DNA from: Nitratireductor sp. B36
GTDB lineage: Bacteria; Pseudomonadota; Alphaproteobacteria; Rhizobiales; Rhizobiaceae
Length of the DNA: 64,000 nucleotides
Assembly (NCBI RefSeq): GCF_020833685.1
Contig: NZ_JACKZY010000003.1
Span: 758,997 to 822,996, forward strand
Reading direction: 5' to 3'
Numbering within the stretch: the first letter of the stretch is position 1; each line of letters opens with the position of its first letter. The notes below the pieces were generated by a model. That model worked only from the letters and a program-made list of their open reading frames with translations. It had not been told where the DNA came from and ran no database searches. Positions 1-64,000 of the stretch are shown one piece after another. The position numbers and the translations under genes were made by a program.

Positions 1-398
1 CGCTCGACATGGCACAAAAGGCCGCTCAAGCTGCACTCGAGGCCTGCGCTGCCGAAGGTTATGCGGTGAGCGTTGCCGTGGTGGAACGAAGCGGTGCGAC
101 CAAGGTGCTGGTGAAAGCGGACAATTCAGGCCCGCACACGACTGGCAGCAGTGTCGGCAAGGCCTTCAGCTCTGCAAGTCTTGGCCGCGACACGGCGGGT
201 CTGGCGAATTTCATTGGCGAGAACCCGCAGAATGACGGCCTGCGCGACATGGACTCCCGCCTGGTCATCCAGGCCGGTGGTCTTCCTGTGCGCATCGGCG
301 GCGCGTTGGTGGCGGGCATCGGTGTTGGCGGTGCGCCCTCGGGCGACATTGACGCGACCTGCGCCCGCGCGGGTCTCGACGCCATCGGCGCCGAATAA
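1..398 (+). CDS. GlcG/HbpS-like heme-binding family protein (5' end outside window)
   Basis: The visible part encodes about 132 residues in the compact alpha/beta GlcG/HbpS (DUF336) fold. Family-typical stretches are VSVAVVERSG near the start, a central KAFSSAS segment and a glycine-rich GGALVAGIGVGG near the C terminus. The reading frame is open to the first base of the window (Leu-Asp precede the first Met), and family members often carry a longer N terminus or signal peptide, so the true start is probably upstream. Family members bind heme or are accessory proteins of oxidation pathways, and the exact role here is unknown. It converges on the amine oxidase gene and is separated from it by a hairpin terminator. 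Confidence 0.7.
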   Translation, partial: LDMAQKAAQAALEACAAEGYAVSVAVVERSGATKVLVKADNSGPHTTGSSVGKAFSSASLGRDTAGLANFIGENPQNDGLRDMDSRLVIQAGGLPVRIGGALVAGIGVGGAPSGDIDATCARAGLDAIGAE

Positions 399-422
399 TA
401 ACCCATACGAGCTGAACAAAAG

Positions 423-449
423 AGGCGCGGCCTTTCGGTCGCGCCTTTT
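423..449. terminator. Bidirectional intrinsic terminator
   Basis: Ten-base arms AGGCGCGGCC and GGTCGCGCCT (one G-U pair) flank a TTTC loop. TTTT follows on the plus strand and CTTTTG on the minus strand. It lies between two convergent genes ending at 398 and 474, so it can serve both. Confidence 0.8.
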
Positions 450-473
450 CTCTCTTCTGCGTTCGGTCTCAGC

Positions 474-2459
474 CTAGTTCGGCAGACGCACGGTAAGGGC
501 TGGGTTGTGCGGGAAAAAGTTGTAGGGCTTTAAAGTAATGCCCTTCCACATGGTCGACATGACCGGCCAGTCTTCCATCTGCGGCACGTGGTGGAAGCCC
601 ATCGTGTACCAGGTCACGATGTCGGTGTTGTCGATGCTGCGATCCTGCTTCACCCATTCGGCCAAAGTGTCCGAACCGTCGCTCTGGAACGCATACTCGC
701 CGCCGGCATAGCGTTCGGCTGCGGCATAGGGGGTGTTCCAGAATGTGTAGTCGATATAGGCGTTGCGTTTCGCCGGCATGTCGTTTTCGGTGTCGAGCGG
801 GCTGTATGCGACGCTGTTCTGCGGCAGAATCATGTAGCCCGGAGCATGACCGACGCCGATCTTCCGGCTCATGTTCATGATGTGGTACATGGCCGGCGTT
901 GCCGGATTGACCCGGTAGCGTGCCTCCATCTCCGTCTTTGGCATCTCCGCTTTCGTCACCCACATGGACCGACGGGGCAGATCGTCTGCGACCTCGCCTT
1001 TCACAAGGCCAGTGCGCATGAAGACGTTGTCCTGGCCATCAATGTCGAAATCGAGCCGGAAGTTGAAGAAGTGGTCATGATTTGGCGCGACGAGATTCGG
1101 CACGATGAGTGTGCCGTAACGGGTTTCCTGCTCGGCCGTTGCGTCCGCCATAGAGGTAGAGGCCGCACCTTTTACCGCATCAAGACCCGTCGCACCGACC
1201 ATCACGCGGATGCGGCCATTCTGCTCGAACACATAGTCGATGAGATAGTCGTAATTGCCGACCTGTGAGGCGGAACGGACCACGAGCTCGTTTGCCGGGC
1301 GACCTTCTGCCGGCACGGCCTGATCCTCGCTCTGGGCGAAGATCTCGTAGTGCCGCCATGCGGGGTCGCCGATATTGCGCTCGAAGATGCAGAGCGCATC
1401 CGGGATCTCGATCGGATTGCCCATATCGTCATGCACGGTGGCGGGCAGGAAGCGGGCGTAGGAGGGGCAGTCGACACCCGCCCTGAGCGGGCTTAAGAAG
1501 ATGCCGAACCCATATTCGCCGCTGTCCATATAGGTGCGCCAATACCAGCCCTTGTCCGGGTCCATGTAGGGCACGAAGACTTCCGACAGATGGGCCTGAT
1601 AGAGCACCGAGCGCCATGTATCGCGGTCGTTCACCTCTATGTTGGACAAGACGACGCCGGGGCGCTTGTCGACGCGCCAGCGGAAACGCCACATGTCCCA
1701 GTTCACCATGCTGCCATCAATGGTGAAGTTGGGCTCGCCTTCCTGGCGCAGGACTGCGGGATTGCTCTTGGTCCGCAGGGAGCCAGTGCGGGCCTCCACC
1801 TCTTCTTCGGTGTAGCCCCAGGCATCCTGCGGCACTGGAAGGACACCAGTGTCGATAACCTCGACGACAGACTTGCCCGCGAGATCGACAACGGCATAGA
1901 GCCCCTCGATGGGCTTGGCGTAGAAGTTGGAACCGGTCGGATTGACGTAGCAGGGTACCTTCATGAGGCGCTGGCCGGCTTCCGCCTCGATGTCGAAGGA
2001 ACCGGCTGTGAGCGGCAGGCAGAAGACGTCATCCGGCTTGAGCTCGCGCTTTGCCAGCGCTGCGACAAAAGTTTCGTCAGAGAGCGCCAGATCCATGGCA
2101 CCGATGAACTCTTCAAGCAGGACCATATGCTGGCCGCCAATGGGGCCGAAATCGCTGATTTCACCGGAAACCAGATCGACCTCGGCCTTGTAGGTGTCGT
2201 TGCCGGAAATCACATGGACGGTGGCGGCGCGGGGGCCTTCATCGCCTTCCTTCCAGGCAAGCACATCGGCCTTTTCGGGTTCTTTCAGTTCAATCAGGGG
2301 AAAACGGGCTTCGTCGGAAATCCGATCATCGGACTTCATGATGGTGACGACCTCGGCGATCTCTTCTTTCGAGAGGCCATCCAGCGGATGGGCGAGTGCG
2401 CCACCACATAAGGCGGTGAGCGCGAGGGCTGCGCATGTGGTCGATAAGTGTCTTCTCAT
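474..2459 (-). CDS. tynA: Copper-containing primary amine oxidase, periplasmic (TynA-like)
   Basis: Oxidises primary amines to aldehydes with release of ammonia and hydrogen peroxide, using copper and a self-made topaquinone (TPQ). The 661-residue protein has a signal peptide at about 1-23, so it is exported. The catalytic set is intact: the TPQ motif N402-Y403-D-Y405 with Tyr403 as precursor, the probable catalytic base Asp312 in MDSGEY, and copper ligands His461, His463 (HDH) and His624 in GFHHVPQMEDWPVM. The start has a strong AGGAGGAG ribosome site. It follows the aldehyde dehydrogenase gene by 28 bp on the same strand, and a FeaR-like regulator lies just upstream, reproducing the gene content of E. 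coli tynA-feaB-feaR. The substrate (phenethylamine, tyramine or other) cannot be read from sequence. Confidence 0.9.
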   Translation of the reverse strand: MRRHLSTTCAALALTALCGGALAHPLDGLSKEEIAEVVTIMKSDDRISDEARFPLIELKEPEKADVLAWKEGDEGPRAATVHVISGNDTYKAEVDLVSGEISDFGPIGGQHMVLLEEFIGAMDLALSDETFVAALAKRELKPDDVFCLPLTAGSFDIEAEAGQRLMKVPCYVNPTGSNFYAKPIEGLYAVVDLAGKSVVEVIDTGVLPVPQDAWGYTEEEVEARTGSLRTKSNPAVLRQEGEPNFTIDGSMVNWDMWRFRWRVDKRPGVVLSNIEVNDRDTWRSVLYQAHLSEVFVPYMDPDKGWYWRTYMDSGEYGFGIFLSPLRAGVDCPSYARFLPATVHDDMGNPIEIPDALCIFERNIGDPAWRHYEIFAQSEDQAVPAEGRPANELVVRSASQVGNYDYLIDYVFEQNGRIRVMVGATGLDAVKGAASTSMADATAEQETRYGTLIVPNLVAPNHDHFFNFRLDFDIDGQDNVFMRTGLVKGEVADDLPRRSMWVTKAEMPKTEMEARYRVNPATPAMYHIMNMSRKIGVGHAPGYMILPQNSVAYSPLDTENDMPAKRNAYIDYTFWNTPYAAAERYAGGEYAFQSDGSDTLAEWVKQDRSIDNTDIVTWYTMGFHHVPQMEDWPVMSTMWKGITLKPYNFFPHNPALTVRLPN

Positions 2460-2487
2460 GTTATCTGCTCCTCCTGTGTCCCGGTTG

Positions 2488-3903
2488 TCACATGATGATG
2501 GTCTGGCCGACCGTATTTTCCATCAGCCCCGCCTCGGCGAATTGTACGCCGACCCCTGATTGCTTGATGCCACCGAATGGCGCGTTGGGCTGGATCATGC
2601 CATGCTTGTTGATCCACGCGGTGCCGCATTCGAGCTTCAGGGCCAGCGCCTTTGCGCGCTCGGTGTCCTGAGACCAGACCGAACCGCCAAGCCCGTTCGG
2701 ATTGTCATTGGCACGGGCGATCACGGCCTCGACATCACTATAGCGGATGATCGGCAAGACGGGACCGAACTGCTCCTCATCGACGAGGCGCATGCCGTGC
2801 TCGGCATCGGCGACGATGGTCGCGGGATAGAAATACCCGTTGCCGCCAGATGGTGCACCTCCGGTAAGGATGCGGGCACCTTGTGCTTTCGCTTCTTCCA
2901 CCAGCTCCTTCACGCGCTCGAACTGCATCGCGTTCTGGACGGGGCCGAGAGCGACGCCCTCCTGCCGCCCGTCGCCCATGGGGATGGCCTCGGCGAGGCC
3001 GGCAAGCGCATCGCACACCGCATCATAAATGCTCTCATGCACATAGAGCCGCTTGATGCAGGCGCAGGTCTGGCCGTTGTTCAAAAACGCGCCCCAGAAG
3101 AGCCCTTCGGCAATGGCTTGCGGGTCGATATCGGGCAGCACGATCGCGGCGTCATTGCCGCCCAGCTCAAGCGTGAGGCGCTTCACGGTTTCGGCGGCCG
3201 AGGCCATGATCTTGCGGCCGGTTCCGGTGGAGCCGGTGAACACCATCTTGTCTATGTCGGGATGGGCTGACATGGCCGCGCCGATTTCATCTGCGCCGCA
3301 GACGATGTTGACCACGCCGGCCGGCAGCACCCGATTGATGAGCTCGACGAAACGGATCGTGGCGAGCGGCGTGTTGGGCGAGGGCTTGATGACCACGCAA
3401 TTGCCGGCGCGCACGGCAGGAATGATGTGCCAGGCGGCAATGAGCACCGGGAAATTCCACGGGGTGATGGAGCCAACCACGCCGATGGGTTTGCGATGGA
3501 CCTCCACGCGCCCCTCATTGTTGTCCTGCAGGACGGAGACGGGCAGATCGAGGCCGGCGGTGTGGCGGGTCCATGCGGCGGCGGCGCCGATTTCCCATTG
3601 CGAGCCAAAGCCGCCGATGGGTTTGCCCTGTTCGGCGGTGAGCAACGGAGCAAGCTCGGGAATGCTCTGCTCGACGAGGTCGGCAATCTTCAGGCAGGCT
3701 GCCTTGCGCTCTTCATCGCTGGTTGCGGCCCAGCCGGGAAAGGCAGCGCGAGCGGCTTTGACGGCATCGTCCAAGTCGGAGCGTGTGCCGAGCGGCATGT
3801 GGCCGACAGGTGCGCCGGTTGCCGGATCGAGCACTGGCTGTGCCTCGGTGGCTGGTGCAGCCCGCCCATTGATGATGTTGTGAAACCGTGCCGTATCGGC
3901 CAT
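2488..3903 (-). CDS. NAD(P)-dependent aldehyde dehydrogenase, FeaB-like
   Basis: A 471-residue aldehyde dehydrogenase, full length for the superfamily. Visible motifs are TPWN (Asn150), the cofactor-binding VIKPS (Lys173), FTGSTGTGRKI, the general base Glu246 in LELGGND and the catalytic Cys280 in NNGQTC. It should oxidise the aldehyde made by the adjacent amine oxidase to the carboxylic acid. It lacks a signal peptide and is therefore cytoplasmic, whereas the amine oxidase is exported, so the aldehyde must cross the inner membrane. The placement with the oxidase and a FeaR-like regulator suggests phenylacetaldehyde dehydrogenase (FeaB) activity, but betaine- or succinate-semialdehyde-type substrates cannot be excluded. 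Confidence 0.85.
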   Translation of the reverse strand: MADTARFHNIINGRAAPATEAQPVLDPATGAPVGHMPLGTRSDLDDAVKAARAAFPGWAATSDEERKAACLKIADLVEQSIPELAPLLTAEQGKPIGGFGSQWEIGAAAAWTRHTAGLDLPVSVLQDNNEGRVEVHRKPIGVVGSITPWNFPVLIAAWHIIPAVRAGNCVVIKPSPNTPLATIRFVELINRVLPAGVVNIVCGADEIGAAMSAHPDIDKMVFTGSTGTGRKIMASAAETVKRLTLELGGNDAAIVLPDIDPQAIAEGLFWGAFLNNGQTCACIKRLYVHESIYDAVCDALAGLAEAIPMGDGRQEGVALGPVQNAMQFERVKELVEEAKAQGARILTGGAPSGGNGYFYPATIVADAEHGMRLVDEEQFGPVLPIIRYSDVEAVIARANDNPNGLGGSVWSQDTERAKALALKLECGTAWINKHGMIQPNAPFGGIKQSGVGVQFAEAGLMENTVGQTIIM

Positions 3904-3985
3904 TGTTTTCCTCCTCCCGACAGCGCCGCTTTCCAGGCGGCATCAATCGGTCATAGTGGAGGCGCATCAGGCCAACGGTCTTGGA

Positions 3986-4954
3986 CTATTGCGTCGGGTT
4001 CTTGGCCGATGACGTCGCTGCATGCAGGCGGTATTCGCCGGGTGGGACCCTGAAACGCGCCCGGAACTGGCGATTGAAATAGGACAGGTCATTGAAGCCG
4101 GCATCGAATGCAATGCTGGAAATCCGCTCCGAGGTGCCTGCATATTTCTGGCCCGTGAGGCGGTCGCAGACATAATCGAGCCGTGTGCTGATCAGGCAAT
4201 CCGACAATGAGGAGCCCGCAGCCTGAAACCGGCGCTGCAGAGCGCGCAGGCTCACCCCCATTGCCGAGGCAACGCTCGCCGGGGTGCATTCAGGATCGCG
4301 GAAGCGCTGGCGGATAAAGGCGCGCGCCTTGGCGACAAGCAGCTCATCGCTTGTGCGAGAGGAAGCAAGGCTGCCGGCTTCAAGCCCGCACAGATAGGCC
4401 CCCATCAGATTGAAGAACGCTTCGCCGATGAAATGTTGCTGGGCGGCTGCATCTTCCGCATTCACAAGCCGGTCGATGGTGGCGCGAAGGGCCATGCCGA
4501 TCTCGGTGGAACCGGGGATCGGACAACCGCCGAGTGCTGCCGTACCAAAACGGTGCGCGAATTCGGAACGGTTCAGATGGACGGAGTATTGCAGGCTGCC
4601 GCTATCGCCATAGAGAAAGCGCGAGGGATAGGCCGAATCGATCATGATGAAGTCGCCTGGTGCCAGACGCACATCGGCATCCCCCTGACGCATGACCGAG
4701 TGTCCCGACTTTTGCAGGACGAGAAAGAGGTGCTCGGCGGAATCCTGACGGATGCAGCGCCAGTCCCGGTTGATGCGTGCAGCGCTGTTGCGCACCACGG
4801 CGACTGCGAGCGCCTGACGTTGCTTCAAGGTGATGAGGCCGCGCATGTCGCGCGCGCCCTCTGGCGGCGACACCAGAAACTGCCCGCAAACATTGCGCAC
4901 ACCAGCCTGAAAAGCATCGAGCGATGTCAGGCTGTTTGTCTCGTCAGACAGCAT
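3986..4954 (-). CDS. AraC-family transcriptional regulator, FeaR-like
   Basis: A 322-residue regulator with an N-terminal AraC-binding-like sensor domain (about residues 40-190) and a C-terminal double helix-turn-helix AraC domain (about 215-315). The latter contains SVASAMGVSLRALQRRF and the second-helix region IAFDAGFNDLSYFNRQF. The size and two-domain layout match FeaR, the E. coli activator of the amine oxidase and aldehyde dehydrogenase genes. It lies 82 bp upstream of the aldehyde dehydrogenase gene on the same strand, so control of these genes is the natural inference. Other AraC_binding_2 regulators share this architecture, and the effector is unknown. Confidence 0.8.
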   Translation of the reverse strand: MLSDETNSLTSLDAFQAGVRNVCGQFLVSPPEGARDMRGLITLKQRQALAVAVVRNSAARINRDWRCIRQDSAEHLFLVLQKSGHSVMRQGDADVRLAPGDFIMIDSAYPSRFLYGDSGSLQYSVHLNRSEFAHRFGTAALGGCPIPGSTEIGMALRATIDRLVNAEDAAAQQHFIGEAFFNLMGAYLCGLEAGSLASSRTSDELLVAKARAFIRQRFRDPECTPASVASAMGVSLRALQRRFQAAGSSLSDCLISTRLDYVCDRLTGQKYAGTSERISSIAFDAGFNDLSYFNRQFRARFRVPPGEYRLHAATSSAKNPTQ

Positions 4955-5052
4955 AAATCTCCTCCCGCCCTGTTCTGTGTTCCATGCAGATAAGGGCGGG
5001 GGGAAGCGTAATCAGCTTTCACCGGCTCGGCAAGCCGGCGGCTTGACCAGTC

Positions 5053-7131
5053 TCAGGAAGAAGAGGGACTTTCCTGCCTGCGGACCATCATCTGCCGCAG
5101 GAACACCGGTAGAACCATGACCGCCCCAGCCAATGTGGCGTAAAGATCCGGAGCGACAAACAGGATGGCAGCGAAGGCAAGAAGTAGCCGCTCATAGACG
5201 CGTAGCGGTGCAAAGAGCCAACTGGTGAAGGCTGCCGAGAGCATCCAGATGCCCAGCATTGCGCCGATCGTTGCAAGGAAAAACTCGTTCCAGGTGAAAC
5301 TGTCAGTGACAAGCAGCATGGAAGGCGAAAAGACGAAGACGAAAGGCACCAGCGCCTTGCCCATGCCCAACCGGAAGGCCGTGTTTCCGGCCTTGAAGGC
5401 GTTCGCGCCGGCAATGCCGGCCGCGGCGTAGGCTGCGAGTGCAACCGGCGGCGTGATGTCTGCCAGAACGCCGAAATAGAACACGAAGAAATGGGCCACG
5501 ATGGGCTCGACGCCGAGCAGGCTGAGAATGGGGGCCGCGACCGCGATCATGATGAGGTAATTGGCCGTGGTGGGAATGCCGCAGCCCATCAACACGCAGA
5601 CGATGGCCGTCATGATGAGCGTGAAGAGCAGGGTGAGCGTGGCGACGCTGAAGAGCTCGAAGGGCAGGAAGGCGAGGCTGTCTGCCACGCTCTGCGCCCA
5701 GCCAGCAGCAACCGAAGTGACCATATAAGCGATCTTGAAGCCGACGCCGGTGAGCGTGACGACGCCGATAATCACGCCGACGAGGGCGGCAGCTGCCGTG
5801 ACGGAAAGCGAATATTTCGCGCCGACCACGAAGCCTTCCCAGGTCTCGCGAATGCTTTCGGTAATGGCCGTTTTCACATCGTGGCGCAGGAAATTCTGAA
5901 TGACGAGCACGAGCAGACAAGCCGTGATGCCCCAGAAGGCAGCCAGATAGGGGGTTTTGCCAGAGAGAAGGATGGCAACCAGCACGAAGAGCGGGAGCGT
6001 GGTGAGCCAGCCCGCCTTGAAGACCGTCCAGGCGACCGGCAGCTCATCCTTGGTGAGGCCACGCAGGCCACGGCGGCGCGCCTCAAGATGCACCTGCACC
6101 AGAACGCCGAAGAAGTGCATGAAGGCGGGCACCAGCGCGGCGGTCAGGATGGTGGTGAGCGGCACGCCCAGATATTCGATCATCAGGAAGGCAACCGCGC
6201 CCATGACGGGGGGCGTGATCTGGCCGCCGGTGGAGCTTGCCGCCTCGACGGCTGCCGCGAAGTGGCGTGGATAGCCGATGCGGATCATTGCAGGGATGGT
6301 GAGCGAGCCTGTCGTGACCGTGTTGGCGATGGATGAACCGGAGATCGAGCCGAGCATGGCGGAGGAGAGCACGGACACTTTGGCGGGGCCGCCGGAATAG
6401 CGGCCGGCAAGAGCCGATGCGAGATCGATGAAAAGCTGCCCGAGGCCGATACGGGTGGCGAGCACACCGAACAGAACGAAATGGAATACATAGGTGGAGA
6501 TGACGCCGAGCGCCGTGCCATAAATGCCCTGGCTGGTCAGGTATAGATGGTTGACGATGTTGTCCCAGCTCGCGCCCGGATGGGCAAGGATACCAGGCAT
6601 CGACTGGCCGAAATATGCATATGCGATGAAAAGCAGGGCAATGACGGGCAGGGGCCAACCCATGGCACGCCGCGTCGCTTCAAGCAGCACTGCGATCAGC
6701 ACGGTGCCCATCACGACATCGATGGGCAGCGGATCGCCGACGCGGAAGGCCAGCTCGTTAAAAATCCAGGGAACATAAAGCGCCGATACAGCGCCCGCGA
6801 TGGCGAAGATCCAGTCGAGAACGGGAAGCCCAAGCGGGTAGAGCAACCCGCGGCGGGGTTCGCGCGGCTGATGCCATGCGGCAAAGAAGACAAAAATCAG
6901 GGCGAGGGTGAAGGCCAGATGCAGACCGCGATGGGTGGTGGCCTGCGGGATGCCATATCCCGATGTGTAATAATGATAGCAAGAGAGAATGAAGAGGGCA
7001 CCGCCGGCCACCCAGCCGAGCAGTGACGGCAGAGGTCTGAAGCGGACTTCGGAATCGAACTGCTCTTCAAGCGCCTTCATTTCCTCTTCGGTCAGCGCTT
7101 CGGCACGATCGGTATCAGGTGAATGGGCCAT
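5053..7131 (-). CDS. TRAP transporter fused permease (4TM + 12TM, DctQM type)
   Basis: A 692-residue, very hydrophobic protein. It has an N-terminal small-subunit-like four-helix part (about residues 35-160) fused to the large DctM-like part with about 12 helices. TRAP-like stretches include SGSSIANTVTTGS and GCGIPTTANYLIM. Fused permeases of this length are typical partners of TAXI-type solute receptors, and one is encoded 114 bp upstream on the same strand. It would use a sodium or proton gradient to import the receptor's ligand. Its position directly upstream of the FeaR-like regulator and amine oxidation genes links it to amine or aryl-acid metabolism, but no substrate can be assigned from sequence. 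Confidence 0.9.
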   Translation of the reverse strand: MAHSPDTDRAEALTEEEMKALEEQFDSEVRFRPLPSLLGWVAGGALFILSCYHYYTSGYGIPQATTHRGLHLAFTLALIFVFFAAWHQPREPRRGLLYPLGLPVLDWIFAIAGAVSALYVPWIFNELAFRVGDPLPIDVVMGTVLIAVLLEATRRAMGWPLPVIALLFIAYAYFGQSMPGILAHPGASWDNIVNHLYLTSQGIYGTALGVISTYVFHFVLFGVLATRIGLGQLFIDLASALAGRYSGGPAKVSVLSSAMLGSISGSSIANTVTTGSLTIPAMIRIGYPRHFAAAVEAASSTGGQITPPVMGAVAFLMIEYLGVPLTTILTAALVPAFMHFFGVLVQVHLEARRRGLRGLTKDELPVAWTVFKAGWLTTLPLFVLVAILLSGKTPYLAAFWGITACLLVLVIQNFLRHDVKTAITESIRETWEGFVVGAKYSLSVTAAAALVGVIIGVVTLTGVGFKIAYMVTSVAAGWAQSVADSLAFLPFELFSVATLTLLFTLIMTAIVCVLMGCGIPTTANYLIMIAVAAPILSLLGVEPIVAHFFVFYFGVLADITPPVALAAYAAAGIAGANAFKAGNTAFRLGMGKALVPFVFVFSPSMLLVTDSFTWNEFFLATIGAMLGIWMLSAAFTSWLFAPLRVYERLLLAFAAILFVAPDLYATLAGAVMVLPVFLRQMMVRRQESPSSS

Positions 7132-7185
7132 CCTGCAAAGCCTCTCTGGACATCATCATAACTGCATTTCGATGGCGGATAGAGA

Positions 7186-7219
7186 TGGACCCGGCCTGTG
7201 ATCATACAGGTCGGGTCCA
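7186..7219 (-). repeat. Intercistronic hairpin between TRAP receptor and permease genes
   Basis: Arms TGGACCCGGCCTGT and ACAGGTCGGGTCCA form a 14-bp stem with one G-U pair and a 6-base loop. It lies between the receptor gene (ends at 7246) and the permease gene (starts at 7131). There is no clear U-tract on the minus strand, so it is more likely an mRNA-stabilising or attenuating structure that favours receptor expression than a full terminator. Confidence 0.6.
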
Positions 7220-7245
7220 TGAATCGTCATCGAGTTTTCTGAGCG

Positions 7246-8256
7246 TTATTCGCTCAGCACGCCCGCTTCGCGGTAAAACTTTTCCGCGCCCGGATGCAGC
7301 GGGATGCCCACACCGTCAAGCGCGGTTTCCTTGGTGATCTGACGGCCCTTAAGGTGGCCGGCATCGAGGAGTTTGCGGGTGTTGTCGTTCCACAGAGCCT
7401 TGGTGATCTCATAAATGAGTTCTTCAGGCTGATCCGCACTGGTGATCCACTGAGCACCGACGGAAAGGGTGGTCACGTCGCCGTCGACGCCTTCATAGGT
7501 GCCGCCGGGTACAGTGTTGGAGGCAAAGAAACCATGCTCGCCCGTGACCTTTGCTGCCTCATCGCCGGCGATGGAGACGAGCGTGATCTTGTGTTGGCTG
7601 GCGAGCTCGGCAATGGCGCCAGCGGGGAAGCCGCCAACGAAGAAGAAGGCGTCCATCGCGCCGTCGCGCATACGTTCCGCTGCCTGATCAGGTTTGAGGT
7701 AATGCGCTTCCACATCCTCCTCGGAAAGGCCGTAGGCGTTGAGAATGATGCGGGCGTCGACGAGGGTGCCGGAGCCCGGCTCATCGAGCGAGACGCGCTT
7801 GCCTTTCAGGTCATCCACGCTGTCGATGCCGCTTTCGGCGCTCGCCACAAGGTGAATGGTCTCCGGATAGAGATTGGCGATCGCGCGCAGCTTCTCGACC
7901 GGCTCACGGTCTTCCCAGATGCCGGTGCCGCTGTATGCCCAAGTGGCGACATCCGACTGCGAAAAGCCGGATTCGAGCGAACCGCCGGCAATTGCGTTCA
8001 CATTCGCCACCGAACCATTGGCCGAAAGTGCCGTGGCGATCAGGCCGGGCACACCGCAGGAGCCACCTTCCTCGCAGGGGCGGGAGCCGGGTGGGTTGGA
8101 GATCGCATTGGCGATGAGGCCGCCAATCGGGTAGTAGGTTCCGGCGGTGCCGCCGGTGCCGATGCGGAAAAACTGGGGCTGCTGTGCAAGGGCCATGCCG
8201 CTTGCGGCAATACCGCACAAAACCGCTCCAATAATCGCAAAACGCCGTCTGTTCAC
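7246..8256 (-). CDS. TAXI-family TRAP transporter solute-binding protein
   Basis: A 336-residue periplasmic receptor with an N-terminal signal peptide (about 1-24, ending GMALA). The diagnostic TAXI opening FRIGTGGTAGTYYPIGG follows shortly after. The rest shows the TAXI/NMT1-like binding fold, including LKGKRVSLDEPGSGT around residue 160. It delivers substrate to the fused permease encoded next. Known TAXI substrates are few (for example glutamate, 2-oxoglutarate), so the pairing with amine oxidation genes is informative but does not define a ligand. Confidence 0.88.
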   Translation of the reverse strand: MNRRRFAIIGAVLCGIAASGMALAQQPQFFRIGTGGTAGTYYPIGGLIANAISNPPGSRPCEEGGSCGVPGLIATALSANGSVANVNAIAGGSLESGFSQSDVATWAYSGTGIWEDREPVEKLRAIANLYPETIHLVASAESGIDSVDDLKGKRVSLDEPGSGTLVDARIILNAYGLSEEDVEAHYLKPDQAAERMRDGAMDAFFFVGGFPAGAIAELASQHKITLVSIAGDEAAKVTGEHGFFASNTVPGGTYEGVDGDVTTLSVGAQWITSADQPEELIYEITKALWNDNTRKLLDAGHLKGRQITKETALDGVGIPLHPGAEKFYREAGVLSE

Positions 8257-8340
8257 GGGATCCTCCCAGACAATAAGAATGAAACTCTCTATGAGCTAGC
8301 ATTCATTGTGCCAGCCATCAATCTTTGATGATAGCCCATT

Positions 8341-8358
8341 AATGTGTTCTATCACATT
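8341..8358. promoter_or_regulatory. Short inverted repeat upstream of the TAXI receptor gene
   Basis: Arms AATGTG and CACATT are separated by six bases, in the intergenic region between the divergent TAXI receptor and VOC genes. A second small dyad (ATCAA, three bases, TTGAT) lies just before it. They could be operators. The TGTG-N6-CACA spacing is two bases shorter than a CRP site, so no regulator is assigned. Confidence 0.3.
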
Positions 8359-8450
8359 TGCACCGGGACACCGCCTAGCCGGGTCTCGAACCGGAACAAT
8401 GGGACTTGCCCGCGCTGCAAGTCTCTGTGGAAGAGCGAATTGGAGGCAAT

Positions 8451-8846
8451 TTGGCCAAGTGCATTCACACCATGATCCGCGTCCTGAATGAGGAGAAATC
8501 GGTCGCGTTCTACAAGACTGCGTTCGGACTGGAGGTGGCCGATCGGTTCGATTTCGACGGTTTCACCCTTGTTTACCTGCGCAATGCGGAAGCCGATTTC
8601 GAAGTTGAGCTGACCGTCAACAAGGGACGGACTGAGCCTTATGAATTGGGTGACGGTTATGGCCATCTGGCGGTCGCCGTGGATGATCTCGATGCTGAGC
8701 ACGCCCGTTTCAAGGAGGCCGGCCTGAAGCCGCGCGACATCAAGGCATTCGAGCGCGAGGGCTCACTTCTCGCCCGCTTTTTCTTTGTCGAGGACCCTGA
8801 CGGGTACAAGATCGAAGTTTTGCAGAAGCACGGTCGCTATCGCTGA
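8451..8846 (+). CDS. VOC-superfamily protein, lactoylglutathione-lyase-like
   Basis: A glyoxalase-fold protein of 131 residues when read from the TTG at 8451. That TTG sits four bases after a GGAGG ribosome site (8442-8446), and the product then begins with the family-like (M)AKCIHTMIRVLNEEKSVAFY. An earlier in-frame TTG at 8406 would add 15 residues without a comparable site. The pattern (IHTMIRV, GYGHLAVAVDD, FFVEDPDGYKIEV) resembles GloA, which isomerises the methylglyoxal-glutathione hemithioacetal. Metal-ligand candidates include His at the start of IHTMIRV, a glutamate near the middle, His in GYGHLAV and Glu in KIEV. It appears to be a single-gene unit. Confidence 0.75.
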   Translation: MAKCIHTMIRVLNEEKSVAFYKTAFGLEVADRFDFDGFTLVYLRNAEADFEVELTVNKGRTEPYELGDGYGHLAVAVDDLDAEHARFKEAGLKPRDIKAFEREGSLLARFFFVEDPDGYKIEVLQKHGRYR

Positions 8847-9004
8847 GGGGAAAAGGGCCCGTCTGAGTGGCCCGCCCGCCCGCTCCCCGGCATCCAGAGC
8901 GGTTCACCGTTTCACGGAAGCGCTGCTCCGCTCAATCCATCAGTTTTCCCGCATTTGCGCGGACGTCAGGTGATCCCACCTGACTGCAAAATGCTCCAGA
9001 CAGC

Positions 9005-9028
9005 AAAAAGGCCCGGGAGACCCGAGCC
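9005..9028 (-). terminator. Intrinsic terminator of tRNA-Gly
   Basis: On the minus strand an eight-base stem (GGCTCGGG / CCCGGGCC, one mismatch) with a three-base loop is followed by TTTTT. It starts about 29 bases after the 3' end of the tRNA gene. Confidence 0.75.
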
Positions 9029-9056
9029 TGTAAGCCGTTCATGTCGCAAGGAAAAC

Positions 9057-9131
9057 TGGAGCGGGCGATGAGATTCGAACTCACGACCCCAACCTTGGCA
9101 AGGTTGTGCTCTACCCCTGAGCTACGCCCGC
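9057..9131 (-). tRNA. tRNA-Gly (anticodon GCC)
   Basis: The minus strand folds into a complete cloverleaf. The acceptor is GCGGGCG/CGCCCGC, the D-arm contains AGGGGTA, the anticodon stem CAACC/GGTTG holds the loop TTGCCAA (anticodon GCC), and the T-loop is TTCGAAT. The discriminator is T and CCA is encoded at 9059-9057. The body is 72 nt plus CCA. Confidence 0.96.
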
Positions 9132-9156
9132 TCGGCTTGTCGCTTCCGACGGCGCG

Positions 9157-9186
9157 CTTATAGTCTGATCTCGCCGGCAAATGCAA
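9157..9186 (-). promoter_or_regulatory. Candidate promoter of tRNA-Gly
   Basis: On the minus strand TTGCAT (-35) is followed after 18 bases by TATAAG (-10). The -10 ends 25 bases before the mature tRNA 5' end. Confidence 0.5.
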
Positions 9187-9330
9187 CAGGAAATCGACAG
9201 GTCCGCTGCGGTTTTTTTTATTCCGTTCGCAACGCACGAAGACGGTTGGCGGAGAGGGGCGTTTGCGGTGTTTCCGGACTTGCCTTTACAGGCTGTGGAC
9301 GGTTACCAACCTCTTCAATGATTAGCGACC

Positions 9331-9843
9331 ATGCGAGGCCCTGTCGTGGCAAAATCATCTGAGGCGCTGCTGGAATACCTGCAGGAACTTGGCATTGAGG
9401 TGAAAACCCATCGCCATCCTCCGCTGTTTACGGTCGCCGATTCGCAGTCATTGCGCGGAGAAATCCCCGGTGGGCATACGAAGAACCTCTTTCTGAAGGA
9501 CAAGAAAGACAATTTCTTTCTCGTCACCGTGGATGAGGACGCGCAGGTGGATCTGAAAACCATTCATCACAAGATCGACGCAGCGAGCCGGGTTTCTTTC
9601 GGTAAGCCTGAAAAGTTGATGGAGTATCTCGGGGTCGAGCCAGGATCTGTGACCGTCTTCGGGGTCGTGAATGACGATCAGAACAAGGTAACAGTGGTGC
9701 TCGACGCGGATTTGTTAGACAATGAGACCATCAATGCGCATCCGCTGACCAACGAAGCGACCACTTCGATCGGCCGCGATGATCTCATGCGTTTTCTTGA
9801 AGCGGCTGGACATCCGCCGCTTGTCTTGAAAGTGACCGAGTGA
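9331..9843 (+). CDS. YbaK/ProX-type aminoacyl-tRNA deacylase (prolyl-tRNA editing domain)
   Basis: A free-standing editing domain of 170 residues. It resembles PrdX/ProXp-ala, which hydrolyses mischarged Ala-tRNA(Pro). Typical elements are a short N-terminal helix, KTHRHPPLFTVADS, the GGHTKNLFLKDKK segment containing the conserved lysine, and FGVVNDDQNKVTVVLD. The ATG at 9331 is used, but a GTG at 9346 (VAKSSEALLEYL) also fits the family N terminus. It precedes the thioredoxin-TPR gene by 91 bp on the same strand. Confidence 0.85.
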   Translation: MRGPVVAKSSEALLEYLQELGIEVKTHRHPPLFTVADSQSLRGEIPGGHTKNLFLKDKKDNFFLVTVDEDAQVDLKTIHHKIDAASRVSFGKPEKLMEYLGVEPGSVTVFGVVNDDQNKVTVVLDADLLDNETINAHPLTNEATTSIGRDDLMRFLEAAGHPPLVLKVTE

Positions 9844-9934
9844 TCGCCACATCTGGGGCGACGACACATACCTTTATCGGCAAGCTGGCAGATGCCATGG
9901 ACCACGCCGAACGGAAAGCAGAGAAGGGGCCTTT

Positions 9935-10966
9935 ATGACCAACGGCGACAATCCATACGGAAAGCCTGAGAATTATGGTGCCGCGGGTGGGCAATATACA
10001 ACCAATGTGGATTTTGGAGGGGGCGCGCCAGCTTCCAAACCCGACGCGCCGGTCGGTCAGGGGTTTTCGCTTTCGGACGCGCCGCAACCACCGGCCGCTG
10101 ACCTGATCAAGGACACGACGACCGCCAATTTTGCAGCCGACGTTATCCAGGAATCTCGCAATCAACCCGTTTTGGTGGATTTCTGGGCTCCGTGGTGCGG
10201 CCCTTGCAAGCAACTTACCCCAATCATCGAGAACGCTGTGCGCGCGGCTGGCGGCAAGGTGAAGCTCGTGAAGATGAACATCGACGAGCATCCCGCCGTC
10301 GCCGGACAACTGGGTGTTCAATCGATCCCGGCGGTCTTTGCGTTCAAGGACGGGCAGCCGGTGGATGGTTTCATGGGGGCGTTGCCGGAAAGTCAGGTCA
10401 AAGCATTCATCGAAAAGCTGACAGCCGGAACCGGCGGCGATGAAATCGCCGGTGCGCTCGAAGCGGCGAAGGAAGCTATCGCCAATGGCGACCAGCAGAT
10501 GGCAGCGCAGATTTACTCGGCTGTGCTGCAACGGGATGCCGAAAACGTGGAGGCGATCGGCGGACTGGCCGATCTGCTCTTCGAGGCTGGCCAGAAAGAA
10601 CAGGCCGCGCAAGTGCTCGCACAGGTTCCCGAAAAGCACAAAGAGGCCGCACCCATCGCCGCCGTGCAGGCCAAGATCGCGCTTTCCGAACAGGTTGCCG
10701 AACTGGGTGACAGCGCCGCGCTGGAGCAGCGCCTCGCTTCGGACCCGACCGATCATCAGGCGCGGTTTGATCTGGCGCTTTTGCAGAATGCCAAGGGCGA
10801 TCGTGCGGCCGCCGCCGAAAGCCTACTGACCATCATACGCACCGACCGAGAATGGCAGGATGACGGCGCGCGGGCCCAGCTTCTCAAATTTTTTGAAGCA
10901 TGGGGCGCCACAGACCCGGCGACCCTGGCAGCACGACGTAAACTCTCGTCATTGCTGTTCTCATAA
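9935..10966 (+). CDS. Thioredoxin-TPR chaperedoxin, CnoX/YbbN-like
   Basis: A 343-residue protein with a low-complexity N terminus (1-55) and a thioredoxin domain (about 58-165) carrying the full CGPC active site (Cys88, Cys91 in WAPWCGPCK). The C-terminal half is alanine/glutamate-rich and helical, in TPR style (about 170-343). The architecture matches YbbN/CnoX, a cytoplasmic co-chaperone that binds oxidised clients and passes them to GroEL/DnaK. E. coli CnoX has lost the redox cysteine pair, while this protein keeps CGPC and should still be redox-active, as in many alphaproteobacteria. It stands with a Lon-N protein downstream, consistent with protein quality control. Confidence 0.85.
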   Translation: MTNGDNPYGKPENYGAAGGQYTTNVDFGGGAPASKPDAPVGQGFSLSDAPQPPAADLIKDTTTANFAADVIQESRNQPVLVDFWAPWCGPCKQLTPIIENAVRAAGGKVKLVKMNIDEHPAVAGQLGVQSIPAVFAFKDGQPVDGFMGALPESQVKAFIEKLTAGTGGDEIAGALEAAKEAIANGDQQMAAQIYSAVLQRDAENVEAIGGLADLLFEAGQKEQAAQVLAQVPEKHKEAAPIAAVQAKIALSEQVAELGDSAALEQRLASDPTDHQARFDLALLQNAKGDRAAAAESLLTIIRTDREWQDDGARAQLLKFFEAWGATDPATLAARRKLSSLLFS

Positions 10967-11032
10967 GCCTTTCGATTATTTGCCTATTGGGAGGACTGCT
11001 CCAGATATCGGGGAAAGATCGGGAGACATCAT

Positions 11033-11704
11033 GTGAAGGCAGGCAATAGCTCGTACCGCAGTGGGCGGGATATCGACAGTGTGATCCCTGTGTTTCCACT
11101 GTCGGCGGCCCTACTCTTGCCGGGTGGGCGATTACCGCTGAACATTTTTGAACCGCGCTATCTCGCGATGACCGACCACGCGCTCTCCGGATCGCGGCTG
11201 ATCGGAATGGTTCAGCCGCGTCTCGACGGGGCGAAAAAGGCGGATGGTGAACCTGAACTCTGTGATGTGGGATGCGTCGGGCGCCTCGGCTCGGTTTCGG
11301 AAACCGGTGATGGAAGGTATCTCATAACGCTGATCGGGATCTGCCGTTTCAGGGTGTTGGAGGAATTGAAGGTCAAGACGCCGTTCCGCCAGTGCCGCAT
11401 ACTGCCTTTCGAGGCCGATCTGCATGATGGACCGGATGAACCAGAGGTGGACCGCAGCGCACTTTTGAAGGCATTGCGCGCTTATCTCGATGCCAACAAT
11501 CTGGAAGCGGATTGGGACAGTGTACATCAAGCGGAAGATGCAAGTCTTGTGAATGCGCTGTCGATGATGGTGCCCTATGGACCGGCCGAAAAACAAGCGC
11601 TGCTGGAAGCACCCGATCTGAAAACCCGGGCGGACACACTGATCGCAATTACGGAAATTGTTTTGGCGCAGGGCGGCGGAGAAGCCGGGCACCGGCTCCA
11701 ATAG
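11033..11704 (+). CDS. Lon N-terminal (LON substrate-binding) domain protein
   Basis: A 223-residue stand-alone Lon-N (PUA-like) domain protein without ATPase or protease parts. The N terminus VIPVFPLSAALLLPGGRLPLNIFEPRYLAM is the signature of the family (one stretch spans residues 16-45). The start is a GTG at 11033. Rhizobial genomes often place it between a thioredoxin gene and a Trm112-like gene, as here. Its function is unproven and probably concerns protein or peptide binding in quality control. Confidence 0.85.
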   Translation: MKAGNSSYRSGRDIDSVIPVFPLSAALLLPGGRLPLNIFEPRYLAMTDHALSGSRLIGMVQPRLDGAKKADGEPELCDVGCVGRLGSVSETGDGRYLITLIGICRFRVLEELKVKTPFRQCRILPFEADLHDGPDEPEVDRSALLKALRAYLDANNLEADWDSVHQAEDASLVNALSMMVPYGPAEKQALLEAPDLKTRADTLIAITEIVLAQGGGEAGHRLQ

Positions 11705-11740
11705 CCCGGTGGGCTGCAAAAAAGAACGCTGGAGCATCCG

Positions 11741-11941
11741 ATGCAGGTTGAAGATGAAAACGGAAAGGGGACGGCACTCGATCCCAAGCTTCTGGAACTT
11801 CTCGTCTGTCCGCTGACCAAGGGCTCTCTGCGCTGGGACGCTGAGAACAGCGAACTGATCTCGAAAAGCGCAAAGCTTGCCTATCCGGTGCGCGACGGAA
11901 TCCCCATCATGCTGCCCTCGGAGGCGCGGCCCCTCGATTGA
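11741..11941 (+). CDS. Trm112-like small protein (UPF0434)
   Basis: A 66-residue protein with the conserved core [16 protein letters not shown], then [16 protein letters not shown]. The family (YcaR/Trm112) is a small zinc-ribbon-like fold. Only one cysteine of the usual set (in LVCP) is present, as in many UPF0434 members. Trm112 proteins activate methyltransferases, but a bacterial partner here is not known. It follows the Lon-N gene by 36 bp and is probably co-transcribed. Confidence 0.85.
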
Positions 11942-11959
11942 GGCCGCACCTTGCCACTT

Positions 11960-12892
11960 CTATTCGCGGAAGCTCTCGCGCGGGGTCGCCGCCTGCCGGC
12001 CGCGCGCTGCGCGCAGCGTGGGCAGGGCCAGCATCAACAGCACGAATGCGCCGGTGGCGAGCTTGAGATCGGGTGGCGGCATGCCGGCTGCCAGACAGAG
12101 CGAGACAAGCTGGTAATAGACCATCGCGCCGGCGAAGGGGGCGAGCAACTGCCGCCACACAGTTGCCTTGCCGACGATGGCCTCGCCGATCATCAGGGCC
12201 GCAAGGCCGTTGATGAGGATGCCGAGGCCCATATTCACGTCGGCGAAACCCTGCGACTGCACCATCAATGCGCCGCTGAACGCGGAAAACGCGCCGGCAA
12301 GCCCGATGCCGCCGATGGTTGCCGCCCAGACATTGATGCCCTGTGCTTCGGCCATTACCGGGTTGGCGCCGACGGCGCGAACTGCCGTCCCCTTTTCAGT
12401 CGTGAAGAAGAAGTTGAGTGCCAGGAAGATGGCCAGCGTGATGACGCCGACGGCGATGATCTTGGCGAGCGGGAAACCCGGCTGCACGAACGGCACCCAG
12501 TCGAAGATGGTTTCCGTGCCGAATACCGAAAGGTTGGAGCGGCCCATGATGCGCAGGTTCACGCTGTAAAGCATGGTCATCACGAGAATGCCGGCCAGAA
12601 GCGTGTGGATGCGGAAGCGCAGATGGATAAAGGCCGTGCAGCAACCGGCGATGAAGCCGGTGAGCAGCGCCAGCCCGATTGCGGTGAGGGGGCCGAGACC
12701 GGAGGCAAGCGCCACGCCACACACGCAGCCGCCGAGGGGGAACGCGCCCTCGCTGGTGAGATCGGGAAAGCTCAGCATGCGGAAGGGAATCATGATGCCG
12801 GCGACGACGAAGCCGAGGATCAGGCTCTGCGCAAGCGTGACCGGGATGAGCGCGACGAAGCTTCCTAACGTTGTTTGAAGAAAATCGATCAT
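11960..12892 (-). CDS. ABC transporter permease, TrpY-like (BPD_transp_2 family)
   Basis: A 310-residue integral membrane protein with about eight to nine hydrophobic segments. Characteristic runs are FPDLTSEGAFPLGG near residue 45 and GLGILINGLAALMIGEAI near 235. It forms the channel of the transporter encoded together with the ATPase (12896-13681) and receptor (13739-14725), as the last gene of that operon with only 3 bp before it. Family members (COG4120) are annotated as putative tryptophan/tyrosine importers. The real substrate here is not known. Confidence 0.85.
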   Translation of the reverse strand: MIDFLQTTLGSFVALIPVTLAQSLILGFVVAGIMIPFRMLSFPDLTSEGAFPLGGCVCGVALASGLGPLTAIGLALLTGFIAGCCTAFIHLRFRIHTLLAGILVMTMLYSVNLRIMGRSNLSVFGTETIFDWVPFVQPGFPLAKIIAVGVITLAIFLALNFFFTTEKGTAVRAVGANPVMAEAQGINVWAATIGGIGLAGAFSAFSGALMVQSQGFADVNMGLGILINGLAALMIGEAIVGKATVWRQLLAPFAGAMVYYQLVSLCLAAGMPPPDLKLATGAFVLLMLALPTLRAARGRQAATPRESFRE

Positions 12893-12895
12893 GGG

Positions 12896-13681
12896 TCAGC
12901 TCGCGAGCAACATGCTGTCGGTCTTGGTGGCGAAATGGCCGATCAGGTCGGGGACGGTCACATTGGTCTTTTCTTCTCCGCCGATTTCCAGATGCACACG
13001 GCCGGCATTGAGCATGATGACACGATGACCGTAATCGACGGCATGCTGCATGTTGTGGGTGACCATGAGTGTGGTCAGCTTAAGTGTCTCCACAGCGCGA
13101 ACGGTTGCGTCCATGACGATATCGGCGGTGCGCGGGTCAAGCGCTGCCGTGTGCTCGTCGAGGAGCAGGAGATCGGGCGATCCGCCAACGGCCATGATGA
13201 GCGATAGCGACTGGCGCTGCCCACCGGACAGAAGATCGACACGGGTGTTGAGACGGTCCTCAAGGCCGAGGCCCAGAATGGCAAGGCGTTCGCGGTAGTC
13301 GGCCAGCCGCTTTGCGTTGAGACCGTGGCGAAGGGTGCGCCTGGAATTGCGTAATTCGGCAAGCAGCATGTTTTCGGCCACCGTCATGCTGGCGGCGGTG
13401 CCGAGCATGGGGTCCTGAAACACGCGTGCAATGCGCTTGGCGCGCTTGTGAACGGGCAGGCCCGTCATGTCGTCGCCATTGATGAGGATCTGTCCGGAAT
13501 CGAGTGCGAGCGAACCGGAAATGGCATTGAGCATGCTGCTCTTGCCGGCTCCGTTGGAGCCTATCACGACGCCGAATTCTCCGGTGTTGAGGGTGAGATC
13601 AAGCCCGTTCAAGGCGATCTTCTCGTCGGGTTGTCCCCGATAGAACACTTTGCGTGCGGCACGGATTTCCAGCACCGGCAC
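12896..13681 (-). CDS. ABC transporter ATP-binding protein, TrpZ-like
   Basis: A 261-residue ATPase with Walker A GSNGAGKSS (about residue 40), signature LLSGGQRQSLSL (about 150), Walker B LLLLDEHTAALD and the switch histidine in MVTHNMQHA. The COG1101 family is typical of importers with a single permease type and a PF04392 receptor. It is encoded between receptor and permease. An ATG preceded by a GGAGG-like site supports the start. Confidence 0.88.
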   Translation of the reverse strand: MPVLEIRAARKVFYRGQPDEKIALNGLDLTLNTGEFGVVIGSNGAGKSSMLNAISGSLALDSGQILINGDDMTGLPVHKRAKRIARVFQDPMLGTAASMTVAENMLLAELRNSRRTLRHGLNAKRLADYRERLAILGLGLEDRLNTRVDLLSGGQRQSLSLIMAVGGSPDLLLLDEHTAALDPRTADIVMDATVRAVETLKLTTLMVTHNMQHAVDYGHRVIMLNAGRVHLEIGGEEKTNVTVPDLIGHFATKTDSMLLAS

Positions 13682-13696
13682 CTCCCATGAAATGAA

Positions 13697-13722
13697 CGCG
13701 GCGCCTGTTGGAAGGCGCCGCG
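13697..13722 (-). repeat. Intercistronic hairpin between receptor and ATPase genes
   Basis: Perfect nine-base arms CGCGGCGCC and GGCGCCGCG with an eight-base loop lie between the receptor stop (13739) and the ATPase start (13681). There is no U-run, so a role in mRNA stability or differential expression of the receptor is likely. Confidence 0.6.
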
Positions 13723-13738
13723 TCTCTGGCTGACCGGA

Positions 13739-14725
13739 TTACTCGACGATGCAGTCGCAGTCGGCAAACTCTTCAGGGATCTCGATGCCAAAGGCGGCCA
13801 TGGCCTTTTTCGAGATGCGCGGAGCGTGGTCCTCATAGGCCGGGTTCATCGGCGGGATGGTCTTGGGGTCGGTACCATCGAGGATCTGCAGAGCGATCTT
13901 GCCGGCGTTGAGGCCGACCTGCTGATAGTTCACGGCAAAGCTTGCCGGAACAACGCCATCGGACACGGCGCCGTCATCGGAATTGATGATCGGGATGCCG
14001 GCCTGCCTTGCGGCGGCCGAAACGGCAGCGATGGCCGGCTGAAGGAGGTTTGAGGCGGGCGTGTAGATCACGTCGGCCTTACCGGCGAGAGAGGCAATGC
14101 GCTGCTGGATGTCGTTCACATTGTCGACGCCCACGGGCACAACCTCGAACCCGGCATCCGGCGCGGCAGCCTGAACCTTTTCAAGGAGCGCAACGTCGTT
14201 GGCCTCGCCCGGATTGTAGGGCTGGCCGATGCGCTTTGCGTCAGGAACGAGCTTCTTGGCGAATTCCATGACGGCTGCAACATCCTGCAGGTCGGTTGCG
14301 CCGGTCATGCCTTCATCGCCCGCTTCCCAGGAGGGAACGAGCTTGGCGGCCACCGGGTCGGTGACAGCGGAGAAGACAATCGGGATGCCGGAGCCAGCAA
14401 GCGCCTTCTTGGCGATCTGGGAAACGGGCGTCGTGACGGTGTACATGAGGGCGGGGCCTTCGGCCTGAAGCTTCGCGATCATCTGCGGTACGAGCGAGGC
14501 ATCGAAATTGGTGTGGCTTTCCGAATAGACAACATCCTTGCCTTCCTCATAGCCACCGGCAGCAAGGGCATCCTTGAAGCCCTGGATCGCGGTGTTGAGC
14601 TGCGGATGCTCGCCGAAATTGGCAATGCCGATGCGGATCGGCTCAGCGCCGGCCGCGCCAAGACCAAGCATAATTGCACCGGCAGCAACAATGCCGCGCA
14701 ACGATAAGCGTGATTTTACAGTCAT
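13739..14725 (-). CDS. ABC transporter substrate-binding protein, TrpX-like (PF04392)
   Basis: A 328-residue periplasmic receptor. The start at 14725 (MTVKSRLSLRG) is chosen because GGGAGG precedes it, a signal peptide follows (about 1-27, ending GAAGAEP), and the longer frame adds 51 low-quality residues. The mature part begins IRIGIANFGEHPQLN, typical of PF04392 receptors. It is the first gene of a receptor-ATPase-permease operon and is divergent from a GntR regulator. Substrate unknown: the family name refers to tryptophan/tyrosine, but context does not confirm it. Confidence 0.87.
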   Translation of the reverse strand: MTVKSRLSLRGIVAAGAIMLGLGAAGAEPIRIGIANFGEHPQLNTAIQGFKDALAAGGYEEGKDVVYSESHTNFDASLVPQMIAKLQAEGPALMYTVTTPVSQIAKKALAGSGIPIVFSAVTDPVAAKLVPSWEAGDEGMTGATDLQDVAAVMEFAKKLVPDAKRIGQPYNPGEANDVALLEKVQAAAPDAGFEVVPVGVDNVNDIQQRIASLAGKADVIYTPASNLLQPAIAAVSAAARQAGIPIINSDDGAVSDGVVPASFAVNYQQVGLNAGKIALQILDGTDPKTIPPMNPAYEDHAPRISKKAMAAFGIEIPEEFADCDCIVE

Positions 14726-14892
14726 CTCATTCCTCCCAGGGCCAGGGCCTGCAAAAACGGGGCAGTCAGCAAACTGCGTCCTTGCCAAACACAAATCAGA
14801 GACCTCGCAGCTTTTCGCTGCAACCTCTGCTGGATGGTCCTCCCCATCCGTTGAAGGGCCATCATATCGTCGGGGCAATGCCTGTCAAACAC

Positions 14893-14929
14893 TATATATA
14901 ATCGTTGAACAGGCATGAAATTATATATA
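14893..14929. promoter_or_regulatory. AT-rich 10-bp inverted repeat, candidate operator
   Basis: Perfect arms TATATATAAT (14893-14902) and ATTATATATA (14920-14929) are separated by 17 bases in the divergent intergenic region between the TrpX-like receptor and GntR genes. It is much more AT-rich than its surroundings. Likely a regulator binding site overlapping promoter elements (TATACT at 14926-14931 could be a -10). Confidence 0.5.
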
Positions 14930-14954
14930 CTTTTGTTCCCGAGGAGGAGCAGAA

Positions 14955-15719
14955 TTGCATCAAATCGTGGTGGATGGCTCGGAGCCGCTGACGAAGACTG
15001 AAGCAGCCTATCACCAGCTTCGGCGCGATATTCTCGCAACAAGGCTGATGCCGGGTGCGCCCTTGCGGATCGCTGCCTTGCGGAAGGCCTATGGTTTCGG
15101 CTGGACACCGCTGCGGGAAGCGCTTTCGCGGCTGGAGGCCGAACGGCTCGTGACGGCTGAAAGCAATCGGGGCTTTTCGGTTGCGCCGGTTTCGCGAGCG
15201 GAGCTGGAGGACCTTTCCAAGGCGCGATTGGCGATTGAAACCACGCTTCTGGAAGAATCCATTCGCAAGGGCAATGCCGACTGGGAGGCTGCGGTGGTGA
15301 CCGCGCATTATCGCCTTTCACGCTGCCAGATACCCGCTGAAGGGCTTTCCGACGACGCCCTGCATGACTGGGTGGAACGCCATCAGGCCTTTCACGAGGC
15401 TCTACTTTCCGCGGCTGATGCGACCTGGCTCAAGCATTTTTATGCGCAGATCTGGGGGCAGCTCTGCCGGCACCACATCTTCCTGACTGTTACGCCGACA
15501 CTGCGTGCGGCTGCGGGGGCTGAGGATGGTCATGAAGCGGCCATCGCGGGGCTCGATGCAGCCATGTCACTTGACCAGCATACGCAACTCATGGAGTTTG
15601 CCCTTGACCGCAATCTCGAGGGGGCGCTGGCACTGATGAAAGAGCATGTGGGGCTGACGGTCGACGTCTTTACCCTTGCCGATCTGGATGGCGCAGGGGC
15701 CGCCGGGTCCAAGGCATGA
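14955..15719 (+). CDS. GntR-family transcriptional regulator (FCD type)
   Basis: A 254-residue regulator with an N-terminal winged helix (about 14-80; AYHQLRRDILATRLMPGAPL, then LREALSRLEAERLV) and a C-terminal FCD ligand-binding domain (about 90-240). The latter has the typical helical pattern with conserved Asp/His positions (HQAFHEALL, EDGHEAAIAGL). The TTG start at 14955 is supported by a GAGGAGGAG ribosome site at 14941-14949. It is divergent from the TrpXYZ-like operon and its stop overlaps the start of the next membrane-protein gene (ATGA), so it could regulate both. Effector unknown, usually a small organic acid for FCD proteins. Confidence 0.87.
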   Translation: MHQIVVDGSEPLTKTEAAYHQLRRDILATRLMPGAPLRIAALRKAYGFGWTPLREALSRLEAERLVTAESNRGFSVAPVSRAELEDLSKARLAIETTLLEESIRKGNADWEAAVVTAHYRLSRCQIPAEGLSDDALHDWVERHQAFHEALLSAADATWLKHFYAQIWGQLCRHHIFLTVTPTLRAAAGAEDGHEAAIAGLDAAMSLDQHTQLMEFALDRNLEGALALMKEHVGLTVDVFTLADLDGAGAAGSKA

Positions 15720-17125
15720 AGGTAGTCGCGCGCTCCGCTCTTGCGGGTGCTGCGCTGTGTTCTTCCGTCGGAGGGGCCTGGGCTCATGCATCTGAGCGCG
15801 GCTATGTGCTGCTTTTGCCGACGGATTATTATCTGTTCGGCGGCATGCTTGCAGTTGCGCTGAGCTTTCTTGTTCTTGTTTTTCTTCCGGTTGAGGGTTT
15901 CGAGCGGCTTCTGGCGCGGGGTTGGGCATTGTTCTCCGTGCCTCTCGACGGTCGGGCGGCGATCAGCTTTGCCTCCTTTCTCATTCTCGCAGGGCTTGTG
16001 TTTGCCGGGTTTTCGGGCAGTCGCGATCCGCTCTCAAATCCGCTGCCTTTGGTCGTATGGACGCTGCTCTGGGTGGGGGTGACCATCGTTCAGGGCGTGA
16101 TTGGGAATGTCTGGGCCTGGATCAATCCATGGTACGGACCCTGGCGGCTTCTTGTGAGGCTGGGGGTGCCTGAAACGGGGATCTGGCGGATGCCCGGCGT
16201 TCTGGGGCGATGGCCAGCGTTCTTCACCCTATGCGGATTTGCATGGTTCGAACTGGTGTATCTGGCACCGGCTGATCCCGAGCGGCTCGCGGTTGCGGTG
16301 TCGATCTACTGGGTGTTCACGTTTGCAGGCATGGTTCTTTTCGGACACGCAGCGTGGAGCCGCCGGGTGGAGTTCCTGACGCTCTTTTTCGGCATGCTTT
16401 CGCGCCTCTCTTTCCTTGCGGTGAGCGAGAGGGAAGGGCGGCGGAAGCTGGTGTTTGGTTTGCCGGGCTACAAGCTTGGCGGTGTGGCAGCGCTGTCAAT
16501 TTCGGGCATCGCCTTTCTTCTGTTCGCCCTGAGCTCGGTTTCCTTCGACGGACTCAAACACACATTCTTCTGGCTCGATCTCATCGGCATCAATCCGCTG
16601 GAGTTCCCGGGGCGTTCGGCGGTGGTCGGGGCGAGTTCGCTCGGGCTAATCGTCATGTTCGGACTGCTGTTTTCCGCGTTCCTGGCTGCGGTGTGGCTTG
16701 GCTGCCGGCTGGCCGGGGAAGACGATTGGCTAGAACTGGCGGGACATCTCGCGTGGTCGATCATCCCCATCGCGCTTGCCTATCATTTCTCGCACTATCT
16801 GGTGGGTTTCACCATCAACAGCCAGTATGCGCTGGCCGCGCTTTCCGACCCGCTTATGCGCGGCTGGAACCTGTTTGGAACGGCAGGCCTGCACGTGCAG
16901 GCGGGCGCGACGCTCGGGGCGCAATCGGCGTGGATCATCTGGAATGCACAGGCATTCGCGATCATTGGAGGGCATGTGCTGGCGGTGGTTCTGTCGCATC
17001 TGATCGCGTATCGACATTTCGGCTCGGCTCAACGCGCCACGATGAGCCAGATTCCTTTTGCGGTTCTCATGGTCGGATACACGGTTTTCGGTCTTTGGCT
17101 GCTGTCTGCGCCAACTGCGGGCTGA
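15716..17125 (+). CDS. Polytopic membrane protein, similar to the fenitrothion-hydrolase (FedB) annotated family
   Basis: A 469-residue protein with a probable signal peptide (1-23, ending GGAWA, then HASERGY) and about ten to eleven hydrophobic segments. The layout (short exported N terminus with an early His, then many helices with NPWYGPWRLLVRLG and HFSHYLVGF stretches) recalls membrane proteins annotated as fenitrothion hydrolase FedB. I recognise this only loosely and no catalytic motif can be named. It overlaps the GntR gene by four bases and is therefore translationally coupled to it. It may be a transporter-like or membrane-bound metal-dependent enzyme. Confidence 0.5.
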   Translation: MKVVARSALAGAALCSSVGGAWAHASERGYVLLLPTDYYLFGGMLAVALSFLVLVFLPVEGFERLLARGWALFSVPLDGRAAISFASFLILAGLVFAGFSGSRDPLSNPLPLVVWTLLWVGVTIVQGVIGNVWAWINPWYGPWRLLVRLGVPETGIWRMPGVLGRWPAFFTLCGFAWFELVYLAPADPERLAVAVSIYWVFTFAGMVLFGHAAWSRRVEFLTLFFGMLSRLSFLAVSEREGRRKLVFGLPGYKLGGVAALSISGIAFLLFALSSVSFDGLKHTFFWLDLIGINPLEFPGRSAVVGASSLGLIVMFGLLFSAFLAAVWLGCRLAGEDDWLELAGHLAWSIIPIALAYHFSHYLVGFTINSQYALAALSDPLMRGWNLFGTAGLHVQAGATLGAQSAWIIWNAQAFAIIGGHVLAVVLSHLIAYRHFGSAQRATMSQIPFAVLMVGYTVFGLWLLSAPTAG

Positions 17126-17284
17126 AGAATTACACACATGCTGGAATAAATTTCCTTGCAGGACGTGTTCACGCGCAGGCAATTCCAACCTTCTCTGCAC
17201 TGTGATAACTCTTTGTTTCTTCGGGATTTTGTCCCCCATCGGCAATTCCGCTTAAGCCCGAAATGCACTAGAACAGAGCCGTAG

Positions 17285-17316
17285 TTCCCTTGGGGCATGT
17301 CCTGTTGCCAAGGGAA
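17285..17316 (+). repeat. Perfect 9-bp inverted repeat in the leader of the LIV receptor gene
   Basis: Arms TTCCCTTGG and CCAAGGGAA are separated by 14 bases, 160 bp after the membrane-protein gene and about 106 bp before the receptor start. No T-run follows, so it may be a weak terminator or a leader structure. Confidence 0.5.
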
Positions 17317-17331
17317 AGGTTTGGTGATTTA

Positions 17332-17344
17332 GTTTGTACACAAG
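17332..17344 (-). promoter_or_regulatory. Candidate operator sharing GTGTACAAAC with 23011-23023
   Basis: On the minus strand the 13 bases read CTTGTGTACAAAC. The promoter region of the hydroxylase operon has TTCGTGTACAAAC (11 of 13 identical). The match could mark co-regulation of the importer and the catabolic operon. Confidence 0.35.
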
Positions 17345-17359
17345 TGATTTTTCCGACGC

Positions 17360-17384
17360 TGGAAAATGCTTCCAACCGTTGGAA
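17360..17384. promoter_or_regulatory. Phased TGGAA dyads upstream of the LIV receptor gene
   Basis: TGGAA-N5-TTCCA (17360-17374) overlaps TTCCAA-CCG-TTGGAA (17370-17384), giving three alternately oriented TTGGAA-like elements about 10 bp apart, one helical turn. This is a plausible binding site for a dimeric or oligomeric regulator. The rest of 17126-17421 shows no gene. Confidence 0.4.
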
Positions 17385-17421
17385 ATGCTCGGTCAAACGA
17401 TCACAACAATGGGGAACCGGC

Positions 17422-18726
17422 ATGAGTGAAAATCGCAAGTCTCTGATTAATTTAAACGGCGGTCTGACGCGCAGGTCCGCGCTCAAGGGGTTGGGAGCAG
17501 CGGCGGGTCTGGTGGCTGCACCTGGCTTCGTGCGCTATGGCCAGGCGCAGTCTTCCGAACCCATCAAGGTCGGTTTCCAGTGCCATCGCACCGGCATCGG
17601 CGCAGCGTATGGCCGTTGGTATGAGCGCGTGACGACCGCAGCCGCCAAGCGCATCAACGATGCCGGCGGCATCAATGGACGCCCGCTCGAGATCATCATC
17701 GAGGACGATGGCACGGACCCGAAGCGTGGTGCGGAAGTGGTGGAGAAATTCGCCAATCAGCACAAGGTCGACCTGGTCTATGGCACGCTGTTTTCCCACG
17801 TGGTTGTCGGCTCCGCGCCGGCGGCGGGCGAGCTGAAGATCCCCTATTACGTGGTGAGCGAGGGCTACCACGTAGCATCGGGCAAGATGAACCGCTATTG
17901 TGTGCAGCCTGGTATCACCGATGTGAAGGCGCAGGCGCGCTCCGTAGCGCCGTGGATTGCCGACAATCTCGGCAAGAAGGTCACGCTCGTCTATCCCGAC
18001 TACGCGTTCGGCCATGATCACCGCGATTTCTTCACTCCGGCCATCGAGGCGCAGGGCGGGCAGGTGGTCGCCAAGGTGCCGATCCCCCCGACCGAAACCT
18101 CGTTCACCCGCTATTTCCCGCAGATCCCGCGTGACACGGATGTGATCTACCATGTGATGGTGGGGCCGGCCGTGCTGACCTTTGTGAAGGAGATGGGCGA
18201 GTTCTTCGGCTCCGGTGGGCCGCAGCTCTTCGGCTTCATCGATTCGCTCGAAGCCGTCGATATCTCAAGCCCGGGTCTGGAATTCCTCGAGGGCAGCCAT
18301 TTCTGGGAAGGCATGCCGCGCTATGCGCAGCCCGATCAGCCGGACTATGTGACCGCGTATCGTGAGGCCGTGGGCATCGACCAGAATGGCGCCAGCGCCA
18401 ATGATGCCAAGGATGTTTCAACCGCAGCCCATATGTTCGGCTGCTGGGAGACGCTCAACATCATCAAGGCATCGATGGAAGCCTGCGACTACAAGGGGCC
18501 GGATGACCGCGCCGCGATGATCGAGGCAACCGAGGCGATGACCGAAATGGAGGCCGGGCCGGACCATCCGCAGGGCAAGAAGCTGTTCAACGGCAAGATC
18601 CACCAGGTCTTTGGCGAACAGAACATCAGCCAGGTGAAAAAGGGTAAGCTCGAAGTGGTGCACCGCACCTCCATCGAGGATGGAGCCTACGAGCCTGAGG
18701 CCGACTATACGGCGATGTCGTTCTAA
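17422..18726 (+). CDS. LIV-type ABC transporter substrate-binding protein, Tat signal
   Basis: A 434-residue receptor read from ATG 17422. An upstream in-frame extension to 17290 has no signal sequence. The N terminus LTRRSALKGLGAAAGL is a twin-arginine signal, so the protein is probably exported folded. The mature part (IKVGFQCHRTGIGAAYG, then INDAGGINGRPLEIIIEDD) is a periplasmic-binding-protein type I fold of the amide/branched-chain amino acid group. It heads an operon with two permeases and two ATPases. The ligand is unknown. The position just upstream of a heterocycle-type catabolic operon suggests an organic acid or amide. Confidence 0.85.
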   Translation: MSENRKSLINLNGGLTRRSALKGLGAAAGLVAAPGFVRYGQAQSSEPIKVGFQCHRTGIGAAYGRWYERVTTAAAKRINDAGGINGRPLEIIIEDDGTDPKRGAEVVEKFANQHKVDLVYGTLFSHVVVGSAPAAGELKIPYYVVSEGYHVASGKMNRYCVQPGITDVKAQARSVAPWIADNLGKKVTLVYPDYAFGHDHRDFFTPAIEAQGGQVVAKVPIPPTETSFTRYFPQIPRDTDVIYHVMVGPAVLTFVKEMGEFFGSGGPQLFGFIDSLEAVDISSPGLEFLEGSHFWEGMPRYAQPDQPDYVTAYREAVGIDQNGASANDAKDVSTAAHMFGCWETLNIIKASMEACDYKGPDDRAAMIEATEAMTEMEAGPDHPQGKKLFNGKIHQVFGEQNISQVKKGKLEVVHRTSIEDGAYEPEADYTAMSF

Positions 18727-18762
18727 AACATCAAGGCGGGCGGTGTTTGCCCCTCACCCTTA

Positions 18763-18788
18763 CCCTCTCCCCGCAGGCGGGGAGAGGG
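18763..18788. repeat. REP-like intergenic palindrome
   Basis: Perfect 12-base arms CCCTCTCCCCGC and GCGGGGAGAGGG with an AG loop, inside the operon between the receptor and first permease. The flanking CCCCTCACCCT...CCCTCTCCCC wording matches a palindromic repeat widespread in rhizobial genomes (from memory, not searched). It could also act as an mRNA-stabilising element. Confidence 0.7.
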
Positions 18789-18865
18789 GTTGTCAGCGTT
18801 GCGGCTTTCCCATGGGATGGCTCGGCGGCTCTCCTTCCGCTCCTTTCATGAAAGTGCATTTGTGA

Positions 18866-19747
18866 ATGGCCTTCGGTCCGTATTTTCTCCTCGCTACGCT
18901 TGAAGGGCTGGTGACGGCGGCTGTCCTGTCGCTGATTGCACTCGGCCTTTCGCTGGTCTTCGGTGTCATGCGCGTGGTGAATGTCGCCCATGGCGAGTTC
19001 TACATGCTGGGCGCGGTGCTCGCCTGGTGGGTTGCCTCGCTGTTCGGCGGGCATCCGGCAATCGGCTTCATGGTGGCGCTGGTGCTGAGCCCGCTCGTCG
19101 TCGCCGCCATCGCCTTTGTTGCCGAGCGGCTGGTTTTGAGCCGGCTGAAGTATGAGCCGGAGGCAACCATCGTCGCCACGATTGGCTTGCTCTACATCAT
19201 CCAGCAGCTGGCACTGACATTCTACGGCCCCGAAGCGCGACCGGTGGAGGCGCCGTTCCACTATCGCATGCAACTGCCATGGTTCGGCTATTCTGCCTAC
19301 AAGCTGGCCGTGATCGGGTTTTCCATCGTCATGATGCTGGCGACGTGGTTTGTGCTCACACGCACGAAGATCGGCCTCGTCATGCGCGCCACACAGTTCG
19401 ACCGGGAGACGGCGCAGGCTTTTGGCATTCCGGTCGGGCGCGTCTATGCCGGCGTGTTCGCGCTGGGGGCGGGGCTTGCCGCCGTTGCCGCCGTGCTGAT
19501 CGTGCCGATCCAGCAGGCGCATTATTTGATGGGGCACGATCCGCTGCTTCTGTCCTTCATTGTCGTGATCATCGGCGGGCTTGGCTCGCTGCGCGGCACG
19601 GTTTTGGCGGCGGTGCTGATCGGCCTGTCGGATGGCATCATCTCAATGTTCTTCTCGCCGACACTTGCCAAAATGCTGGCGACGCTGGCTGTCGCGATGA
19701 TCCTCGTGTTCCGCCCGCAGGGCCTGTTCGGAGCGGCGGCACGATGA
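18866..19747 (+). CDS. LIV-type ABC transporter permease, LivH-like
   Basis: A 293-residue membrane protein with about eight helices. Family stretches include LSLVFGVMRVVNVAHGEFYMLGA near residue 27 and the late GLGSLRGTVLAAVLIGLSDG. It forms the channel with the LivM-like protein, whose gene overlaps its stop by four bases. Confidence 0.9.
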   Translation: MAFGPYFLLATLEGLVTAAVLSLIALGLSLVFGVMRVVNVAHGEFYMLGAVLAWWVASLFGGHPAIGFMVALVLSPLVVAAIAFVAERLVLSRLKYEPEATIVATIGLLYIIQQLALTFYGPEARPVEAPFHYRMQLPWFGYSAYKLAVIGFSIVMMLATWFVLTRTKIGLVMRATQFDRETAQAFGIPVGRVYAGVFALGAGLAAVAAVLIVPIQQAHYLMGHDPLLLSFIVVIIGGLGSLRGTVLAAVLIGLSDGIISMFFSPTLAKMLATLAVAMILVFRPQGLFGAAAR

Positions 19748-20709
19748 CCAGACTGACCCCTTCCACAAAATCCGTTGCGCTTCACATCGGCGTGGTTCTC
19801 GCACTGCTGGCACTCAACTTTCTCCTGCCGGAATATCATCGCGGCGTGTTTGCGCGGGTGCTGGTGCTGGCCGTCTTCGCCATGGGCTACAATCTGGCCT
19901 TCGGCTATACGGGCCTGCTCAGCCTTGGTCATGCGATGTTCTTTGCTGCCGGGCTCTATGGAGCCGGGCTGACCATCTATCATCTGGAATGGAGCGTGTG
20001 GCCGGCCTTTGGAGCGGGGCTTGCCGCCGGCGTGGTGGTGGCGCTTGTGGTCGGCTTTCTGGCGCTGCGCACCACGGGTGTCGCGTTCATGATCGTGACG
20101 CTGATGTTCGCGCAGGTCTTTTACCTGATGACCCTCTATTTCACGACCTATACGCGCGGCGAGGAGGGGCTCGTTCTGCCACAGGAAACACGGGTTCTGG
20201 GCTTTCCCGGCGGGATGCTCGATCTCTCGGACCCGTCGACGCGCTATCTCGTGGCACTTTCGCTGTTCGCGATCGTTCTGGCTGCGATCCTGTTTCTGGT
20301 GCGCGCACCCTATGGCCGGTCTCTGATCGCCATCCGCGAGAACGAGGAGCGCATGCGCATGCTGGGCTATAACGTCTTCGTCAACAAGCTGATGGCGGTG
20401 GTGCTTTCGGGGCTTTTCTGCGCAGCCTCGGGTGCGGCCTATGCGGTGCTCTTCGGCTATGTCGGGTCAGGCTTTGCGGCGATCCAGTATTCCATCCTGC
20501 CGCTGCTGTGGGTGCTGGTCGGCGGGGCGGCGGCGACGCTCGGGCCTCTGATCGGCACGCTGTTCATGTTTTATGTTATCGACACCGCGTCGAGCTACAC
20601 CACGGCGCATCTCATGGTGGTCGGACTGGTGCTGATCGGCGTGATCCTGTTTTTCCCCAAAGGCATCATCGGAACGGTGCGTGAAAGGTGGTTGCCATGG
20701 CTGCCGTGA
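19744..20709 (+). CDS. LIV-type ABC transporter permease, LivM-like
   Basis: A 321-residue membrane protein starting at ATG 19744, which overlaps the previous stop as ATGA. The frame is open further upstream but only inside the LivH gene. LivM features are visible: FGYTGLLSLGHAMFFAAGLYG and the EAA-like cytoplasmic loop FLVRAPYGRSLIAIRENEERMRMLGYN (residues about 180-206). It pairs with LivH and is followed by two ATPases. Confidence 0.9.
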   Translation: MTRLTPSTKSVALHIGVVLALLALNFLLPEYHRGVFARVLVLAVFAMGYNLAFGYTGLLSLGHAMFFAAGLYGAGLTIYHLEWSVWPAFGAGLAAGVVVALVVGFLALRTTGVAFMIVTLMFAQVFYLMTLYFTTYTRGEEGLVLPQETRVLGFPGGMLDLSDPSTRYLVALSLFAIVLAAILFLVRAPYGRSLIAIRENEERMRMLGYNVFVNKLMAVVLSGLFCAASGAAYAVLFGYVGSGFAAIQYSILPLLWVLVGGAAATLGPLIGTLFMFYVIDTASSYTTAHLMVVGLVLIGVILFFPKGIIGTVRERWLPWLP

Positions 20710-21437
20710 AGCCGCTTCTTGAGACCCATGGGCTTGGCCGCTCCTTCGGCGGGCTGCGGGCGGTGGATGGCGTGGACTTCTCACTGCCGGAAGGCGAGAC
20801 GCACGCGATCATCGGGCCGAACGGGGCCGGCAAGACCACCTTTGTGAGCCTGATCTGCGGGCGTGTTGCGCCGACCGATGGGCGCGTCGTCTTCGATGGG
20901 AAGGACATTTCGCTCATGCCCGCTCACAAGCGGGTGCGGGCGGGCATCGCCTACACGTTTCAGATCACCAGCGTGTTTGCCAATCTGACGGCCTTCGACA
21001 ATGTGGCGCTGGCGGTGCAGCGGCAATTGATCGACGATCATGAGAGGGGGCTCTCCTCCCGCGCGCTGACCGAGCACGGCATGGACGCACTTCAGAAGGT
21101 CGGACTTGGTGGATATGCCGACAAGGTGGCCGGCAATCTCTCCTATGGCCACCAGAGGCTTCTTGAGGTGGCGATGGGGCTGGCGCTCCGGCCGCGCCTC
21201 CTGATTCTCGACGAGCCCACGCAGGGCCTCTCCGACAGCGAGATCGAGAATTTCATCGCGCTGGTGCGCCAGATCGGCGAGGAGGCGACGGTGCTTCTGA
21301 TCGAACACAATATGGATGTGGTCATGGCGCTTGCCGAGCGCATCACGGTGATGGAGCAGGGGCGCATTCTCGCGCAGGGCGCACCTGCCGAAATCCGCGC
21401 GAACCAGGCCGTCCAGCAGGCCTATCTCGGAGGTTGA
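20697..21437 (+). CDS. LIV-type ABC transporter ATPase, LivG-like
   Basis: A 246-residue ATPase starting at ATG 20697, six bases after a GGTGG site and overlapping the LivM gene by 13 bp. Walker A is GPNGAGKTT, the signature LSYGHQRLLEVAM, Walker B RLLILDEPTQGL and the switch His in LLIEHNMDVV. LivG-type proteins carry exactly this AYTFQI-style Q-loop (YTFQITSVF). Confidence 0.9.
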   Translation: MAAVKPLLETHGLGRSFGGLRAVDGVDFSLPEGETHAIIGPNGAGKTTFVSLICGRVAPTDGRVVFDGKDISLMPAHKRVRAGIAYTFQITSVFANLTAFDNVALAVQRQLIDDHERGLSSRALTEHGMDALQKVGLGGYADKVAGNLSYGHQRLLEVAMGLALRPRLLILDEPTQGLSDSEIENFIALVRQIGEEATVLLIEHNMDVVMALAERITVMEQGRILAQGAPAEIRANQAVQQAYLGG

Positions 21438-21438
21438 G

Positions 21439-22146
21439 ATGACGGCTGCCCTGACAATGGAACATGTCGACAGCGCCTATGGCCATGTGCAGGTGCTGCG
21501 CGGCTTCGATCTGGAACTGCGGCAAGGTGAGGTTCTCTGCCTGCTTGGCCGCAACGGTGCCGGCAAGACCACGGCGCTGAAAACGATCATGGGACTGGTG
21601 CCGGCAACCGCCGGGCGCATTCTGCTTGGCGATGTGGAGTTGAACAGTCTTGCGCCGCACGAGGTGCCGAAGGCGGGTGTCGCCTATGTGCCGCAGGGGC
21701 GGCGGCTCTTTTCCGAGCTGACGGTGGGCGAAAATATCGAGATCGGTCTGATGACGCGCGGCAAGGGCGCTGCCACGCGCGACAGTGTGCTGGATCTCTT
21801 CCCTGTGTTGCGCGAGCGCTTGAAGCAGCGCTCCGGCACGCTTTCCGGCGGCGAGCAGCAAATGCTGGCCATGGCGCGGGCGCTGTGTCTGGAGCCGCAG
21901 GTGCTGCTTCTGGATGAGCCGACGGAAGGGCTGATGCCCTCCATGATCGCGCGCATCCGCGAGACGGTGGCAGGGCTGCGCGAGCGCGGGGTCTCCACCA
22001 TTCTCGTTGAGCAGCGGGTGGATGCGGTGCTGCCGGTGGCGGACCGGGTCGCGTTCATCGAGAACGGGCGCAACCGCGAGACGGTGGATGTCGAGCGGCT
22101 GCGGGAGGACCCCGAGATGGTGCACCGCTATGTGGGGGTAGGGTGA
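21439..22146 (+). CDS. LIV-type ABC transporter ATPase, LivF-like
   Basis: A 235-residue ATPase, one base after the LivG stop. Walker A is GRNGAGKTT, the Q-loop region VAYVPQGRRLFSELTV is LivF-typical, the signature is LSGGEQQMLAMARAL and Walker B VLLLDEPTEGL. Last gene of the importer operon, followed by a repeat hairpin. Confidence 0.9.
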   Translation: MTAALTMEHVDSAYGHVQVLRGFDLELRQGEVLCLLGRNGAGKTTALKTIMGLVPATAGRILLGDVELNSLAPHEVPKAGVAYVPQGRRLFSELTVGENIEIGLMTRGKGAATRDSVLDLFPVLRERLKQRSGTLSGGEQQMLAMARALCLEPQVLLLDEPTEGLMPSMIARIRETVAGLRERGVSTILVEQRVDAVLPVADRVAFIENGRNRETVDVERLREDPEMVHRYVGVG

Positions 22147-22164
22147 TCGGGACGTTGGTGCCGG

Positions 22165-22301
22165 GCGCCTTCGCCCTTCGACAAGCTCAGGATGAGGGTT
22201 ACTTCAGCGCGACTGCAGTGTCGGTGCAGCCGTGGTGGTGCTGATGACAGGGGCTACGCTTCAACAGCCCTCATCCTGAGCTTGTCGAAGGACGAGGGCG
22301 C
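22165..22301. repeat. Long inverted repeat of a rhizobial intergenic element
   Basis: Arms around CCCTTCGACAAGCTCAGGAT (22174-22198) and ATCCTGAGCTTGTCGAAGG (22268-22292) are perfect inverse copies over about 24 bases with a 69-base interior; flanking GCGCC/GGCGC extends the pairing imperfectly. The sequence CCTTCGACAAGCTCAGGATGAGG is a very common dispersed palindrome in alphaproteobacteria. It lies between the importer operon and pncA and may terminate both convergent transcripts. Confidence 0.8.
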
Positions 22302-22329
22302 TTGGCTCCTAACTCAGCAAGCCCATCAC

Positions 22330-22929
22330 TCACGCGAGCGTCACACCGGCCTCTTTCATCTTCGCAGTCATCGCGGAAAGTGAGCCGCCGAGGTCGATGG
22401 CGCGGCAGGCATCTATGATGACGGTGGCCTCAAAACCCTGACGGCGCGCGTCGATGGCCGAATAGGCTACGCAGAAATCCGTTGCGAGGCCGGCAAGCGT
22501 CACCCTGGTGATGCCACGTTCGCGAAGATAGCCTGAAAGGCCGGTCGGCGTTTCGTGGTCGTTTTCGAAGAAGGCGGAATAGCTGTCGATCGCGCTGCGA
22601 AAACCCTTGCGGATGACAAGCTCCGCCTTGTCCCACGCCAGATCCTCGTGAAACGCGGCGCCCTTCGTGCCTTGCACACAGTGATCGGGCCAAAGCGTCT
22701 GCGTGCCATAGGGCATTTCGATCGTATCGAACGGGGCCTTGCCCTGATGCGAGGAGGCGAAGCTCGAATGGCCCTCCCGGTGCCAGTCCTGGGTCAGCAC
22801 CACATGGTCGAAGCGCTCGATCAGCCCGTTGATGACCGGAACCACCGCGTCGCCATCTTCAACGGCAAGCGCTCCTCCGGGGCAGAAATCATTCTGCACA
22901 TCAATCACGATCAGTGCCTCGTCGGCCAT
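22330..22929 (-). CDS. pncA: Nicotinamidase / pyrazinamidase
   Basis: A 199-residue isochorismatase-fold amidase that hydrolyses nicotinamide to nicotinate for NAD salvage. Catalytic residues are Asp10 (VIDVQNDF), Lys108 (VIRKGF) and the nucleophile Cys153 (ATDFCV). Metal-ligand candidates Asp48 and His50 are in TQDWH, and a conserved PDHCVQGTKGA block is present. The protein is full length. It is divergent from the hydroxylase operon and shares its promoter region. Since its product nicotinate is the substrate of pathways containing a 6-hydroxynicotinate reductase, the neighbourhood may be functional rather than accidental. Confidence 0.93.
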   Translation of the reverse strand: MADEALIVIDVQNDFCPGGALAVEDGDAVVPVINGLIERFDHVVLTQDWHREGHSSFASSHQGKAPFDTIEMPYGTQTLWPDHCVQGTKGAAFHEDLAWDKAELVIRKGFRSAIDSYSAFFENDHETPTGLSGYLRERGITRVTLAGLATDFCVAYSAIDARRQGFEATVIIDACRAIDLGGSLSAMTAKMKEAGVTLA

Positions 22930-22983
22930 GCCTTGTCTCCCTCTCGCATGAAGTCGTCGCGAAGGTGGACCGAATGTTCCCCT

Positions 22984-23011
22984 TTGACAAGCGTGCTGAG
23001 GAGCGTATCAT
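22984..23011 (+). promoter_or_regulatory. Candidate sigma-70 promoter of the hydroxylase operon
   Basis: TTGACA (22984-22989) and TATCAT (23006-23011) are separated by 16 bases. The predicted start point near 23018 leaves a leader of about 78 bases. Confidence 0.6.
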
Positions 23012-23023
23012 TCGTGTACAAAC
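23011..23023 (+). promoter_or_regulatory. Candidate operator overlapping the transcription start
   Basis: TTCGTGTACAAAC directly abuts the -10 element and contains the palindromic core TGTACA. A close copy lies upstream of the LIV receptor gene (17332-17344). The position suits a repressor such as the MarR protein encoded at the operon's end. An eight-base palindrome CAAATTTG follows at 23023-23030. Confidence 0.4.
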
Positions 23024-23095
23024 AAATTTGAGCCCCGCTGGCATTGCATCGGCAGGGGCCTGGGAACAACATCGCAAATGGCAGGCAGGCGCAGC

Positions 23096-23950
23096 ATGGA
23101 CTATGCCAGACCGACCGAACTGGAGGAAGCGCTCGGGCTCTTATGCACGAAGCGCTGGACCATACTTGCCGGAGGCACGGATTTTTATCCCGCCCTCGGC
23201 GCGGGCCCGCTGAAGAGCGACGTGCTCGACATAAACGGATTATCGGCATTGAGCGGGATTGAAGAGACCGAGACGCATTTCGTGATCGGCGCGCGGACGA
23301 GTTGGAGTGCGGTGATCGCTGCGGGGCTGCCGCCTGCCTTCGACATGCTCAAACAGGCGGCCCGGGAGGTTGGTTCGGTGCAGATCCAGAACACGGGGAC
23401 GGTTGCCGGAAACCTTTGCAACGCCTCGCCGGCGGCTGACGGCGTTCCGCCGCTTCTAGCTCTGGATGCGGAGGTGGAATTGCGCTCGGTGAGGGGTGCG
23501 CGACACCTGCCGCTCGCGAACTTCATTCTGGGCAATCGCAAGACCGCACGGGCGGATGATGAACTTCTCACCGCTGTCCGAGTGCCCAAGGCCGCAACGC
23601 GCGGTGCCTCCGGCTTCGTCAAGCTGGGCGCGCGGCGCTATCTGGTCATTTCCATCGCCATGGCCGCTGCCCGGGTTGTGCCTGACGGAGGGCGGGTCGC
23701 GAAAGCGGCCATCAGTGTCGGTTCATGCTCTGCCGTGGCGCAGCGCCTTTCGGGGCTGGAATCGCGGCTTGAGGGTATCAAGAGATCTGAGATGCGCCGG
23801 ACCGTGATGGAATACGCTTTTCCGGAGCTTTCCCCCATCGATGATGTGCGAGGCACCGCCACCTATCGGCGCGAGGCGGCGCGGGAGATCGTGATCCGTG
23901 CGCTTGAGCAGGCATGGCAGGGTGCAGGGCACAGCGAGGTGGCGGCATGA
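23096..23950 (+). CDS. FAD-binding subunit of a molybdenum hydroxylase (CoxM/XdhB family)
   Basis: A 284-residue flavoprotein that passes electrons from the iron-sulfur clusters to the acceptor. FAD-binding signatures are AGGTDFYP (about residue 28) and the TVAGNLCNASPAAD loop (about 105). A C-terminal CoxM-C domain follows (about 180-280). The ATG at 23096 (MDYARPTELEEAL) fits the family N terminus; an in-frame ATG at 23078 would add six residues. The stop overlaps the next start as ATGA. First gene of a six-gene coupled operon. Confidence 0.88.
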   Translation: MDYARPTELEEALGLLCTKRWTILAGGTDFYPALGAGPLKSDVLDINGLSALSGIEETETHFVIGARTSWSAVIAAGLPPAFDMLKQAAREVGSVQIQNTGTVAGNLCNASPAADGVPPLLALDAEVELRSVRGARHLPLANFILGNRKTARADDELLTAVRVPKAATRGASGFVKLGARRYLVISIAMAAARVVPDGGRVAKAAISVGSCSAVAQRLSGLESRLEGIKRSEMRRTVMEYAFPELSPIDDVRGTATYRREAAREIVIRALEQAWQGAGHSEVAA

Positions 23951-26691
23951 GCGGGAAAAGCCTGTCCGTATCTCTGGAAGTCAATGGCAAGTCCATCGTG
24001 ACCGAGGTCTCTCCGCTTCAGAGGCTTTCTTCCGTGTTGCGTGACGAACTGGGGCTGACTGGCACCAAAGTCGGCTGTGACGCCGGCGATTGCGGGGCCT
24101 GTTCGGTGATGGTGGATGGCGCGGTGGTCTGCGCCTGCCTCGTGCCGGCCGCCGGTCTTTCGGGCAAAAAAGTGCGCACGGTGGAGGGGCTTTCAAATGG
24201 CAGCCTCTCGGCACTTCAGGAATCCTTTCTGCGCCACGGGGCGGCCCAGTGCGGGATTTGCACACCGGGCGTTCTGGTGAGCGCGGCAGCACTTCTGGAG
24301 CAGAACCCGACACCGTCTGAGACCGAGGTGCAGGACGCCCTGGGCGGGGTTCTGTGCCGCTGCACAGGCTATCGCAAGATCATCGAGGCGGTGATGAACG
24401 CCAACCGCTCCGTGGGTGTCAAGGCCAGTATGGTCGAGCAGGGTCATGCGGTTGGCGCCTCGCCGATCAGGCTCGATGGCGAGCGCAAGGTGAATGGAAC
24501 GGAGATTTTCGGCGCGGATGAGCGACCTGCCGATGCGCTGTCGGTCGCGGTTGTGCGGTCGCCGCACTGGCATGCCGATTTCGAGATCGGTGACACGGAG
24601 GCGTTCATCGCCGCGCATCCGGGCATTGTCGCGGTTTTCACTGCAGCCGACATTCCAGGCGAAAACCGGTTTGGCGTCATCCCGCCTTTCGCCGATCAGC
24701 CGGCGCTGGCCGAGGGCCGGGCGCGGTTTCGCGGCGAGGCGGTGGCGCTGATTGCGGGCGAGCGCGATGCAATCGAGGCACTCGATATGGATGCCTTTCC
24801 GATCCGCTGGCAGGAACTGCCCCATGCGCTGACGCCCGATGAGGCGCGGCGGGAAGGCTTTGCGGATCTGCATGAGGGGCGGGCGGGCAATGAGCTGACG
24901 CGAGGGTTCGTGGAATGCGGCGACCCGGAAGGCGCGCTTTCCAAAGCCTTTGTCTCGGTCTCCGGTGAGGTCGAGACCTCCTATGTGGAGCACGCCTATA
25001 TCGAGCCGGAAGCGGGCTATGCGATGATGGATGGCGATATGCTGGTCATCAAGGCCTGCACGCAGGCGCCCTATATGGATCGCGACGACACGGCGAAGGT
25101 GCTCGGTCTGCCGCCGGAGAAGGTGCGCATCGTGCCGTTGGCGACGGGCGGCGGCTTTGGTTCCAAGCTTGACGTCTCCTTGCAGCCGCTGGTGGGGCTG
25201 GTTGCGCTCAAGACCGGGAGACCGGCGGCGATTGTCTATACGCGCGGCGATTCCATGCGCTCCACCACCAAGCGGCACCCGGCAACGATGCGCGCTTCCA
25301 TTGCCGCCGACGAGGCGGGGCGCGTGACCGGCATGGTGTTTGAAGGGGATTTCAACACCGGGGCCTATGCAAGCTGGGGGCCGACGGTTGCAAACCGCGT
25401 TCCGGTTCATGCCTCGGGGCCCTATCGCACGCCGCATTATCGCGCGACGGGGCGGGCTATCCACACCAATGGTCCGATTTCAGGTGCGTTTCGCGGGTTC
25501 GGTGTGCCGCAGGCGACGATCATGCAGGAAACGCTCTATGACCGGCTGGCGGAAAAGCTGGGACGCGACCGGCTGGAATTTCGCATCGAGAATGCGCTTT
25601 CCGATGGGGACCGCACCACCTGCGGGCAGGTGCTTTCTGGCGTCGGCATTCGCCAGTGTCTCGAGGCGCTGAAACCGCACTGGGCGCGGGCCCGAGGTGA
25701 AGCTGAAGAGGCCAATGCTCGAGAGGGCAGGGTGCGGCGCGGCATCGGCGTCGCGTCCTGCTGGTATGGCTGCGGCAACACCGCGCTACCGAACCCTTCA
25801 ACCATTCGTGTGGGGATCACAACGTCCGGTGCGGTGATGCTGCATCAGGGCGCGGTGGATATCGGCCAGGGCTCCAACACGGTGGTGACGCAGATCTGCG
25901 CTGATGCGAGCGGCCTGCCGCTCTCGGCGTTTCAGCTTGTGGGCGGTGATACGGGTGTCACGCCGGATGCCGGGAAGACATCGGCCTCGCGCCAGACCTA
26001 TGTGACGGGCAAGGCTGCCGAAAAGGCGGGACGTGCTCTGCGCGAAAAGATCCTGCGCTTTGCCAATGTGTCGGATGGGGCGAAGATTGCGCTGGAGGAT
26101 GGCGCGCTGGTGATCAGCGAGGGGACGGAGCGCCGGCGCGTGGCGCTTTCCGATATTGAGGCCGATGCGCATGGTTATGTGTTTTCGGCGGAAGAGACCT
26201 ACGATCCGCCCACGACGGCGCTGGACGAGAAGGGGCAGGGTGTTCCCTATGCGGTCTACGGTTATGGTGCGCAGCTTGTGGAGCTGGAAGTCGACACCAC
26301 GCTTGGCACGGTGCGACTTCTGAAAATCACGGCGGCGCATGATGTGGGCCGTGCGATCAACCCGCTTCTCGTGGAAGGGCAGATCGAGGGTGGCATCGCG
26401 CAGGGTATTGGCCTTGCGCTGATGGAGGAATATGTGCCGGGGCGCACGGAAAACCTGCATGATTATCTGATCCCCACCATTGGCGATGTGCCGCCGGTCG
26501 AAACCATTCTGGTGGAAGTGCCGGATCCGGAGGGGCCTTTTGGCGCCAAGGGGCTGGGCGAGCATGTGCTTATCCCCACCGCGCCGGCGATCCTTAATGC
26601 GATCCGCCATGCGGTGGGAGTGGAAGTTACGAAAGTGCCGGCAACGCCGAGCCGCATTCTGGCGGCGATCCGGGCACGGGAGAACGGGTGA
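23947..26691 (+). CDS. Molybdenum hydroxylase, fused [2Fe-2S] and molybdopterin subunits
   Basis: A 914-residue fusion of the usual small and large subunits of the xanthine dehydrogenase family. Residues 1-160 form the iron-sulfur part: Cys44, 49, 52 and 64 for the plant-type cluster, and Cys102, 105, 137 and 139 (CGIC, CRC) for the second. Residues about 170-914 form the molybdopterin-cytosine-dinucleotide-type part with ATGGGFGSKLD, GAFRGFGVPQA and the active-site glutamate in GLGEH near the C terminus. With the FAD subunit it should hydroxylate an aromatic N-heterocycle or aldehyde using water as oxygen source. The reductase downstream favours a nicotinate-like substrate. Cytoplasmic, as no signal peptide is seen. 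Confidence 0.88.
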   Translation: MSGKSLSVSLEVNGKSIVTEVSPLQRLSSVLRDELGLTGTKVGCDAGDCGACSVMVDGAVVCACLVPAAGLSGKKVRTVEGLSNGSLSALQESFLRHGAAQCGICTPGVLVSAAALLEQNPTPSETEVQDALGGVLCRCTGYRKIIEAVMNANRSVGVKASMVEQGHAVGASPIRLDGERKVNGTEIFGADERPADALSVAVVRSPHWHADFEIGDTEAFIAAHPGIVAVFTAADIPGENRFGVIPPFADQPALAEGRARFRGEAVALIAGERDAIEALDMDAFPIRWQELPHALTPDEARREGFADLHEGRAGNELTRGFVECGDPEGALSKAFVSVSGEVETSYVEHAYIEPEAGYAMMDGDMLVIKACTQAPYMDRDDTAKVLGLPPEKVRIVPLATGGGFGSKLDVSLQPLVGLVALKTGRPAAIVYTRGDSMRSTTKRHPATMRASIAADEAGRVTGMVFEGDFNTGAYASWGPTVANRVPVHASGPYRTPHYRATGRAIHTNGPISGAFRGFGVPQATIMQETLYDRLAEKLGRDRLEFRIENALSDGDRTTCGQVLSGVGIRQCLEALKPHWARARGEAEEANAREGRVRRGIGVASCWYGCGNTALPNPSTIRVGITTSGAVMLHQGAVDIGQGSNTVVTQICADASGLPLSAFQLVGGDTGVTPDAGKTSASRQTYVTGKAAEKAGRALREKILRFANVSDGAKIALEDGALVISEGTERRRVALSDIEADAHGYVFSAEETYDPPTTALDEKGQGVPYAVYGYGAQLVELEVDTTLGTVRLLKITAAHDVGRAINPLLVEGQIEGGIAQGIGLALMEEYVPGRTENLHDYLIPTIGDVPPVETILVEVPDPEGPFGAKGLGEHVLIPTAPAILNAIRHAVGVEVTKVPATPSRILAAIRARENG

Positions 26692-28217
26692 TGAACGAGC
26701 TCACCGAGCGTTTTGAGGTCACGCCGCCGAAGAAGCCTTTGGACGAAAAGCTGCGCTGTGATGCCTGCCCGGTGATGTGCTATATCGCCGAGGGGCGCAC
26801 GGGTGCCTGCGACCGCTATGGCAATTTCGGCGGGCGCATTACCCGATGTGATCCGGTGACGATCCTTGAACATGCCGCCGAGGAGGGGGATGCTGTTGTC
26901 CCCTTTGAAGGCGAAGCGCCATGGGATGGCGAACTGGTCAACACGAAGCGCCGCTTCGTGAGCGCGGTGGGCGCGGGCACCACCTATCCGGACTACAAAC
27001 CTGCCCCTTTCATCGTTTCGCAGGAGGTGGAGGGTGTCGATCTCGTCACGGTGGTGACGGAGGGCATCTTCTCCTATTGCGGCGTGAAGGTGAAGATCGA
27101 TACGGACCGCCATCTGGGGCCCGAAGCGGCCACCGTGCGGGCGAATGGTGAAGCGGTCGGCCATGTCACCACCGCCGAATACGGCAGCCAGATGCTCTCG
27201 CTCGGCGGCGTGCATCACCTGACCGGCGGATCGAAGGCGGAGGGTCGCGTCACGTGCCAGGCGATGCTCGATCTGTGCAACAAGAAGCCGGTGGAACTGA
27301 CCATTGACGGGGGCGCGAGCGTTGTCGTGCAGGCCGGACAGCCGCCGGTGATCGACGGAACGCGTGAAGAGCGCATGCGGGTGGGCTGCGGCTCGGCCAC
27401 CATCGGCATGTTCGCCACCCAGTGGAAGGGTCTCGTGGACGAGGTTGTCGTGGTCGATGACCACATTACCGGTGTCGTCTCCGAGCATCAGGCGGGAAAG
27501 GTGATCGGCTGGGAGGATACAGGCATCAAGATCATCGGCCGCCGTTCCACGCCGGGGCGTTATTTCAAGGTGTCGGAGCCGGGGCTCGGATGGGGCGGGA
27601 CGACCATTGACGACCCGCTCGATATTCTTGGTCCCTTCAACGAGAAGAAGGGCGCGCGGCCAGGCCTCTCCCTGCTCATGGTTTCCACCACGGGCGAGCA
27701 GTTTGCCTATTACGAGCTTGATGAGGCGCTTCAGCCGGTCAAGAAGCCATTCCCGGAGCGCTTGCGCAAATCGGTCGACCTGATCGAGCAGAATTGCGAG
27801 CCGGCGCTGTGCACCGTGCTTTTCATGGGTGGGGCGGGGGGCAGCCTGCGCGCCGGCGTGACGGAGAACCCGGTCAATCTGACGCGCTCCGTTCAGGGCC
27901 TCAAGACCTATGTCACAGTCGGCGGAGCGCCGGTTTATGTGTGGCCGGGTGGCGGCATCACCATCATGGTGGATGTGATGCGCACGCCGGAAAACGCCTT
28001 TGGCTATGTGCCAACGCCGGCGCTGGTGGCGCCCATCGAATTCACGCTCAGGCGGGAGGATTATGTGCGGCTCGGCGGCTATGCGGATGAAATCCGCAGC
28101 GTCGAGGATGTGCTGGAAAAGGGTGGCGAATATTTCAACCCGCGTGAGGCGCGGGGGGCTGTGGTTTCCAATCCCTGGCCGCCGCTCCAGCAATTGCGCC
28201 GGGAACCGAAGCGATGA
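26691..28217 (+). CDS. 6-hydroxynicotinate reductase-like iron-sulfur protein
   Basis: A 508-residue protein that I recognise as the family annotated 6-hydroxynicotinate reductase. That enzyme reduces 6-hydroxynicotinate to 1,4,5,6-tetrahydro-6-oxonicotinate in Eubacterium barkeri nicotinate fermentation and is reported as an activity in Azorhizobium. The N terminus has Cys23, Cys26, Cys30 and Cys40 (CDACPVMC then GAC), a likely [4Fe-4S] site. The remainder is glycine-rich with no transmembrane segment. Its ATG overlaps the previous stop by one base, so its stoichiometry with the hydroxylase is probably fixed. The actual substrate is an inference from family name and context. Many aerobic proteobacteria carry this gene with the same neighbours. 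Confidence 0.75.
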   Translation: MNELTERFEVTPPKKPLDEKLRCDACPVMCYIAEGRTGACDRYGNFGGRITRCDPVTILEHAAEEGDAVVPFEGEAPWDGELVNTKRRFVSAVGAGTTYPDYKPAPFIVSQEVEGVDLVTVVTEGIFSYCGVKVKIDTDRHLGPEAATVRANGEAVGHVTTAEYGSQMLSLGGVHHLTGGSKAEGRVTCQAMLDLCNKKPVELTIDGGASVVVQAGQPPVIDGTREERMRVGCGSATIGMFATQWKGLVDEVVVVDDHITGVVSEHQAGKVIGWEDTGIKIIGRRSTPGRYFKVSEPGLGWGGTTIDDPLDILGPFNEKKGARPGLSLLMVSTTGEQFAYYELDEALQPVKKPFPERLRKSVDLIEQNCEPALCTVLFMGGAGGSLRAGVTENPVNLTRSVQGLKTYVTVGGAPVYVWPGGGITIMVDVMRTPENAFGYVPTPALVAPIEFTLRREDYVRLGGYADEIRSVEDVLEKGGEYFNPREARGAVVSNPWPPLQQLRREPKR

Positions 28218-29116
28218 GTGGTGCGACCGCCAGTTGGCTTGCCGATGGACGCCGCCTGCATTTGAACCATGGGCCCATCGACCTGATCGTCGAGGCTTTT
28301 GGGCAAGAGCAGGAGCGGCTTTTGGCCTATCGGCAGGCCGTGGCGCGGTTTGAGACGATCCTTGATGAACTGGTGGCTGAATTGCCGGCCCTGCGCAGTC
28401 CGGCTGGTGCGAGGCTCCGCCGCTTTTGCGGCTCCACCGCGCAGCGTATGGAAAGGGCGGTGCATGCGCATGTGCCCGCTTTCGTTACGCCGATGGCCGC
28501 TGTGGCCGGCAGTGTCGCCGACGAAGTTCTGGCGGCACTTTTGAAGGGCCGGGCGCTGGCGCGGGCCTACGTGAACAATGGCGGGGATGTTGCGCTTTAC
28601 CTCGCGGAGGGCGAGACGCTGGACATTGCCATCGCAGGCACGGGGAATGGCATGGCGGATCGCATCGCAGTGAGCGCCAGCGATCCGGTTCGGGGCATTG
28701 CGACCAGTGGCTGGCGCGGCAGGAGCCATTCGCTCGGGATTGCGGATGCCGTGACGGTGCTTGCCCCTTCGGCGGCGGCGGCGGACGTGGCGGCGACGCT
28801 GATCGCCAATGACATCGATCTGCCGGGGCATCCAGCCGTGAAGCGTGTCCCTGCAAACGAGATTGACCCGGACAGCGATTTGCGCAATCGCCTGGTGACG
28901 CAGACGGTGGGGCTGCTTTCCCCTGCCGATGTTGCGCTTGCCCTCGACAGGGGACTTGCCACCGCGTCGGCCATGCGTGAGCGTGGCCTTATTGAGGCGG
29001 CTGCCCTGTTTTTAGAGAGAGAAACCCGGGAATGCGGCTCAATCGCGCTGGAAATTCCGACGCATTCGACCGCTCCTGCTCATTCTGTTGTACAAAAAGG
29101 TTCCATTCATGCCTGA
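28214..29116 (+). CDS. UPF0280 family protein (COG2122, ApbE-like fold)
   Basis: A 300-residue protein of unknown function, coupled to the preceding stop by ATGA. A conserved core FVTPMAAVAGSVADEVL and YVNNGGDVALYL (about residues 93-140) is typical of UPF0280. The family is structurally related to ApbE, the FAD:protein FMN transferase. The second half contains ATSGWRGRSHSLGIADAVTV, comparable to the ApbE region that holds the metal and flavin. It could attach or handle a flavin for the neighbouring reductase, but this is an inference. No signal peptide, so cytoplasmic. Confidence 0.8.
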   Translation: MSGATASWLADGRRLHLNHGPIDLIVEAFGQEQERLLAYRQAVARFETILDELVAELPALRSPAGARLRRFCGSTAQRMERAVHAHVPAFVTPMAAVAGSVADEVLAALLKGRALARAYVNNGGDVALYLAEGETLDIAIAGTGNGMADRIAVSASDPVRGIATSGWRGRSHSLGIADAVTVLAPSAAAADVAATLIANDIDLPGHPAVKRVPANEIDPDSDLRNRLVTQTVGLLSPADVALALDRGLATASAMRERGLIEAAALFLERETRECGSIALEIPTHSTAPAHSVVQKGSIHA

Positions 29117-29693
29117 ATTCACCTTGCGCAAGATTGCGCTTGTCACCGAAGAAATCTTCCATGAGGGCGGTCCTGCTCCGGCTGGGCCTCGCCGCCGGGC
29201 GGCGGCTCTCGCGCTGGTCAAAAACCCTTTTGCGGGCGGATATGTAGAAGAGCTTGAAAGCGCAATGGAGGATTTGAAACCTCTCGGTCTTGATATGACG
29301 GATCGGCTGATTGCGGCGCTTGGGGGAGATATTTCCGTGATCGACGGTTTCGGTAAGGGCGCGATCGTCGGCACCGACGGAGAGCTGGAGCACGGTGCGC
29401 TTTGGCACGTGCCGGGCGGCTATGCGATGCGTGAGCGGCTTGGCGATTCAAAGGCGATAGTCCCCTCTTCGAAGAAAGTGGGGGCCTTCGGTGCGCGCAT
29501 CGATATTCCGCTCGGGCACATCAATGCGGCCTATGTGCGCAGCCATTTCGATGCGATGGAAGTGGGGTTGGCAGACGGCCCTCGTCCTGATGAAATCCTG
29601 TTTGTACTTGCCATGGCTTGTGGTCCGCGTATCCATGCACGCATGGGCGGCTTGAAAGCGGAAGACGTGAAAGGTGAGGACGGCCTCAGATGA
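29109..29693 (+). CDS. PF06684 (DUF1185, 'amino acid synthesis') family protein
   Basis: A 194-residue protein starting at ATG 29109 (MPEFTLRKIALVTEEIFHEGG), eight bases inside the previous gene. Recognisable family runs are NPFAGGYVEELE, GKGAIVGTDGELEHGALWHV and PLGHINAAYVRSHFDAMEV. Crystal structures of the family show a trimeric chorismate-mutase-like fold with no proven reaction. That fold is shared by ring-opening amidohydrolases such as cyanuric acid hydrolase, so a hydrolytic ring-opening role here is possible, though unproven. Confidence 0.8.
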   Translation: MPEFTLRKIALVTEEIFHEGGPAPAGPRRRAAALALVKNPFAGGYVEELESAMEDLKPLGLDMTDRLIAALGGDISVIDGFGKGAIVGTDGELEHGALWHVPGGYAMRERLGDSKAIVPSSKKVGAFGARIDIPLGHINAAYVRSHFDAMEVGLADGPRPDEILFVLAMACGPRIHARMGGLKAEDVKGEDGLR

Positions 29694-30154
29694 GTGGAGA
29701 GCAGAGCAAGCTCAGGGTTCTGGCCGGTGGAAAATCTGCCGATGCTTATGATCTGAGCGAGCAGGTCGGCTTTATCCTGCGCAAGGCCAACCAGCGCCAT
29801 CTGTCGATCTTCGCTTCCCGCATCAGCGATCTTACGCCGCCGCAGTTTGCGGCTCTGGCCAAGCTTTACGAGGTGGGAGCGACCTCCCAGAATCAGCTTG
29901 GCCAGCTGGTGGCGATGGACGCCGCCACCATCAAGGGCGTGATCGACCGGCTTAAGGCGCGTGATCTTGTGGTGCTCGAGCCACACGGACGCGACCGGCG
30001 ACGGCTGGTGGTGAGCCTGAGCGATGACGGGAAAGCGCTCATTGAAGCGCTGCTTCCCGATGCGCTGGACGTAAGCGAAGAAACGCTCGCGCCGCTCACC
30101 CCGCGCGAGACCGCAACCTTTCTGCGGCTTCTGACAAAGCTCGCTGAGGGATGA
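29690..30154 (+). CDS. MarR-family transcriptional regulator
   Basis: A 154-residue winged-helix regulator with the MarR pattern LTPPQFAALAKLYEVGATSQNQLGQ (about residues 43-67), MDAATIKGVIDRLKARDLV and the wing PHGRDRRRLVVSLSDDG. Coupled to the preceding stop by ATGA, the last gene of the operon, and so probably its local repressor. MarR proteins respond to aromatic or phenolic ligands, which suits a pathway intermediate as effector. The dyad over the operon's start point is a natural binding site. Confidence 0.87.
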   Translation: MSGEQSKLRVLAGGKSADAYDLSEQVGFILRKANQRHLSIFASRISDLTPPQFAALAKLYEVGATSQNQLGQLVAMDAATIKGVIDRLKARDLVVLEPHGRDRRRLVVSLSDDGKALIEALLPDALDVSEETLAPLTPRETATFLRLLTKLAEG

Positions 30155-30157
30155 GCG

Positions 30158-30790
30158 TTATCGCTGGATAACGGCCGGCCCGGGGCGCAGAATGGTCAAC
30201 AGGGCGCCGTAGGGCGCAAGCATGGCAAGGCCAATCAGGATCTTCACTGCAAAATCGCCAAGCGCCAGCGATAGCCAGAGCGGCGCTTCAAGGCCTGTGC
30301 CAAACAGCGACACCGGGAAGGCGAGAGAACCGTCTTCCAGGCCGAAAGCGGTGTCGAGAAACGCAAACCGCGCTGCAAATGCGAGCGAAAAGAACAACAC
30401 TGTGTCGAGCATGGAGCCGATTAGCGTGGAGATAAGGGGGGCGCGCCACCAGGCGGTGCCGCGCAGCTTGTCGAACACGGCGACATCGAGCAATTGTGCG
30501 AACAAGAACGCTGCACCCGACGCAATGGCGATGCGCGGACTGGCAAGCCAGATCGAAAGAACCACCGCAAGCAGAAAACCGGACAGAACCACGCGTCGGG
30601 CGGCAGCGGGGCCGAAGCGGCGGTTCGTCAGATCGTTGATCAGAAACGCCACCGGATAGGTGAACGCGCCCCAGGTGAGCAAATCACCGAGGCCGAAATG
30701 CTGAAACGGATATTGAACGAGAAAATTCGAGGCGGTGACGATGAACGCCATGGCGGCCATGAAGGGCCAGATCGCATAGAGACGATGCAT
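30158..30790 (-). CDS. Queuosine precursor transporter, YhhQ/VUT family
   Basis: A 210-residue inner-membrane protein with six hydrophobic segments and the family motif SNFLVQYPF, then LLTWGAFTYPVAFLINDLTNRRFG (about 35-58). YhhQ-type proteins import preQ0/preQ1 for tRNA queuosine synthesis. A candidate preQ1-I riboswitch overlaps the start codon, which independently supports this function. A QueD homologue is encoded at 54013. Its 3' end is convergent with the MarR gene, with a small hairpin (CGTTATC/GATAACG, 30156-30173) over the junction. Confidence 0.88.
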   Translation of the reverse strand: MHRLYAIWPFMAAMAFIVTASNFLVQYPFQHFGLGDLLTWGAFTYPVAFLINDLTNRRFGPAAARRVVLSGFLLAVVLSIWLASPRIAIASGAAFLFAQLLDVAVFDKLRGTAWWRAPLISTLIGSMLDTVLFFSLAFAARFAFLDTAFGLEDGSLAFPVSLFGTGLEAPLWLSLALGDFAVKILIGLAMLAPYGALLTILRPGPAVIQR

Positions 30791-30817
30791 TTTTTTATCC
30801 TGGGTGATGGAACCAGA
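30788..30817 (-). promoter_or_regulatory. Candidate preQ1-I riboswitch overlapping the yhhQ start codon
   Basis: Read on the minus strand: P1 5' strand TCTG, then GTTC, CAT, C, ACC, P1 3' strand CAGG, the tail ATAAAAAA, then the ATG start. The Bacillus queC aptamer has the same order: AGAG, GUUC, UAG, CUACACC, CUCU, AUAAAAAA, CUA. The P2 pseudoknot there is UAG with CUA; here CAU with the initiator AUG itself. The only Shine-Dalgarno-like AGGA is part of P1. Ligand binding should therefore block both SD and start codon. Alignment by eye only. Confidence 0.75.
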
Positions 30818-30929
30818 AAGCCCGCCAAAAGCGCCAATTCATAGGAGCACAAGCCCATTCATGAACTGCGCGGTCTTGGCGGACCGGTGATTTTCTTTGC
30901 CGGGCCGCAGCCACGCTGAGGCGATGGCC

Positions 30930-31226
30930 TCAGGCTGCTGCCTGCTCAGCGATCTTCTTCTCGACCTGCTTCTTGAGCAGGCGAGCGCGCTGGGACAGCT
31001 CGTTGGCCTTTGCCTTAACGAGAAACGCGTCAAGACCGCCGCGGTGCTCCACCGTGCGCAGGGCATTGGCGGAAACGCGCAGGCGCACGTTCTGGCCAAG
31101 AGCCTCGGACTGAAGCGTCACATGGCACAGATTGGGCAGAAAGCGACGACGCGTCTTGTTGTTCGCGTGGCTCACATTGTTGCCGGTCATTACGGCTTTG
31201 CCGGTCAGTTCGCAGGCGCGGGACAT
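30930..31226 (-). CDS. rpmB: 50S ribosomal protein L28
   Basis: A 98-residue protein with the canonical start [20 protein letters not shown], followed by [11 protein letters not shown] and [21 protein letters not shown]. The basic composition and length match L28 of alphaproteobacteria. A hairpin CTGAGGC/GCCTCAG (30916-30933) covers the stop and may help termination, but a U-run is missing. Confidence 0.97.
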
Positions 31227-31480
31227 TTTTCAAACCTTCATCGTCTTGGCCCGTCCATACCCAACTGCCGCACCTGAAACTGGCGGCGCGCGGTCGGTTG
31301 TTGGCGGCCTTATGGAAAAAGTTGCCGTTCCATAGAGATATTTGGCGTGTGGGTCAAGCACCCTGCGCCGCGGTAGAGGCAATCTCCATGGCCCTTTTCC
31401 AAAGATTTGCCGTATTATTCTTCTTAAGGCAAGGGGAGGGACGCGCCGGTTTGCCGGCATGCTGGAGGGCACGGCTCGTG

Positions 31481-32248
31481 ATGCGGCCTGTCGTTGTTCG
31501 AATTTTTCTCGCGACCTTTTTCCTGGGCGCGGCTGGAAATGCCGGAGCCGAAGGCGGAGAAACACACCGCTTTCGATATAGCGCATCGCTGTTTGGAATT
31601 CCCATCGGCAAGGCTGATTTCACAAGCCGGCTCGAAGAAGATCGTTTCGAGGTTTCGGGGCGTTTTGCCAGCGCGGGCGTGGCCCGCCTTTTCGACAGAA
31701 CCGATGGGCGCGTGACGTCGAAAGGTCAGCTTTCAAATCAATCCGTGGTGCCTTCTTCCTACGAGCTCGCCTATACGAGCGGAAAGAAGCGGGAGACCAC
31801 GTCAATCCACTATGAAAAGGGGCAGGTTGTAAAGACGGTGATAACGCCGAAGCCCAAGAAGCGCGGAAAGGATTGGGTCGCCGTTTCAAAAGACGATCTC
31901 ACGGATGCACTCGATCCGCTGGCCGCATTGCTCTCGCCCGTGCAGGGCGCGTCCGGTGTCTGCAACCGCCGCTTCAAGGTTTTCGATGGTGAAATGCGTG
32001 CCGACATCGTCTTTTCACCTGCGGCCAAGGGGGAGCGAATCGGGCGTGATCTGATCACCTGCAAGGCGCGTTTCATTCCGATCTCCGGCTACCGCAAGGG
32101 GCGCTCCACAATTGCTTTCCTGCGCGATAAGGCTCGTATATTGGTTGCGTTCAAACCGCTTGGCACACGTGGTCATCACACGCCCGTGCTGGCGCAGATC
32201 GGAACCAAGATTGGAACCGTCCATATTCAAGGCCGGCCAGTCGACTAG
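31481..32248 (+). CDS. Exported DUF3108 domain protein
   Basis: A 255-residue protein when started at ATG 31481, which gives a signal peptide (about 1-24, ending AGNAGA). A GGAGGG site lies 13 bases upstream, and the longer frame has no good signal. The mature part is beta-rich: FRYSASLFGIPIGKADF at the N terminus and VFDGEMRADIVFSP near the middle, typical of DUF3108. The family is periplasmic or outer-membrane associated, with function unknown. It is divergent from rpmB. Confidence 0.75.
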   Translation: MRPVVVRIFLATFFLGAAGNAGAEGGETHRFRYSASLFGIPIGKADFTSRLEEDRFEVSGRFASAGVARLFDRTDGRVTSKGQLSNQSVVPSSYELAYTSGKKRETTSIHYEKGQVVKTVITPKPKKRGKDWVAVSKDDLTDALDPLAALLSPVQGASGVCNRRFKVFDGEMRADIVFSPAAKGERIGRDLITCKARFIPISGYRKGRSTIAFLRDKARILVAFKPLGTRGHHTPVLAQIGTKIGTVHIQGRPVD

Positions 32249-32270
32249 AAGAGTCCTCAGGGAGGGGCAA

Positions 32271-33161
32271 TTGGCACGTGCCACGTTGATCGGGTTCACG
32301 GCGGTCGTCATGTGGGCGTTACTGGCGCTTTTTACGGCTGGTACAGGGAAGGTTCCTCCCTTCCTCCTTTCAGCCTTGGCCTTTTCGGTGGCCACGCTGA
32401 TTGGGCTTGTGATGAGGATCGCCGTGCCACCGGCGGAGCCTGCCGCTCGTGTGCCACCGGTGGTCTGGCTCATCGGTATTGCGGGGCTTTTCGGCTATCA
32501 CTTCTTTTACTTCACTGCATTGCGTAACGCGCCAGCGGTGGAGGCGAGCCTCATCGCCTATCTCTGGCCACTGCTGATCGTTCTGGGCTCGGCGTTGATG
32601 CCGGGGGAGCGGCTTGGCTGGCACCATATTGCGGGGGCGCTTCTGGGGCTTGCGGGCACGGCGCTCATCATCACCAAGGGCGGCGGGTTCAGCTTTGAAA
32701 GCCGCTATGCGCTCGGCTATGCGGCGGCGGGAGCCTGTGCTCTTTTCTGGTCCGGCTATTCGCTTCTGTCACGCCGGTTTGACGCCGTGCCAACCAGCAT
32801 TGTCACGTGGTTCTGCGGGGCAACGGCTGTGCTTTCAGCGCTCTGCCATCTCGGACTGGAGGAGACGGTCTGGCCGGCTTCAACCGGGGAATGGCTGAAT
32901 GTGCTCGGTCTCGGCCTTTTGCCAGTGGGGGCGGCCTTCTACGCCTGGGATTACGGGGTCAAACGCGGCAACATTCAGGTGCTGGGAGCGGCAAGCTATG
33001 CCGCGCCGCTTCTTTCGACGTTGATCCTGATTGCTGCCGGTGCTGCAGAGCCAACTGCAAACATCATTGCCGCCTGTCTTCTGATCACCTTCGGTGCCGT
33101 GCTCGCTGCGAAGAACATGATTTTGAAGCCACGCCGGCGGGAAGCCGGTGCAGCATCGTAA
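32271..33161 (+). CDS. EamA-family (DMT superfamily) transporter
   Basis: A 296-residue membrane protein with about ten helices in two EamA repeats (about 1-130 and 145-290). The TTG at 32271 is chosen because GGGAGGGG lies four bases upstream and the product then begins LARATLIGF; the longer frame overlaps the DUF3108 gene. Signature stretches are NAPAVEASLIAYLWPLLIVLGSA (about 80-102) and YGVKRGNIQVLGAASYAAPLLSTL (about 230-253). Likely exports or imports a metabolite such as an amino acid. Substrate unknown. Confidence 0.85.
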   Translation: MARATLIGFTAVVMWALLALFTAGTGKVPPFLLSALAFSVATLIGLVMRIAVPPAEPAARVPPVVWLIGIAGLFGYHFFYFTALRNAPAVEASLIAYLWPLLIVLGSALMPGERLGWHHIAGALLGLAGTALIITKGGGFSFESRYALGYAAAGACALFWSGYSLLSRRFDAVPTSIVTWFCGATAVLSALCHLGLEETVWPASTGEWLNVLGLGLLPVGAAFYAWDYGVKRGNIQVLGAASYAAPLLSTLILIAAGAAEPTANIIAACLLITFGAVLAAKNMILKPRRREAGAAS

Positions 33162-33163
33162 TA

Positions 33164-33931
33164 TCAGGAAATATCCTTGCGTTTCCTGATCTCGGCAAAG
33201 ACGGCTTCGTCGCTTGCGTCTTCCATACCGAGATTGCGTCGGATGACCGGATCGTGCCAGCGTAGAAACGGGTTTGTCGCCATTTCCTTGCCCATCGTGG
33301 TGGGCAATGTGGGTTTGCCTTCACTGCGAAGACGCGAGATTTCCTTTGCACGCTCTTTGAGCGCAGAATTGGTTGGATCCACCGTCAAGGCGAAGCGGGC
33401 ATTGGCTTCGGTGTATTCATGACCACAATAGACGACCGTCTCCAATGGAAGAGCGGCGAGCTTCTTGAGTGAGGCGAGCATCACGGGCGGCTTGCACTCG
33501 AAAAGGCGGCCGCAACCGAGCGCAAACAATGTGTCGGCAGTGAACACGATGCCAGCGTCGGAGAAATGGTAACTCACATGGCCCGCCGTGTGTCCGGGGG
33601 TTTCGATCACCGTCGCGTTTTGTTTGCCCACAGTAACCGTGTCACCTTCACTGACGGTGCGGTCTATGCCGGGTATGCGGTCGGCTTCTGCAGCGGGGCC
33701 CGTGATGGACAAGCCAAAACGCTCTTTGAGCGCCAGATTCGCCTCCACGTGATCCGGGTGATGATGCGTGGTGAGGATCATTGTGGGGCGCCAGCCGGTG
33801 CGTTCCACGGCTGCAAGAATAGCGCCTTCCTCCGGTGCATCTATCAGGGCTGTTTCGCCCGTTTCTGTGTCATGGGCCAAAATGCCGAAATTATCGCTTC
33901 GGCACATGAACTGCTCGATTTTCAGGGCCAT
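33164..33931 (-). CDS. gloB: Hydroxyacylglutathione hydrolase (glyoxalase II)
   Basis: A 255-residue metallo-beta-lactamase-fold enzyme that releases D-lactate and glutathione from S-lactoylglutathione. The binuclear site motif THHHPDHV is present, with further ligands in TPGHTAGH, FTADTLFALGCGRLFEC and YCGHEYT. The start at 33931 (MALKIEQFMCRSDN) has a GGAGAG site; a 17-residue upstream extension is not family-like. It is convergent with the EamA gene (stops three bases apart) and divergent from a methyltransferase gene. Confidence 0.95.
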   Translation of the reverse strand: MALKIEQFMCRSDNFGILAHDTETGETALIDAPEEGAILAAVERTGWRPTMILTTHHHPDHVEANLALKERFGLSITGPAAEADRIPGIDRTVSEGDTVTVGKQNATVIETPGHTAGHVSYHFSDAGIVFTADTLFALGCGRLFECKPPVMLASLKKLAALPLETVVYCGHEYTEANARFALTVDPTNSALKERAKEISRLRSEGKPTLPTTMGKEMATNPFLRWHDPVIRRNLGMEDASDEAVFAEIRKRKDIS

Positions 33932-34035
33932 GGGTCTCTCCGTTGATGGCCGGACGATAGGGCGAGGGCGGCGGCTTGTCACGCCGGGTGCGACAATTCT
34001 TGCCGGTGTCGTGGAAGGACGGTACCGTCACGGCC

Positions 34036-34800
34036 ATGATCTCGGACATCGTCGCACTTCGCGCTTTCTATTCTTCCCTCCTTGGCCGTCTGGCGGAGCG
34101 CTCGCTGGCTTTGGCCCTGTCGTCCATCTGGTCCAAAAGCGCCAGTGAACGACTGGTGGGTCTTGGCTACACCTTGCCATGGCTTGACCGCTTCGGCGCT
34201 GATGCGGAACGCGCATTTGCGTTCATGCCGGCCATGCAGGGGGCAGTACCATGGCCGGTGGGGCAACCCTCAACCACGGCACTGGTCTTCGAGGAGGAGC
34301 TTCCACTGCCCGATTCTTCAGTGGACAGGGTGCTCATGGTGCATGCGCTGGAACACACCGAAAATCCACAGCAGGCACTTCTGGAGGTCTGGCGCGTTCT
34401 GGCGCCGGGCGGGCGGCTCGTGATCGCCGTGCCCAATCGCCGCGGCATGTGGGCGCGGTTCGAGAATACCCCTTTCGGCACCGGCCGCCCCTATTCGAGA
34501 ACCCAGCTGGCAGAAGCGCTCCGCGACGCGAACTTTACGGCGACGGCGTGGGGCGATGCGCTCCATTTTCCCCCTTCTGAACGGCGCTTTGTTTTGCGAT
34601 TTCACCAGTTGCTGGAACAGGCTGGACGGCGGTTCTGGCCGATTTTCGCCGGCGTTCTGGTGGTGGAGGCTGAAAAGCGGCTCTATCAAGGGCTGCCGGT
34701 GACGGCCCGCGCATCACGTCGCGTTTTTGTGCCCGTGCTGTCACCACAGGGTGCCACGCGCGTTGGTGCCGTCCGGCGCAATCGGGAAAGGGAGTGTTGA
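34036..34800 (+). CDS. Class I SAM-dependent methyltransferase
   Basis: A 254-residue protein starting at ATG 34036. The methyltransferase-11 pattern is visible although motif I is degenerate: LPLPDSSVDRVLMVHALEHTENP (about 92-114), then LLEVWRVLAPGGRLVIAVPNRRGMW. The N-terminal GYTLPWLDRFG region is typical for a group often found beside gloB in alphaproteobacteria. The substrate is not known. Confidence 0.75.
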   Translation: MISDIVALRAFYSSLLGRLAERSLALALSSIWSKSASERLVGLGYTLPWLDRFGADAERAFAFMPAMQGAVPWPVGQPSTTALVFEEELPLPDSSVDRVLMVHALEHTENPQQALLEVWRVLAPGGRLVIAVPNRRGMWARFENTPFGTGRPYSRTQLAEALRDANFTATAWGDALHFPPSERRFVLRFHQLLEQAGRRFWPIFAGVLVVEAEKRLYQGLPVTARASRRVFVPVLSPQGATRVGAVRRNREREC

Positions 34801-34803
34801 TCG

Positions 34804-35871
34804 ATGGCGAGGGATACGCGAATCACCGAATTGTTTGGGATCGATCTGCCCATTCTTCTCGCGCCGATGGCAGGGTCAGCTGGCTCAGAGCTCGCCATTG
34901 CGGTGAGCGCGGCTGGCGGACTTGGCTCTTTGCCCTGCGCCATGCTGACGCCGGAGAAGATCCGCGCTGAAATGGGGGTTATCAGGCAGCGCACGGACAG
35001 ACCAGTCAATCTGAACTTCTTCTGCCATGTGCCTCCGACGCCCGATGCAGAACGGGAAGCGGCGTGGCGCGAGCGATTGAGACCATATTATTCCGAGTTC
35101 GGCATCGATCCGGATGCGGCACCCGCTGGTGCGGGTCGAAACCCGTTCAACGAGGAAAGCTGCGCCATTGTGGAGGAATTCCGCCCGGAGGTGGTAAGTT
35201 TTCATTTCGGTTTGCCGGACACCGGCCTGGTGGAGCGTGTGCGGGCAGCAGGTGCAAAGATCATAGCGTCGGCCACGACCGTCGCGGAGGCACGCTTTCT
35301 GGAAGAAAACGGCTGCGATGCCATCATCGCGCAAGGCGTGGAAGCCGGAGGCCACAGAGGTGTTTTTCTCGAGCCGGACATCGCCACGCAGCCGGGAACG
35401 CTGGCGCTGGTGCCACAGGTGGTGGATGCGGTCTCCGTTCCTGTGATTGCGGCAGGCGGAATCTCCGATGGCCGGGCGGTGGCCGCTTGCTTCATGCTCG
35501 GTGCGTCGGGCGTGCAGGTGGGCACGGCGTATCTACAGTCGCCGGAGGCGCTCACCAGCCCGGGACATCGGGATGCGCTGGCGCTGGCACGGGACGATCG
35601 CACGGTGCTCACGAATGTGTTTACCGGGCGCCCAGCCCGAGGGCTCCTGAACCGCTTCGTTACCGAAGTAGGCCCAATGAGCGAGGAGGCTCCGGCCTTT
35701 CCTTTGGCGACGGCTGCTGTAGGGCCATTGCGCGCGGCTGCCGAGAAGGCGGGTGTGAGTGATTTTTCGCCGCTCTGGGCGGGGCAGGCAGCGGCTCTTT
35801 CCGCTCCAATGCCGGCTGGCGAGCTGACCGTCAAACTGGCCCGTGATGCGGAGAAACTCCTTCGAGGATAG
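34804..35871 (+). CDS. Nitronate monooxygenase family FMN enzyme
   Basis: A 355-residue TIM-barrel flavoprotein of the 2-nitropropane dioxygenase group. Typical segments are ILLAPMAGSAGSELAIAVSAAGGLGSL, the phosphate-binding PVIAAGGISDGRAVAACFMLGASGVQVGTAYL (about 216-247) and IIAQGVEAGGHRG with the conserved active-site His. It would oxidise alkyl nitronates such as propionate 3-nitronate with FMN and oxygen. It starts three bases after the methyltransferase stop. Confidence 0.87.
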   Translation: MARDTRITELFGIDLPILLAPMAGSAGSELAIAVSAAGGLGSLPCAMLTPEKIRAEMGVIRQRTDRPVNLNFFCHVPPTPDAEREAAWRERLRPYYSEFGIDPDAAPAGAGRNPFNEESCAIVEEFRPEVVSFHFGLPDTGLVERVRAAGAKIIASATTVAEARFLEENGCDAIIAQGVEAGGHRGVFLEPDIATQPGTLALVPQVVDAVSVPVIAAGGISDGRAVAACFMLGASGVQVGTAYLQSPEALTSPGHRDALALARDDRTVLTNVFTGRPARGLLNRFVTEVGPMSEEAPAFPLATAAVGPLRAAAEKAGVSDFSPLWAGQAAALSAPMPAGELTVKLARDAEKLLRG

Positions 35872-35952
35872 CGTTTACCTCTCGGGTAATTGGTTTCATT
35901 CGGAAGGCACTCCAATGTGCTCTCAACATTTTCTGAGAGAGGAGTACCGTCC

Positions 35953-36288
35953 ATGCAAGCTTATGCCATCGGTCATCTTCGCAATGTTGTATTGGGCCCG
36001 GCCATCATTGAGTATCTGGAGCGTATCGATGAAACGCTGGAGCCGTTTGGCGGGCAATTCATCATCCATGGCGCTCGACCGGACGTGAAGGAAGGAAATT
36101 GGGAGGGCGATCTGATTGTGATCGCCTTCCCTAGTCGTCAAAACGCCGACGACTGGTATGCGTCTTCAGCCTATCAGGTCATCAAGCGCTTACGCAGTGA
36201 TCACGCGGATGGCGACATCCTGCTGATTGATGGGGTCGATCCCGGCCATAAGGCGAGCGATATTCTGATCGCATTCCAAGAAACGTGA
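35953..36288 (+). CDS. DUF1330 family protein
   Basis: A 111-residue protein starting at ATG 35953 with a GAGAGGAG site ten bases upstream. The ferredoxin-like dimeric alpha-beta barrel pattern AYAIGHLRNV, EYLERIDETLEPFGGQFIIHG and FPSRQNADDWYASSAYQ is DUF1330. Function unknown; the longer frame from 35890 overlaps no other gene but lacks a ribosome site. Confidence 0.8.
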   Translation: MQAYAIGHLRNVVLGPAIIEYLERIDETLEPFGGQFIIHGARPDVKEGNWEGDLIVIAFPSRQNADDWYASSAYQVIKRLRSDHADGDILLIDGVDPGHKASDILIAFQET

Positions 36289-36310
36289 AATCCGCCGGGC
36301 CTGGGTTAGC

Positions 36311-37276
36311 TCAGAACCTCATCTTGAAACCGCCAGAGAGCGTGATCGCACGGAATCCTAGACCTCCACCGTTCCAAAATGTTCCGACTGGTGTGCCGGA
36401 AGCGATCTCGGAAATCCGTACATCGCCTATTCTATCGAAGTGCTGTTCAAAGCTTCCAGCGAGAAAGAGATTTGCATTGTTGCTGATGCTGTGTTCCACA
36501 CGCCCGGATAAAGATAGAAACGGCATAGTGCCGAAGTCACCGTTAAAGCGCAGGTCGCGCGACCAGTGATGGTCTTCATCCTCGACTTTGAAGTTGAGGC
36601 CCCCGCGCGCCTGGAGGGAGAAGGTCCAGCCTTTGTGTCTGGAAGTGGCTTCCGCCCCGATGAAGACCCCCGGAAACTTCTGCTGATAGGAGATGCCACG
36701 CTCACTGTCGCGGAAGTCGCCCTGTTCGTCACGGAAACCATTTTCGCTATAGACATATGAACCGCCGAAAGCAGTCCATTTGACATCTGTATATGTGAAT
36801 CCGCCATGCAGATTGAGAGTGACCGAATCCCGGATCTCGAAATCCCGCCCGAGTGCGATATCACCGGTGAAATAATGGTTCAACTCGGTATCGGGATGAA
36901 CCGAACGATCACTCCAATCGTTGAAGGCATAGCTCGGCGACGCATCGAGCCAATCGTAATCCTCCATTCCGCTGTTCCCGGATAACCCTACTGTCGCATT
37001 GGCCGCCAGCGTCCATGGGCCTGCAAGGCGCGCACGTAAGCCCCCGGTCAGCACAGGCGCTTCACTCTCCCAGAAAAGCGCGCTGATGCGATTTCCGGCA
37101 GAATCGTAGACGATCTCTTCAGCCTCGAGGAACGTGTAGCCTACGCCTCCGATGAAGGTGACTGCACGGTCCTGCGAGGTCACCTCCAGCCTGTCGGGGA
37201 TTGCGAGATCGGCCGCAGGAGCCGATGTAGGCAGAACGGAAATTAAAAAAGCTGTAGAAATGAAAAACTTGTGCAT
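36311..37276 (-). CDS. Omptin-family outer-membrane aspartyl protease
   Basis: A 321-residue beta-barrel protein with signal peptide (1-21, ending SAPA). The omptin signature blocks are clear: MEDYDWLD, DRSVHPDTELNH, GGSYVYSENGFRD and ISYQQKFPGVFIG all align by eye with OmpT/Pla. The four catalytic residues of OmpT (Asp83, Asp85, Asp210, His212) correspond to Asp106, Asp108, Asp235 and His237, so the protease should be active. It would cleave basic peptides or surface proteins at paired basic residues. Omptins are best known from Enterobacteriaceae, so this gene, with a strongly AT-rich promoter region and less GC-rich codon use than its neighbours, is a horizontal-transfer candidate. Confidence 0.88.
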   Translation of the reverse strand: MHKFFISTAFLISVLPTSAPAADLAIPDRLEVTSQDRAVTFIGGVGYTFLEAEEIVYDSAGNRISALFWESEAPVLTGGLRARLAGPWTLAANATVGLSGNSGMEDYDWLDASPSYAFNDWSDRSVHPDTELNHYFTGDIALGRDFEIRDSVTLNLHGGFTYTDVKWTAFGGSYVYSENGFRDEQGDFRDSERGISYQQKFPGVFIGAEATSRHKGWTFSLQARGGLNFKVEDEDHHWSRDLRFNGDFGTMPFLSLSGRVEHSISNNANLFLAGSFEQHFDRIGDVRISEIASGTPVGTFWNGGGLGFRAITLSGGFKMRF

Positions 37277-37350
37277 CGGTTTCTATCCATTGTCGAAATC
37301 AAGAGCTGCTGAAAAAGCTCAATCAAATCACTGTCTTAAATTTTTTAGTG

Positions 37351-37373
37351 TATTATTATAATATACAATAATA
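37351..37373. promoter_or_regulatory. AT-rich dyad upstream of the omptin gene
   Basis: Arms TATTATT and AATAATA with nine bases between, in an AT-rich stretch (37315-37385) unlike the rest of the window. It probably holds the omptin promoter and a regulator site. No gene is seen in 37277-37463. Confidence 0.35.
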
Positions 37374-37463
37374 AGTTGTATTTCGAGTAGTCGCTCCTTC
37401 TCGACCCGCTGTTTTTAGCGCGCGTCTGGTAACCTATAGGGCGAAAGGAGCGGTGTGCGTTTA

Positions 37464-38384
37464 CTAGCGCTGACCGATCTGTTCAAGCTCATAAGGCGTC
37501 GACTGATAAACCTGATTAATCCAGTTGCCGAAGAGCAGGTGCGCGTGTGAGCGCCAGCGGTTGAGCGGCGGACGGCTCGGATCGTCGTCCGGGTAATACC
37601 CATGCGGGACGGCTATCTCGGTTCCTGTTGCAACATCGCGGTCATATTCCTCCTTGAGCGAGGTGGAATCGTATTCGATGTGATTGAACATATAGAGCCG
37701 ATTGCCGGTTTCTTCTGTCAGGAGGCAGGGGCCGGTAACGTCCGATTCCATGAGCACCTGAAGGCCGCGATCAGCAGGGATGTCTGAAGAGCGGACCTCG
37801 GTCCACCGTGAAACGGGAATTGCAAAATCATCGGAGAAACCGGCGAGGAAAGGTGAGGCGGGCGCGTTGTTGCGGTGCCGGAAGACGCCAAAAGCCTTCT
37901 TCTCCAGTGTGTATTTGGGAATGCGATGGAAATGCCAGGCAGCCGCCATGGCTCCCCAGCAAATAAAAAATGAAGAGTGGACGTTGGTTAGAGTCCAATC
38001 CAAAATCTCCTCGAGCTCCTTCCAGTAGGTAACTTCTTCGAAGGGCAAAAGCTCGATGGGCGCACCGGTAATGATGAAGCCGTCGAACTTGCGGTCACGC
38101 ACTTCCTCCCACGTCTGGTAGAAGGAAATGAGGTGTTCCTCCGGTGTGTTCTTTGCGCGATGGTTGCCGATGCGCACGAGGGTCAATTCCACCTGCAGAG
38201 GTGAGGCGCCAATCAGGCGGGCGAACTGGGTTTCGGTCCGGATTTTGTTGGGCATAAGATTGAGGAGACCGATCTGCAGAGGGCGGACGTCCTGCCGCAG
38301 CGCTGTCTGCTCGTCCATCACGGACACACCTTCACGCACGAGAACGTCGCGGGCGGGAAGCTGGTCGGGTATCTTGATCGGCAT
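37464..38384 (-). CDS. metA: Homoserine O-acyltransferase (probably acetyl-CoA specific)
   Basis: A 306-residue MetA-fold enzyme of methionine synthesis. The catalytic cysteine is Cys142 ([12 protein letters not shown]), with His235 and Glu237 in FNHIEYDS. Residue 111 is Glu ([14 protein letters not shown]); in this family Glu111 goes with acetyl-CoA and Gly111 with succinyl-CoA, so the product is likely O-acetylhomoserine. Expression is controlled by a SAM-II riboswitch and terminator in the leader, so it should fall when S-adenosylmethionine is abundant. Monocistronic as far as visible. Confidence 0.95.
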
Positions 38385-38398
38385 CGTTTTGCTCCAAC

Positions 38399-38431
38399 AA
38401 AAAAGACCGGCGGCGAAATCGCGACCGGTCT
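38399..38431 (-). terminator. Leader terminator after the SAM-II riboswitch
   Basis: On the minus strand AGACCGG pairs with CCGGTCT, extended inward with one wobble and one mismatch, followed by TTTTTT and ending 15 bases before the metA ATG. It supplies the expression platform for transcriptional control. Confidence 0.8.
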
Positions 38432-38453
38432 CAGCAAATTCTGCTTCGCACGG

Positions 38454-38507
38454 CCTTTTAGCGAATTGTTTTACGTGGCTGCAAGCCGACCGGCCAAATC
38501 ACCACGA
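38454..38507 (-). promoter_or_regulatory. SAM-II (metA) riboswitch
   Basis: The minus strand contains the consensus almost exactly: CGTGGTGATTTGG, CCGGTCGGCTTGCAGCCACG, TAAAACAATTCGCTAAAAGG. P1 forms between CGTGG and CCACG, and the pseudoknot partner is in the TCGCTAAAAGG tail. SAM-II lies upstream of metA or related genes in alphaproteobacteria and represses on SAM binding. Confidence 0.96.
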
Positions 38508-38518
38508 AGAGAGGCCTT

Positions 38519-38547
38519 TATTTAGGATGGTGTTTTCTTTGCGTCAA
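38519..38547 (-). promoter_or_regulatory. Promoter of the metA leader
   Basis: TTGACG and TAAATA separated by 17 bases on the minus strand. The expected start point lies a few bases before the riboswitch. Confidence 0.75.
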
Positions 38548-38632
38548 TCGCCGTCATGGTCTAAAGCAACGGACGGATTTTCTCCGAAGGGTTGAGGATC
38601 CGTTCAACCGTTTTTCAAAACAGGACCATTCA

Positions 38633-39733
38633 ATGAGCACGTCCGTCCGTCCCGAACCGAAGCCCGGTGTCATGGATATCGCCGCTTATGTGCCCGGCCG
38701 CGAGAGCGCGCCAGGTGCGACGAAGGTGTGGAAGCTCTCCTCGAACGAATCTCCGCTCGGGCCTTCGCCTGCGGCTGTCGAGGCGATTTCCAAAGCGATG
38801 GGGCATCTGGAGCTTTATCCGGACGGATCGGCAGCAAAGCTGCGTAATGCCATTGCGGAGACGCATGGCCTGAACCCGGCCAACATTCTTTGCTCCAACG
38901 GGTCCGATGAGCTTCTTGGCCTGCTGGCGCAGACCTATATCAAGCCCGGCGATGAGGCGATTTTCACCGAGCACGGTTTCCTTGTCTACCGTATCCAGAC
39001 GCTTGCCGCCGGTGGCAAGCCGGTGGTGGTGAAGGAAGACAAAGAGCGTGCGGACGTGGATGCCATTCTGGCGGCGGTGACGGACAAGACGCGCATTGTG
39101 TTTCTTGCCAATCCCAACAACCCCACCGGCACCTATCTGCCGGTGGATGAGGTGCGCCGTCTGCAGGCAGGCCTGCCGAAGAATGTGCTGCTCGTGTTGG
39201 ATGCGGCCTATGCCGAATATGTGCGCCGCAATGATTACGAGTCCGGCATTGAGCTGGTTTCGTCGAGTGAGAATGTCGTGATGACGCGCACATTCTCGAA
39301 AATTCACGGCATGGCGGCGCTCCGCATTGGCTGGATGTATGCGCCGGCTCATGTGGTGGATGCGGTGAACAGGGTGCGCGGCCCCTTCAATGTCAATGCG
39401 TTGGCCATTGAGGCGGGTGCAGCCGCAATCCGCGACAAGGCGCATGTGGAACGGGCTGTTGCGCACAACGAAACCTGGAGTGCATGGCTCGTGGAGGAGC
39501 TCGGCAAGCTTGGTCTGCGCGTTACGCCCAGCGTTGGTAATTTTCTGCTGATCCATTTCCCCGAGAATGGTGGCAAGTCGGCTGCCGATGCCGACGCTTT
39601 CCTCGGGTCTCGCGGTTATATACTGCGCAGGGTGGTGCCCTATGGGTTTCCCAATGCATTGCGCCTGACCGTCGGCCCGGAAGAGGCCAATCGCGGCGTT
39701 GTTGCCGCGCTCAAGGATTTCATGGAAAGCTGA
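38633..39733 (+). CDS. hisC: Histidinol-phosphate aminotransferase
   Basis: A 366-residue PLP fold-type I aminotransferase. The PLP lysine lies in [15 protein letters not shown] (about residue 223); other motifs are [22 protein letters not shown] and a C-terminal [12 protein letters not shown] arginine segment. Converts imidazole-acetol phosphate to histidinol phosphate, and may also act on aromatic amino acids, since it stands directly before tyrC (3 bp gap), as in many rhizobia where HisC2 doubles as an aromatic aminotransferase. Confidence 0.92.
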
Positions 39734-39736
39734 GTT

Positions 39737-40672
39737 GTGCCTGACCCACTTTTTGAAAAGATCGCGCTGGTCGGCATCGGCCTGATCGGTTCCTCGCTGG
39801 CGCGAGCGATCAGGCATGGCGGTCTAGCATCGACCGTCGCCATTTCAAGCCGAAGCGAAAAGACGCTCTCCAGAGCGCGCGAACTGGAATTGGGTGATGT
39901 CTACGAGCAGGATCCTGCCGAAGCAGTGCGAGATGCCGACCTGGTGATCGTCTCGGTTCCCGTGGGTGCTTCCGGTGCGGTTGCCCAAGCCATCGCACCC
40001 GGGTTGAAACCGGGGGCGATTGTCACGGATGTGGGCTCAACCAAGGCGTCTGTGATTGCGCAGATGCAGCCGCACCTGCCTGACAACGTCCATTTCATCC
40101 CCGGGCATCCGATCGCGGGCACGGAGGATTCCGGTCCAGATGCCGGCTTCGCAGACCTCTTTGAAGGGCGCTGGTGCATTCTCACGCCGCTTCCCGACAC
40201 CAATCCCGACGCGCTTTCGCTGCTGACGGTTTTTTGGGAACGGTGTGGCGCCATGGTCGACAGCATGGACCCGCAGCATCACGACATGGTGCTTGCCATC
40301 GTCTCGCATCTGCCGCACATCATCGCCTACAACATCGTTGGCACAGCGGACGATCTGGAAGCGGTGACCAAGTCGGAAGTCATCAAATACTCGGCATCCG
40401 GTTTTCGTGATTTTACGCGGCTTGCAGCCTCCGATCCGACGATGTGGCGGGATGTGTGCCTGCACAACAGCGATGCCATTCTGGAGATGCTCGCACGCTT
40501 CTCCGAAGACCTCTCCGCGCTTCAGCGTGCGATCCGCTGGGGCGACGGCGACAAACTCTTCGAGATGTTTACACGGACCCGTGCGATACGGCGCTCCATC
40601 ATCGAAGCGGGCCAGGATATCGACGTGCCGGACTTCGGCCGGCACGCATTGGCCCATCCCGAAAAGCCATAA
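39737..40672 (+). CDS. tyrC: Prephenate/arogenate dehydrogenase
   Basis: A 311-residue NAD(P)-dependent dehydrogenase of tyrosine synthesis. GTG start at 39737. N-terminal Rossmann motif GIGLIGSSLARAIR; later IPGHPIAGTEDSG with the catalytic His, and DPQHHDMVLAIVSHLPH. It lacks an ACT or chorismate mutase domain, so is the single-domain form. Co-transcribed with hisC. Confidence 0.92.
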   Translation: MPDPLFEKIALVGIGLIGSSLARAIRHGGLASTVAISSRSEKTLSRARELELGDVYEQDPAEAVRDADLVIVSVPVGASGAVAQAIAPGLKPGAIVTDVGSTKASVIAQMQPHLPDNVHFIPGHPIAGTEDSGPDAGFADLFEGRWCILTPLPDTNPDALSLLTVFWERCGAMVDSMDPQHHDMVLAIVSHLPHIIAYNIVGTADDLEAVTKSEVIKYSASGFRDFTRLAASDPTMWRDVCLHNSDAILEMLARFSEDLSALQRAIRWGDGDKLFEMFTRTRAIRRSIIEAGQDIDVPDFGRHALAHPEKP

Positions 40673-40675
40673 GCG

Positions 40676-41671
40676 CTACTGGACGGGCGGGATCGATCCG
40701 AGCGGCAGAAAGCCGACGAAAACGCGGCCCTGGCGAATGTTTACCGGCAGGGTCGGTGCCGTGCCCAGATTGGCGAGCCCTGCCGTAATTCCAGCGATCT
40801 CGTCGCGCTTTTCCGGCAGGATCGTGCCAACGAGTTGCGCGATCCTCTGAGGTTCGCTGACCGTCACACGCAGTTCGGCATCCAGCAGCCCATTCTCTGC
40901 AACGCGGACGGGCCCCTTCAGGATGAGGCCGGCTTCTCCACCCGCGATCTTCAGGCTAAGGTTTTCAATTGTTCCCGAACGCCCACGCAATCCGGGCGCA
41001 TTCAAGCGAGCCAGGGACACGCCATCGTCGACAGTCAGAAGCAATTCGCCAGCGAGAGCCGGCATCGCGCTGCCATTTGTGAACTCTGGATCGATTGTTA
41101 GAGCCTGGGCAATGACGGCAATGTCGAGATCGCTCCCGTTTTGCCTGGTGTGGGCCTGAAACGATTCTGCGCGCGCGATGGGCTGGCGGCTCTCGTCATC
41201 GAGTGTGAGGACAACATTTCTTGCCTCGCTGGAGATGCGTTCAGGCAGGCTTGTCGTCAGGCGCGCGCTGACGCGCATGTTTTCCCAGGCGGCCTCAATG
41301 GCCGGGAGATAGGGTGTCGCAATGCGGGCAGGTCCATCAAGCTCGCCGACCGTGCGCATTGGCTGATAGACCTGTGCTGCCGAGCGGAAGGCGCCGGCGC
41401 TGATGGAAATGCCGTTTTTGGCATCCTCGTAGAACACGCTTCGGCAGAAAAGGCCAATGCGGAACGGATAGCCACGCGCTGTCGGCTCTTCGCAGTTTGC
41501 GCGCTGATGGCCGACGTTCAAATTCTCGATGGCCGTTATGGTGCGGCGTTCCAGCGTGTCGGCGGCGTAGAACCAGACACCGGTATAAGCCAGGATCGCC
41601 AGAATGATGAAAAGCGCAAACAGTATGAAGCGGCGACTGAAGCTGCGTCCCGCGCGTTTTCTTGACGGCAT
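40676..41671 (-). CDS. DUF2125 family membrane-anchored protein
   Basis: A 331-residue protein with one N-terminal membrane anchor (about 15-38) and a large periplasmic beta-rich part. The family is limited largely to alphaproteobacteria and has no known function. The LFCRSVFYEDAKNGISISAG and LARLNAPGLRGRSGTIENL segments are typical. Convergent with tyrC, three bases apart. Confidence 0.75.
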   Translation of the reverse strand: MPSRKRAGRSFSRRFILFALFIILAILAYTGVWFYAADTLERRTITAIENLNVGHQRANCEEPTARGYPFRIGLFCRSVFYEDAKNGISISAGAFRSAAQVYQPMRTVGELDGPARIATPYLPAIEAAWENMRVSARLTTSLPERISSEARNVVLTLDDESRQPIARAESFQAHTRQNGSDLDIAVIAQALTIDPEFTNGSAMPALAGELLLTVDDGVSLARLNAPGLRGRSGTIENLSLKIAGGEAGLILKGPVRVAENGLLDAELRVTVSEPQRIAQLVGTILPEKRDEIAGITAGLANLGTAPTLPVNIRQGRVFVGFLPLGSIPPVQ

Positions 41672-41704
41672 GTGGTCCTCCGGTTAACCCGTTCGCCTTT
41701 AGTC

Positions 41705-42280
41705 ATGGCGAGACGGCAGCACCCTTTCAAGCATTGGGCAGGCGATATGGACGATTTTTGGGTCTTTGGCTACGGATCGCTGATGTGGCGCCCGGGTTTT
41801 GCGCATGTTGAAACCTGCAAGGCGAGGCTATACGGCTATCGCCGTGCTCTGTGCATTTATTCCCATGTTCATCGTGGCACTCCAGATCGCCCGGGGCTCG
41901 TGTTGGGCCTCGATCGTGGTGGTTCCTGCCTCGGACTAGCCTTTCGGGTTCCCAGGGAGCTGGAAAGTGAGGTGGTCGGTTATCTTCGGGAACGGGAACT
42001 TGTCACCAACGTCTATCTGGAGCGCCGGGTTGGTATCCGCTTGGCCGGCGGAGCGTCAGTGACTGCGCTTACCTATGTGGTCGACCGCAGCCATGGCCAG
42101 TATGCGGGCAGTCTCGACATCGACCATGCGGCGCGGCAGGTTCACGCATCTGTCGGGCAATCGGGACCCAATGTGGAGTATGTCCGCAACACCGTCGAGC
42201 ATCTAAAGGCACTCGACATTCGCGATCACTGGCTCGAAGCTGTAGCGGCGCGTCTCGACACGGTGGCAGGAGCAGTCTAG
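41705..42280 (+). CDS. Gamma-glutamylcyclotransferase, ChaC-like
   Basis: A 191-residue protein. The core DFWVFGYGSLMWRPGF holds the YGSL substrate loop. The catalytic glutamate of ChaC enzymes is expected in the ELESEVVGYLRERELV region (around residue 100). ChaC degrades glutathione to 5-oxoproline and Cys-Gly. The start could also be ATG 41747 (MDDFWVFGYG), giving 177 residues. Its stop TAG lies in the same CTAG tetranucleotide as the stop of the convergent plsC gene. Confidence 0.87.
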   Translation: MARRQHPFKHWAGDMDDFWVFGYGSLMWRPGFAHVETCKARLYGYRRALCIYSHVHRGTPDRPGLVLGLDRGGSCLGLAFRVPRELESEVVGYLRERELVTNVYLERRVGIRLAGGASVTALTYVVDRSHGQYAGSLDIDHAARQVHASVGQSGPNVEYVRNTVEHLKALDIRDHWLEAVAARLDTVAGAV

Positions 42281-43086
42281 CTGGTCTGGCTTGTGCTTGA
42301 TTGCTTCATAACACCGAGCTCTTTCAAGCGCCGGCGAGCGGTTTCGGGTAGAGGCGGCGGATTGGGAGAAGTTGCGGCCTCCACCAGCATCTCGTCGCAG
42401 GCGGTTTCGGTTTCCCTGACCAGACGTTCCTGAAACACATCACGTGGAAGGCCTGGCTCTATCGGTGGCAGAAAACGAGCGCGGATGAGCCCTGGATGGC
42501 GCAGGAATTTGCGCCGGGGCCAGAAAAGTCCCGCAGCATGTGCGACCGGCACCACGGGGACACCGAGCTGGCCGTAGAGTTCAACAATACCGTATTTGTA
42601 GGCTGGCTCGGCCCCCGGCGGACGGCGCGTGCCTTCCGGATAGATGATGAGCTGACGGTTGTCTTTCATCAGTTCGTGAGCTGACTTAACAGCCTGCTTC
42701 AGCGCTTTGGTGCGGCTGCCGCGATTGATGGGGATCATGCGCATCTTCGCCACGTACCAGCCGAAAAACGGGATCCAGACCAGCTCCCGCTTCAAAATAT
42801 AGAGTGCGTCAGGAATGTTTGGCAGGAAGGCAATCGTATCCCAGAACGACTGGTGTTTTGGAGCGATGATGCAGGGACCGTCAGGCAGGTTTTCAAGGCC
42901 AGTGATTTCGGATCGCGCACCCGTAATGACCCGCTGCAACCACAGGCTGGAAGCGGCCCAGAATTTTGGCACGAACCAGGCTTTCTTGCGTGGCAAGAGG
43001 AAAAACAGGGGAGTCCAAAACAACATCTGAACAATCAGGTTCAGATAGAAAACGAGGTTGAAAACGGCAGAACGGATAAAGAGCAT
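42277..43086 (-). CDS. plsC: 1-acyl-sn-glycerol-3-phosphate acyltransferase
   Basis: A 269-residue acyltransferase starting at 43086 (MLFIRSAVFNLVFY), which gives a hydrophobic N-terminal anchor; a 36-residue upstream extension is unlikely. Catalytic HX4D motif HQSFWD and substrate motif YPEGTRRPPG are present. It acylates lysophosphatidic acid in phospholipid synthesis. Lies in the same direction after ftsE-ftsX-ydcF. Confidence 0.93.
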   Translation of the reverse strand: MLFIRSAVFNLVFYLNLIVQMLFWTPLFFLLPRKKAWFVPKFWAASSLWLQRVITGARSEITGLENLPDGPCIIAPKHQSFWDTIAFLPNIPDALYILKRELVWIPFFGWYVAKMRMIPINRGSRTKALKQAVKSAHELMKDNRQLIIYPEGTRRPPGAEPAYKYGIVELYGQLGVPVVPVAHAAGLFWPRRKFLRHPGLIRARFLPPIEPGLPRDVFQERLVRETETACDEMLVEAATSPNPPPLPETARRRLKELGVMKQSSTSQTS

Positions 43087-43156
43087 GACGGTGGCCCGTT
43101 GGGTGTCTTGCGAGGCTCTTACATCAACAGGACGGTGAGGCAAAGCGCTGAGGAAG

Positions 43157-43891
43157 TCAGTCGTGATGCACAGTCGCTTTGGTAAGCTTCGCATGAGTGC
43201 TCACGCCAGTGTTGCGGGGCAGCGGAATAACCTCGCGAACAAGAGCTCCCACATATTTGGTATACTCGGTCGCAAGAACGCGAAGCGCGTCGGGCTTGGC
43301 GAGCCAAGCGCCGTTGTCGAGCGGGGTGTTGACGACGGGGTAGGGATAGACCTTCGAATCCGGCAGCAGCCGCTGCATCTCCAGGAGGCTGCGCGGCATG
43401 TGATAGTTGTTCGTTACGAGGATGATGCTGCTATACGCGTTGGCCTGAACCCATTTGGCACTTTCTTCGGCGTTGCCGATCGTATCGAGTGCCGCATGGT
43501 CGATGTCGACGCAACAATCGAAAAGTTCCGCTTCGCTGCCGGTCGCAATGCGCAGATCATCCGCTCGTGCCACGGGGTTCACCCCACTGATCAACAGTCT
43601 TTTTCCCTTGCCGGCTTTGAGCAGGCTTACCGCTGCATCTATTCGGGACTGTCCGCCGGTCAGAACGATGATGCCATCAGCATCGTCGATATCGCGAGGG
43701 GCCGAAAGGTGCCCAATATGATCGGCGAATAACCCGAAGCCGGCAATGAAGGCAGAGGTTGCAACAAGGCAAACCAAGAGAGCAAGCCGGACCACACGGC
43801 GCATGCCAAACCGGCTGCCGCGTGGCGGAGGCATTTCCGGGCCGTCGAGGCCGCTCTGGCGCTCTTGTGTCATGGTGTGATGGTTAGCCAT
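43157..43891 (-). CDS. YdcF family protein (DUF218, SanA/ElyC-like)
   Basis: About 244 residues with an N-terminal membrane segment (about 30-52) followed by DUF218: GIIVLTGGQSRIDAAVSLLKAGKGKRLLISG and the conserved ILVTNNYHMPRSL. The family is linked to envelope integrity (ElyC, SanA) through an unknown reaction. Start uncertain (43903 TTG, 43891 ATG or 43873 ATG); none has a strong ribosome site. Between ftsX and plsC on the same strand. Confidence 0.85.
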   Translation of the reverse strand: MANHHTMTQERQSGLDGPEMPPPRGSRFGMRRVVRLALLVCLVATSAFIAGFGLFADHIGHLSAPRDIDDADGIIVLTGGQSRIDAAVSLLKAGKGKRLLISGVNPVARADDLRIATGSEAELFDCCVDIDHAALDTIGNAEESAKWVQANAYSSIILVTNNYHMPRSLLEMQRLLPDSKVYPYPVVNTPLDNGAWLAKPDALRVLATEYTKYVGALVREVIPLPRNTGVSTHAKLTKATVHHD

Positions 43892-43967
43892 AAATTGCGG
43901 CAATGGATAGTCGACGAGGTACTGGTCAACAAGCGAAAGCCGCTTTCTCTCTACATGCGGTTGAGCC

Positions 43968-44957
43968 CTACATGCTGTCGGGGTGAGTGCTGTCCACGTT
44001 CTTCAGATAGGATAGCACGGTGACATGCGTGGTCGCAGCGGTCAGAACAGCAATAACGACGACAATGGCGCCAACCCCGATATAACCTGAGGGGCCAATC
44101 GCGAAATTTCCGAAAAGTGCAGTAGCCTGATCGGCTTCCGGAGTGGCCATGTTTCGGGAAGACCACCAGTAAAAGCCGACGAAAACGAGGATCGCACCGA
44201 TTCCTCCGGCGGCTGCGCCCTTCATGCCGGCGAGCAGGAAATGGCGTCTGAACTGGGAGGCAATGAATGGCGCTTCCGCGCCGACGAAATGCAGCACCTC
44301 GATAATGTGGCCGTTTCCCGCCATGGCGCCACGGGTGGCGAAGATCACGGTCAGAGCTGTCGCCGAAAGCATGAGGGCGAGCGCTGACATGCCGATTGTG
44401 ACCGTGGTCCGGGCCATGGCGACCAATCGGTCAACCCATGTACGATGGTCGTCCAGTGTGGCGTTTGCCACGGTCTCCTGCAATTGCGAGCGCATAGCGG
44501 CGAAATCGGGACGCGACAATGGATCGATGGTAACGATCACCAGTCGCGGTACGGGGAGGCTCTCGATGTCGAGACCCGTCCCAAGCCATGGCTCCAGAAG
44601 TCGGGCGGTGGCTTGAGCATCGACGACAGTGGCATCGACGACGCCAGGATAGCTTGCAGCAATATCGCGCGCCTGGGCGAGGGCGGATGCCATATCCAGC
44701 CCTTCCTCCGGCTTGATCTGAATTGTCGCCTCGCGGGCGATCTGCGTCTGCCAGGTTGCCGCCGTATCCCGCACGAGGGTTACCGCGCCCAGCGTGAGAC
44801 AGGACAGAAATGTCATGATCGCTATGACAAGAACCATGGCGCGGCCGGCCACATTGTCTGGAGGCACGATGGGCATCTGCTTGCGAGAGACCGCCCCGCG
44901 CGCGCCAGAACTGATGCGTGTGCCGAGATTTTTCAGGAGGCGCTTGGTCTCAGTCAT
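43968..44957 (-). CDS. ftsX: Cell division ABC permease FtsX
   Basis: A 329-residue protein with four membrane segments. Cytoplasmic N terminus to about 40, first helix AMVLVIAIMTFLSCLTLGA, a periplasmic loop of about 90-110 residues, then three helices with a FAT-RGAMAGNGHIIEVLHFVGA hinge region between. FtsEX controls peptidoglycan amidases during division. It overlaps ftsE by eight bases. Confidence 0.92.
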   Translation of the reverse strand: MTETKRLLKNLGTRISSGARGAVSRKQMPIVPPDNVAGRAMVLVIAIMTFLSCLTLGAVTLVRDTAATWQTQIAREATIQIKPEEGLDMASALAQARDIAASYPGVVDATVVDAQATARLLEPWLGTGLDIESLPVPRLVIVTIDPLSRPDFAAMRSQLQETVANATLDDHRTWVDRLVAMARTTVTIGMSALALMLSATALTVIFATRGAMAGNGHIIEVLHFVGAEAPFIASQFRRHFLLAGMKGAAAGGIGAILVFVGFYWWSSRNMATPEADQATALFGNFAIGPSGYIGVGAIVVVIAVLTAATTHVTVLSYLKNVDSTHPDSM

Positions 44958-45609
44958 AGATTTCGAGCCTTCCGCCGGACAAAACCATGCGGCGTGCATC
45001 CACCTGATCCATCAGGCCGAGATCGTGGGTGGCGATAAGAACGGCGGTGCCGAGACGGTTCAGCTCGATGAGAAGCCGAAGCAGGCGGCGAGCCAGTTGC
45101 GGATCCACATTGCCGGTCGGCTCATCGGCCAGAAGGATGCGCGGTTGCTCAATAAGCGCACGGGCGATGGCTGCGCGTTGCTTCTCTCCGCCTGATAGAA
45201 TGGGTGGCAGGACATGCATGCGCTCACCCAACCCCACCCATTTCAACAGCTCAATCACATCGCTGCGATAAGTGGATTCCTCCCGCCCGCGTACGCGCAG
45301 AGGGAGCGCCACGTTCTCGTAGGTGGTGAGATGGTCGAGGAGACGGAAGTCCTGGAACACGACGCCAATATTGCGCCGGAGGAGCGGGAGTTCGGTGCGC
45401 GTGATCGCGGAGCGATCCTTGCCGAAAATCGTGATGAGCCCGCGGGTCGGCTTCAAAGACATGAACAGCAGGCGCAGCAGCGTTGTTTTGCCTGCGCCTG
45501 AGGGGCCGCTGAGAAACTGGAAGGAACGTTCGGGCAGGTGAAAGGAGACGTCACGGAGAATTTCCGGACCCATCCCATACCTATGGCCGACATTTTCAAA
45601 TCGAATCAC
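44950..45609 (-). CDS. ftsE: Cell division ATPase FtsE
   Basis: A 219-residue ABC ATPase starting with GTG 45609 (VIRFENVGHRYG). Walker A GPSGAGKTT, FtsE-typical RRNIGVVFQDFRLL, signature LSGGEKQRAAIARAL and Walker B ILLADEPTGNVDP. Works with FtsX. A CtrA box lies 70 bp upstream. Confidence 0.95.
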   Translation of the reverse strand: MIRFENVGHRYGMGPEILRDVSFHLPERSFQFLSGPSGAGKTTLLRLLFMSLKPTRGLITIFGKDRSAITRTELPLLRRNIGVVFQDFRLLDHLTTYENVALPLRVRGREESTYRSDVIELLKWVGLGERMHVLPPILSGGEKQRAAIARALIEQPRILLADEPTGNVDPQLARRLLRLLIELNRLGTAVLIATHDLGLMDQVDARRMVLSGGRLEIYD

Positions 45610-45678
45610 GTGGAACCTGCGTTCTGTGAGTGGCGGACGCTGCCTGGACGCATGCTGCCAGACCATCAACCCGCATGG

Positions 45679-45694
45679 TTAATAGCAAGTTAAC
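45679..45694. promoter_or_regulatory. Full CtrA-binding consensus box
   Basis: TTAA-TAGCAAG-TTAAC matches the alphaproteobacterial cell-cycle regulator CtrA site TTAA-N7-TTAAC exactly, in the divergent region between ftsE and the 45779 gene. A further TTAACC half-like site occurs at about 45724. Confidence 0.75.
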
Positions 45695-45778
45695 TCTTGC
45701 TTGGTATGCGTGATGGCGAAGCATTAACCATTTCCATTTACCCCGGAAAGGTGGATCACGAAAGGACAGTCTGCCCGC

Positions 45779-46411
45779 ATGAGGCACTCTGACAGCTCAC
45801 GCCCCGTTTCGGGTGAAATCATGATGCCCGACCGGATGCGGCAAACGCACTCCCGGGGCGCGGCATCGTGTGACACTGTCGATGCTGACTTCGAAACCAT
45901 TGTTTCCACCGCCCGTACCGTCTCTGCATCGCCATCCACACCGTCTGCTGATCCAGTCGTGGCGGGCCTTGATATGCTTAGGCCGGGCGGTCAGACTACG
46001 CGACAGACAACCTCACGTGCCGGGCCGGCCTTCTGGATGTTCGGGGCTTTGATCACGGCTGGAGCCTTCTGGATATCCGGAGGGCACAGCCTCTTTCGGG
46101 AACTAAATGTTCTTGCAACCCGGCAGCCTCAACAGGTTCTTCAGCTTGTCGATGTGACATCACGGGTGGAGCGGCAGGGAGACAATGCCATGCTCATCGT
46201 TGACGGGGCCGCGCTCAACGGTGGCGATGGTCTCGTGTTGCTTCCGCAGATCTCGATCAACGTTCTCACGGAAAACGGCTCGACAACGCGCTATTTTCTG
46301 GGGACAAACACCCAGCATCTTGGCCCGGGCGCGCGCTTTCCCTTCTCCAGCCGGCTTGTCGCGCCTAGGGAAGGGATCAAGTCCGTCTCTGTGACGTTTC
46401 ACACGTCATAG
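45779..46411 (+). CDS. Hypothetical membrane-anchored protein
   Basis: A 210-residue protein not clearly recognised. A polar, low-complexity N terminus (1-80) is followed by one transmembrane helix (about 84-104; PAFWMFGALITAGAFWISGG). A periplasmic-looking beta-rich domain follows (about 120-210; VTSRVERQGDNAMLIVDGAALNGGDG, then PREGIKSVSVTF). Proteins in this ftsE-hpt position in related bacteria often start with an MJ0042 zinc ribbon, but no CxxC pair is visible here. CtrA control with ftsE is possible. Confidence 0.6.
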   Translation: MRHSDSSRPVSGEIMMPDRMRQTHSRGAASCDTVDADFETIVSTARTVSASPSTPSADPVVAGLDMLRPGGQTTRQTTSRAGPAFWMFGALITAGAFWISGGHSLFRELNVLATRQPQQVLQLVDVTSRVERQGDNAMLIVDGAALNGGDGLVLLPQISINVLTENGSTTRYFLGTNTQHLGPGARFPFSSRLVAPREGIKSVSVTFHTS

Positions 46412-46478
46412 ATTATCTGGTTTCGCGGTTCCGGCTATCGAAGATTACCGGAAGTGCCCTGACAGGAGTTCGCCGCCC

Positions 46479-47033
46479 ATGCCTGTTGTTCGCGGCAAGG
46501 AAATCGAGGTTTTGTTTTCAGCCTCGACGATCGCCAGGCGTAATCTGGAGCTCGCCAAGGACATCGCTTCGCGCGACTATGAGGACCTGCTTGTCATCTC
46601 CGTGCTCAAGGGCTCTTTCATCTTTGCAGCGGACTTGATCCGGGCCATGCACGATGTCGGCATTTCACCGGAAGTGGAGTTCATCATGATCTCCAGCTAC
46701 GGCACCGGAACGGAGAGCGGCGAAATCAAGGTGCTGCGTGATATCGACAATGATGTGAGTGGGCGCGACGTGTTGCTCATCGACGATATTCTGGAATCGG
46801 GGAAGACACTCAAGCATACGCGGGAACTGATGCTTTCGCGGGGAGCCAAGTCGGTTTCCATTGCTGTGCTTCTGGACAAGCATTCGCGGCGCCAGACAGA
46901 TGTCGATGCCGAGTTTGTCGGCTTCGAATGCCCTGACTATTTTGTGGTCGGATATGGCATGGATGTAGCCCACGCTTTCCGTGAGTTGCCATTCGTGGGT
47001 GTCGTCAAGGGCGATGCCGAGAGCGATAGCTGA
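46479..47033 (+). CDS. hpt: Hypoxanthine phosphoribosyltransferase
   Basis: A 184-residue purine salvage enzyme. PRPP-binding motif VLLIDDILESGKT, an active-site flexible loop with SSYGTGTESGE, and a C-terminal YFVVGYGMD that holds the base. Full length for Hpt. Confidence 0.95.
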   Translation: MPVVRGKEIEVLFSASTIARRNLELAKDIASRDYEDLLVISVLKGSFIFAADLIRAMHDVGISPEVEFIMISSYGTGTESGEIKVLRDIDNDVSGRDVLLIDDILESGKTLKHTRELMLSRGAKSVSIAVLLDKHSRRQTDVDAEFVGFECPDYFVVGYGMDVAHAFRELPFVGVVKGDAESDS

Positions 47034-47104
47034 GCGGCGATATTTTAAACAAGTGATGGCTGGCTCGTTTACCGAAGCGTAATTGGATCAGGTGAAAACA
47101 GGCC

Positions 47105-47470
47105 ATGGCTAAGCTTTTGATCGTCGAGGACGATGAGTCCGTCCGTAATTTTACTGCCCGCGCATTGAGTGCCGCAGGCCATACCGTGGAGACCGCGGGT
47201 GATGGTCTTGAGGGGCTTGAGAAGATCAATGCCACGGAGGGAAGTTACGATCTTGTCCTGTCGGATATCCGTATGCCGGCAATGGATGGCATCGAGATGG
47301 CGCGCGCCGTTGCAGACGCGTTTCCTGGACTTCGGCTGCTTCTTATGACCGGCTACGCGGACCAGCGCGAACGGGCGGTGGAGCTTGAAGGCACGGTCTC
47401 GGGTGTCGTGAACAAGCCCTTCACGCTGAGTGAGCTTCGCCAGCGCGTTGGCGAAGCACTGGCTGCCTGA
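47105..47470 (+). CDS. Single-domain response regulator, CpdR-like
   Basis: A 121-residue receiver domain without output domain. Phosphoacceptor Asp in LVLSDIRMPAMDG (about residue 54), acidic pocket EDDE near residues 8-11 and the conserved Lys in VVNKPFTLSEL. In alphaproteobacteria CpdR is such a stand-alone receiver that directs CtrA and PdeA to ClpXP when unphosphorylated. The identity is a good guess, not certain: other stand-alone receivers look alike. Confidence 0.6.
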   Translation: MAKLLIVEDDESVRNFTARALSAAGHTVETAGDGLEGLEKINATEGSYDLVLSDIRMPAMDGIEMARAVADAFPGLRLLLMTGYADQRERAVELEGTVSGVVNKPFTLSELRQRVGEALAA

Positions 47471-47516
47471 CAGTTCAGGGTAGATAGGGCGCCTTATGAT
47501 CTGTCCCCGTGGCGGA

Positions 47517-50102
47517 TCACTGCATGTCGAGCAGCCGCTCCAGATATTCCTTTTCAAGTGCAGGGCTCAAGGCATCGCCGAGGCGTTTGCGAATTGCTTC
47601 CAGAATGCGGCGCGCGCGTTGGGTGTCGATCTCATCGGGAACCTCTACCGAATCGCCAAAATCCGGGCCCGTGGTTGCCTGCGGCCGTCCGAGCGGGTCG
47701 CGTCCATTGTTGCTTTGTCGAAAACCCTGTTCACCGCCGCCCTGCTCGCCGCGCATGGCCTGCTGCAACTGGTTCATCATGTCCTGAGCGCCTCGACGCA
47801 GCGCTTCCAGCGCGCGTCCCTGCTCGCCGACAGCCTGCTCGCCTTCACCTTCTCCAAGCGCACCTTCGGCTTGACCCATGGCTTCGCCGGCTTCGCCGAA
47901 CCCTTCACCCGGCCTGATGCCCAGCCCCTCGAGCCCCTGCATCAGGCTTTCCAGGTCCTGCCGGAGCGTCCCTTGACCCTGTTGCAAGCCGCGCATGGCA
48001 TCCGCGAACTCCTGTGGTGACATGCCCTGGCCGTCACCGGGCTGCTGGCCGTTACCCTGGCCCTGTTGACCCTGCTCGCCTTGTTGACCCTGCTCGCCTT
48101 GGCCCTCTTGTCCCTGCTGATTTCGTTGCCCGCGCTGCATCTGGTCCATGCGGAAGGTTTCGTTCATCAGTTCCTGCTGGCGACGCATCAGATTGCCAAG
48201 CTCGTCCATCTGCTGGCGCATTTCCGATTGCTGGTTGCCAGACTGGCCCTGCTGGGACCGGCCGGCTTGCAGATTGTTCATCATGTTTTCGAGCTGCGAA
48301 AGCAGCTCCCGAGCCTGGTCGCGGGCTCCGGACTTGGCCAGTTCCTCGATTTGATCGAGGATGCGATCCAGGTCGTTCTGGTTCAGCATCTGGCTATTCT
48401 CCGGCAATTGCTGCGCCATGTTCGGGTTCTGCTGTGCACGCTCAGCGAATTCACGGAGGAACTCCTGCATGGCGCTTCGCAACTCATCCATAAGACGGGC
48501 GATTTCCTCTTCGCTCGCGCCTTCTTCCAATGCGTTCTTCAGAGCCTCCTGCGCCTGCCGCAGACGTTTTTCAGCCGCTGTCAGGTCGCCATCTTCGATG
48601 ATGAGGGCAATCTCCCAAAGGTAGTCGACGACATCGCGAAGTTGTTCGTCTGTCTGCGCGGTTTCCAACCTGGAGCGTGCGGCGGAGATGCCGAGAAATT
48701 GGGACAGATCTTTCAGCGTTTCTTCAGGCCAGGTCATGACCGCGTCCATCATCGCCAGCACGCGGGGCTTTTTATTGGCATCCAGTGCGAGCGTCCGTCG
48801 CTGCTCGATCAAGGCTTTGGCGAGAGGATTGGTGAAAGTCCGTTCAGGCAGAGCGAACAGCTTTGTCTCGCTTTGCGCTTCCTGACCGGCATCATCGATG
48901 GCGTGTAGGCGCATCTTTACGGTACTGCCGGCCCATGGGTGTTCGGTGAGATCACGCGAGGTTTTTGCGGCCACTGTACGGCCGTCGCGGCGCGGCAGCG
49001 TGAGAGGCAGGTCAGGGGCACTGTATAGCGGTCGGGCATCGGGGGCATTGCGGGCCTGTTCGAAAATCGCCCGCGCTTCCGCCGGTCCGTAGTCATCCTC
49101 AATTTCGTAAGCGAGCTCCAAAGCGCCGTTTACAGCGCGTTTCGGGTCTTCTGCAAAGCGTATTTCCGGTGGATTGTCGGGCGTAACCGAGAAAAGCCAG
49201 CCTTCGATCTCCTGCCCGTCGCGCTTCAGACGCAATTTTCCGTCTTCCGTCAATGTTGCGGCAAAACGCCGGGCGGATGTGTCTGTCGACAGAGCTTCGC
49301 TCTGGGAAGCGCCTTCTGGGTCGATCAGGCTTTCTGCATCGTCCGTGGTGAGGTAGGAGAGGGTTTCGGATCCGGAGCCACCGGTCACGCGGAGCGCAAG
49401 TATGCTGCCTTGCGGAACGGTAAATCGCTCTGTGTCGCGATTTGCCTCTGCCGTAAGATAGATCGGGGCGCGGCGTGTATAGGCGGGTGGGGTGACCCAG
49501 GCGTCGACACGCGGCGGTACGACTTCGGCCCCACCATGTGTCCGGAAGGCGTCCAGAACGCTGCCGCCATAGGGGCTGCTGGAGAAGGCCGCAGCGGTTA
49601 CCAGAAGCAGGGCAGCGGCGGCGCGTAGACCCCACGGGTCTCTTTCCGGCACTCCCGTTCTGGGCAGATCGCCATGGATATTGTCGAGCTTGCCAGCCAT
49701 CCGCTTCTGGTGTTCCCGCCAAAGCGCTTCGGCAAACCCGTCCCGATTTCCCGCGAGGCGGTCGGATTGGGCGGCGACGGGCTCATGCACCAACTGGTTT
49801 GCGCGCTCAATGCGCTTGTCGATCTCGGCGGAGGTGGGGCGGCGGAAGCTTCGCAGAGGCCAGAATGAAGCGACAGCAAGCAGAGCGAGACTTGCGGCAA
49901 CGCCATAGCGAACTGCGTCGGGCATCAGTCTGAAGAGGCCCAGCCAGGAGATGCTGATGAACAGACTGATGACAACCAGGAGAGGCAGGATGCGCGGCCA
50001 GAACCGCTCCATGACCATGATCAGGCGCGTGGCGAAACGGGTGTGTGCCAGCCGAACGAAGCGGCCGCGTGTGCGTTCATGCCCTGGAGTTAATTCAGCC
50101 AT
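47517..50102 (-). CDS. TIGR02302 (DUF4175) family membrane protein
   Basis: An 861-residue protein starting at ATG 50102 (MAELTPGHERTRG). Two N-terminal helices (about 30-75), a third near 145, a large middle part with alternating beta segments, and a highly unusual C-terminal third rich in Gln, Glu, Gly and Met (about 610-800). That region includes a run of GQQGEQGQQGQ-type repeats. TIGR02302 is an alphaproteobacterial envelope family of unknown function. The low-complexity tail is probably periplasmic and disordered. Confidence 0.85.
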   Translation of the reverse strand: MAELTPGHERTRGRFVRLAHTRFATRLIMVMERFWPRILPLLVVISLFISISWLGLFRLMPDAVRYGVAASLALLAVASFWPLRSFRRPTSAEIDKRIERANQLVHEPVAAQSDRLAGNRDGFAEALWREHQKRMAGKLDNIHGDLPRTGVPERDPWGLRAAAALLLVTAAAFSSSPYGGSVLDAFRTHGGAEVVPPRVDAWVTPPAYTRRAPIYLTAEANRDTERFTVPQGSILALRVTGGSGSETLSYLTTDDAESLIDPEGASQSEALSTDTSARRFAATLTEDGKLRLKRDGQEIEGWLFSVTPDNPPEIRFAEDPKRAVNGALELAYEIEDDYGPAEARAIFEQARNAPDARPLYSAPDLPLTLPRRDGRTVAAKTSRDLTEHPWAGSTVKMRLHAIDDAGQEAQSETKLFALPERTFTNPLAKALIEQRRTLALDANKKPRVLAMMDAVMTWPEETLKDLSQFLGISAARSRLETAQTDEQLRDVVDYLWEIALIIEDGDLTAAEKRLRQAQEALKNALEEGASEEEIARLMDELRSAMQEFLREFAERAQQNPNMAQQLPENSQMLNQNDLDRILDQIEELAKSGARDQARELLSQLENMMNNLQAGRSQQGQSGNQQSEMRQQMDELGNLMRRQQELMNETFRMDQMQRGQRNQQGQEGQGEQGQQGEQGQQGQGNGQQPGDGQGMSPQEFADAMRGLQQGQGTLRQDLESLMQGLEGLGIRPGEGFGEAGEAMGQAEGALGEGEGEQAVGEQGRALEALRRGAQDMMNQLQQAMRGEQGGGEQGFRQSNNGRDPLGRPQATTGPDFGDSVEVPDEIDTQRARRILEAIRKRLGDALSPALEKEYLERLLDMQ

Positions 50103-50224
50103 AGACGCTCTCAGCAAGGTGCCGTAGCGCACGTGAATCGTGCGCCCTACCTTTTACAAGGATAGCAGCAAACCGGGCGAAGGCGAGGCGGCACGCGAAA
50201 TTGTGATCCGCGTCAATTGCCGTT

Positions 50225-51496
50225 TCAATTCGTGAGCCAATCCGGGATCGAATCAAGGCCGATCAGCTCTTCATGGCTGGGGCGGGCCCGGATGACATGG
50301 AACTGGTCGCCATTCACCAGCACTTCTGGCACCAGTGGGCGCGAATTGTAGGTGCTGGCCTGAACAGCGCCATAAGCGCCGGCAGAACCAATGGCGATGA
50401 GATCACCTGCTTTGAGAAGAGGAAGCTTGCGGTCGAGCGCGAGATAATCGCCGGTTTCGCAAACCGGGCCCACCACGTCGGCGATCATGGTTCCCGCATC
50501 CTGCCGTGCTTCGGAAACCGGCCTGATCGAATGGAAGGCTTCATAGAGCGTGGGCCGGATGAGGTCGTTCATCGCCGCGTCCACGATGACGAAGTTCTTC
50601 GCTTCGCCTTCTTTCACATAGATCACTTCAGAGACGAGGATGCCGGCATTGGCGGCGATCAGACGGCCCGGCTCAAGCATGACCTTGAGGCCGAGTTTCT
50701 TCATGTGCTTGCGCACGATCTCGGCATAGGCGTCGGGCAGGGGCGGCTGGTCGCCATCCTCTGCGTAGGGAACGCCAAGACCACCGCCGAGATCCACATG
50801 CTCGATGGCGTGGCCGTCGGCGCGCAGGGTTTCGGTCAGCTCCGTCAGCAGAGCGAAAGCATCGTCAAAGGGCTGCAGCTCGGTGATCTGGCTGCCGATA
50901 TGCATGTCGATGCCAGTTACCTTGAGGCCCGGAAGCTCCGCGGCCCGCGCATAGGCGGCGCGGGCGTCCTTCCAGCTGATTCCGAACTTGTTCTCGGCCT
51001 TGCCGGTGGAGATTTTCCTGTGTGTTTTCGCGTCGACGTCCGGGTTGATGCGCAGCGATACATTGGCCGTTAGCCCCAGCACGGTGGCGCGCGCCGAAAG
51101 CTGCTCGAGCTCGGGCATCGATTCGACGTTGAAGCAGAGGATGCCGGCCTGGAGCGCGAAGTCCATTTCGCGCGCGGTCTTGCCGACACCGGAAAACAGG
51201 ATCTTGTTGGCAGGCACGCCTGCGGCCAGCGCGCGGCGCAACTCGCCTTCGGAGACCACGTCCATGCCGGCGCCGAGGCGGGCGAGCGTGGTGAGAACAG
51301 CCTGGTTGGAGTTCGCCTTCATGGCGTAGCAGACGAGCGCGTCGAGCCCCTCGAAGGCTGCCGAGAAGACACGGTAGTGGCGCGTCAGCGTTGCCGTGGA
51401 ATAGCAGTAGAACGGGGTGCCGACGGCTTCCGCGATGGAGGGCACCGACACGTCTTCGGCATGCAGGACGCCGTCACGATACTCGAAATGATTCAC
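50225..51496 (-). CDS. lysA: Diaminopimelate decarboxylase
   Basis: A 423-residue PLP enzyme that makes lysine from meso-diaminopimelate. The PLP lysine is Lys60 (VCYAMKANSNQ); further motifs are DVVSEGELRRAL, HIGSQI, GGGLGVPY and the dimer-interface Cys in GPVCETGDYL. Last of a minus-strand cluster argH, small lipoprotein, lysA. Confidence 0.96.
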   Translation of the reverse strand: MNHFEYRDGVLHAEDVSVPSIAEAVGTPFYCYSTATLTRHYRVFSAAFEGLDALVCYAMKANSNQAVLTTLARLGAGMDVVSEGELRRALAAGVPANKILFSGVGKTAREMDFALQAGILCFNVESMPELEQLSARATVLGLTANVSLRINPDVDAKTHRKISTGKAENKFGISWKDARAAYARAAELPGLKVTGIDMHIGSQITELQPFDDAFALLTELTETLRADGHAIEHVDLGGGLGVPYAEDGDQPPLPDAYAEIVRKHMKKLGLKVMLEPGRLIAANAGILVSEVIYVKEGEAKNFVIVDAAMNDLIRPTLYEAFHSIRPVSEARQDAGTMIADVVGPVCETGDYLALDRKLPLLKAGDLIAIGSAGAYGAVQASTYNSRPLVPEVLVNGDQFHVIRARPSHEELIGLDSIPDWLTN

Positions 51497-51570
51497 GGCA
51501 GGATACTTTCGGCTGTGCGATTGGACGCGGGGTTGCGCCGCCGCGCGGCGCAGGCCCTTTCGGCTCTGTT

Positions 51571-51774
51571 CTAGAGAAGACCATCGAGAATGAATGGACG
51601 ATCCTCAACCGGTTTCTCTGGTGCCGGCGGTACGGGCTGGTCGTTTCGCTCAGCTTCCTTGCGCGCATCCACTGCCGCCTCGTAGGGCGAATCAAGCGGT
51701 GCCTTGCGCCCGCAGGCGGCAAGGCCCAGCGCGAGACCGAGCATGACAAGGGTGAGCGTGCGGCGGGCCGTCAT
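51571..51774 (-). CDS. Small LptM-like lipoprotein
   Basis: A 67-residue lipoprotein with signal peptide and lipobox LAAC (Cys21), followed by GRKAPLDSP, a common core of LptM/YifL small lipoproteins. In E. coli LptM assists LptD assembly in the outer membrane. Sits between argH and lysA, 74 bp before lysA on the same strand, as in many proteobacteria. Confidence 0.82.
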   Translation of the reverse strand: MTARRTLTLVMLGLALGLAACGRKAPLDSPYEAAVDARKEAERNDQPVPPAPEKPVEDRPFILDGLL

Positions 51775-51810
51775 GAGCGTTCCATTCCTCGAAAATGCGT
51801 ACGCTGCGTT

Positions 51811-53235
<1,425 letters not shown>

Positions 53236-53264
53236 GATAACCGGGCGCTAGTGTGGAAAGAAGA

Positions 53265-53948
53265 ATGTCGAAGCAGAAACAAAAATTCCCGGCACTCCGT
53301 CTGGTCGTCCTGGCTGTCGCCGCGGGCGCCATTGCGGGTGCGCTTGCGGTATACGTGAAGGGCGGGCTGGATGGCAACACGGCGGCGACGCCGATTGTTG
53401 CAGAAGCCGGTGATGCAGCCTGTTCTGCAAAGCAGGCCCTGGCCAAAGCAGTGGGCGATGCGGCAACGGGTCACGTCGCGGCAATGCTTGCCGCCGATCC
53501 GCCTCGATCCCTCAAGAATCTCGGGTTCAATGGGCCGGACGGTAACCCGATGACAGTGGCGGATTTTACGGGGAAGGTGGTGCTGATGAACCTATGGGCC
53601 ACCTGGTGCACGCCCTGCCGGGAGGAAATGCCGGCACTCGATGCGCTGCAGGCCGCAAAGGGCTCCGACAGGTTCGAGGTAGTGGCGGTGAACGTGGATC
53701 GGAGCGATGATGAAAAGCCTACCGCATTCCTGCAGGAAACCGGGATCGAGGCGCTTTCCTATTACCGGGACGCTTCCATGAAGATTTTCAATGATCTGAA
53801 GAGCCAGGGATTGGCACTGGGGCTGCCGGTAACACTGCTGATTGGCGAAGACGGATGCCTGCTGGCGCATATGAACGGCCCAGCGGAATGGGCAAGCCCG
53901 GATGCCGAGCGCCTGGTGGATAGGGCTCTATCGAACCCGGACCAATAA
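53265..53948 (+). CDS. tlpA: TlpA-like thiol:disulfide reductase, membrane anchored
   Basis: A 227-residue protein with an N-terminal anchor (about 12-30) and a periplasmic thioredoxin domain with the redox pair in ATWCTPCREEMP. The cis-proline loop LGLPVTLLI is present. TlpA reduces targets in cytochrome oxidase maturation in rhizobia. ATG 53265 has a GAAAGAAG-type ribosome site; a GTG at 53253 would add four residues. The stop is followed by a hairpin. Confidence 0.87.
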   Translation: MSKQKQKFPALRLVVLAVAAGAIAGALAVYVKGGLDGNTAATPIVAEAGDAACSAKQALAKAVGDAATGHVAAMLAADPPRSLKNLGFNGPDGNPMTVADFTGKVVLMNLWATWCTPCREEMPALDALQAAKGSDRFEVVAVNVDRSDDEKPTAFLQETGIEALSYYRDASMKIFNDLKSQGLALGLPVTLLIGEDGCLLAHMNGPAEWASPDAERLVDRALSNPDQ

Positions 53949-53956
53949 CGTGTAAC

Positions 53957-53975
53957 CGGGGAGCATCGCTCCCCG
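53957..53975. terminator. Hairpin between convergent tlpA and queD
   Basis: Perfect eight-base arms CGGGGAGC and GCTCCCCG with an ATC loop, nine bases after the tlpA stop. There is no T-run, so termination is probable but not assured. Confidence 0.5.
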
Positions 53976-54012
53976 AAATCCCTGGCAGAAGTCAAACGGC
54001 TGTCAGAATTGT

Positions 54013-54369
54013 TTAAGCGGCTTTGGCAGGCTGATAGATACACCCTTCGGCCTGTCCCTCGGCGCCCCGCTTCAGCTCCACGCGGTGGAGAGCCGGGGAT
54101 TTCTCCGCTAACTTGTCGTAGATCCACTTGGCCAGGTTCTCGAGCGAAGGCACGGAGAGGCCCTCGATGTCATTGAGATAAGTATGGTCGAGAATTTTAT
54201 GTATCTCGTCGATTTGCTTTTCTACTTCGTAGAGGTTGGCAGCCCAGCCATAGACGGGATCCGGCTCGCCGACGAGATGGACAGAGACCTTGAAGGAATG
54301 ACCGTGGAGGCCTGAATAGGGCTCCAGTTTGTGCGCTGCCTCGAACGTGAACTCTTTGTACGTTTCCAC
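54013..54369 (-). CDS. queD: 6-carboxytetrahydropterin synthase
   Basis: A 118-residue enzyme of the queuosine/preQ0 pathway. Zinc ligands His in FEAAHKL and the GLHGHSF pair, catalytic Asp-His in ILDHTYLND and the pterin-anchoring Glu in the VELKRG region. GTG start at 54369. It complements the preQ transporter at 30158, so this bacterium may both make and import precursors. Confidence 0.92.
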   Translation of the reverse strand: METYKEFTFEAAHKLEPYSGLHGHSFKVSVHLVGEPDPVYGWAANLYEVEKQIDEIHKILDHTYLNDIEGLSVPSLENLAKWIYDKLAEKSPALHRVELKRGAEGQAEGCIYQPAKAA

Positions 54370-54643
54370 TTCCTAAACCCCTGATCTAAAAAGATATTTC
54401 TTGCTTTTGGGTGTCTGAACTTCCCGCAGTCTTCCGCGTCGGGAATTGTTTGGACCAGCCGCCGTTATGCGAGCCGGCGTGCCTGATGTATAGTCCTCTA
54501 AGTCTAGAGCTTTGTCATCGGTCGGGGGGTGTGTCAATCGCGGGCGATGTGTGTTGCAAATCAGCTCGCCGTTAACCTGTTGTTTGGTTAGCCGACACTA
54601 TGATTAGCCGCGTTGGGGTTTACGCCAGTAAAGAGGCACAAAA

Positions 54644-55171
54644 ATGTACAATAAAAAGCTCGCGGGAGGCTGGTTTGCGGTTGCAGCAATACTGCTCTTC
54701 TCGTTTGTCACTCCCGCTTTCGCTCAGGACGCCGCCCTGCCAAAGCCGCAAGGGGATGTCATTCTGACGATCGACGGCAATATCGGCGCAACCAACGGTG
54801 ACGGCGTTGCCGATTTCGACCTTGCGATGCTTGAAGCGCTGAAGTCGGCCAAAATTCGGACGAGCACTCCGTGGTTCGACGGTGCTGTTGAGTTTGAAGG
54901 GGCATTGCTCTCCGAGCTGATGGCTCTCGTCAAGGCGGACGGTGAGGAGGTGGTCGTTACCGCGCTCAATGATTACCAGGCACCGGTACCGATCGCTGAT
55001 TTTGCAGCCCATGGCACCATTCTCGCCTATAAGCGGGATGGGAATTACATGCCGATCAGCGACAAGGGGCCGCTCTTCATCATCTATCCCTACGATTCCG
55101 ATCCGGAACTCAACACGCAGAAATTCTACTCGCGTTCCGTTTGGCAGGTTCGACGCTTTACCGTCCGGTAG
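54644..55171 (+). CDS. Periplasmic protein related to the molybdopterin oxidoreductase (SUOX-type) fold
   Basis: A 175-residue protein with a signal peptide (about 1-27, ending PAFAQ). The core ILTIDGNIGATNGDGVADFDL, STPWFDGAVEFEGALLSELM and the late AAHGTILAYKRDGNYMPISDKGPLFIIYPYD (three stretches) resemble the small proteins annotated as molybdopterin-dependent oxidoreductase. They share part of the sulfite oxidase fold but lack room for a cofactor and the catalytic cysteine. Its stop is 20 bp before the next gene, so it is likely co-expressed with the GGDEF-EAL protein and may be its periplasmic partner. Confidence 0.65.
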   Translation: MYNKKLAGGWFAVAAILLFSFVTPAFAQDAALPKPQGDVILTIDGNIGATNGDGVADFDLAMLEALKSAKIRTSTPWFDGAVEFEGALLSELMALVKADGEEVVVTALNDYQAPVPIADFAAHGTILAYKRDGNYMPISDKGPLFIIYPYDSDPELNTQKFYSRSVWQVRRFTVR

Positions 55172-55191
55172 GCGTCTGACAGGCTTTGCCC

Positions 55192-57612
55192 ATGTCGGAC
55201 CCGGAGATAAGAAAAATGAGGCGCCGCACAGCATCGCGCGTGGTGCAGACAGTGCTGTCCATAGGGATGGTCGCCCTGGCCGTTGCGGCGCTCTACATTT
55301 CGGTCCTGGTTTTTCAGCGTCAGGAAGCTCTGACGCAGATCTTTCGCTATAACATCGCCTATAGCGCCAGTCAGGGCATGAATGAGCTTCTGCGATTCCG
55401 GCAGAGGCTGGCAGCGATACTGATTGAGCCGCCGCAGGCCAGCAAGCAGGATGTGGAACTGCGCTACCAGATCATGGTGAGCAGGCTCAGCCTTTTCGAG
55501 CAGGGCGAGTTTGTAAACTTTGTCTCGGTCATGCCTGAAAACCAGGAAACGGTGCAGCAACTCGCTTCGGCGTTGCGCCAGATCGGCGGCTTCATCGATG
55601 ATATCGATCAACCTGAGAACGCCCAGCTGGCGCTCGATCTGACGGCTCCACTGGAAAGCAAGATGGTGGCGCTGGCGTCGAAGGCGAACGAATATGGTGC
55701 GACAGCACAGGCCAAGGACCAGGGCGAGCTTCTCCGGCTTCATTGGCTGTTTTCCGCGTTGGCGCTTTCGCTCGTCATAACCGGCTTTATTTTCATCGCA
55801 ATGCTGAGGTGGCAACACCGGCTGCAGATCAGTGTTCAGCAGCGGCTCAAGGCGACCAATGAAGACCTTTTGCGCACCAGCGCGGAATTGAGCGACAGCG
55901 CGCATGCCGCACGGCGGGCCAATGAGGAACTGATTACCCAGAACCTGCTGTTCAACACAGCGCTGAATAACATGTCCCACGGTCTTTGCATGTTCGATGC
56001 TGAGGGAAAGCTTATCGTCAGCAATCAGAAAATGGAGCGAATTTACGGGCTGACGCCGGAGCAACTCAAGCTTGGAACATCACTAAACGCGCTGATCGCT
56101 CATATGGTCGAGGCTGGTGCAAGCGCGGAGGAGGAAGCGGAGCAGCTTGCGCAGCTCCAAACGCTGCTCATCGAGCAGAATCGATCCGACACGCTGACAC
56201 AGGAACTGCGAGACGGGCGCACCATCCTCATTTCGCACCAGCCGATGCGAGGCGGTGGCTGGGTGGCTACTTATGAAGACATAACCGAACGCCACAAGGC
56301 GCAGGCTCAGGTCGCCTATATGGCGCGTCACGATACGCTGACAGACCTGCCAAACCGCTTGATGATGCGCGAGCAGTTGGAGGAGATACTTGCCAGCAGC
56401 AATGAACGCGGCTTCTCCACGGCTGTGATGTGTGTCGATCTCGACAATTTCAAGAGCATCAATGATACGCTCGGGCATCCCGTCGGGGATGCTTTGCTAC
56501 GAGCAGTGGCCGGGCGGATTCGCAACACGGTGCGCGAGGCAGATGCGGTGGCGCGCCTTGGCGGTGATGAGTTTGTTGTGGTTCAGGGCAACATCGAAAA
56601 GCCTGAGCAGGCGAGCAGTCTTGCCAAACGCCTCATCGATGCACTCGATGAACCCTATATCATCGAAGGGCATCAGGTGCTGACCGGCGCGAGTGTCGGT
56701 ATTGCAGTCGCCGCTCCGGGGGGCGAAGCGGCGGACGACCTTTTGATGCAGGCGGACGTGGCGCTTTACCAGGCCAAGGGGGATGGCCGTGGGGTGTTCC
56801 GGTTCTATGAGGATGGGATGAACAAGCGGCTGCAGCGACGCAGAGCGCTCGAGGCCGAACTTCGCTCAGCCAATCTGGACGAACAATTCCATCTTGTGTT
56901 CCAGCCGATCATCGGGTTGGGGACAAACAAGGTGACGACGTTCGAGGCCCTGCTGAGATGGACCCACCCTGTTCATGGCCCTGTTCCGCCGGATGAATTC
57001 ATTGGAATCGCGGAAGATACCGGTGCCATCGTTCAACTGGGTGAATGGGTTTTGCGGCAAGTCTGTCTGGAGATGAAATCTCTGCCCGACGACATCAGCA
57101 TCGCTGCCAATCTGTCTCCGATGCAGTTCAAACGGGATGATATTGTCGAAACCGTAGCGCGTGTACTCGTGGACACCGACACTCCGGCGCACAGGCTCGA
57201 ACTTGAGATCACGGAAACACTTCTGCTTGAGGACAACCGCAAACTGCATGCAGACCTCCGGCGGCTGCGCCAGCTCGGTACGCGCATATCGCTTGACGAT
57301 TTTGGCACCGGGTATTCATCGCTCAGCTATTTGCAAAAGTTCGCTTTCGACAAGGTGAAGATCGACAGGCTGTTTATCAAGGAAATCACAAAGAGCGCGG
57401 ATCAGGCCGCCATTGTACAGACCATCGTCAATCTGGCTTTCACACTGGGCATGACGACGGTCGTCGAAGGTGTCGAGATGGAAGAACAACTGCGCATCAT
57501 CCGCGCGATGGGTTGCGACGAGGCGCAGGGCAACCTTTTCAGCAAGCCGATCCTTGCCAAGGACATCCCTGAATTTCTCGATGAACACAAACGCAGGCGC
57601 TACGCGGCCTGA
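55192..57612 (+). CDS. Membrane GGDEF-EAL protein (cyclic di-GMP turnover)
   Basis: An 806-residue protein. Two membrane segments (about 14-37 and 180-203) enclose a periplasmic sensor region, then a coiled coil and a PAS-like domain (about 225-350). An intact GGDEF domain (RLGGDEFVV at about 456) and an intact EAL domain (FEALLRW at about 585; DDFGTGYSSLSYL and KIDRLFI) follow. Both synthase and phosphodiesterase residues seem present, so the net direction cannot be told. The small periplasmic protein encoded just upstream may feed the sensor. Confidence 0.92.
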   Translation: MSDPEIRKMRRRTASRVVQTVLSIGMVALAVAALYISVLVFQRQEALTQIFRYNIAYSASQGMNELLRFRQRLAAILIEPPQASKQDVELRYQIMVSRLSLFEQGEFVNFVSVMPENQETVQQLASALRQIGGFIDDIDQPENAQLALDLTAPLESKMVALASKANEYGATAQAKDQGELLRLHWLFSALALSLVITGFIFIAMLRWQHRLQISVQQRLKATNEDLLRTSAELSDSAHAARRANEELITQNLLFNTALNNMSHGLCMFDAEGKLIVSNQKMERIYGLTPEQLKLGTSLNALIAHMVEAGASAEEEAEQLAQLQTLLIEQNRSDTLTQELRDGRTILISHQPMRGGGWVATYEDITERHKAQAQVAYMARHDTLTDLPNRLMMREQLEEILASSNERGFSTAVMCVDLDNFKSINDTLGHPVGDALLRAVAGRIRNTVREADAVARLGGDEFVVVQGNIEKPEQASSLAKRLIDALDEPYIIEGHQVLTGASVGIAVAAPGGEAADDLLMQADVALYQAKGDGRGVFRFYEDGMNKRLQRRRALEAELRSANLDEQFHLVFQPIIGLGTNKVTTFEALLRWTHPVHGPVPPDEFIGIAEDTGAIVQLGEWVLRQVCLEMKSLPDDISIAANLSPMQFKRDDIVETVARVLVDTDTPAHRLELEITETLLLEDNRKLHADLRRLRQLGTRISLDDFGTGYSSLSYLQKFAFDKVKIDRLFIKEITKSADQAAIVQTIVNLAFTLGMTTVVEGVEMEEQLRIIRAMGCDEAQGNLFSKPILAKDIPEFLDEHKRRRYAA

Positions 57613-57647
57613 GTGGTTTCCAGCGCGCCCCAAAAGTGCTCGGGCGG

Positions 57648-59273
57648 CTATTCGTTTCTCGCGCGCTCCCGGAACAGGCGCCGGATCACCTTGCCAGTGG
57701 TGGTCAAAGGCATGGATTCCACAAAGGCGATCTCTCGGGGGTATTCATGGGCTGAAAGACGCTCCCGGACCCACAGGCGAATTTCTTCCGCCAACGCGTC
57801 GCTGGGCTCTATGCCTTCGTGAAGAACGATGTAGGCCTTGACGATCTCCGTGCGCACGGGATCGGGCTTGCCTACGGCTGCAGCCAACGCCACCTTTGGA
57901 TGAGCGGTCAGGCAGTCTTCGATCTCGGTCGGCCCGATGCGGTATCCAGCCGATGTGATGACGTCGTCATCGCGCCCGACGAAATGGATATAACCTTCTT
58001 CGTCGCGAATGCCCTGGTCTCCGGTGGTCATCCACTCTCCGACGAATTTTTCACGGGTGGCGGTGTCGTTTTCCCAGTACCCGAGAAACATAACTGGATC
58101 TGGACGCAGAACGGCAATATCGCCGGGCTCCCCATTGCGAACCGGTCTGCCTTGCTCATCGATGATTTCGACCCGATGGCCGGGCACGGGCAGGCCGATG
58201 GCACCGGGTTTGCCAATCCCCAGCGTATGACAAGATGAGAGGACCAGATTGCACTCGGTCTGTCCGTAGAACTCGTTGATGCGAAGCCCCAGTTCGCCAC
58301 GGGCCCACTCGAAGGTTTCGCGCCCGAGGGCTTCTCCGCCAGAGCCGATGGTGCGCAACGATAGGTCGAACCGTTTCCGAATCCCTGAGACCGCCTTCAG
58401 CATGCGCAGCGCGGTCGGAGGGATGAAGGCGTTGCGTACTTTCATTCTTTCCATGAGACCGAGCGCTGTTTGAGGGTCGAATTTTTCGAACCGACCCGCA
58501 ACAACCGGCGTTCCGAGATAGAGCCCGGGTAAGAGGATATTGAGAAGACCGCCGGCCCAGGCCCAATCAGCAGGCGTCCACATACGGTCGTGGGTCTGGG
58601 GGAGGAATTCGTGGTGAAACTGGACGCCGGGCAGGTGTCCGAGCAGAACACGATGTCCGTGGAGGGCGCCTTTCGGCGGGCCGGTGGTGCCGGAGGTGAA
58701 GATCATCATGGCCGGGTCGTCAGGGCCGGTGTCGGCAGCGGCAAAGGGACCGGAACTATCTGCAATCAGCTTGTGTAAGTCTTCCGCTCCGCCGCCTGCG
58801 CCTTCCACGCAGATGACCAATTGCAGTGCCGGTAGCCGATCGCGTATGCGGGCGATTTTCGCAAGCCCGTCGCTGGTCGTGATGACGGCTGCCGCTCCAG
58901 CGCTGAAAAGTCGATATTCGAGAGCTTCCGGGCCAAAAAGAAGGGCAAGGGGTACGGCAATAGCGCCCAGCTTGTAGATGGCAGCATGGGCGATTGCAGT
59001 TTCGAACGATTGCGGTAATAGAAGTGCTACCCGGTCTCCCCGCCTTATGCCGGTCTTTGCCAACCCGAGCGCCAGGCTATCCGATAGCGTTGCGAGCTCT
59101 CCATAAGTCAGCGTTGCAGGGCAGGCATTCTCGCGATGCTCGAAGAGCGCAATACGCTCAGGCTCCCGCAGAGCCCATGCGTTCGAGATTGCGACACCGA
59201 TGTTGAAAGTCTGGGGGATGCTCCAGCGGAACCCATCGTAAAGCTGCCGATAGCTTTCGCGCCGTTCAAGCAT
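57648..59273 (-). CDS. Acyl-CoA synthetase (AMP-binding family)
   Basis: A 541-residue adenylate-forming ligase. P-loop MIFTSGTTGPPKG, A5 region EFYGQTECN, A7 TGDQGIRDEEGY, and the acyl lysine in TTTGKVIRRLFR near the C terminus. ACSM-like, probably for medium-chain or aryl acids. Convergent with the GGDEF-EAL gene and separated by about 320 bp from the BenE gene, so not clearly in its operon. Confidence 0.85.
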   Translation of the reverse strand: MLERRESYRQLYDGFRWSIPQTFNIGVAISNAWALREPERIALFEHRENACPATLTYGELATLSDSLALGLAKTGIRRGDRVALLLPQSFETAIAHAAIYKLGAIAVPLALLFGPEALEYRLFSAGAAAVITTSDGLAKIARIRDRLPALQLVICVEGAGGGAEDLHKLIADSSGPFAAADTGPDDPAMMIFTSGTTGPPKGALHGHRVLLGHLPGVQFHHEFLPQTHDRMWTPADWAWAGGLLNILLPGLYLGTPVVAGRFEKFDPQTALGLMERMKVRNAFIPPTALRMLKAVSGIRKRFDLSLRTIGSGGEALGRETFEWARGELGLRINEFYGQTECNLVLSSCHTLGIGKPGAIGLPVPGHRVEIIDEQGRPVRNGEPGDIAVLRPDPVMFLGYWENDTATREKFVGEWMTTGDQGIRDEEGYIHFVGRDDDVITSAGYRIGPTEIEDCLTAHPKVALAAAVGKPDPVRTEIVKAYIVLHEGIEPSDALAEEIRLWVRERLSAHEYPREIAFVESMPLTTTGKVIRRLFRERARNE

Positions 59274-59541
59274 GGCCGTGCTGATCTTGTCCCTGTCCTG
59301 CGCCGCAATGCTTCAGGGAAAGTGATGCTCCTGGCCGTGCCCGCATGTCTTTACCAACCTTATACACGGGCGATCATAGCGTGCCCTAACCGAATACCGT
59401 CAGGTTAGGACTGTGTGAGGGCCCTAGAGCTGAACCGATCGGCGATTTTCGGGTACATCCAGGAGTATTTCAAGACTGGGCAGTGTGCTGTTTATTGTTC
59501 AGCGCGCAGTTCCCAGAATCCGTTGATATTTAACCTGCGGA

Positions 59542-59572
59542 AACATGGGGTGTAGAAATCACACCCCATGTT
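59542..59572. repeat. Perfect 12-bp inverted repeat downstream of the BenE gene
   Basis: Arms AACATGGGGTGT and ACACCCCATGTT with a seven-base loop lie 18 bp after the benE stop. Without a T-run it is a weak terminator at best. The rest of 59274-59590 shows no gene. Confidence 0.55.
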
Positions 59573-59590
59573 GCTATCGCCGAATAGCGA

Positions 59591-60847
59591 TTAAACGGCT
59601 TCAGAAGGGGCCGTTGCCCGGGTCAGGAGACCATCCCGTTCCACGATAAAGGAAACAATGACGCCCGCCACGAGTGCCCAGAACGGAGCACTGATTCCCA
59701 GTATTGAGATGTTTGACATCGCCACTGCCAGAGCAACAAATGCACCAGTCTGATTTCCAAGTGTGCGGCCAAAAGCATTCTGAAAAGCCGCCAGGAGAAC
59801 GCCGATCATTGCAAGACCGGCAACGGTGCCAATCAACGCACCAGGCAATGACATGACCACTGGAACCGCAGCTCCGGCGATCAGGCCGAAGGCGCCGAAG
59901 AGAACGCCGTTTACCACCGTCGCAGCGTAACGCCCTTCCTTGTTCTCGCCTGCCTGTTCCGAGGAGCAGATGGCTGTCATCGGGCCGGCAATGTTCGCAT
60001 TATGGCCACCCAGAAAACCCGCCGCGATTCCACCAAGTCCTGAAATCGTCGTCATCATGTTGATGGGAGGGCGATACCCTTCCGCCATGAGCACACCCGT
60101 TGCCTGCGCATTTTCTGCACCGATAACCAGGAGTGCGAGCGGAATGGATATAGCGAGAAACGCATCAAGGGTGAATGCTGGTGCAGTGAACTCCGGCATC
60201 ACAAAGGCGATTTCGGCACTTCCACCGCCTACTGAACCCGTTGCAAAGGCAGCGATCAATCCGACCACCAATGCTGCCAAAACAGGCGGAACCGCCTTGA
60301 TGAAGCGCATTGAGACAAAGAAGGCAATAATTGCTGCCCCGGCAATTATCGGCGCTGTCCCCACCGCGGACACCGCACCAGTTGCGAAGCGGATCAACGC
60401 ACCTGCAATCATTGCCATCACTATGGGCATAGGCAGCCAGCGCATGACCTTTCCAATCAGGCCGCTGACCCCCAGAAGAAAGACAATGATTCCTGACATC
60501 ACGAAGGCGCCGATGGCCTGATCGAACGAAAAAGTGGCGAGAGAACCGGCAACAAGCGCTGCACCCGGAATAGAATACGCGCCCGTCACCGGCTGCTTGT
60601 ATCTCAGAGCCAGGAATATGCTGATCAACCCGCCAAGAAAATAGATCGCAAACAACCAGGCAACTGTCTGGCCGTTGCTGAGACCTGCTTTGTTGGCGCC
60701 GCCGATGACGATCAAGGCAGGCCCCGAGCATCCGAAAATCGCGGCCACAAGTCCGGCGCTTGCCGTCTTCAAATTCAGATGTTTAGGCAAGTCCCTTATG
60801 CCGCTGGCGACCCCTGGACCCGATTCTATAATCTGTCTTTTTTCCAT
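59591..60847 (-). CDS. BenE-family benzoate/H+ symporter
   Basis: A 418-residue permease with about 12 hydrophobic segments. Family-typical stretches are FGCSGPALIVIGGANKAGLSNGQT near the N terminus, YSIPGAALVAGSLATF and GFLGGHNANIAGPMTAICSS with the conserved motif (about 270-300). The ATG at 60847 is preferred over GTG 60853 because AGGGAGGA then has good spacing. It would import an aromatic acid for the CoA ligase and hydroxylase genes upstream on the same strand. Confidence 0.85.
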   Translation of the reverse strand: MEKRQIIESGPGVASGIRDLPKHLNLKTASAGLVAAIFGCSGPALIVIGGANKAGLSNGQTVAWLFAIYFLGGLISIFLALRYKQPVTGAYSIPGAALVAGSLATFSFDQAIGAFVMSGIIVFLLGVSGLIGKVMRWLPMPIVMAMIAGALIRFATGAVSAVGTAPIIAGAAIIAFFVSMRFIKAVPPVLAALVVGLIAAFATGSVGGGSAEIAFVMPEFTAPAFTLDAFLAISIPLALLVIGAENAQATGVLMAEGYRPPINMMTTISGLGGIAAGFLGGHNANIAGPMTAICSSEQAGENKEGRYAATVVNGVLFGAFGLIAGAAVPVVMSLPGALIGTVAGLAMIGVLLAAFQNAFGRTLGNQTGAFVALAVAMSNISILGISAPFWALVAGVIVSFIVERDGLLTRATAPSEAV

Positions 60848-60944
60848 TTTCACTTCCTCCCTTTAGCTGATCGGGAGCTGACGTCTTGCATGCTCCCGAC
60901 TCCAGACCTTCAGACCGCCCGCTCCCAAACGCGGATACTGACGG

Positions 60945-61751
60945 TCAGCTGCCGATGAAGTTCGGCGCGCGTTTCTCGTGGAATGCGTTGACGCCTTCCC
61001 TGAAATCATCCGAATTGCGCAAACGGCTGTAGCAATGGCCCTCCAGTTCGATAGCCACCGACAGGTTTGCGTCGTCCGTGTCATTGAGCAGTTTCTTTGC
61101 CGTACGCTGAGCGATGGGCGAGAAGGCGATCAGTTCCTCGACTAGAGCATCAACGGCGCTTTCCAGCTCTGCATCGGGAACAACTTCCGTTGCGATGCCC
61201 CAGTCATAGGCCTGTTGCCCGCTAATCCGCTTCGAACGCATGACGATGTGCTTGGTCCGGGTTATGCCCACCATTTTCTGCAGACGAGCTGAGCCGCCTG
61301 ACCCCGGAATTTGGCCCAGTTTCTGCTCCGGCAATGCGTAGAGGGTTGTTTCGCTGGCAATTCGGAAATCGCATGCGAGCGAAAGCTCAAAACCTACTCC
61401 GAAACAGTAGCCGCGATTGGCGGCGATGACGGGCTTTGAGCAGCGTGCTGGTGCGGCAATGTTCCATGCCAGATGCGATACGTGCTCTGGAGATGCCTCC
61501 AGGAAGCCTCGAATATTGCCGCCTGACGAGAAATGTGCGCCGGCTCCACCGACAACGATCACACGTACACGCTCATCAGCGTCCAGCGCTTCAAAAACGA
61601 GACGAAGCTGATCACGCTGATCCATCGAGACGACGTTGTACGGTGGTCGGTCGAGCGTAATGTCCGCACGCTGACGTGCAGTATCGATCTTGACTGCGAA
61701 GCCATCGAGTTCGGCCAGTCGCGGATCGGCGAATTTCATTGTTTCAGCCAT
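60945..61751 (-). CDS. Enoyl-CoA hydratase/isomerase family protein
   Basis: A 268-residue crotonase-fold enzyme. Both hydratase glutamates appear conserved: GFELSLACDF and LPEQKLGQIPGSGG. The oxyanion-hole region is FSSGGNIRGF. It acts on CoA thioesters in a ring-cleavage or beta-oxidation-like path; the reaction is not specified by sequence. 97 bp upstream of the BenE gene. Confidence 0.85.
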   Translation of the reverse strand: MAETMKFADPRLAELDGFAVKIDTARQRADITLDRPPYNVVSMDQRDQLRLVFEALDADERVRVIVVGGAGAHFSSGGNIRGFLEASPEHVSHLAWNIAAPARCSKPVIAANRGYCFGVGFELSLACDFRIASETTLYALPEQKLGQIPGSGGSARLQKMVGITRTKHIVMRSKRISGQQAYDWGIATEVVPDAELESAVDALVEELIAFSPIAQRTAKKLLNDTDDANLSVAIELEGHCYSRLRNSDDFREGVNAFHEKRAPNFIGS

Positions 61752-61775
61752 CTGATCGGGATCCTTTCAAGTCTG

Positions 61776-63305
61776 CTATTGAACGGACCGGTCGTGATCC
61801 AGCGGGCGCTCGACGCTGTATTCCCCAGCAACGAGCATGCGGCGCAGGATCTTTCCGACCGGCGATTTTGGAATCTCATCAACGAAGACGATGCGCCGCG
61901 GGCGGCGGAAATTGGCAAGCCCGGAGGTCTTGCAATGCTCATCCAGCTCTTCCGCGGTAACGCTTCCCTTGCGCTTGACGAAGGCGGTGACAAGTTTGCC
62001 CCAGCGTTCATCAGGTAGGCCGACCACGGCTACCTCTGCCACCTGTTCATGAAGAGAAAGGCAGCTCTCAACCTCGACTGGCGACACATTCTCACCGCCT
62101 GTGATGATCATGTCGTCAACACGACCCGTAACGAACAGATCACCGTCCGCGTCGAAGAAGCCGGTATCGCCGGTGAAATACCACCCCTCCCGCAGTGCCT
62201 TTGCATCCGCATCGGGGCGGTTCCAATAACCTTCGAAAGCTTCATCACCCTTCAGATAAGCGATGATCTCGCCTTCCTCTGCGACACCCGCATGTTGTTC
62301 CGGGGAGTCCGCGCCGAGCTTGACCACACGGATCATCTGGTTGATCCCGGCGCGACCCGCCGAGCCAGGTTTTGCCACTGCGTTCTGCTCGATTGTAAAG
62401 GTGTAAATTTCCGAGGAACCGTAATGATTGACGAAAAGCTCGGGTTTGAACGCCTCATTGAGCCGCTTCAGAAGACCGTCGGTCATTGAGGCGCCGGCAA
62501 AGCCGAGCTTGGTGACACTTTTTACTCGTTCGGGTGAAAAGGCGGGCTCATGCAGGAGATCATGATAAAGCGTCGGCACCAGGTAGAGATTTGTAATCGC
62601 CTCAGCCTCGATCAGTTCAATCGCACGAGAGGCATCGAAGCGCGGAAGACAAATGAAGGCACCGCCTGTTAGCGAAGAAGCGATAAGAGAGCGCACACCC
62701 ATCGTGTGATACAGCGGCATCACTCCGAGTGTGCGCTCACCATGCCGATACAGGTTCTGCGCTACATGGGCGACCGCCCCTGCACGTTCGACACGATGGC
62801 GGCGCGGCACACCTTTTGGCCGAGACGTGGTGCCGGAAGTGTACAGCATCAACGACCAGTCATTGGCGTCCGCACGCGGCACGACGTCAGGGGCTTCAGC
62901 CTCCATCATGGAGACGAGTTCTTCTGTCGATATGCAGCTAAGTCCAGCAGCCGAGGGTGTTTGAACCAGCGCCTCGCGCGTTACATCCTCGTAGAAGACT
63001 GCTTTTGCTTCAGCGTCCTTGATTGCATAATCCACCTCTTCGCTCTTGGCGCGCCAGTTCAGAGGCGTGACAATGAGACCGGCGAATTGACAGGCCCAAT
63101 GCAGTGACGCGTTCTCCCAGCGGTTCATCATGAGAGTGACCACGTGATCGCCGTGCTTCAGGCCAAGCTGATCAAAGCCGGTCACGAGCGCTGAAATCTT
63201 GCGGTACCACTCGGAGTAGGTGAGCCGCATATCGCCATCAACAATGGCCAACGCATCCCGGTCCCGGCTTACGCTCGCCAGAAAACTTGCCCCCAGATCA
63301 AGCAT
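61776..63305 (-). CDS. Aryl/acyl-CoA ligase (AMP-binding family)
   Basis: A 509-residue adenylate-forming ligase. P-loop MLYTSGTTSRPKG, NHYGSSEIYTF, TGDTGFFDADGDLF and the C-terminal catalytic lysine in KSPVGKILRRML. Resembles benzoate or chlorobenzoate CoA ligases in arrangement, but the acid cannot be named. It overlaps the iron-sulfur gene by eight bases and precedes the hydratase gene by 24 bp, so it is in one operon. Confidence 0.85.
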   Translation of the reverse strand: MLDLGASFLASVSRDRDALAIVDGDMRLTYSEWYRKISALVTGFDQLGLKHGDHVVTLMMNRWENASLHWACQFAGLIVTPLNWRAKSEEVDYAIKDAEAKAVFYEDVTREALVQTPSAAGLSCISTEELVSMMEAEAPDVVPRADANDWSLMLYTSGTTSRPKGVPRRHRVERAGAVAHVAQNLYRHGERTLGVMPLYHTMGVRSLIASSLTGGAFICLPRFDASRAIELIEAEAITNLYLVPTLYHDLLHEPAFSPERVKSVTKLGFAGASMTDGLLKRLNEAFKPELFVNHYGSSEIYTFTIEQNAVAKPGSAGRAGINQMIRVVKLGADSPEQHAGVAEEGEIIAYLKGDEAFEGYWNRPDADAKALREGWYFTGDTGFFDADGDLFVTGRVDDMIITGGENVSPVEVESCLSLHEQVAEVAVVGLPDERWGKLVTAFVKRKGSVTAEELDEHCKTSGLANFRRPRRIVFVDEIPKSPVGKILRRMLVAGEYSVERPLDHDRSVQ

Positions 63306-63810
63306 TGTATTTTTGCTCCTTCCTAATTTCCTCCACGGCCGCCAAAGCAGCGGCCACGATCGTCGCGTAGCCGGTGCAGCGACACAGATGCCCGGACAAA
63401 TGTTCGCGGATTTCCTGCTCGCTGGCGTCTGGTCGCGTGGTTAGAAGCGCGTCGAGCGTCATCAGGATGCCGGGTGTGCAAAATCCGCACTGCAGCCCAT
63501 GTTTTTCACGAAAAGCAGCCTGCAGAGGCGAAAGCTGCTGTGCGGTCGGCGTCAGCGCTTCGACCGTTCGCACATCTGCCCCGTCAATCTGAGCCGCAAG
63601 AATGAGACAGGCGCGCACGGGCGCACCATCCACCTGAACGGTGCACGCACCACAAACACCGTGTTCGCAGCCCACATGAGTGCCTGTTGCGCCCAGTTCG
63701 TGTCTTAGAAGATCGCTGAGAAGCATCCGGTTCTCGGCAAGCACCTCCACCTTTCTGCCATTGAGGTGAAAGGCGACGCGATGTTTCGTGTCAGCAGCTA
63801 ATTGCGGCAT
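63298..63810 (-). CDS. (2Fe-2S)-binding subunit of a molybdenum hydroxylase (CoxS/HcrC-like)
   Basis: A 170-residue separate iron-sulfur subunit. Cluster 1 Cys48, Cys53, Cys56 and Cys68; cluster 2 Cys108, Cys111, Cys143 and Cys145 (CGFC, CRC). Being a separate subunit it differs from the fused form at 23947. Together with the flavin subunit upstream and a large subunit beyond the window, it makes an electron-transfer chain. Beside a CoA ligase it may belong to a hydroxybenzoyl-CoA reductase or aryl hydroxylase. Confidence 0.9.
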   Translation of the reverse strand: MPQLAADTKHRVAFHLNGRKVEVLAENRMLLSDLLRHELGATGTHVGCEHGVCGACTVQVDGAPVRACLILAAQIDGADVRTVEALTPTAQQLSPLQAAFREKHGLQCGFCTPGILMTLDALLTTRPDASEQEIREHLSGHLCRCTGYATIVAAALAAVEEIRKEQKYNA

Positions 63811-64000
63811 GAGCGGGCCTCCAAAACGGTTTCTCGACCCAGCCGGCGTACAAGTTCGCGCCGATAACGCCCGCTCGCGTGCAAGTCGTCACGCGCGTTC
63901 AGCGCCCAGGCGATATCGTTGAGCGCGTCATCAAGCTCATCACCATTTTCCTGCGGAAGGTCGAACTGTCGGGGATGGTCGTCCACCCCTCCAATGGCAA
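63798..64000 (-). CDS. FAD-binding subunit of a molybdenum hydroxylase (C-terminal part only)
   Basis: The frame is open to the window edge and encodes the C-terminal 67 residues or so: GGVDDHPRQFDLP, then LNDIAWALNARDDLHASGRYRRELVRRLGRETVLEA. This is the typical C terminus of CoxM/XdhB flavoproteins. A GTG at 63986 is internal. The end overlaps the start of the iron-sulfur gene by 13 bases. Confidence 0.85.
   Translation of the reverse strand, partial: AIGGVDDHPRQFDLPQENGDELDDALNDIAWALNARDDLHASGRYRRELVRRLGRETVLEARSCRN

Follow-up and report, generated by a model that had tools for sequence, protein, structure and literature searches.

Gene organization of the locus

Six genes lie on the + strand at positions 23078-30154 of the window, the whole 64,000-nucleotide stretch of Nitratireductor sp. 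B36 DNA that was analysed, and each overlaps the next by 4 or 8 bases (4, 4, 4, 8 and 4 in gene order, as read from the sequence). The first two encode the FAD subunit of a molybdenum hydroxylase (23078-23950; PF00941 and PF03450) and its fused [2Fe-2S]-Mo subunit (23947-26691, in a frame open from 23914), which has Fer2, Fer2_2, Ald_Xan_dh_C, MoCoBD_1 and MoCoBD_2 domains (PF00111, PF01799, PF01315, PF02738 and PF20256) as well as PDB matches and is probably a nicotinate 6-hydroxylase. They are followed by the genes for a homologue of 6-hydroxynicotinate reductase (HNR; 26688-28217), a UPF0280 protein that is a remote homologue of ApbE (28214-29116), a PF06684 protein (29109-29693, in a frame open from 29088) and a MarR family regulator (29690-30154). 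The HNR gene starts with GTG at 26688; if it starts at ATG 26691, its overlap with the Mo subunit gene is 1 base instead of 4. The open reading frames and the sequence confirm the preliminary description, according to which six genes overlap by one to eight bases. A sigma-70-like promoter, TTGACA-16-TATCAT, precedes the operon (22984-23011, + strand; 11/12 matches), with one such site found against 0.1 expected from shuffled sequences. Its first base, 22984, is also the start of the interval in the preliminary description.

The relatives of this operon were compared in 88 HNR loci and, for co-occurrence, in 398 Pseudomonadota genomes, 32 of which contain HNR. The start codon overlaps the previous stop codon in 30/71 adjacent FAD/Mo pairs, 60/81 Mo/HNR pairs, 65/87 HNR/UPF0280 pairs, 66/79 UPF0280/PF06684 pairs and 36/38 PF06684/MarR pairs, counts biased toward overlap by the choice of the start nearest to the stop. 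The locus counts overstate independence, because many loci are close relatives. A survey of the genomic neighbourhoods, as proposed in the preliminary description, places the relatives' operon near genes for enamidase (PDB 2vun, E 2.4e-111), NicAB-like hydroxylases or nicotinamidase.

The nicotinamidase gene pncA is divergent from the operon (22330-22929, - strand; PRK11609, 210 bits against a cut-off of 174; 2wt9, E 1.4e-75) and is the single nicotinamidase match in the genome. Farther upstream, an ABC transporter is encoded on the + strand by the genes for a periplasmic binding protein (17422-18726, from the ATG read in a frame open from 17290; PF13458), permease 1 (18866-19747, an open reading frame recurrent in the loci), permease 2 (19744-20709, its start counted from a frame open from 19279; PF02653), ATPase 1 (20688-21437) and ATPase 2 (21439-22146), the ATPases being assigned by family profile matches. 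The two permease genes overlap at ATGA. A conserved polytopic membrane protein without a family match (15716-17125, + strand) recurs in HNR loci, and its membership is uncertain. A relationship to FedB was a guess that was given up; a paper search yielded nothing of use. The bacterium itself is a relative of root-nodule bacteria.

HNR, UPF0280, ring opening and regulation

The HNR-like protein gives no Pfam or NCBIfam match at E 0.001, and nothing better than E 0.3 in a PDB search. It owes its name to 26 plasmid relatives (60-80% identity), 17 of which are annotated as 6-hydroxynicotinate reductase, so that the assignment is made through annotated relatives rather than by direct comparison with HNR of E. 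barkeri. The Cys motif C24-C27-C31-C41 is kept in 33/33 HNR sequences. HNR of E. barkeri is reported to carry a covalent flavin.

The UPF0280 protein (NCBIfam PRK04334.1-2; score 378.9 bits, cut-off 290) has exactly the distribution of HNR, 32 of the 398 genomes, and is encoded beside it in the same orientation, no more than about 560 bases away. A single extra match among the 398 genomes is marginal (33 residues, E 8.5e-4). It is next after HNR in 87/88 loci when 22 genes are tracked. Comparison with the ApbE profile gives a probability of 90.5 (E 1.3e-6) with the motifs in register, whereas the PF06684 and HNR profiles, used as controls, give 0.1. NGGD, ATSG and ADxxAT are common to both families, and N121, G123, G124, D125, A163 to G166, D191 and T195, invariant in 46/46 UPF0280 sequences, align with the positions of these motifs, whose residues have functions in ApbE. 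The profile match, the motifs and the co-occurrence suggest that UPF0280 probably attaches the covalent flavin of HNR, the flavin itself being reported for HNR of E. barkeri. PF02424 (ApbE) has no match in the genome of this bacterium. UPF0280 cannot serve HNR alone everywhere, because it also occurs outside HNR bacteria (2o34), presumably in further organisms as well. A search of one collection of papers gave none under the name UPF0280.

At E 1e-30, the genome of this bacterium contains no match to enamidase. A module encoding HyuBA, of the ATP-dependent lactamase type, and a ferredoxin-NADP reductase (FNR) lies 172 kb from the operon. Enamidase and a HyuA orthologue are each found in 17/32 HNR genomes: 15 contain only HyuA and 15 only enamidase, 2 contain both and none lacks both (Fisher p 2.4e-7, relatedness ignored). 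By genus, 8 of 16 have HyuA only, 7 enamidase only and 1 is mixed. The HyuA orthologue (62% identity or more) occurs in 17/398 genomes, all with HNR, in a survey that scored at most two candidates per genome; weaker relatives at 44-47% identity were also found, two of them in non-HNR genomes. HyuA keeps the ATP motifs DVGGTFTD, DMGGT and GAKPGP of caprolactamase, and H108-D111-H133 of HyuB, with the spacing of CapB, represent three of the four metal residues, the comparison covering all but CapB D41; these motifs are taken from passages of PMC8453981 and PMC9304392. Opening of the ring of tetrahydro-6-oxonicotinate (THON) in this bacterium would be best explained by HyuAB encoded elsewhere in the genome, instead of by enamidase. 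This switch between enamidase and HyuAB, if true, is a clear case of one step performed by two unrelated enzymes.

PF06684 is present in 31/32 HNR genomes, absent from 1, and present in 28 genomes without HNR. Nine of 20 PF06684 stretches from the latter are trigonelline-like, holding genes for an aldehyde dehydrogenase, a luciferase-like oxygenase and a flavin reductase, as counted with flavin reductases separated from alpha/beta hydrolases. From the family match and the genomic context, PF06684 may, with low confidence, be a formyl-acid decarboxylase acting on 2-formylglutarate.

An operator-like dyad, TTCGTGTACAAA, touches the -10 box of the operon promoter (23011-23022, no strand assigned) and matches TTYGTRTRCRAA exactly. 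With at most one mismatch, TTYGTRTRCRAA is found in 52/57 regions upstream of the FAD gene, including that of the window (shuffled mean 0.39, maximum 2), and with one mismatch in 18/18 HyuA/FNR intergenic regions, including that of this genome (shuffled mean 0.17), but the consensus is fitted to these data, because the shared 10-mers and the small number of palindromes behind it come from the very regions on which it was tested. A second site with one mismatch (17333-17344, - strand), weak alone, precedes the transporter genes; such sites occur in 8/37 regions before the transporter against 0.4 expected, and in 0/8 regions before the membrane-protein gene. The number of operator-like sites within the window is not above chance, and exact palindromes are found upstream of the operon neither in the window nor in most regions viewed. 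The MarR protein, whose gene overlaps that of PF06684 as counted above, probably represses both the operon and the HyuAB/FNR module through this operator.

Proposed pathway and alternative assignments

The operon is fairly likely to encode the upper steps of a reductive nicotinate pathway in an aerobe, with flavin transfer by UPF0280, ring opening by HyuAB, decarboxylation by PF06684 and repression by MarR. Nicotinamidase and the ABC transporter would supply nicotinate, which the FAD/FeS-Mo hydroxylase would convert to 6-hydroxynicotinate. HNR, its flavin fixed by UPF0280 as an ApbE-type transferase, would reduce this compound to THON with electrons from the FNR encoded 172 kb away. HyuAB, an enzyme of the ATP-dependent oxoprolinase/caprolactamase type, would open the THON lactam to give 2-formylglutarate and ammonia. 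PF06684 would probably take CO2 off the formyl acid, toward glutarate semialdehyde, and MarR would repress the operon and the distant module through the TTYGTRTRCRAA operator. What the data show directly is which genes are present and in what order, their co-occurrence and complementarity, and the conservation of motifs; every substrate is inferred from these, as are flavin transfer, the path of the electrons, decarboxylation and repression. These results support the preliminary description in that a Mo hydroxylase and HNR form an operon of the reductive nicotinate kind. Its placement of the later steps in the two uncharacterized proteins is not supported, because UPF0280 resembles a flavin transferase and is paired with HNR one to one, and HyuAB best explains ring opening; of the two, PF06684 alone may be a later step.

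The hydroxylase sequence gives no reading of its substrate from family profiles or PDB matches. The best solved relative of the Mo subunit is an aldehyde oxidoreductase (415 bits), and two parts of it match nicotinate dehydrogenase 3hrd with 256 and 232 bits, no closer than others. These matches would suit an aldehyde or purine oxidase without relation to the other operon genes, but this is highly improbable, as the hydroxylase gene directly precedes that of HNR in 81/88 loci, 53 of these 81 allowing a 4-base overlap, and a cytochrome-c-containing NicAB-like enzyme stands in its place near HNR elsewhere. Action of the same kinds of enzymes on another ring, that of picolinate or a pyrazine or pyrimidine carboxylate, is unlikely, although compatible with a hydroxylase sequence that is not nicotinate-specific and with a Rieske-type oxygenase near HNR in four loci. 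As most HyuA genomes are without enamidase, some members of the family might act on another compound. In this bacterium, however, HNR is 59-70% identical to eight plasmid relatives adjoining enamidase, NicAB-like genes or HyuAB, and nicotinamidase adjoins the operon; nicotinate is the likely substrate.

The assignment of UPF0280 as a flavin transferase has a competitor that is less probable but still to be reckoned with, namely that the protein is another maturation factor of HNR, such as a flavin-binding chaperone or an FAD hydrolase. The ApbE His, with a catalytic role according to passages of PMC12052999, is not conserved (H172 in 24/46 sequences), the UPF0280 score against PF02424 is 10 bits, below the curated cut-off of 25.6, and the standard ApbE target D-x-x-[ST]-G-A-[ST] is not seen by eye in HNR alignments, the nearest stretch being C-G-S-A-T, with Ala as the last residue in one plasmid relative. 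The invariant residues aligned with the ApbE motifs argue for flavin transfer instead. PF06684 broadly resembles the repeats of cyanuric acid hydrolase in its fold, which at first suggested that it opens the lactam ring. Such ring opening, with HyuAB acting later, would agree with its presence in nearly all HNR genomes and with its conserved His residues (passages of PMC2954203), but is quite unlikely. It was dropped, because PF06684 also accompanies the ring-opening enamidase and trigonelline-like genes; moreover, complementarity to enamidase belongs to HyuA, not PF06684. A bolder combination is rather doubtful: UPF0280 as a divergent flavin transferase of a second class, which here serves HNR exclusively, modifies a new target site and does without the ApbE-type His; the HyuAB subfamily as an ATP-driven THON lactamase replacing enamidase; and PF06684 as a 2-formyl dicarboxylate decarboxylase common to the nicotinate and trigonelline routes. 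If true, it would give three protein families their first chemical role from one pathway.

Comparison with known systems

Nicotinate fermentation by Eubacterium barkeri begins with a hydroxylase, followed by HNR, and its later steps run via 2-methyleneglutarate. The order of hydroxylase and HNR is shared with the window (passages of PMC3511419). Among solved proteins, the amidohydrolase at locus L003 is closest to the enamidase of E. barkeri, whereas no enamidase is found in the genome of this bacterium. Passages of PMC3511419 already describe an aerobic cluster for the reductive nicotinate (THON) pathway in Azorhizobium caulinodans and Bradyrhizobiaceae SG-6C, so that this kind of operon is not new. 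These bacteria are likewise aerobes, and their genes for steps one to three are clustered with those of a transporter and of two unknown proteins. In large genomes of the same order as these two bacteria (group g12, guessed to be Bradyrhizobium), enamidase is present in 9/9, whereas this genome has HyuAB instead; NicAB-like genes lie near HNR in both g12 loci viewed (L155 and L156), in place of the FAD/FeS-Mo hydroxylase of the window.

The ring-opening chemistry of the trigonelline route differs from that of the nicotinate operon. The two share a PF06684 family member, TgnF in trigonelline degradation (passages of PMC7913881). HyuAB resembles CapAB caprolactamase, 5-oxoprolinase and N-methylhydantoinase in its ATP-site motifs and the metal-site spacing of HyuB, but differs from them in its proposed substrate, the enamide delta-lactam THON, and in that, within the sample, only HNR genomes have close orthologues of it. 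UPF0280 resembles the ApbE/Ftp flavin transferases (PF02424) in its profile match and three motifs. It differs from them in scoring below the Pfam cut-off, in that the conserved ApbE His is gone from about half of the UPF0280 sequences, and in that no standard target motif is seen in HNR. If UPF0280 flavinylates HNR, covalent attachment of flavins has a wider range than known so far. UPF0280 and PF06684, taken here to be the two unknown proteins of the described clusters, which the passages of PMC3511419 do not name, now have testable roles. From the one-to-one pairings, predictions for individual genes follow in many bacteria of soil and sea, including those that reach 6-hydroxynicotinate from 6-chloronicotinate (passages of PMC3511419).

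Organization and neighbourhood of the operon

The six overlapping genes reported in the preliminary description are confirmed. The genes for the FAD subunit (23078-23950), FeS-Mo subunit (23947-26691), HNR (26688-28217), UPF0280 (28214-29116), PF06684 (29109-29693) and MarR (29690-30154) lie on one strand at 23078-30154, with junction overlaps of 4, 4, 4, 8 and 4 bases. A TTGACA-16-TATCAT promoter-like site begins at 22984, at which that description placed the start of the operon. Its family names agree with the family scans, except that the HNR-like protein gives no Pfam or NCBIfam match. This protein is named from 26 relatives with 60-80% identity in 72,556 plasmid records, 17 of them annotated as 6-hydroxynicotinate reductase, and its nearest relative among the matches listed is from a Nitratireductor MAG (98% identity). 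Its N-terminus (26757-26819) contains CDACPVMC...GACDRY, which may resemble a Cys motif found in certain radical-SAM-associated proteins. The HNR gene at G016:C1:2969811-2971258 in another genome matches in two pieces, possibly reflecting a frame break or split gene.

The neighbourhood survey proposed earlier for the HNR family covers 88 loci and the window (8 plasmid records and 80 genome loci, the best 80 of at least 588 relatives), with gene order taken from tblastn matches under 22 gene names. Of these tracked genes, the first to follow HNR is UPF0280 in 87 of the 88 loci; only L081, a contig of 5.7 kb, differs. The gene for the Mo subunit immediately precedes HNR in 81 loci, PF06684 immediately follows UPF0280 in 79 adjacent pairs, and an ABC transporter is often located upstream. 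A divergent nicotinamidase gene is often upstream in Mesorhizobium-type loci, and PncA (22330-22929, minus strand) is the single-copy nicotinamidase of the window's genome (4.19 Mb, 9 contigs). NicAB-like genes are close to HNR in L001-L003 and L152-L157; in L001 the Mo domains of NicB precede cytochrome c domains, and a Mo-subunit match lies farther away. Such neighbourhoods fit nicotinate as the common substrate. HNR clusters L006, L007, L008 and L053 have a Rieske-type oxygenase gene, with two PF06684 genes and an ABC transporter close by.

A homologue of the family-less membrane protein at 15716-17125 (plus strand, 9 TM-like segments) is upstream in at least 29 of the 88 HNR loci. Of the 32 HNR genomes 14 have it, as do 2 of 48 other genomes picked by hand, and H357, H360 and H420 are invariant in 11 sequences. 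As a guess, it perhaps takes electrons from the hydroxylase. The window also encodes an aromatic amino acid exporter, YddG (32112-33161, plus strand; 412.8 bits vs a cut-off of 300), and a second ABC transporter (11960-14878, minus strand) with a TrpX-like binding protein, whose TrpX match is under the cut-off.

Probable ring opening by enamidase or HyuAB

The amidohydrolase encoded in L003 is related to enamidase (376 bits to 2vun vs 33 bits for the next match). When the 32 HNR genomes were searched for it, a match with 60-91% identity was found in 17, and none in the window's genome. A close HyuA orthologue (62-100% identity) is also present in 17 of the 32. Both are present in 2 and neither in 0 (Fisher p 2.4e-7, relatedness not corrected); by genus, 8 have HyuA only, 7 enamidase only and 1 is mixed. 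In the 398 Pseudomonadota genomes, for each of which no more than two candidates were scored, the close HyuA orthologue occurs in 17, every one with HNR; the next-best matches show 44-47% identity and include two from non-HNR genomes. HyuB-HyuA and a divergent ferredoxin-NADP reductase (FNR) are encoded in the window's genome around C3:605-610 kb, which is 172 kb away from the operon. The caprolactamase ATP and metal motifs, some residues of which are essential by mutation according to PMC8453981, are kept in HyuA and HyuB. Complementarity with enamidase, restriction of the close HyuA orthologue to HNR genomes in this sample and these kept motifs together point to HyuAB as the likely lactamase for tetrahydro-6-oxonicotinate (THON). 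No paper joining nicotinate with hydantoinase or oxoprolinase was seen among the literature matches listed. In G123 (C11:55970-58290) and G194 (C11:29790-32155), a PF06684 pair adjoins the enamidase gene, and HNR and HyuA are on other contigs.

Predicted functions of UPF0280 and PF06684

HNR is present in 32 and UPF0280 in 33 of the 398 genomes. UPF0280 shares all 32 HNR genomes, lying on the strand of HNR and no more than about 560 bases from it; the 33rd, G373, gives a marginal match of 33 residues. The window's genome has one UPF0280 gene. In an alignment of 46 proteins, N121, G123, G124, D125, A163-T-S-G166, D191 and T195 are invariant. The UPF0280 profile matches a profile of 18 ApbE proteins with a probability of 90.5 (E 1.3e-6) and the invariant motifs in register, vs 0.1 for the PF06684 and HNR profiles as controls. 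Weak support comes from matches to PDB 2o34 (E 5e-5), a protein with an ApbE-like fold, and to PF02424 (E 0.6). In the window's genome, no PF02424 match was found. The flavin of E. barkeri HNR is reportedly bound covalently. In the simplest interpretation, UPF0280 would attach a covalent flavin to HNR. The His serving as general base in ApbE (PMC12052999) is not conserved, H172 being present in 24 of 46 proteins, and the standard ApbE target motif was not seen in HNR. A literature search, with most subscription papers outside its reach, found among the papers listed no link of UPF0280, ApbE or flavinylation to hydroxynicotinate. UPF0280 of L015 (L015:11536-12621) matches in two pieces, as a frame break or split gene might.

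PF06684 is present in 59 of the 398 genomes, among them 31 of the 32 HNR genomes. In 20 stretches (L159-L178) from 19 of the 28 non-HNR genomes, an aldehyde dehydrogenase cluster is found in 16, a luciferase-like oxygenase cluster in 12, a flavin reductase in 11 and all three in 9, with alpha/beta hydrolases adjoining. This gene set resembles trigonelline clusters. Both the nicotinate and trigonelline routes should pass through a 2-formyl dicarboxylate, and PF06684 is therefore proposed, with low confidence, to be a decarboxylase. According to PMC7913881, TgnF, a PF06684 homologue, stimulates succinate semialdehyde oxidation in the trigonelline route, and similar stimulation was not seen for the authors' own homologue. 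The PF06684 family paper (PMC2954203) uses fold and context to suggest a role in amino-acid metabolism, and describes a conserved His cluster.

A shared motif and relation to known routes

Allowing one mismatch, TTYGTRTRCRAA occurs in 52 of the 57 regions preceding the FAD gene, 40 of them with an exact copy, vs a shuffled mean of 0.39. In these regions, the window's included, a divergent PncA or MarR gene lies 40-500 bases away. The consensus itself was built from regions of the kind tested, and many of the loci are closely related. The window copy (23011-23022) touches the -10 box, and a one-mismatch site at 17333 lies ahead of the transporter genes; within the window alone, the number of matches (3, at 2 places) is at the chance level (1.83). 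The motif is also found, with one mismatch each, in all 18 HyuA/FNR intergenic regions, including that of the window's genome (shuffled mean 0.17), and the 18 kb HyuAB stretch has 4 matches at 3 places vs 0.48.

Two to three new functional predictions come from the operon analysis, with substrate and chemistry only predicted. HNR of SG-6C shares 42% identity with its E. barkeri counterpart, and the aerobic route passes through THON and glutarate (PMC3511419). Because an aerobic reductive nicotinate route is already described, the aerobic version read from this operon is not new. The operon is real and belongs to a known kind of pathway, in which the ring-opening step is a variant.
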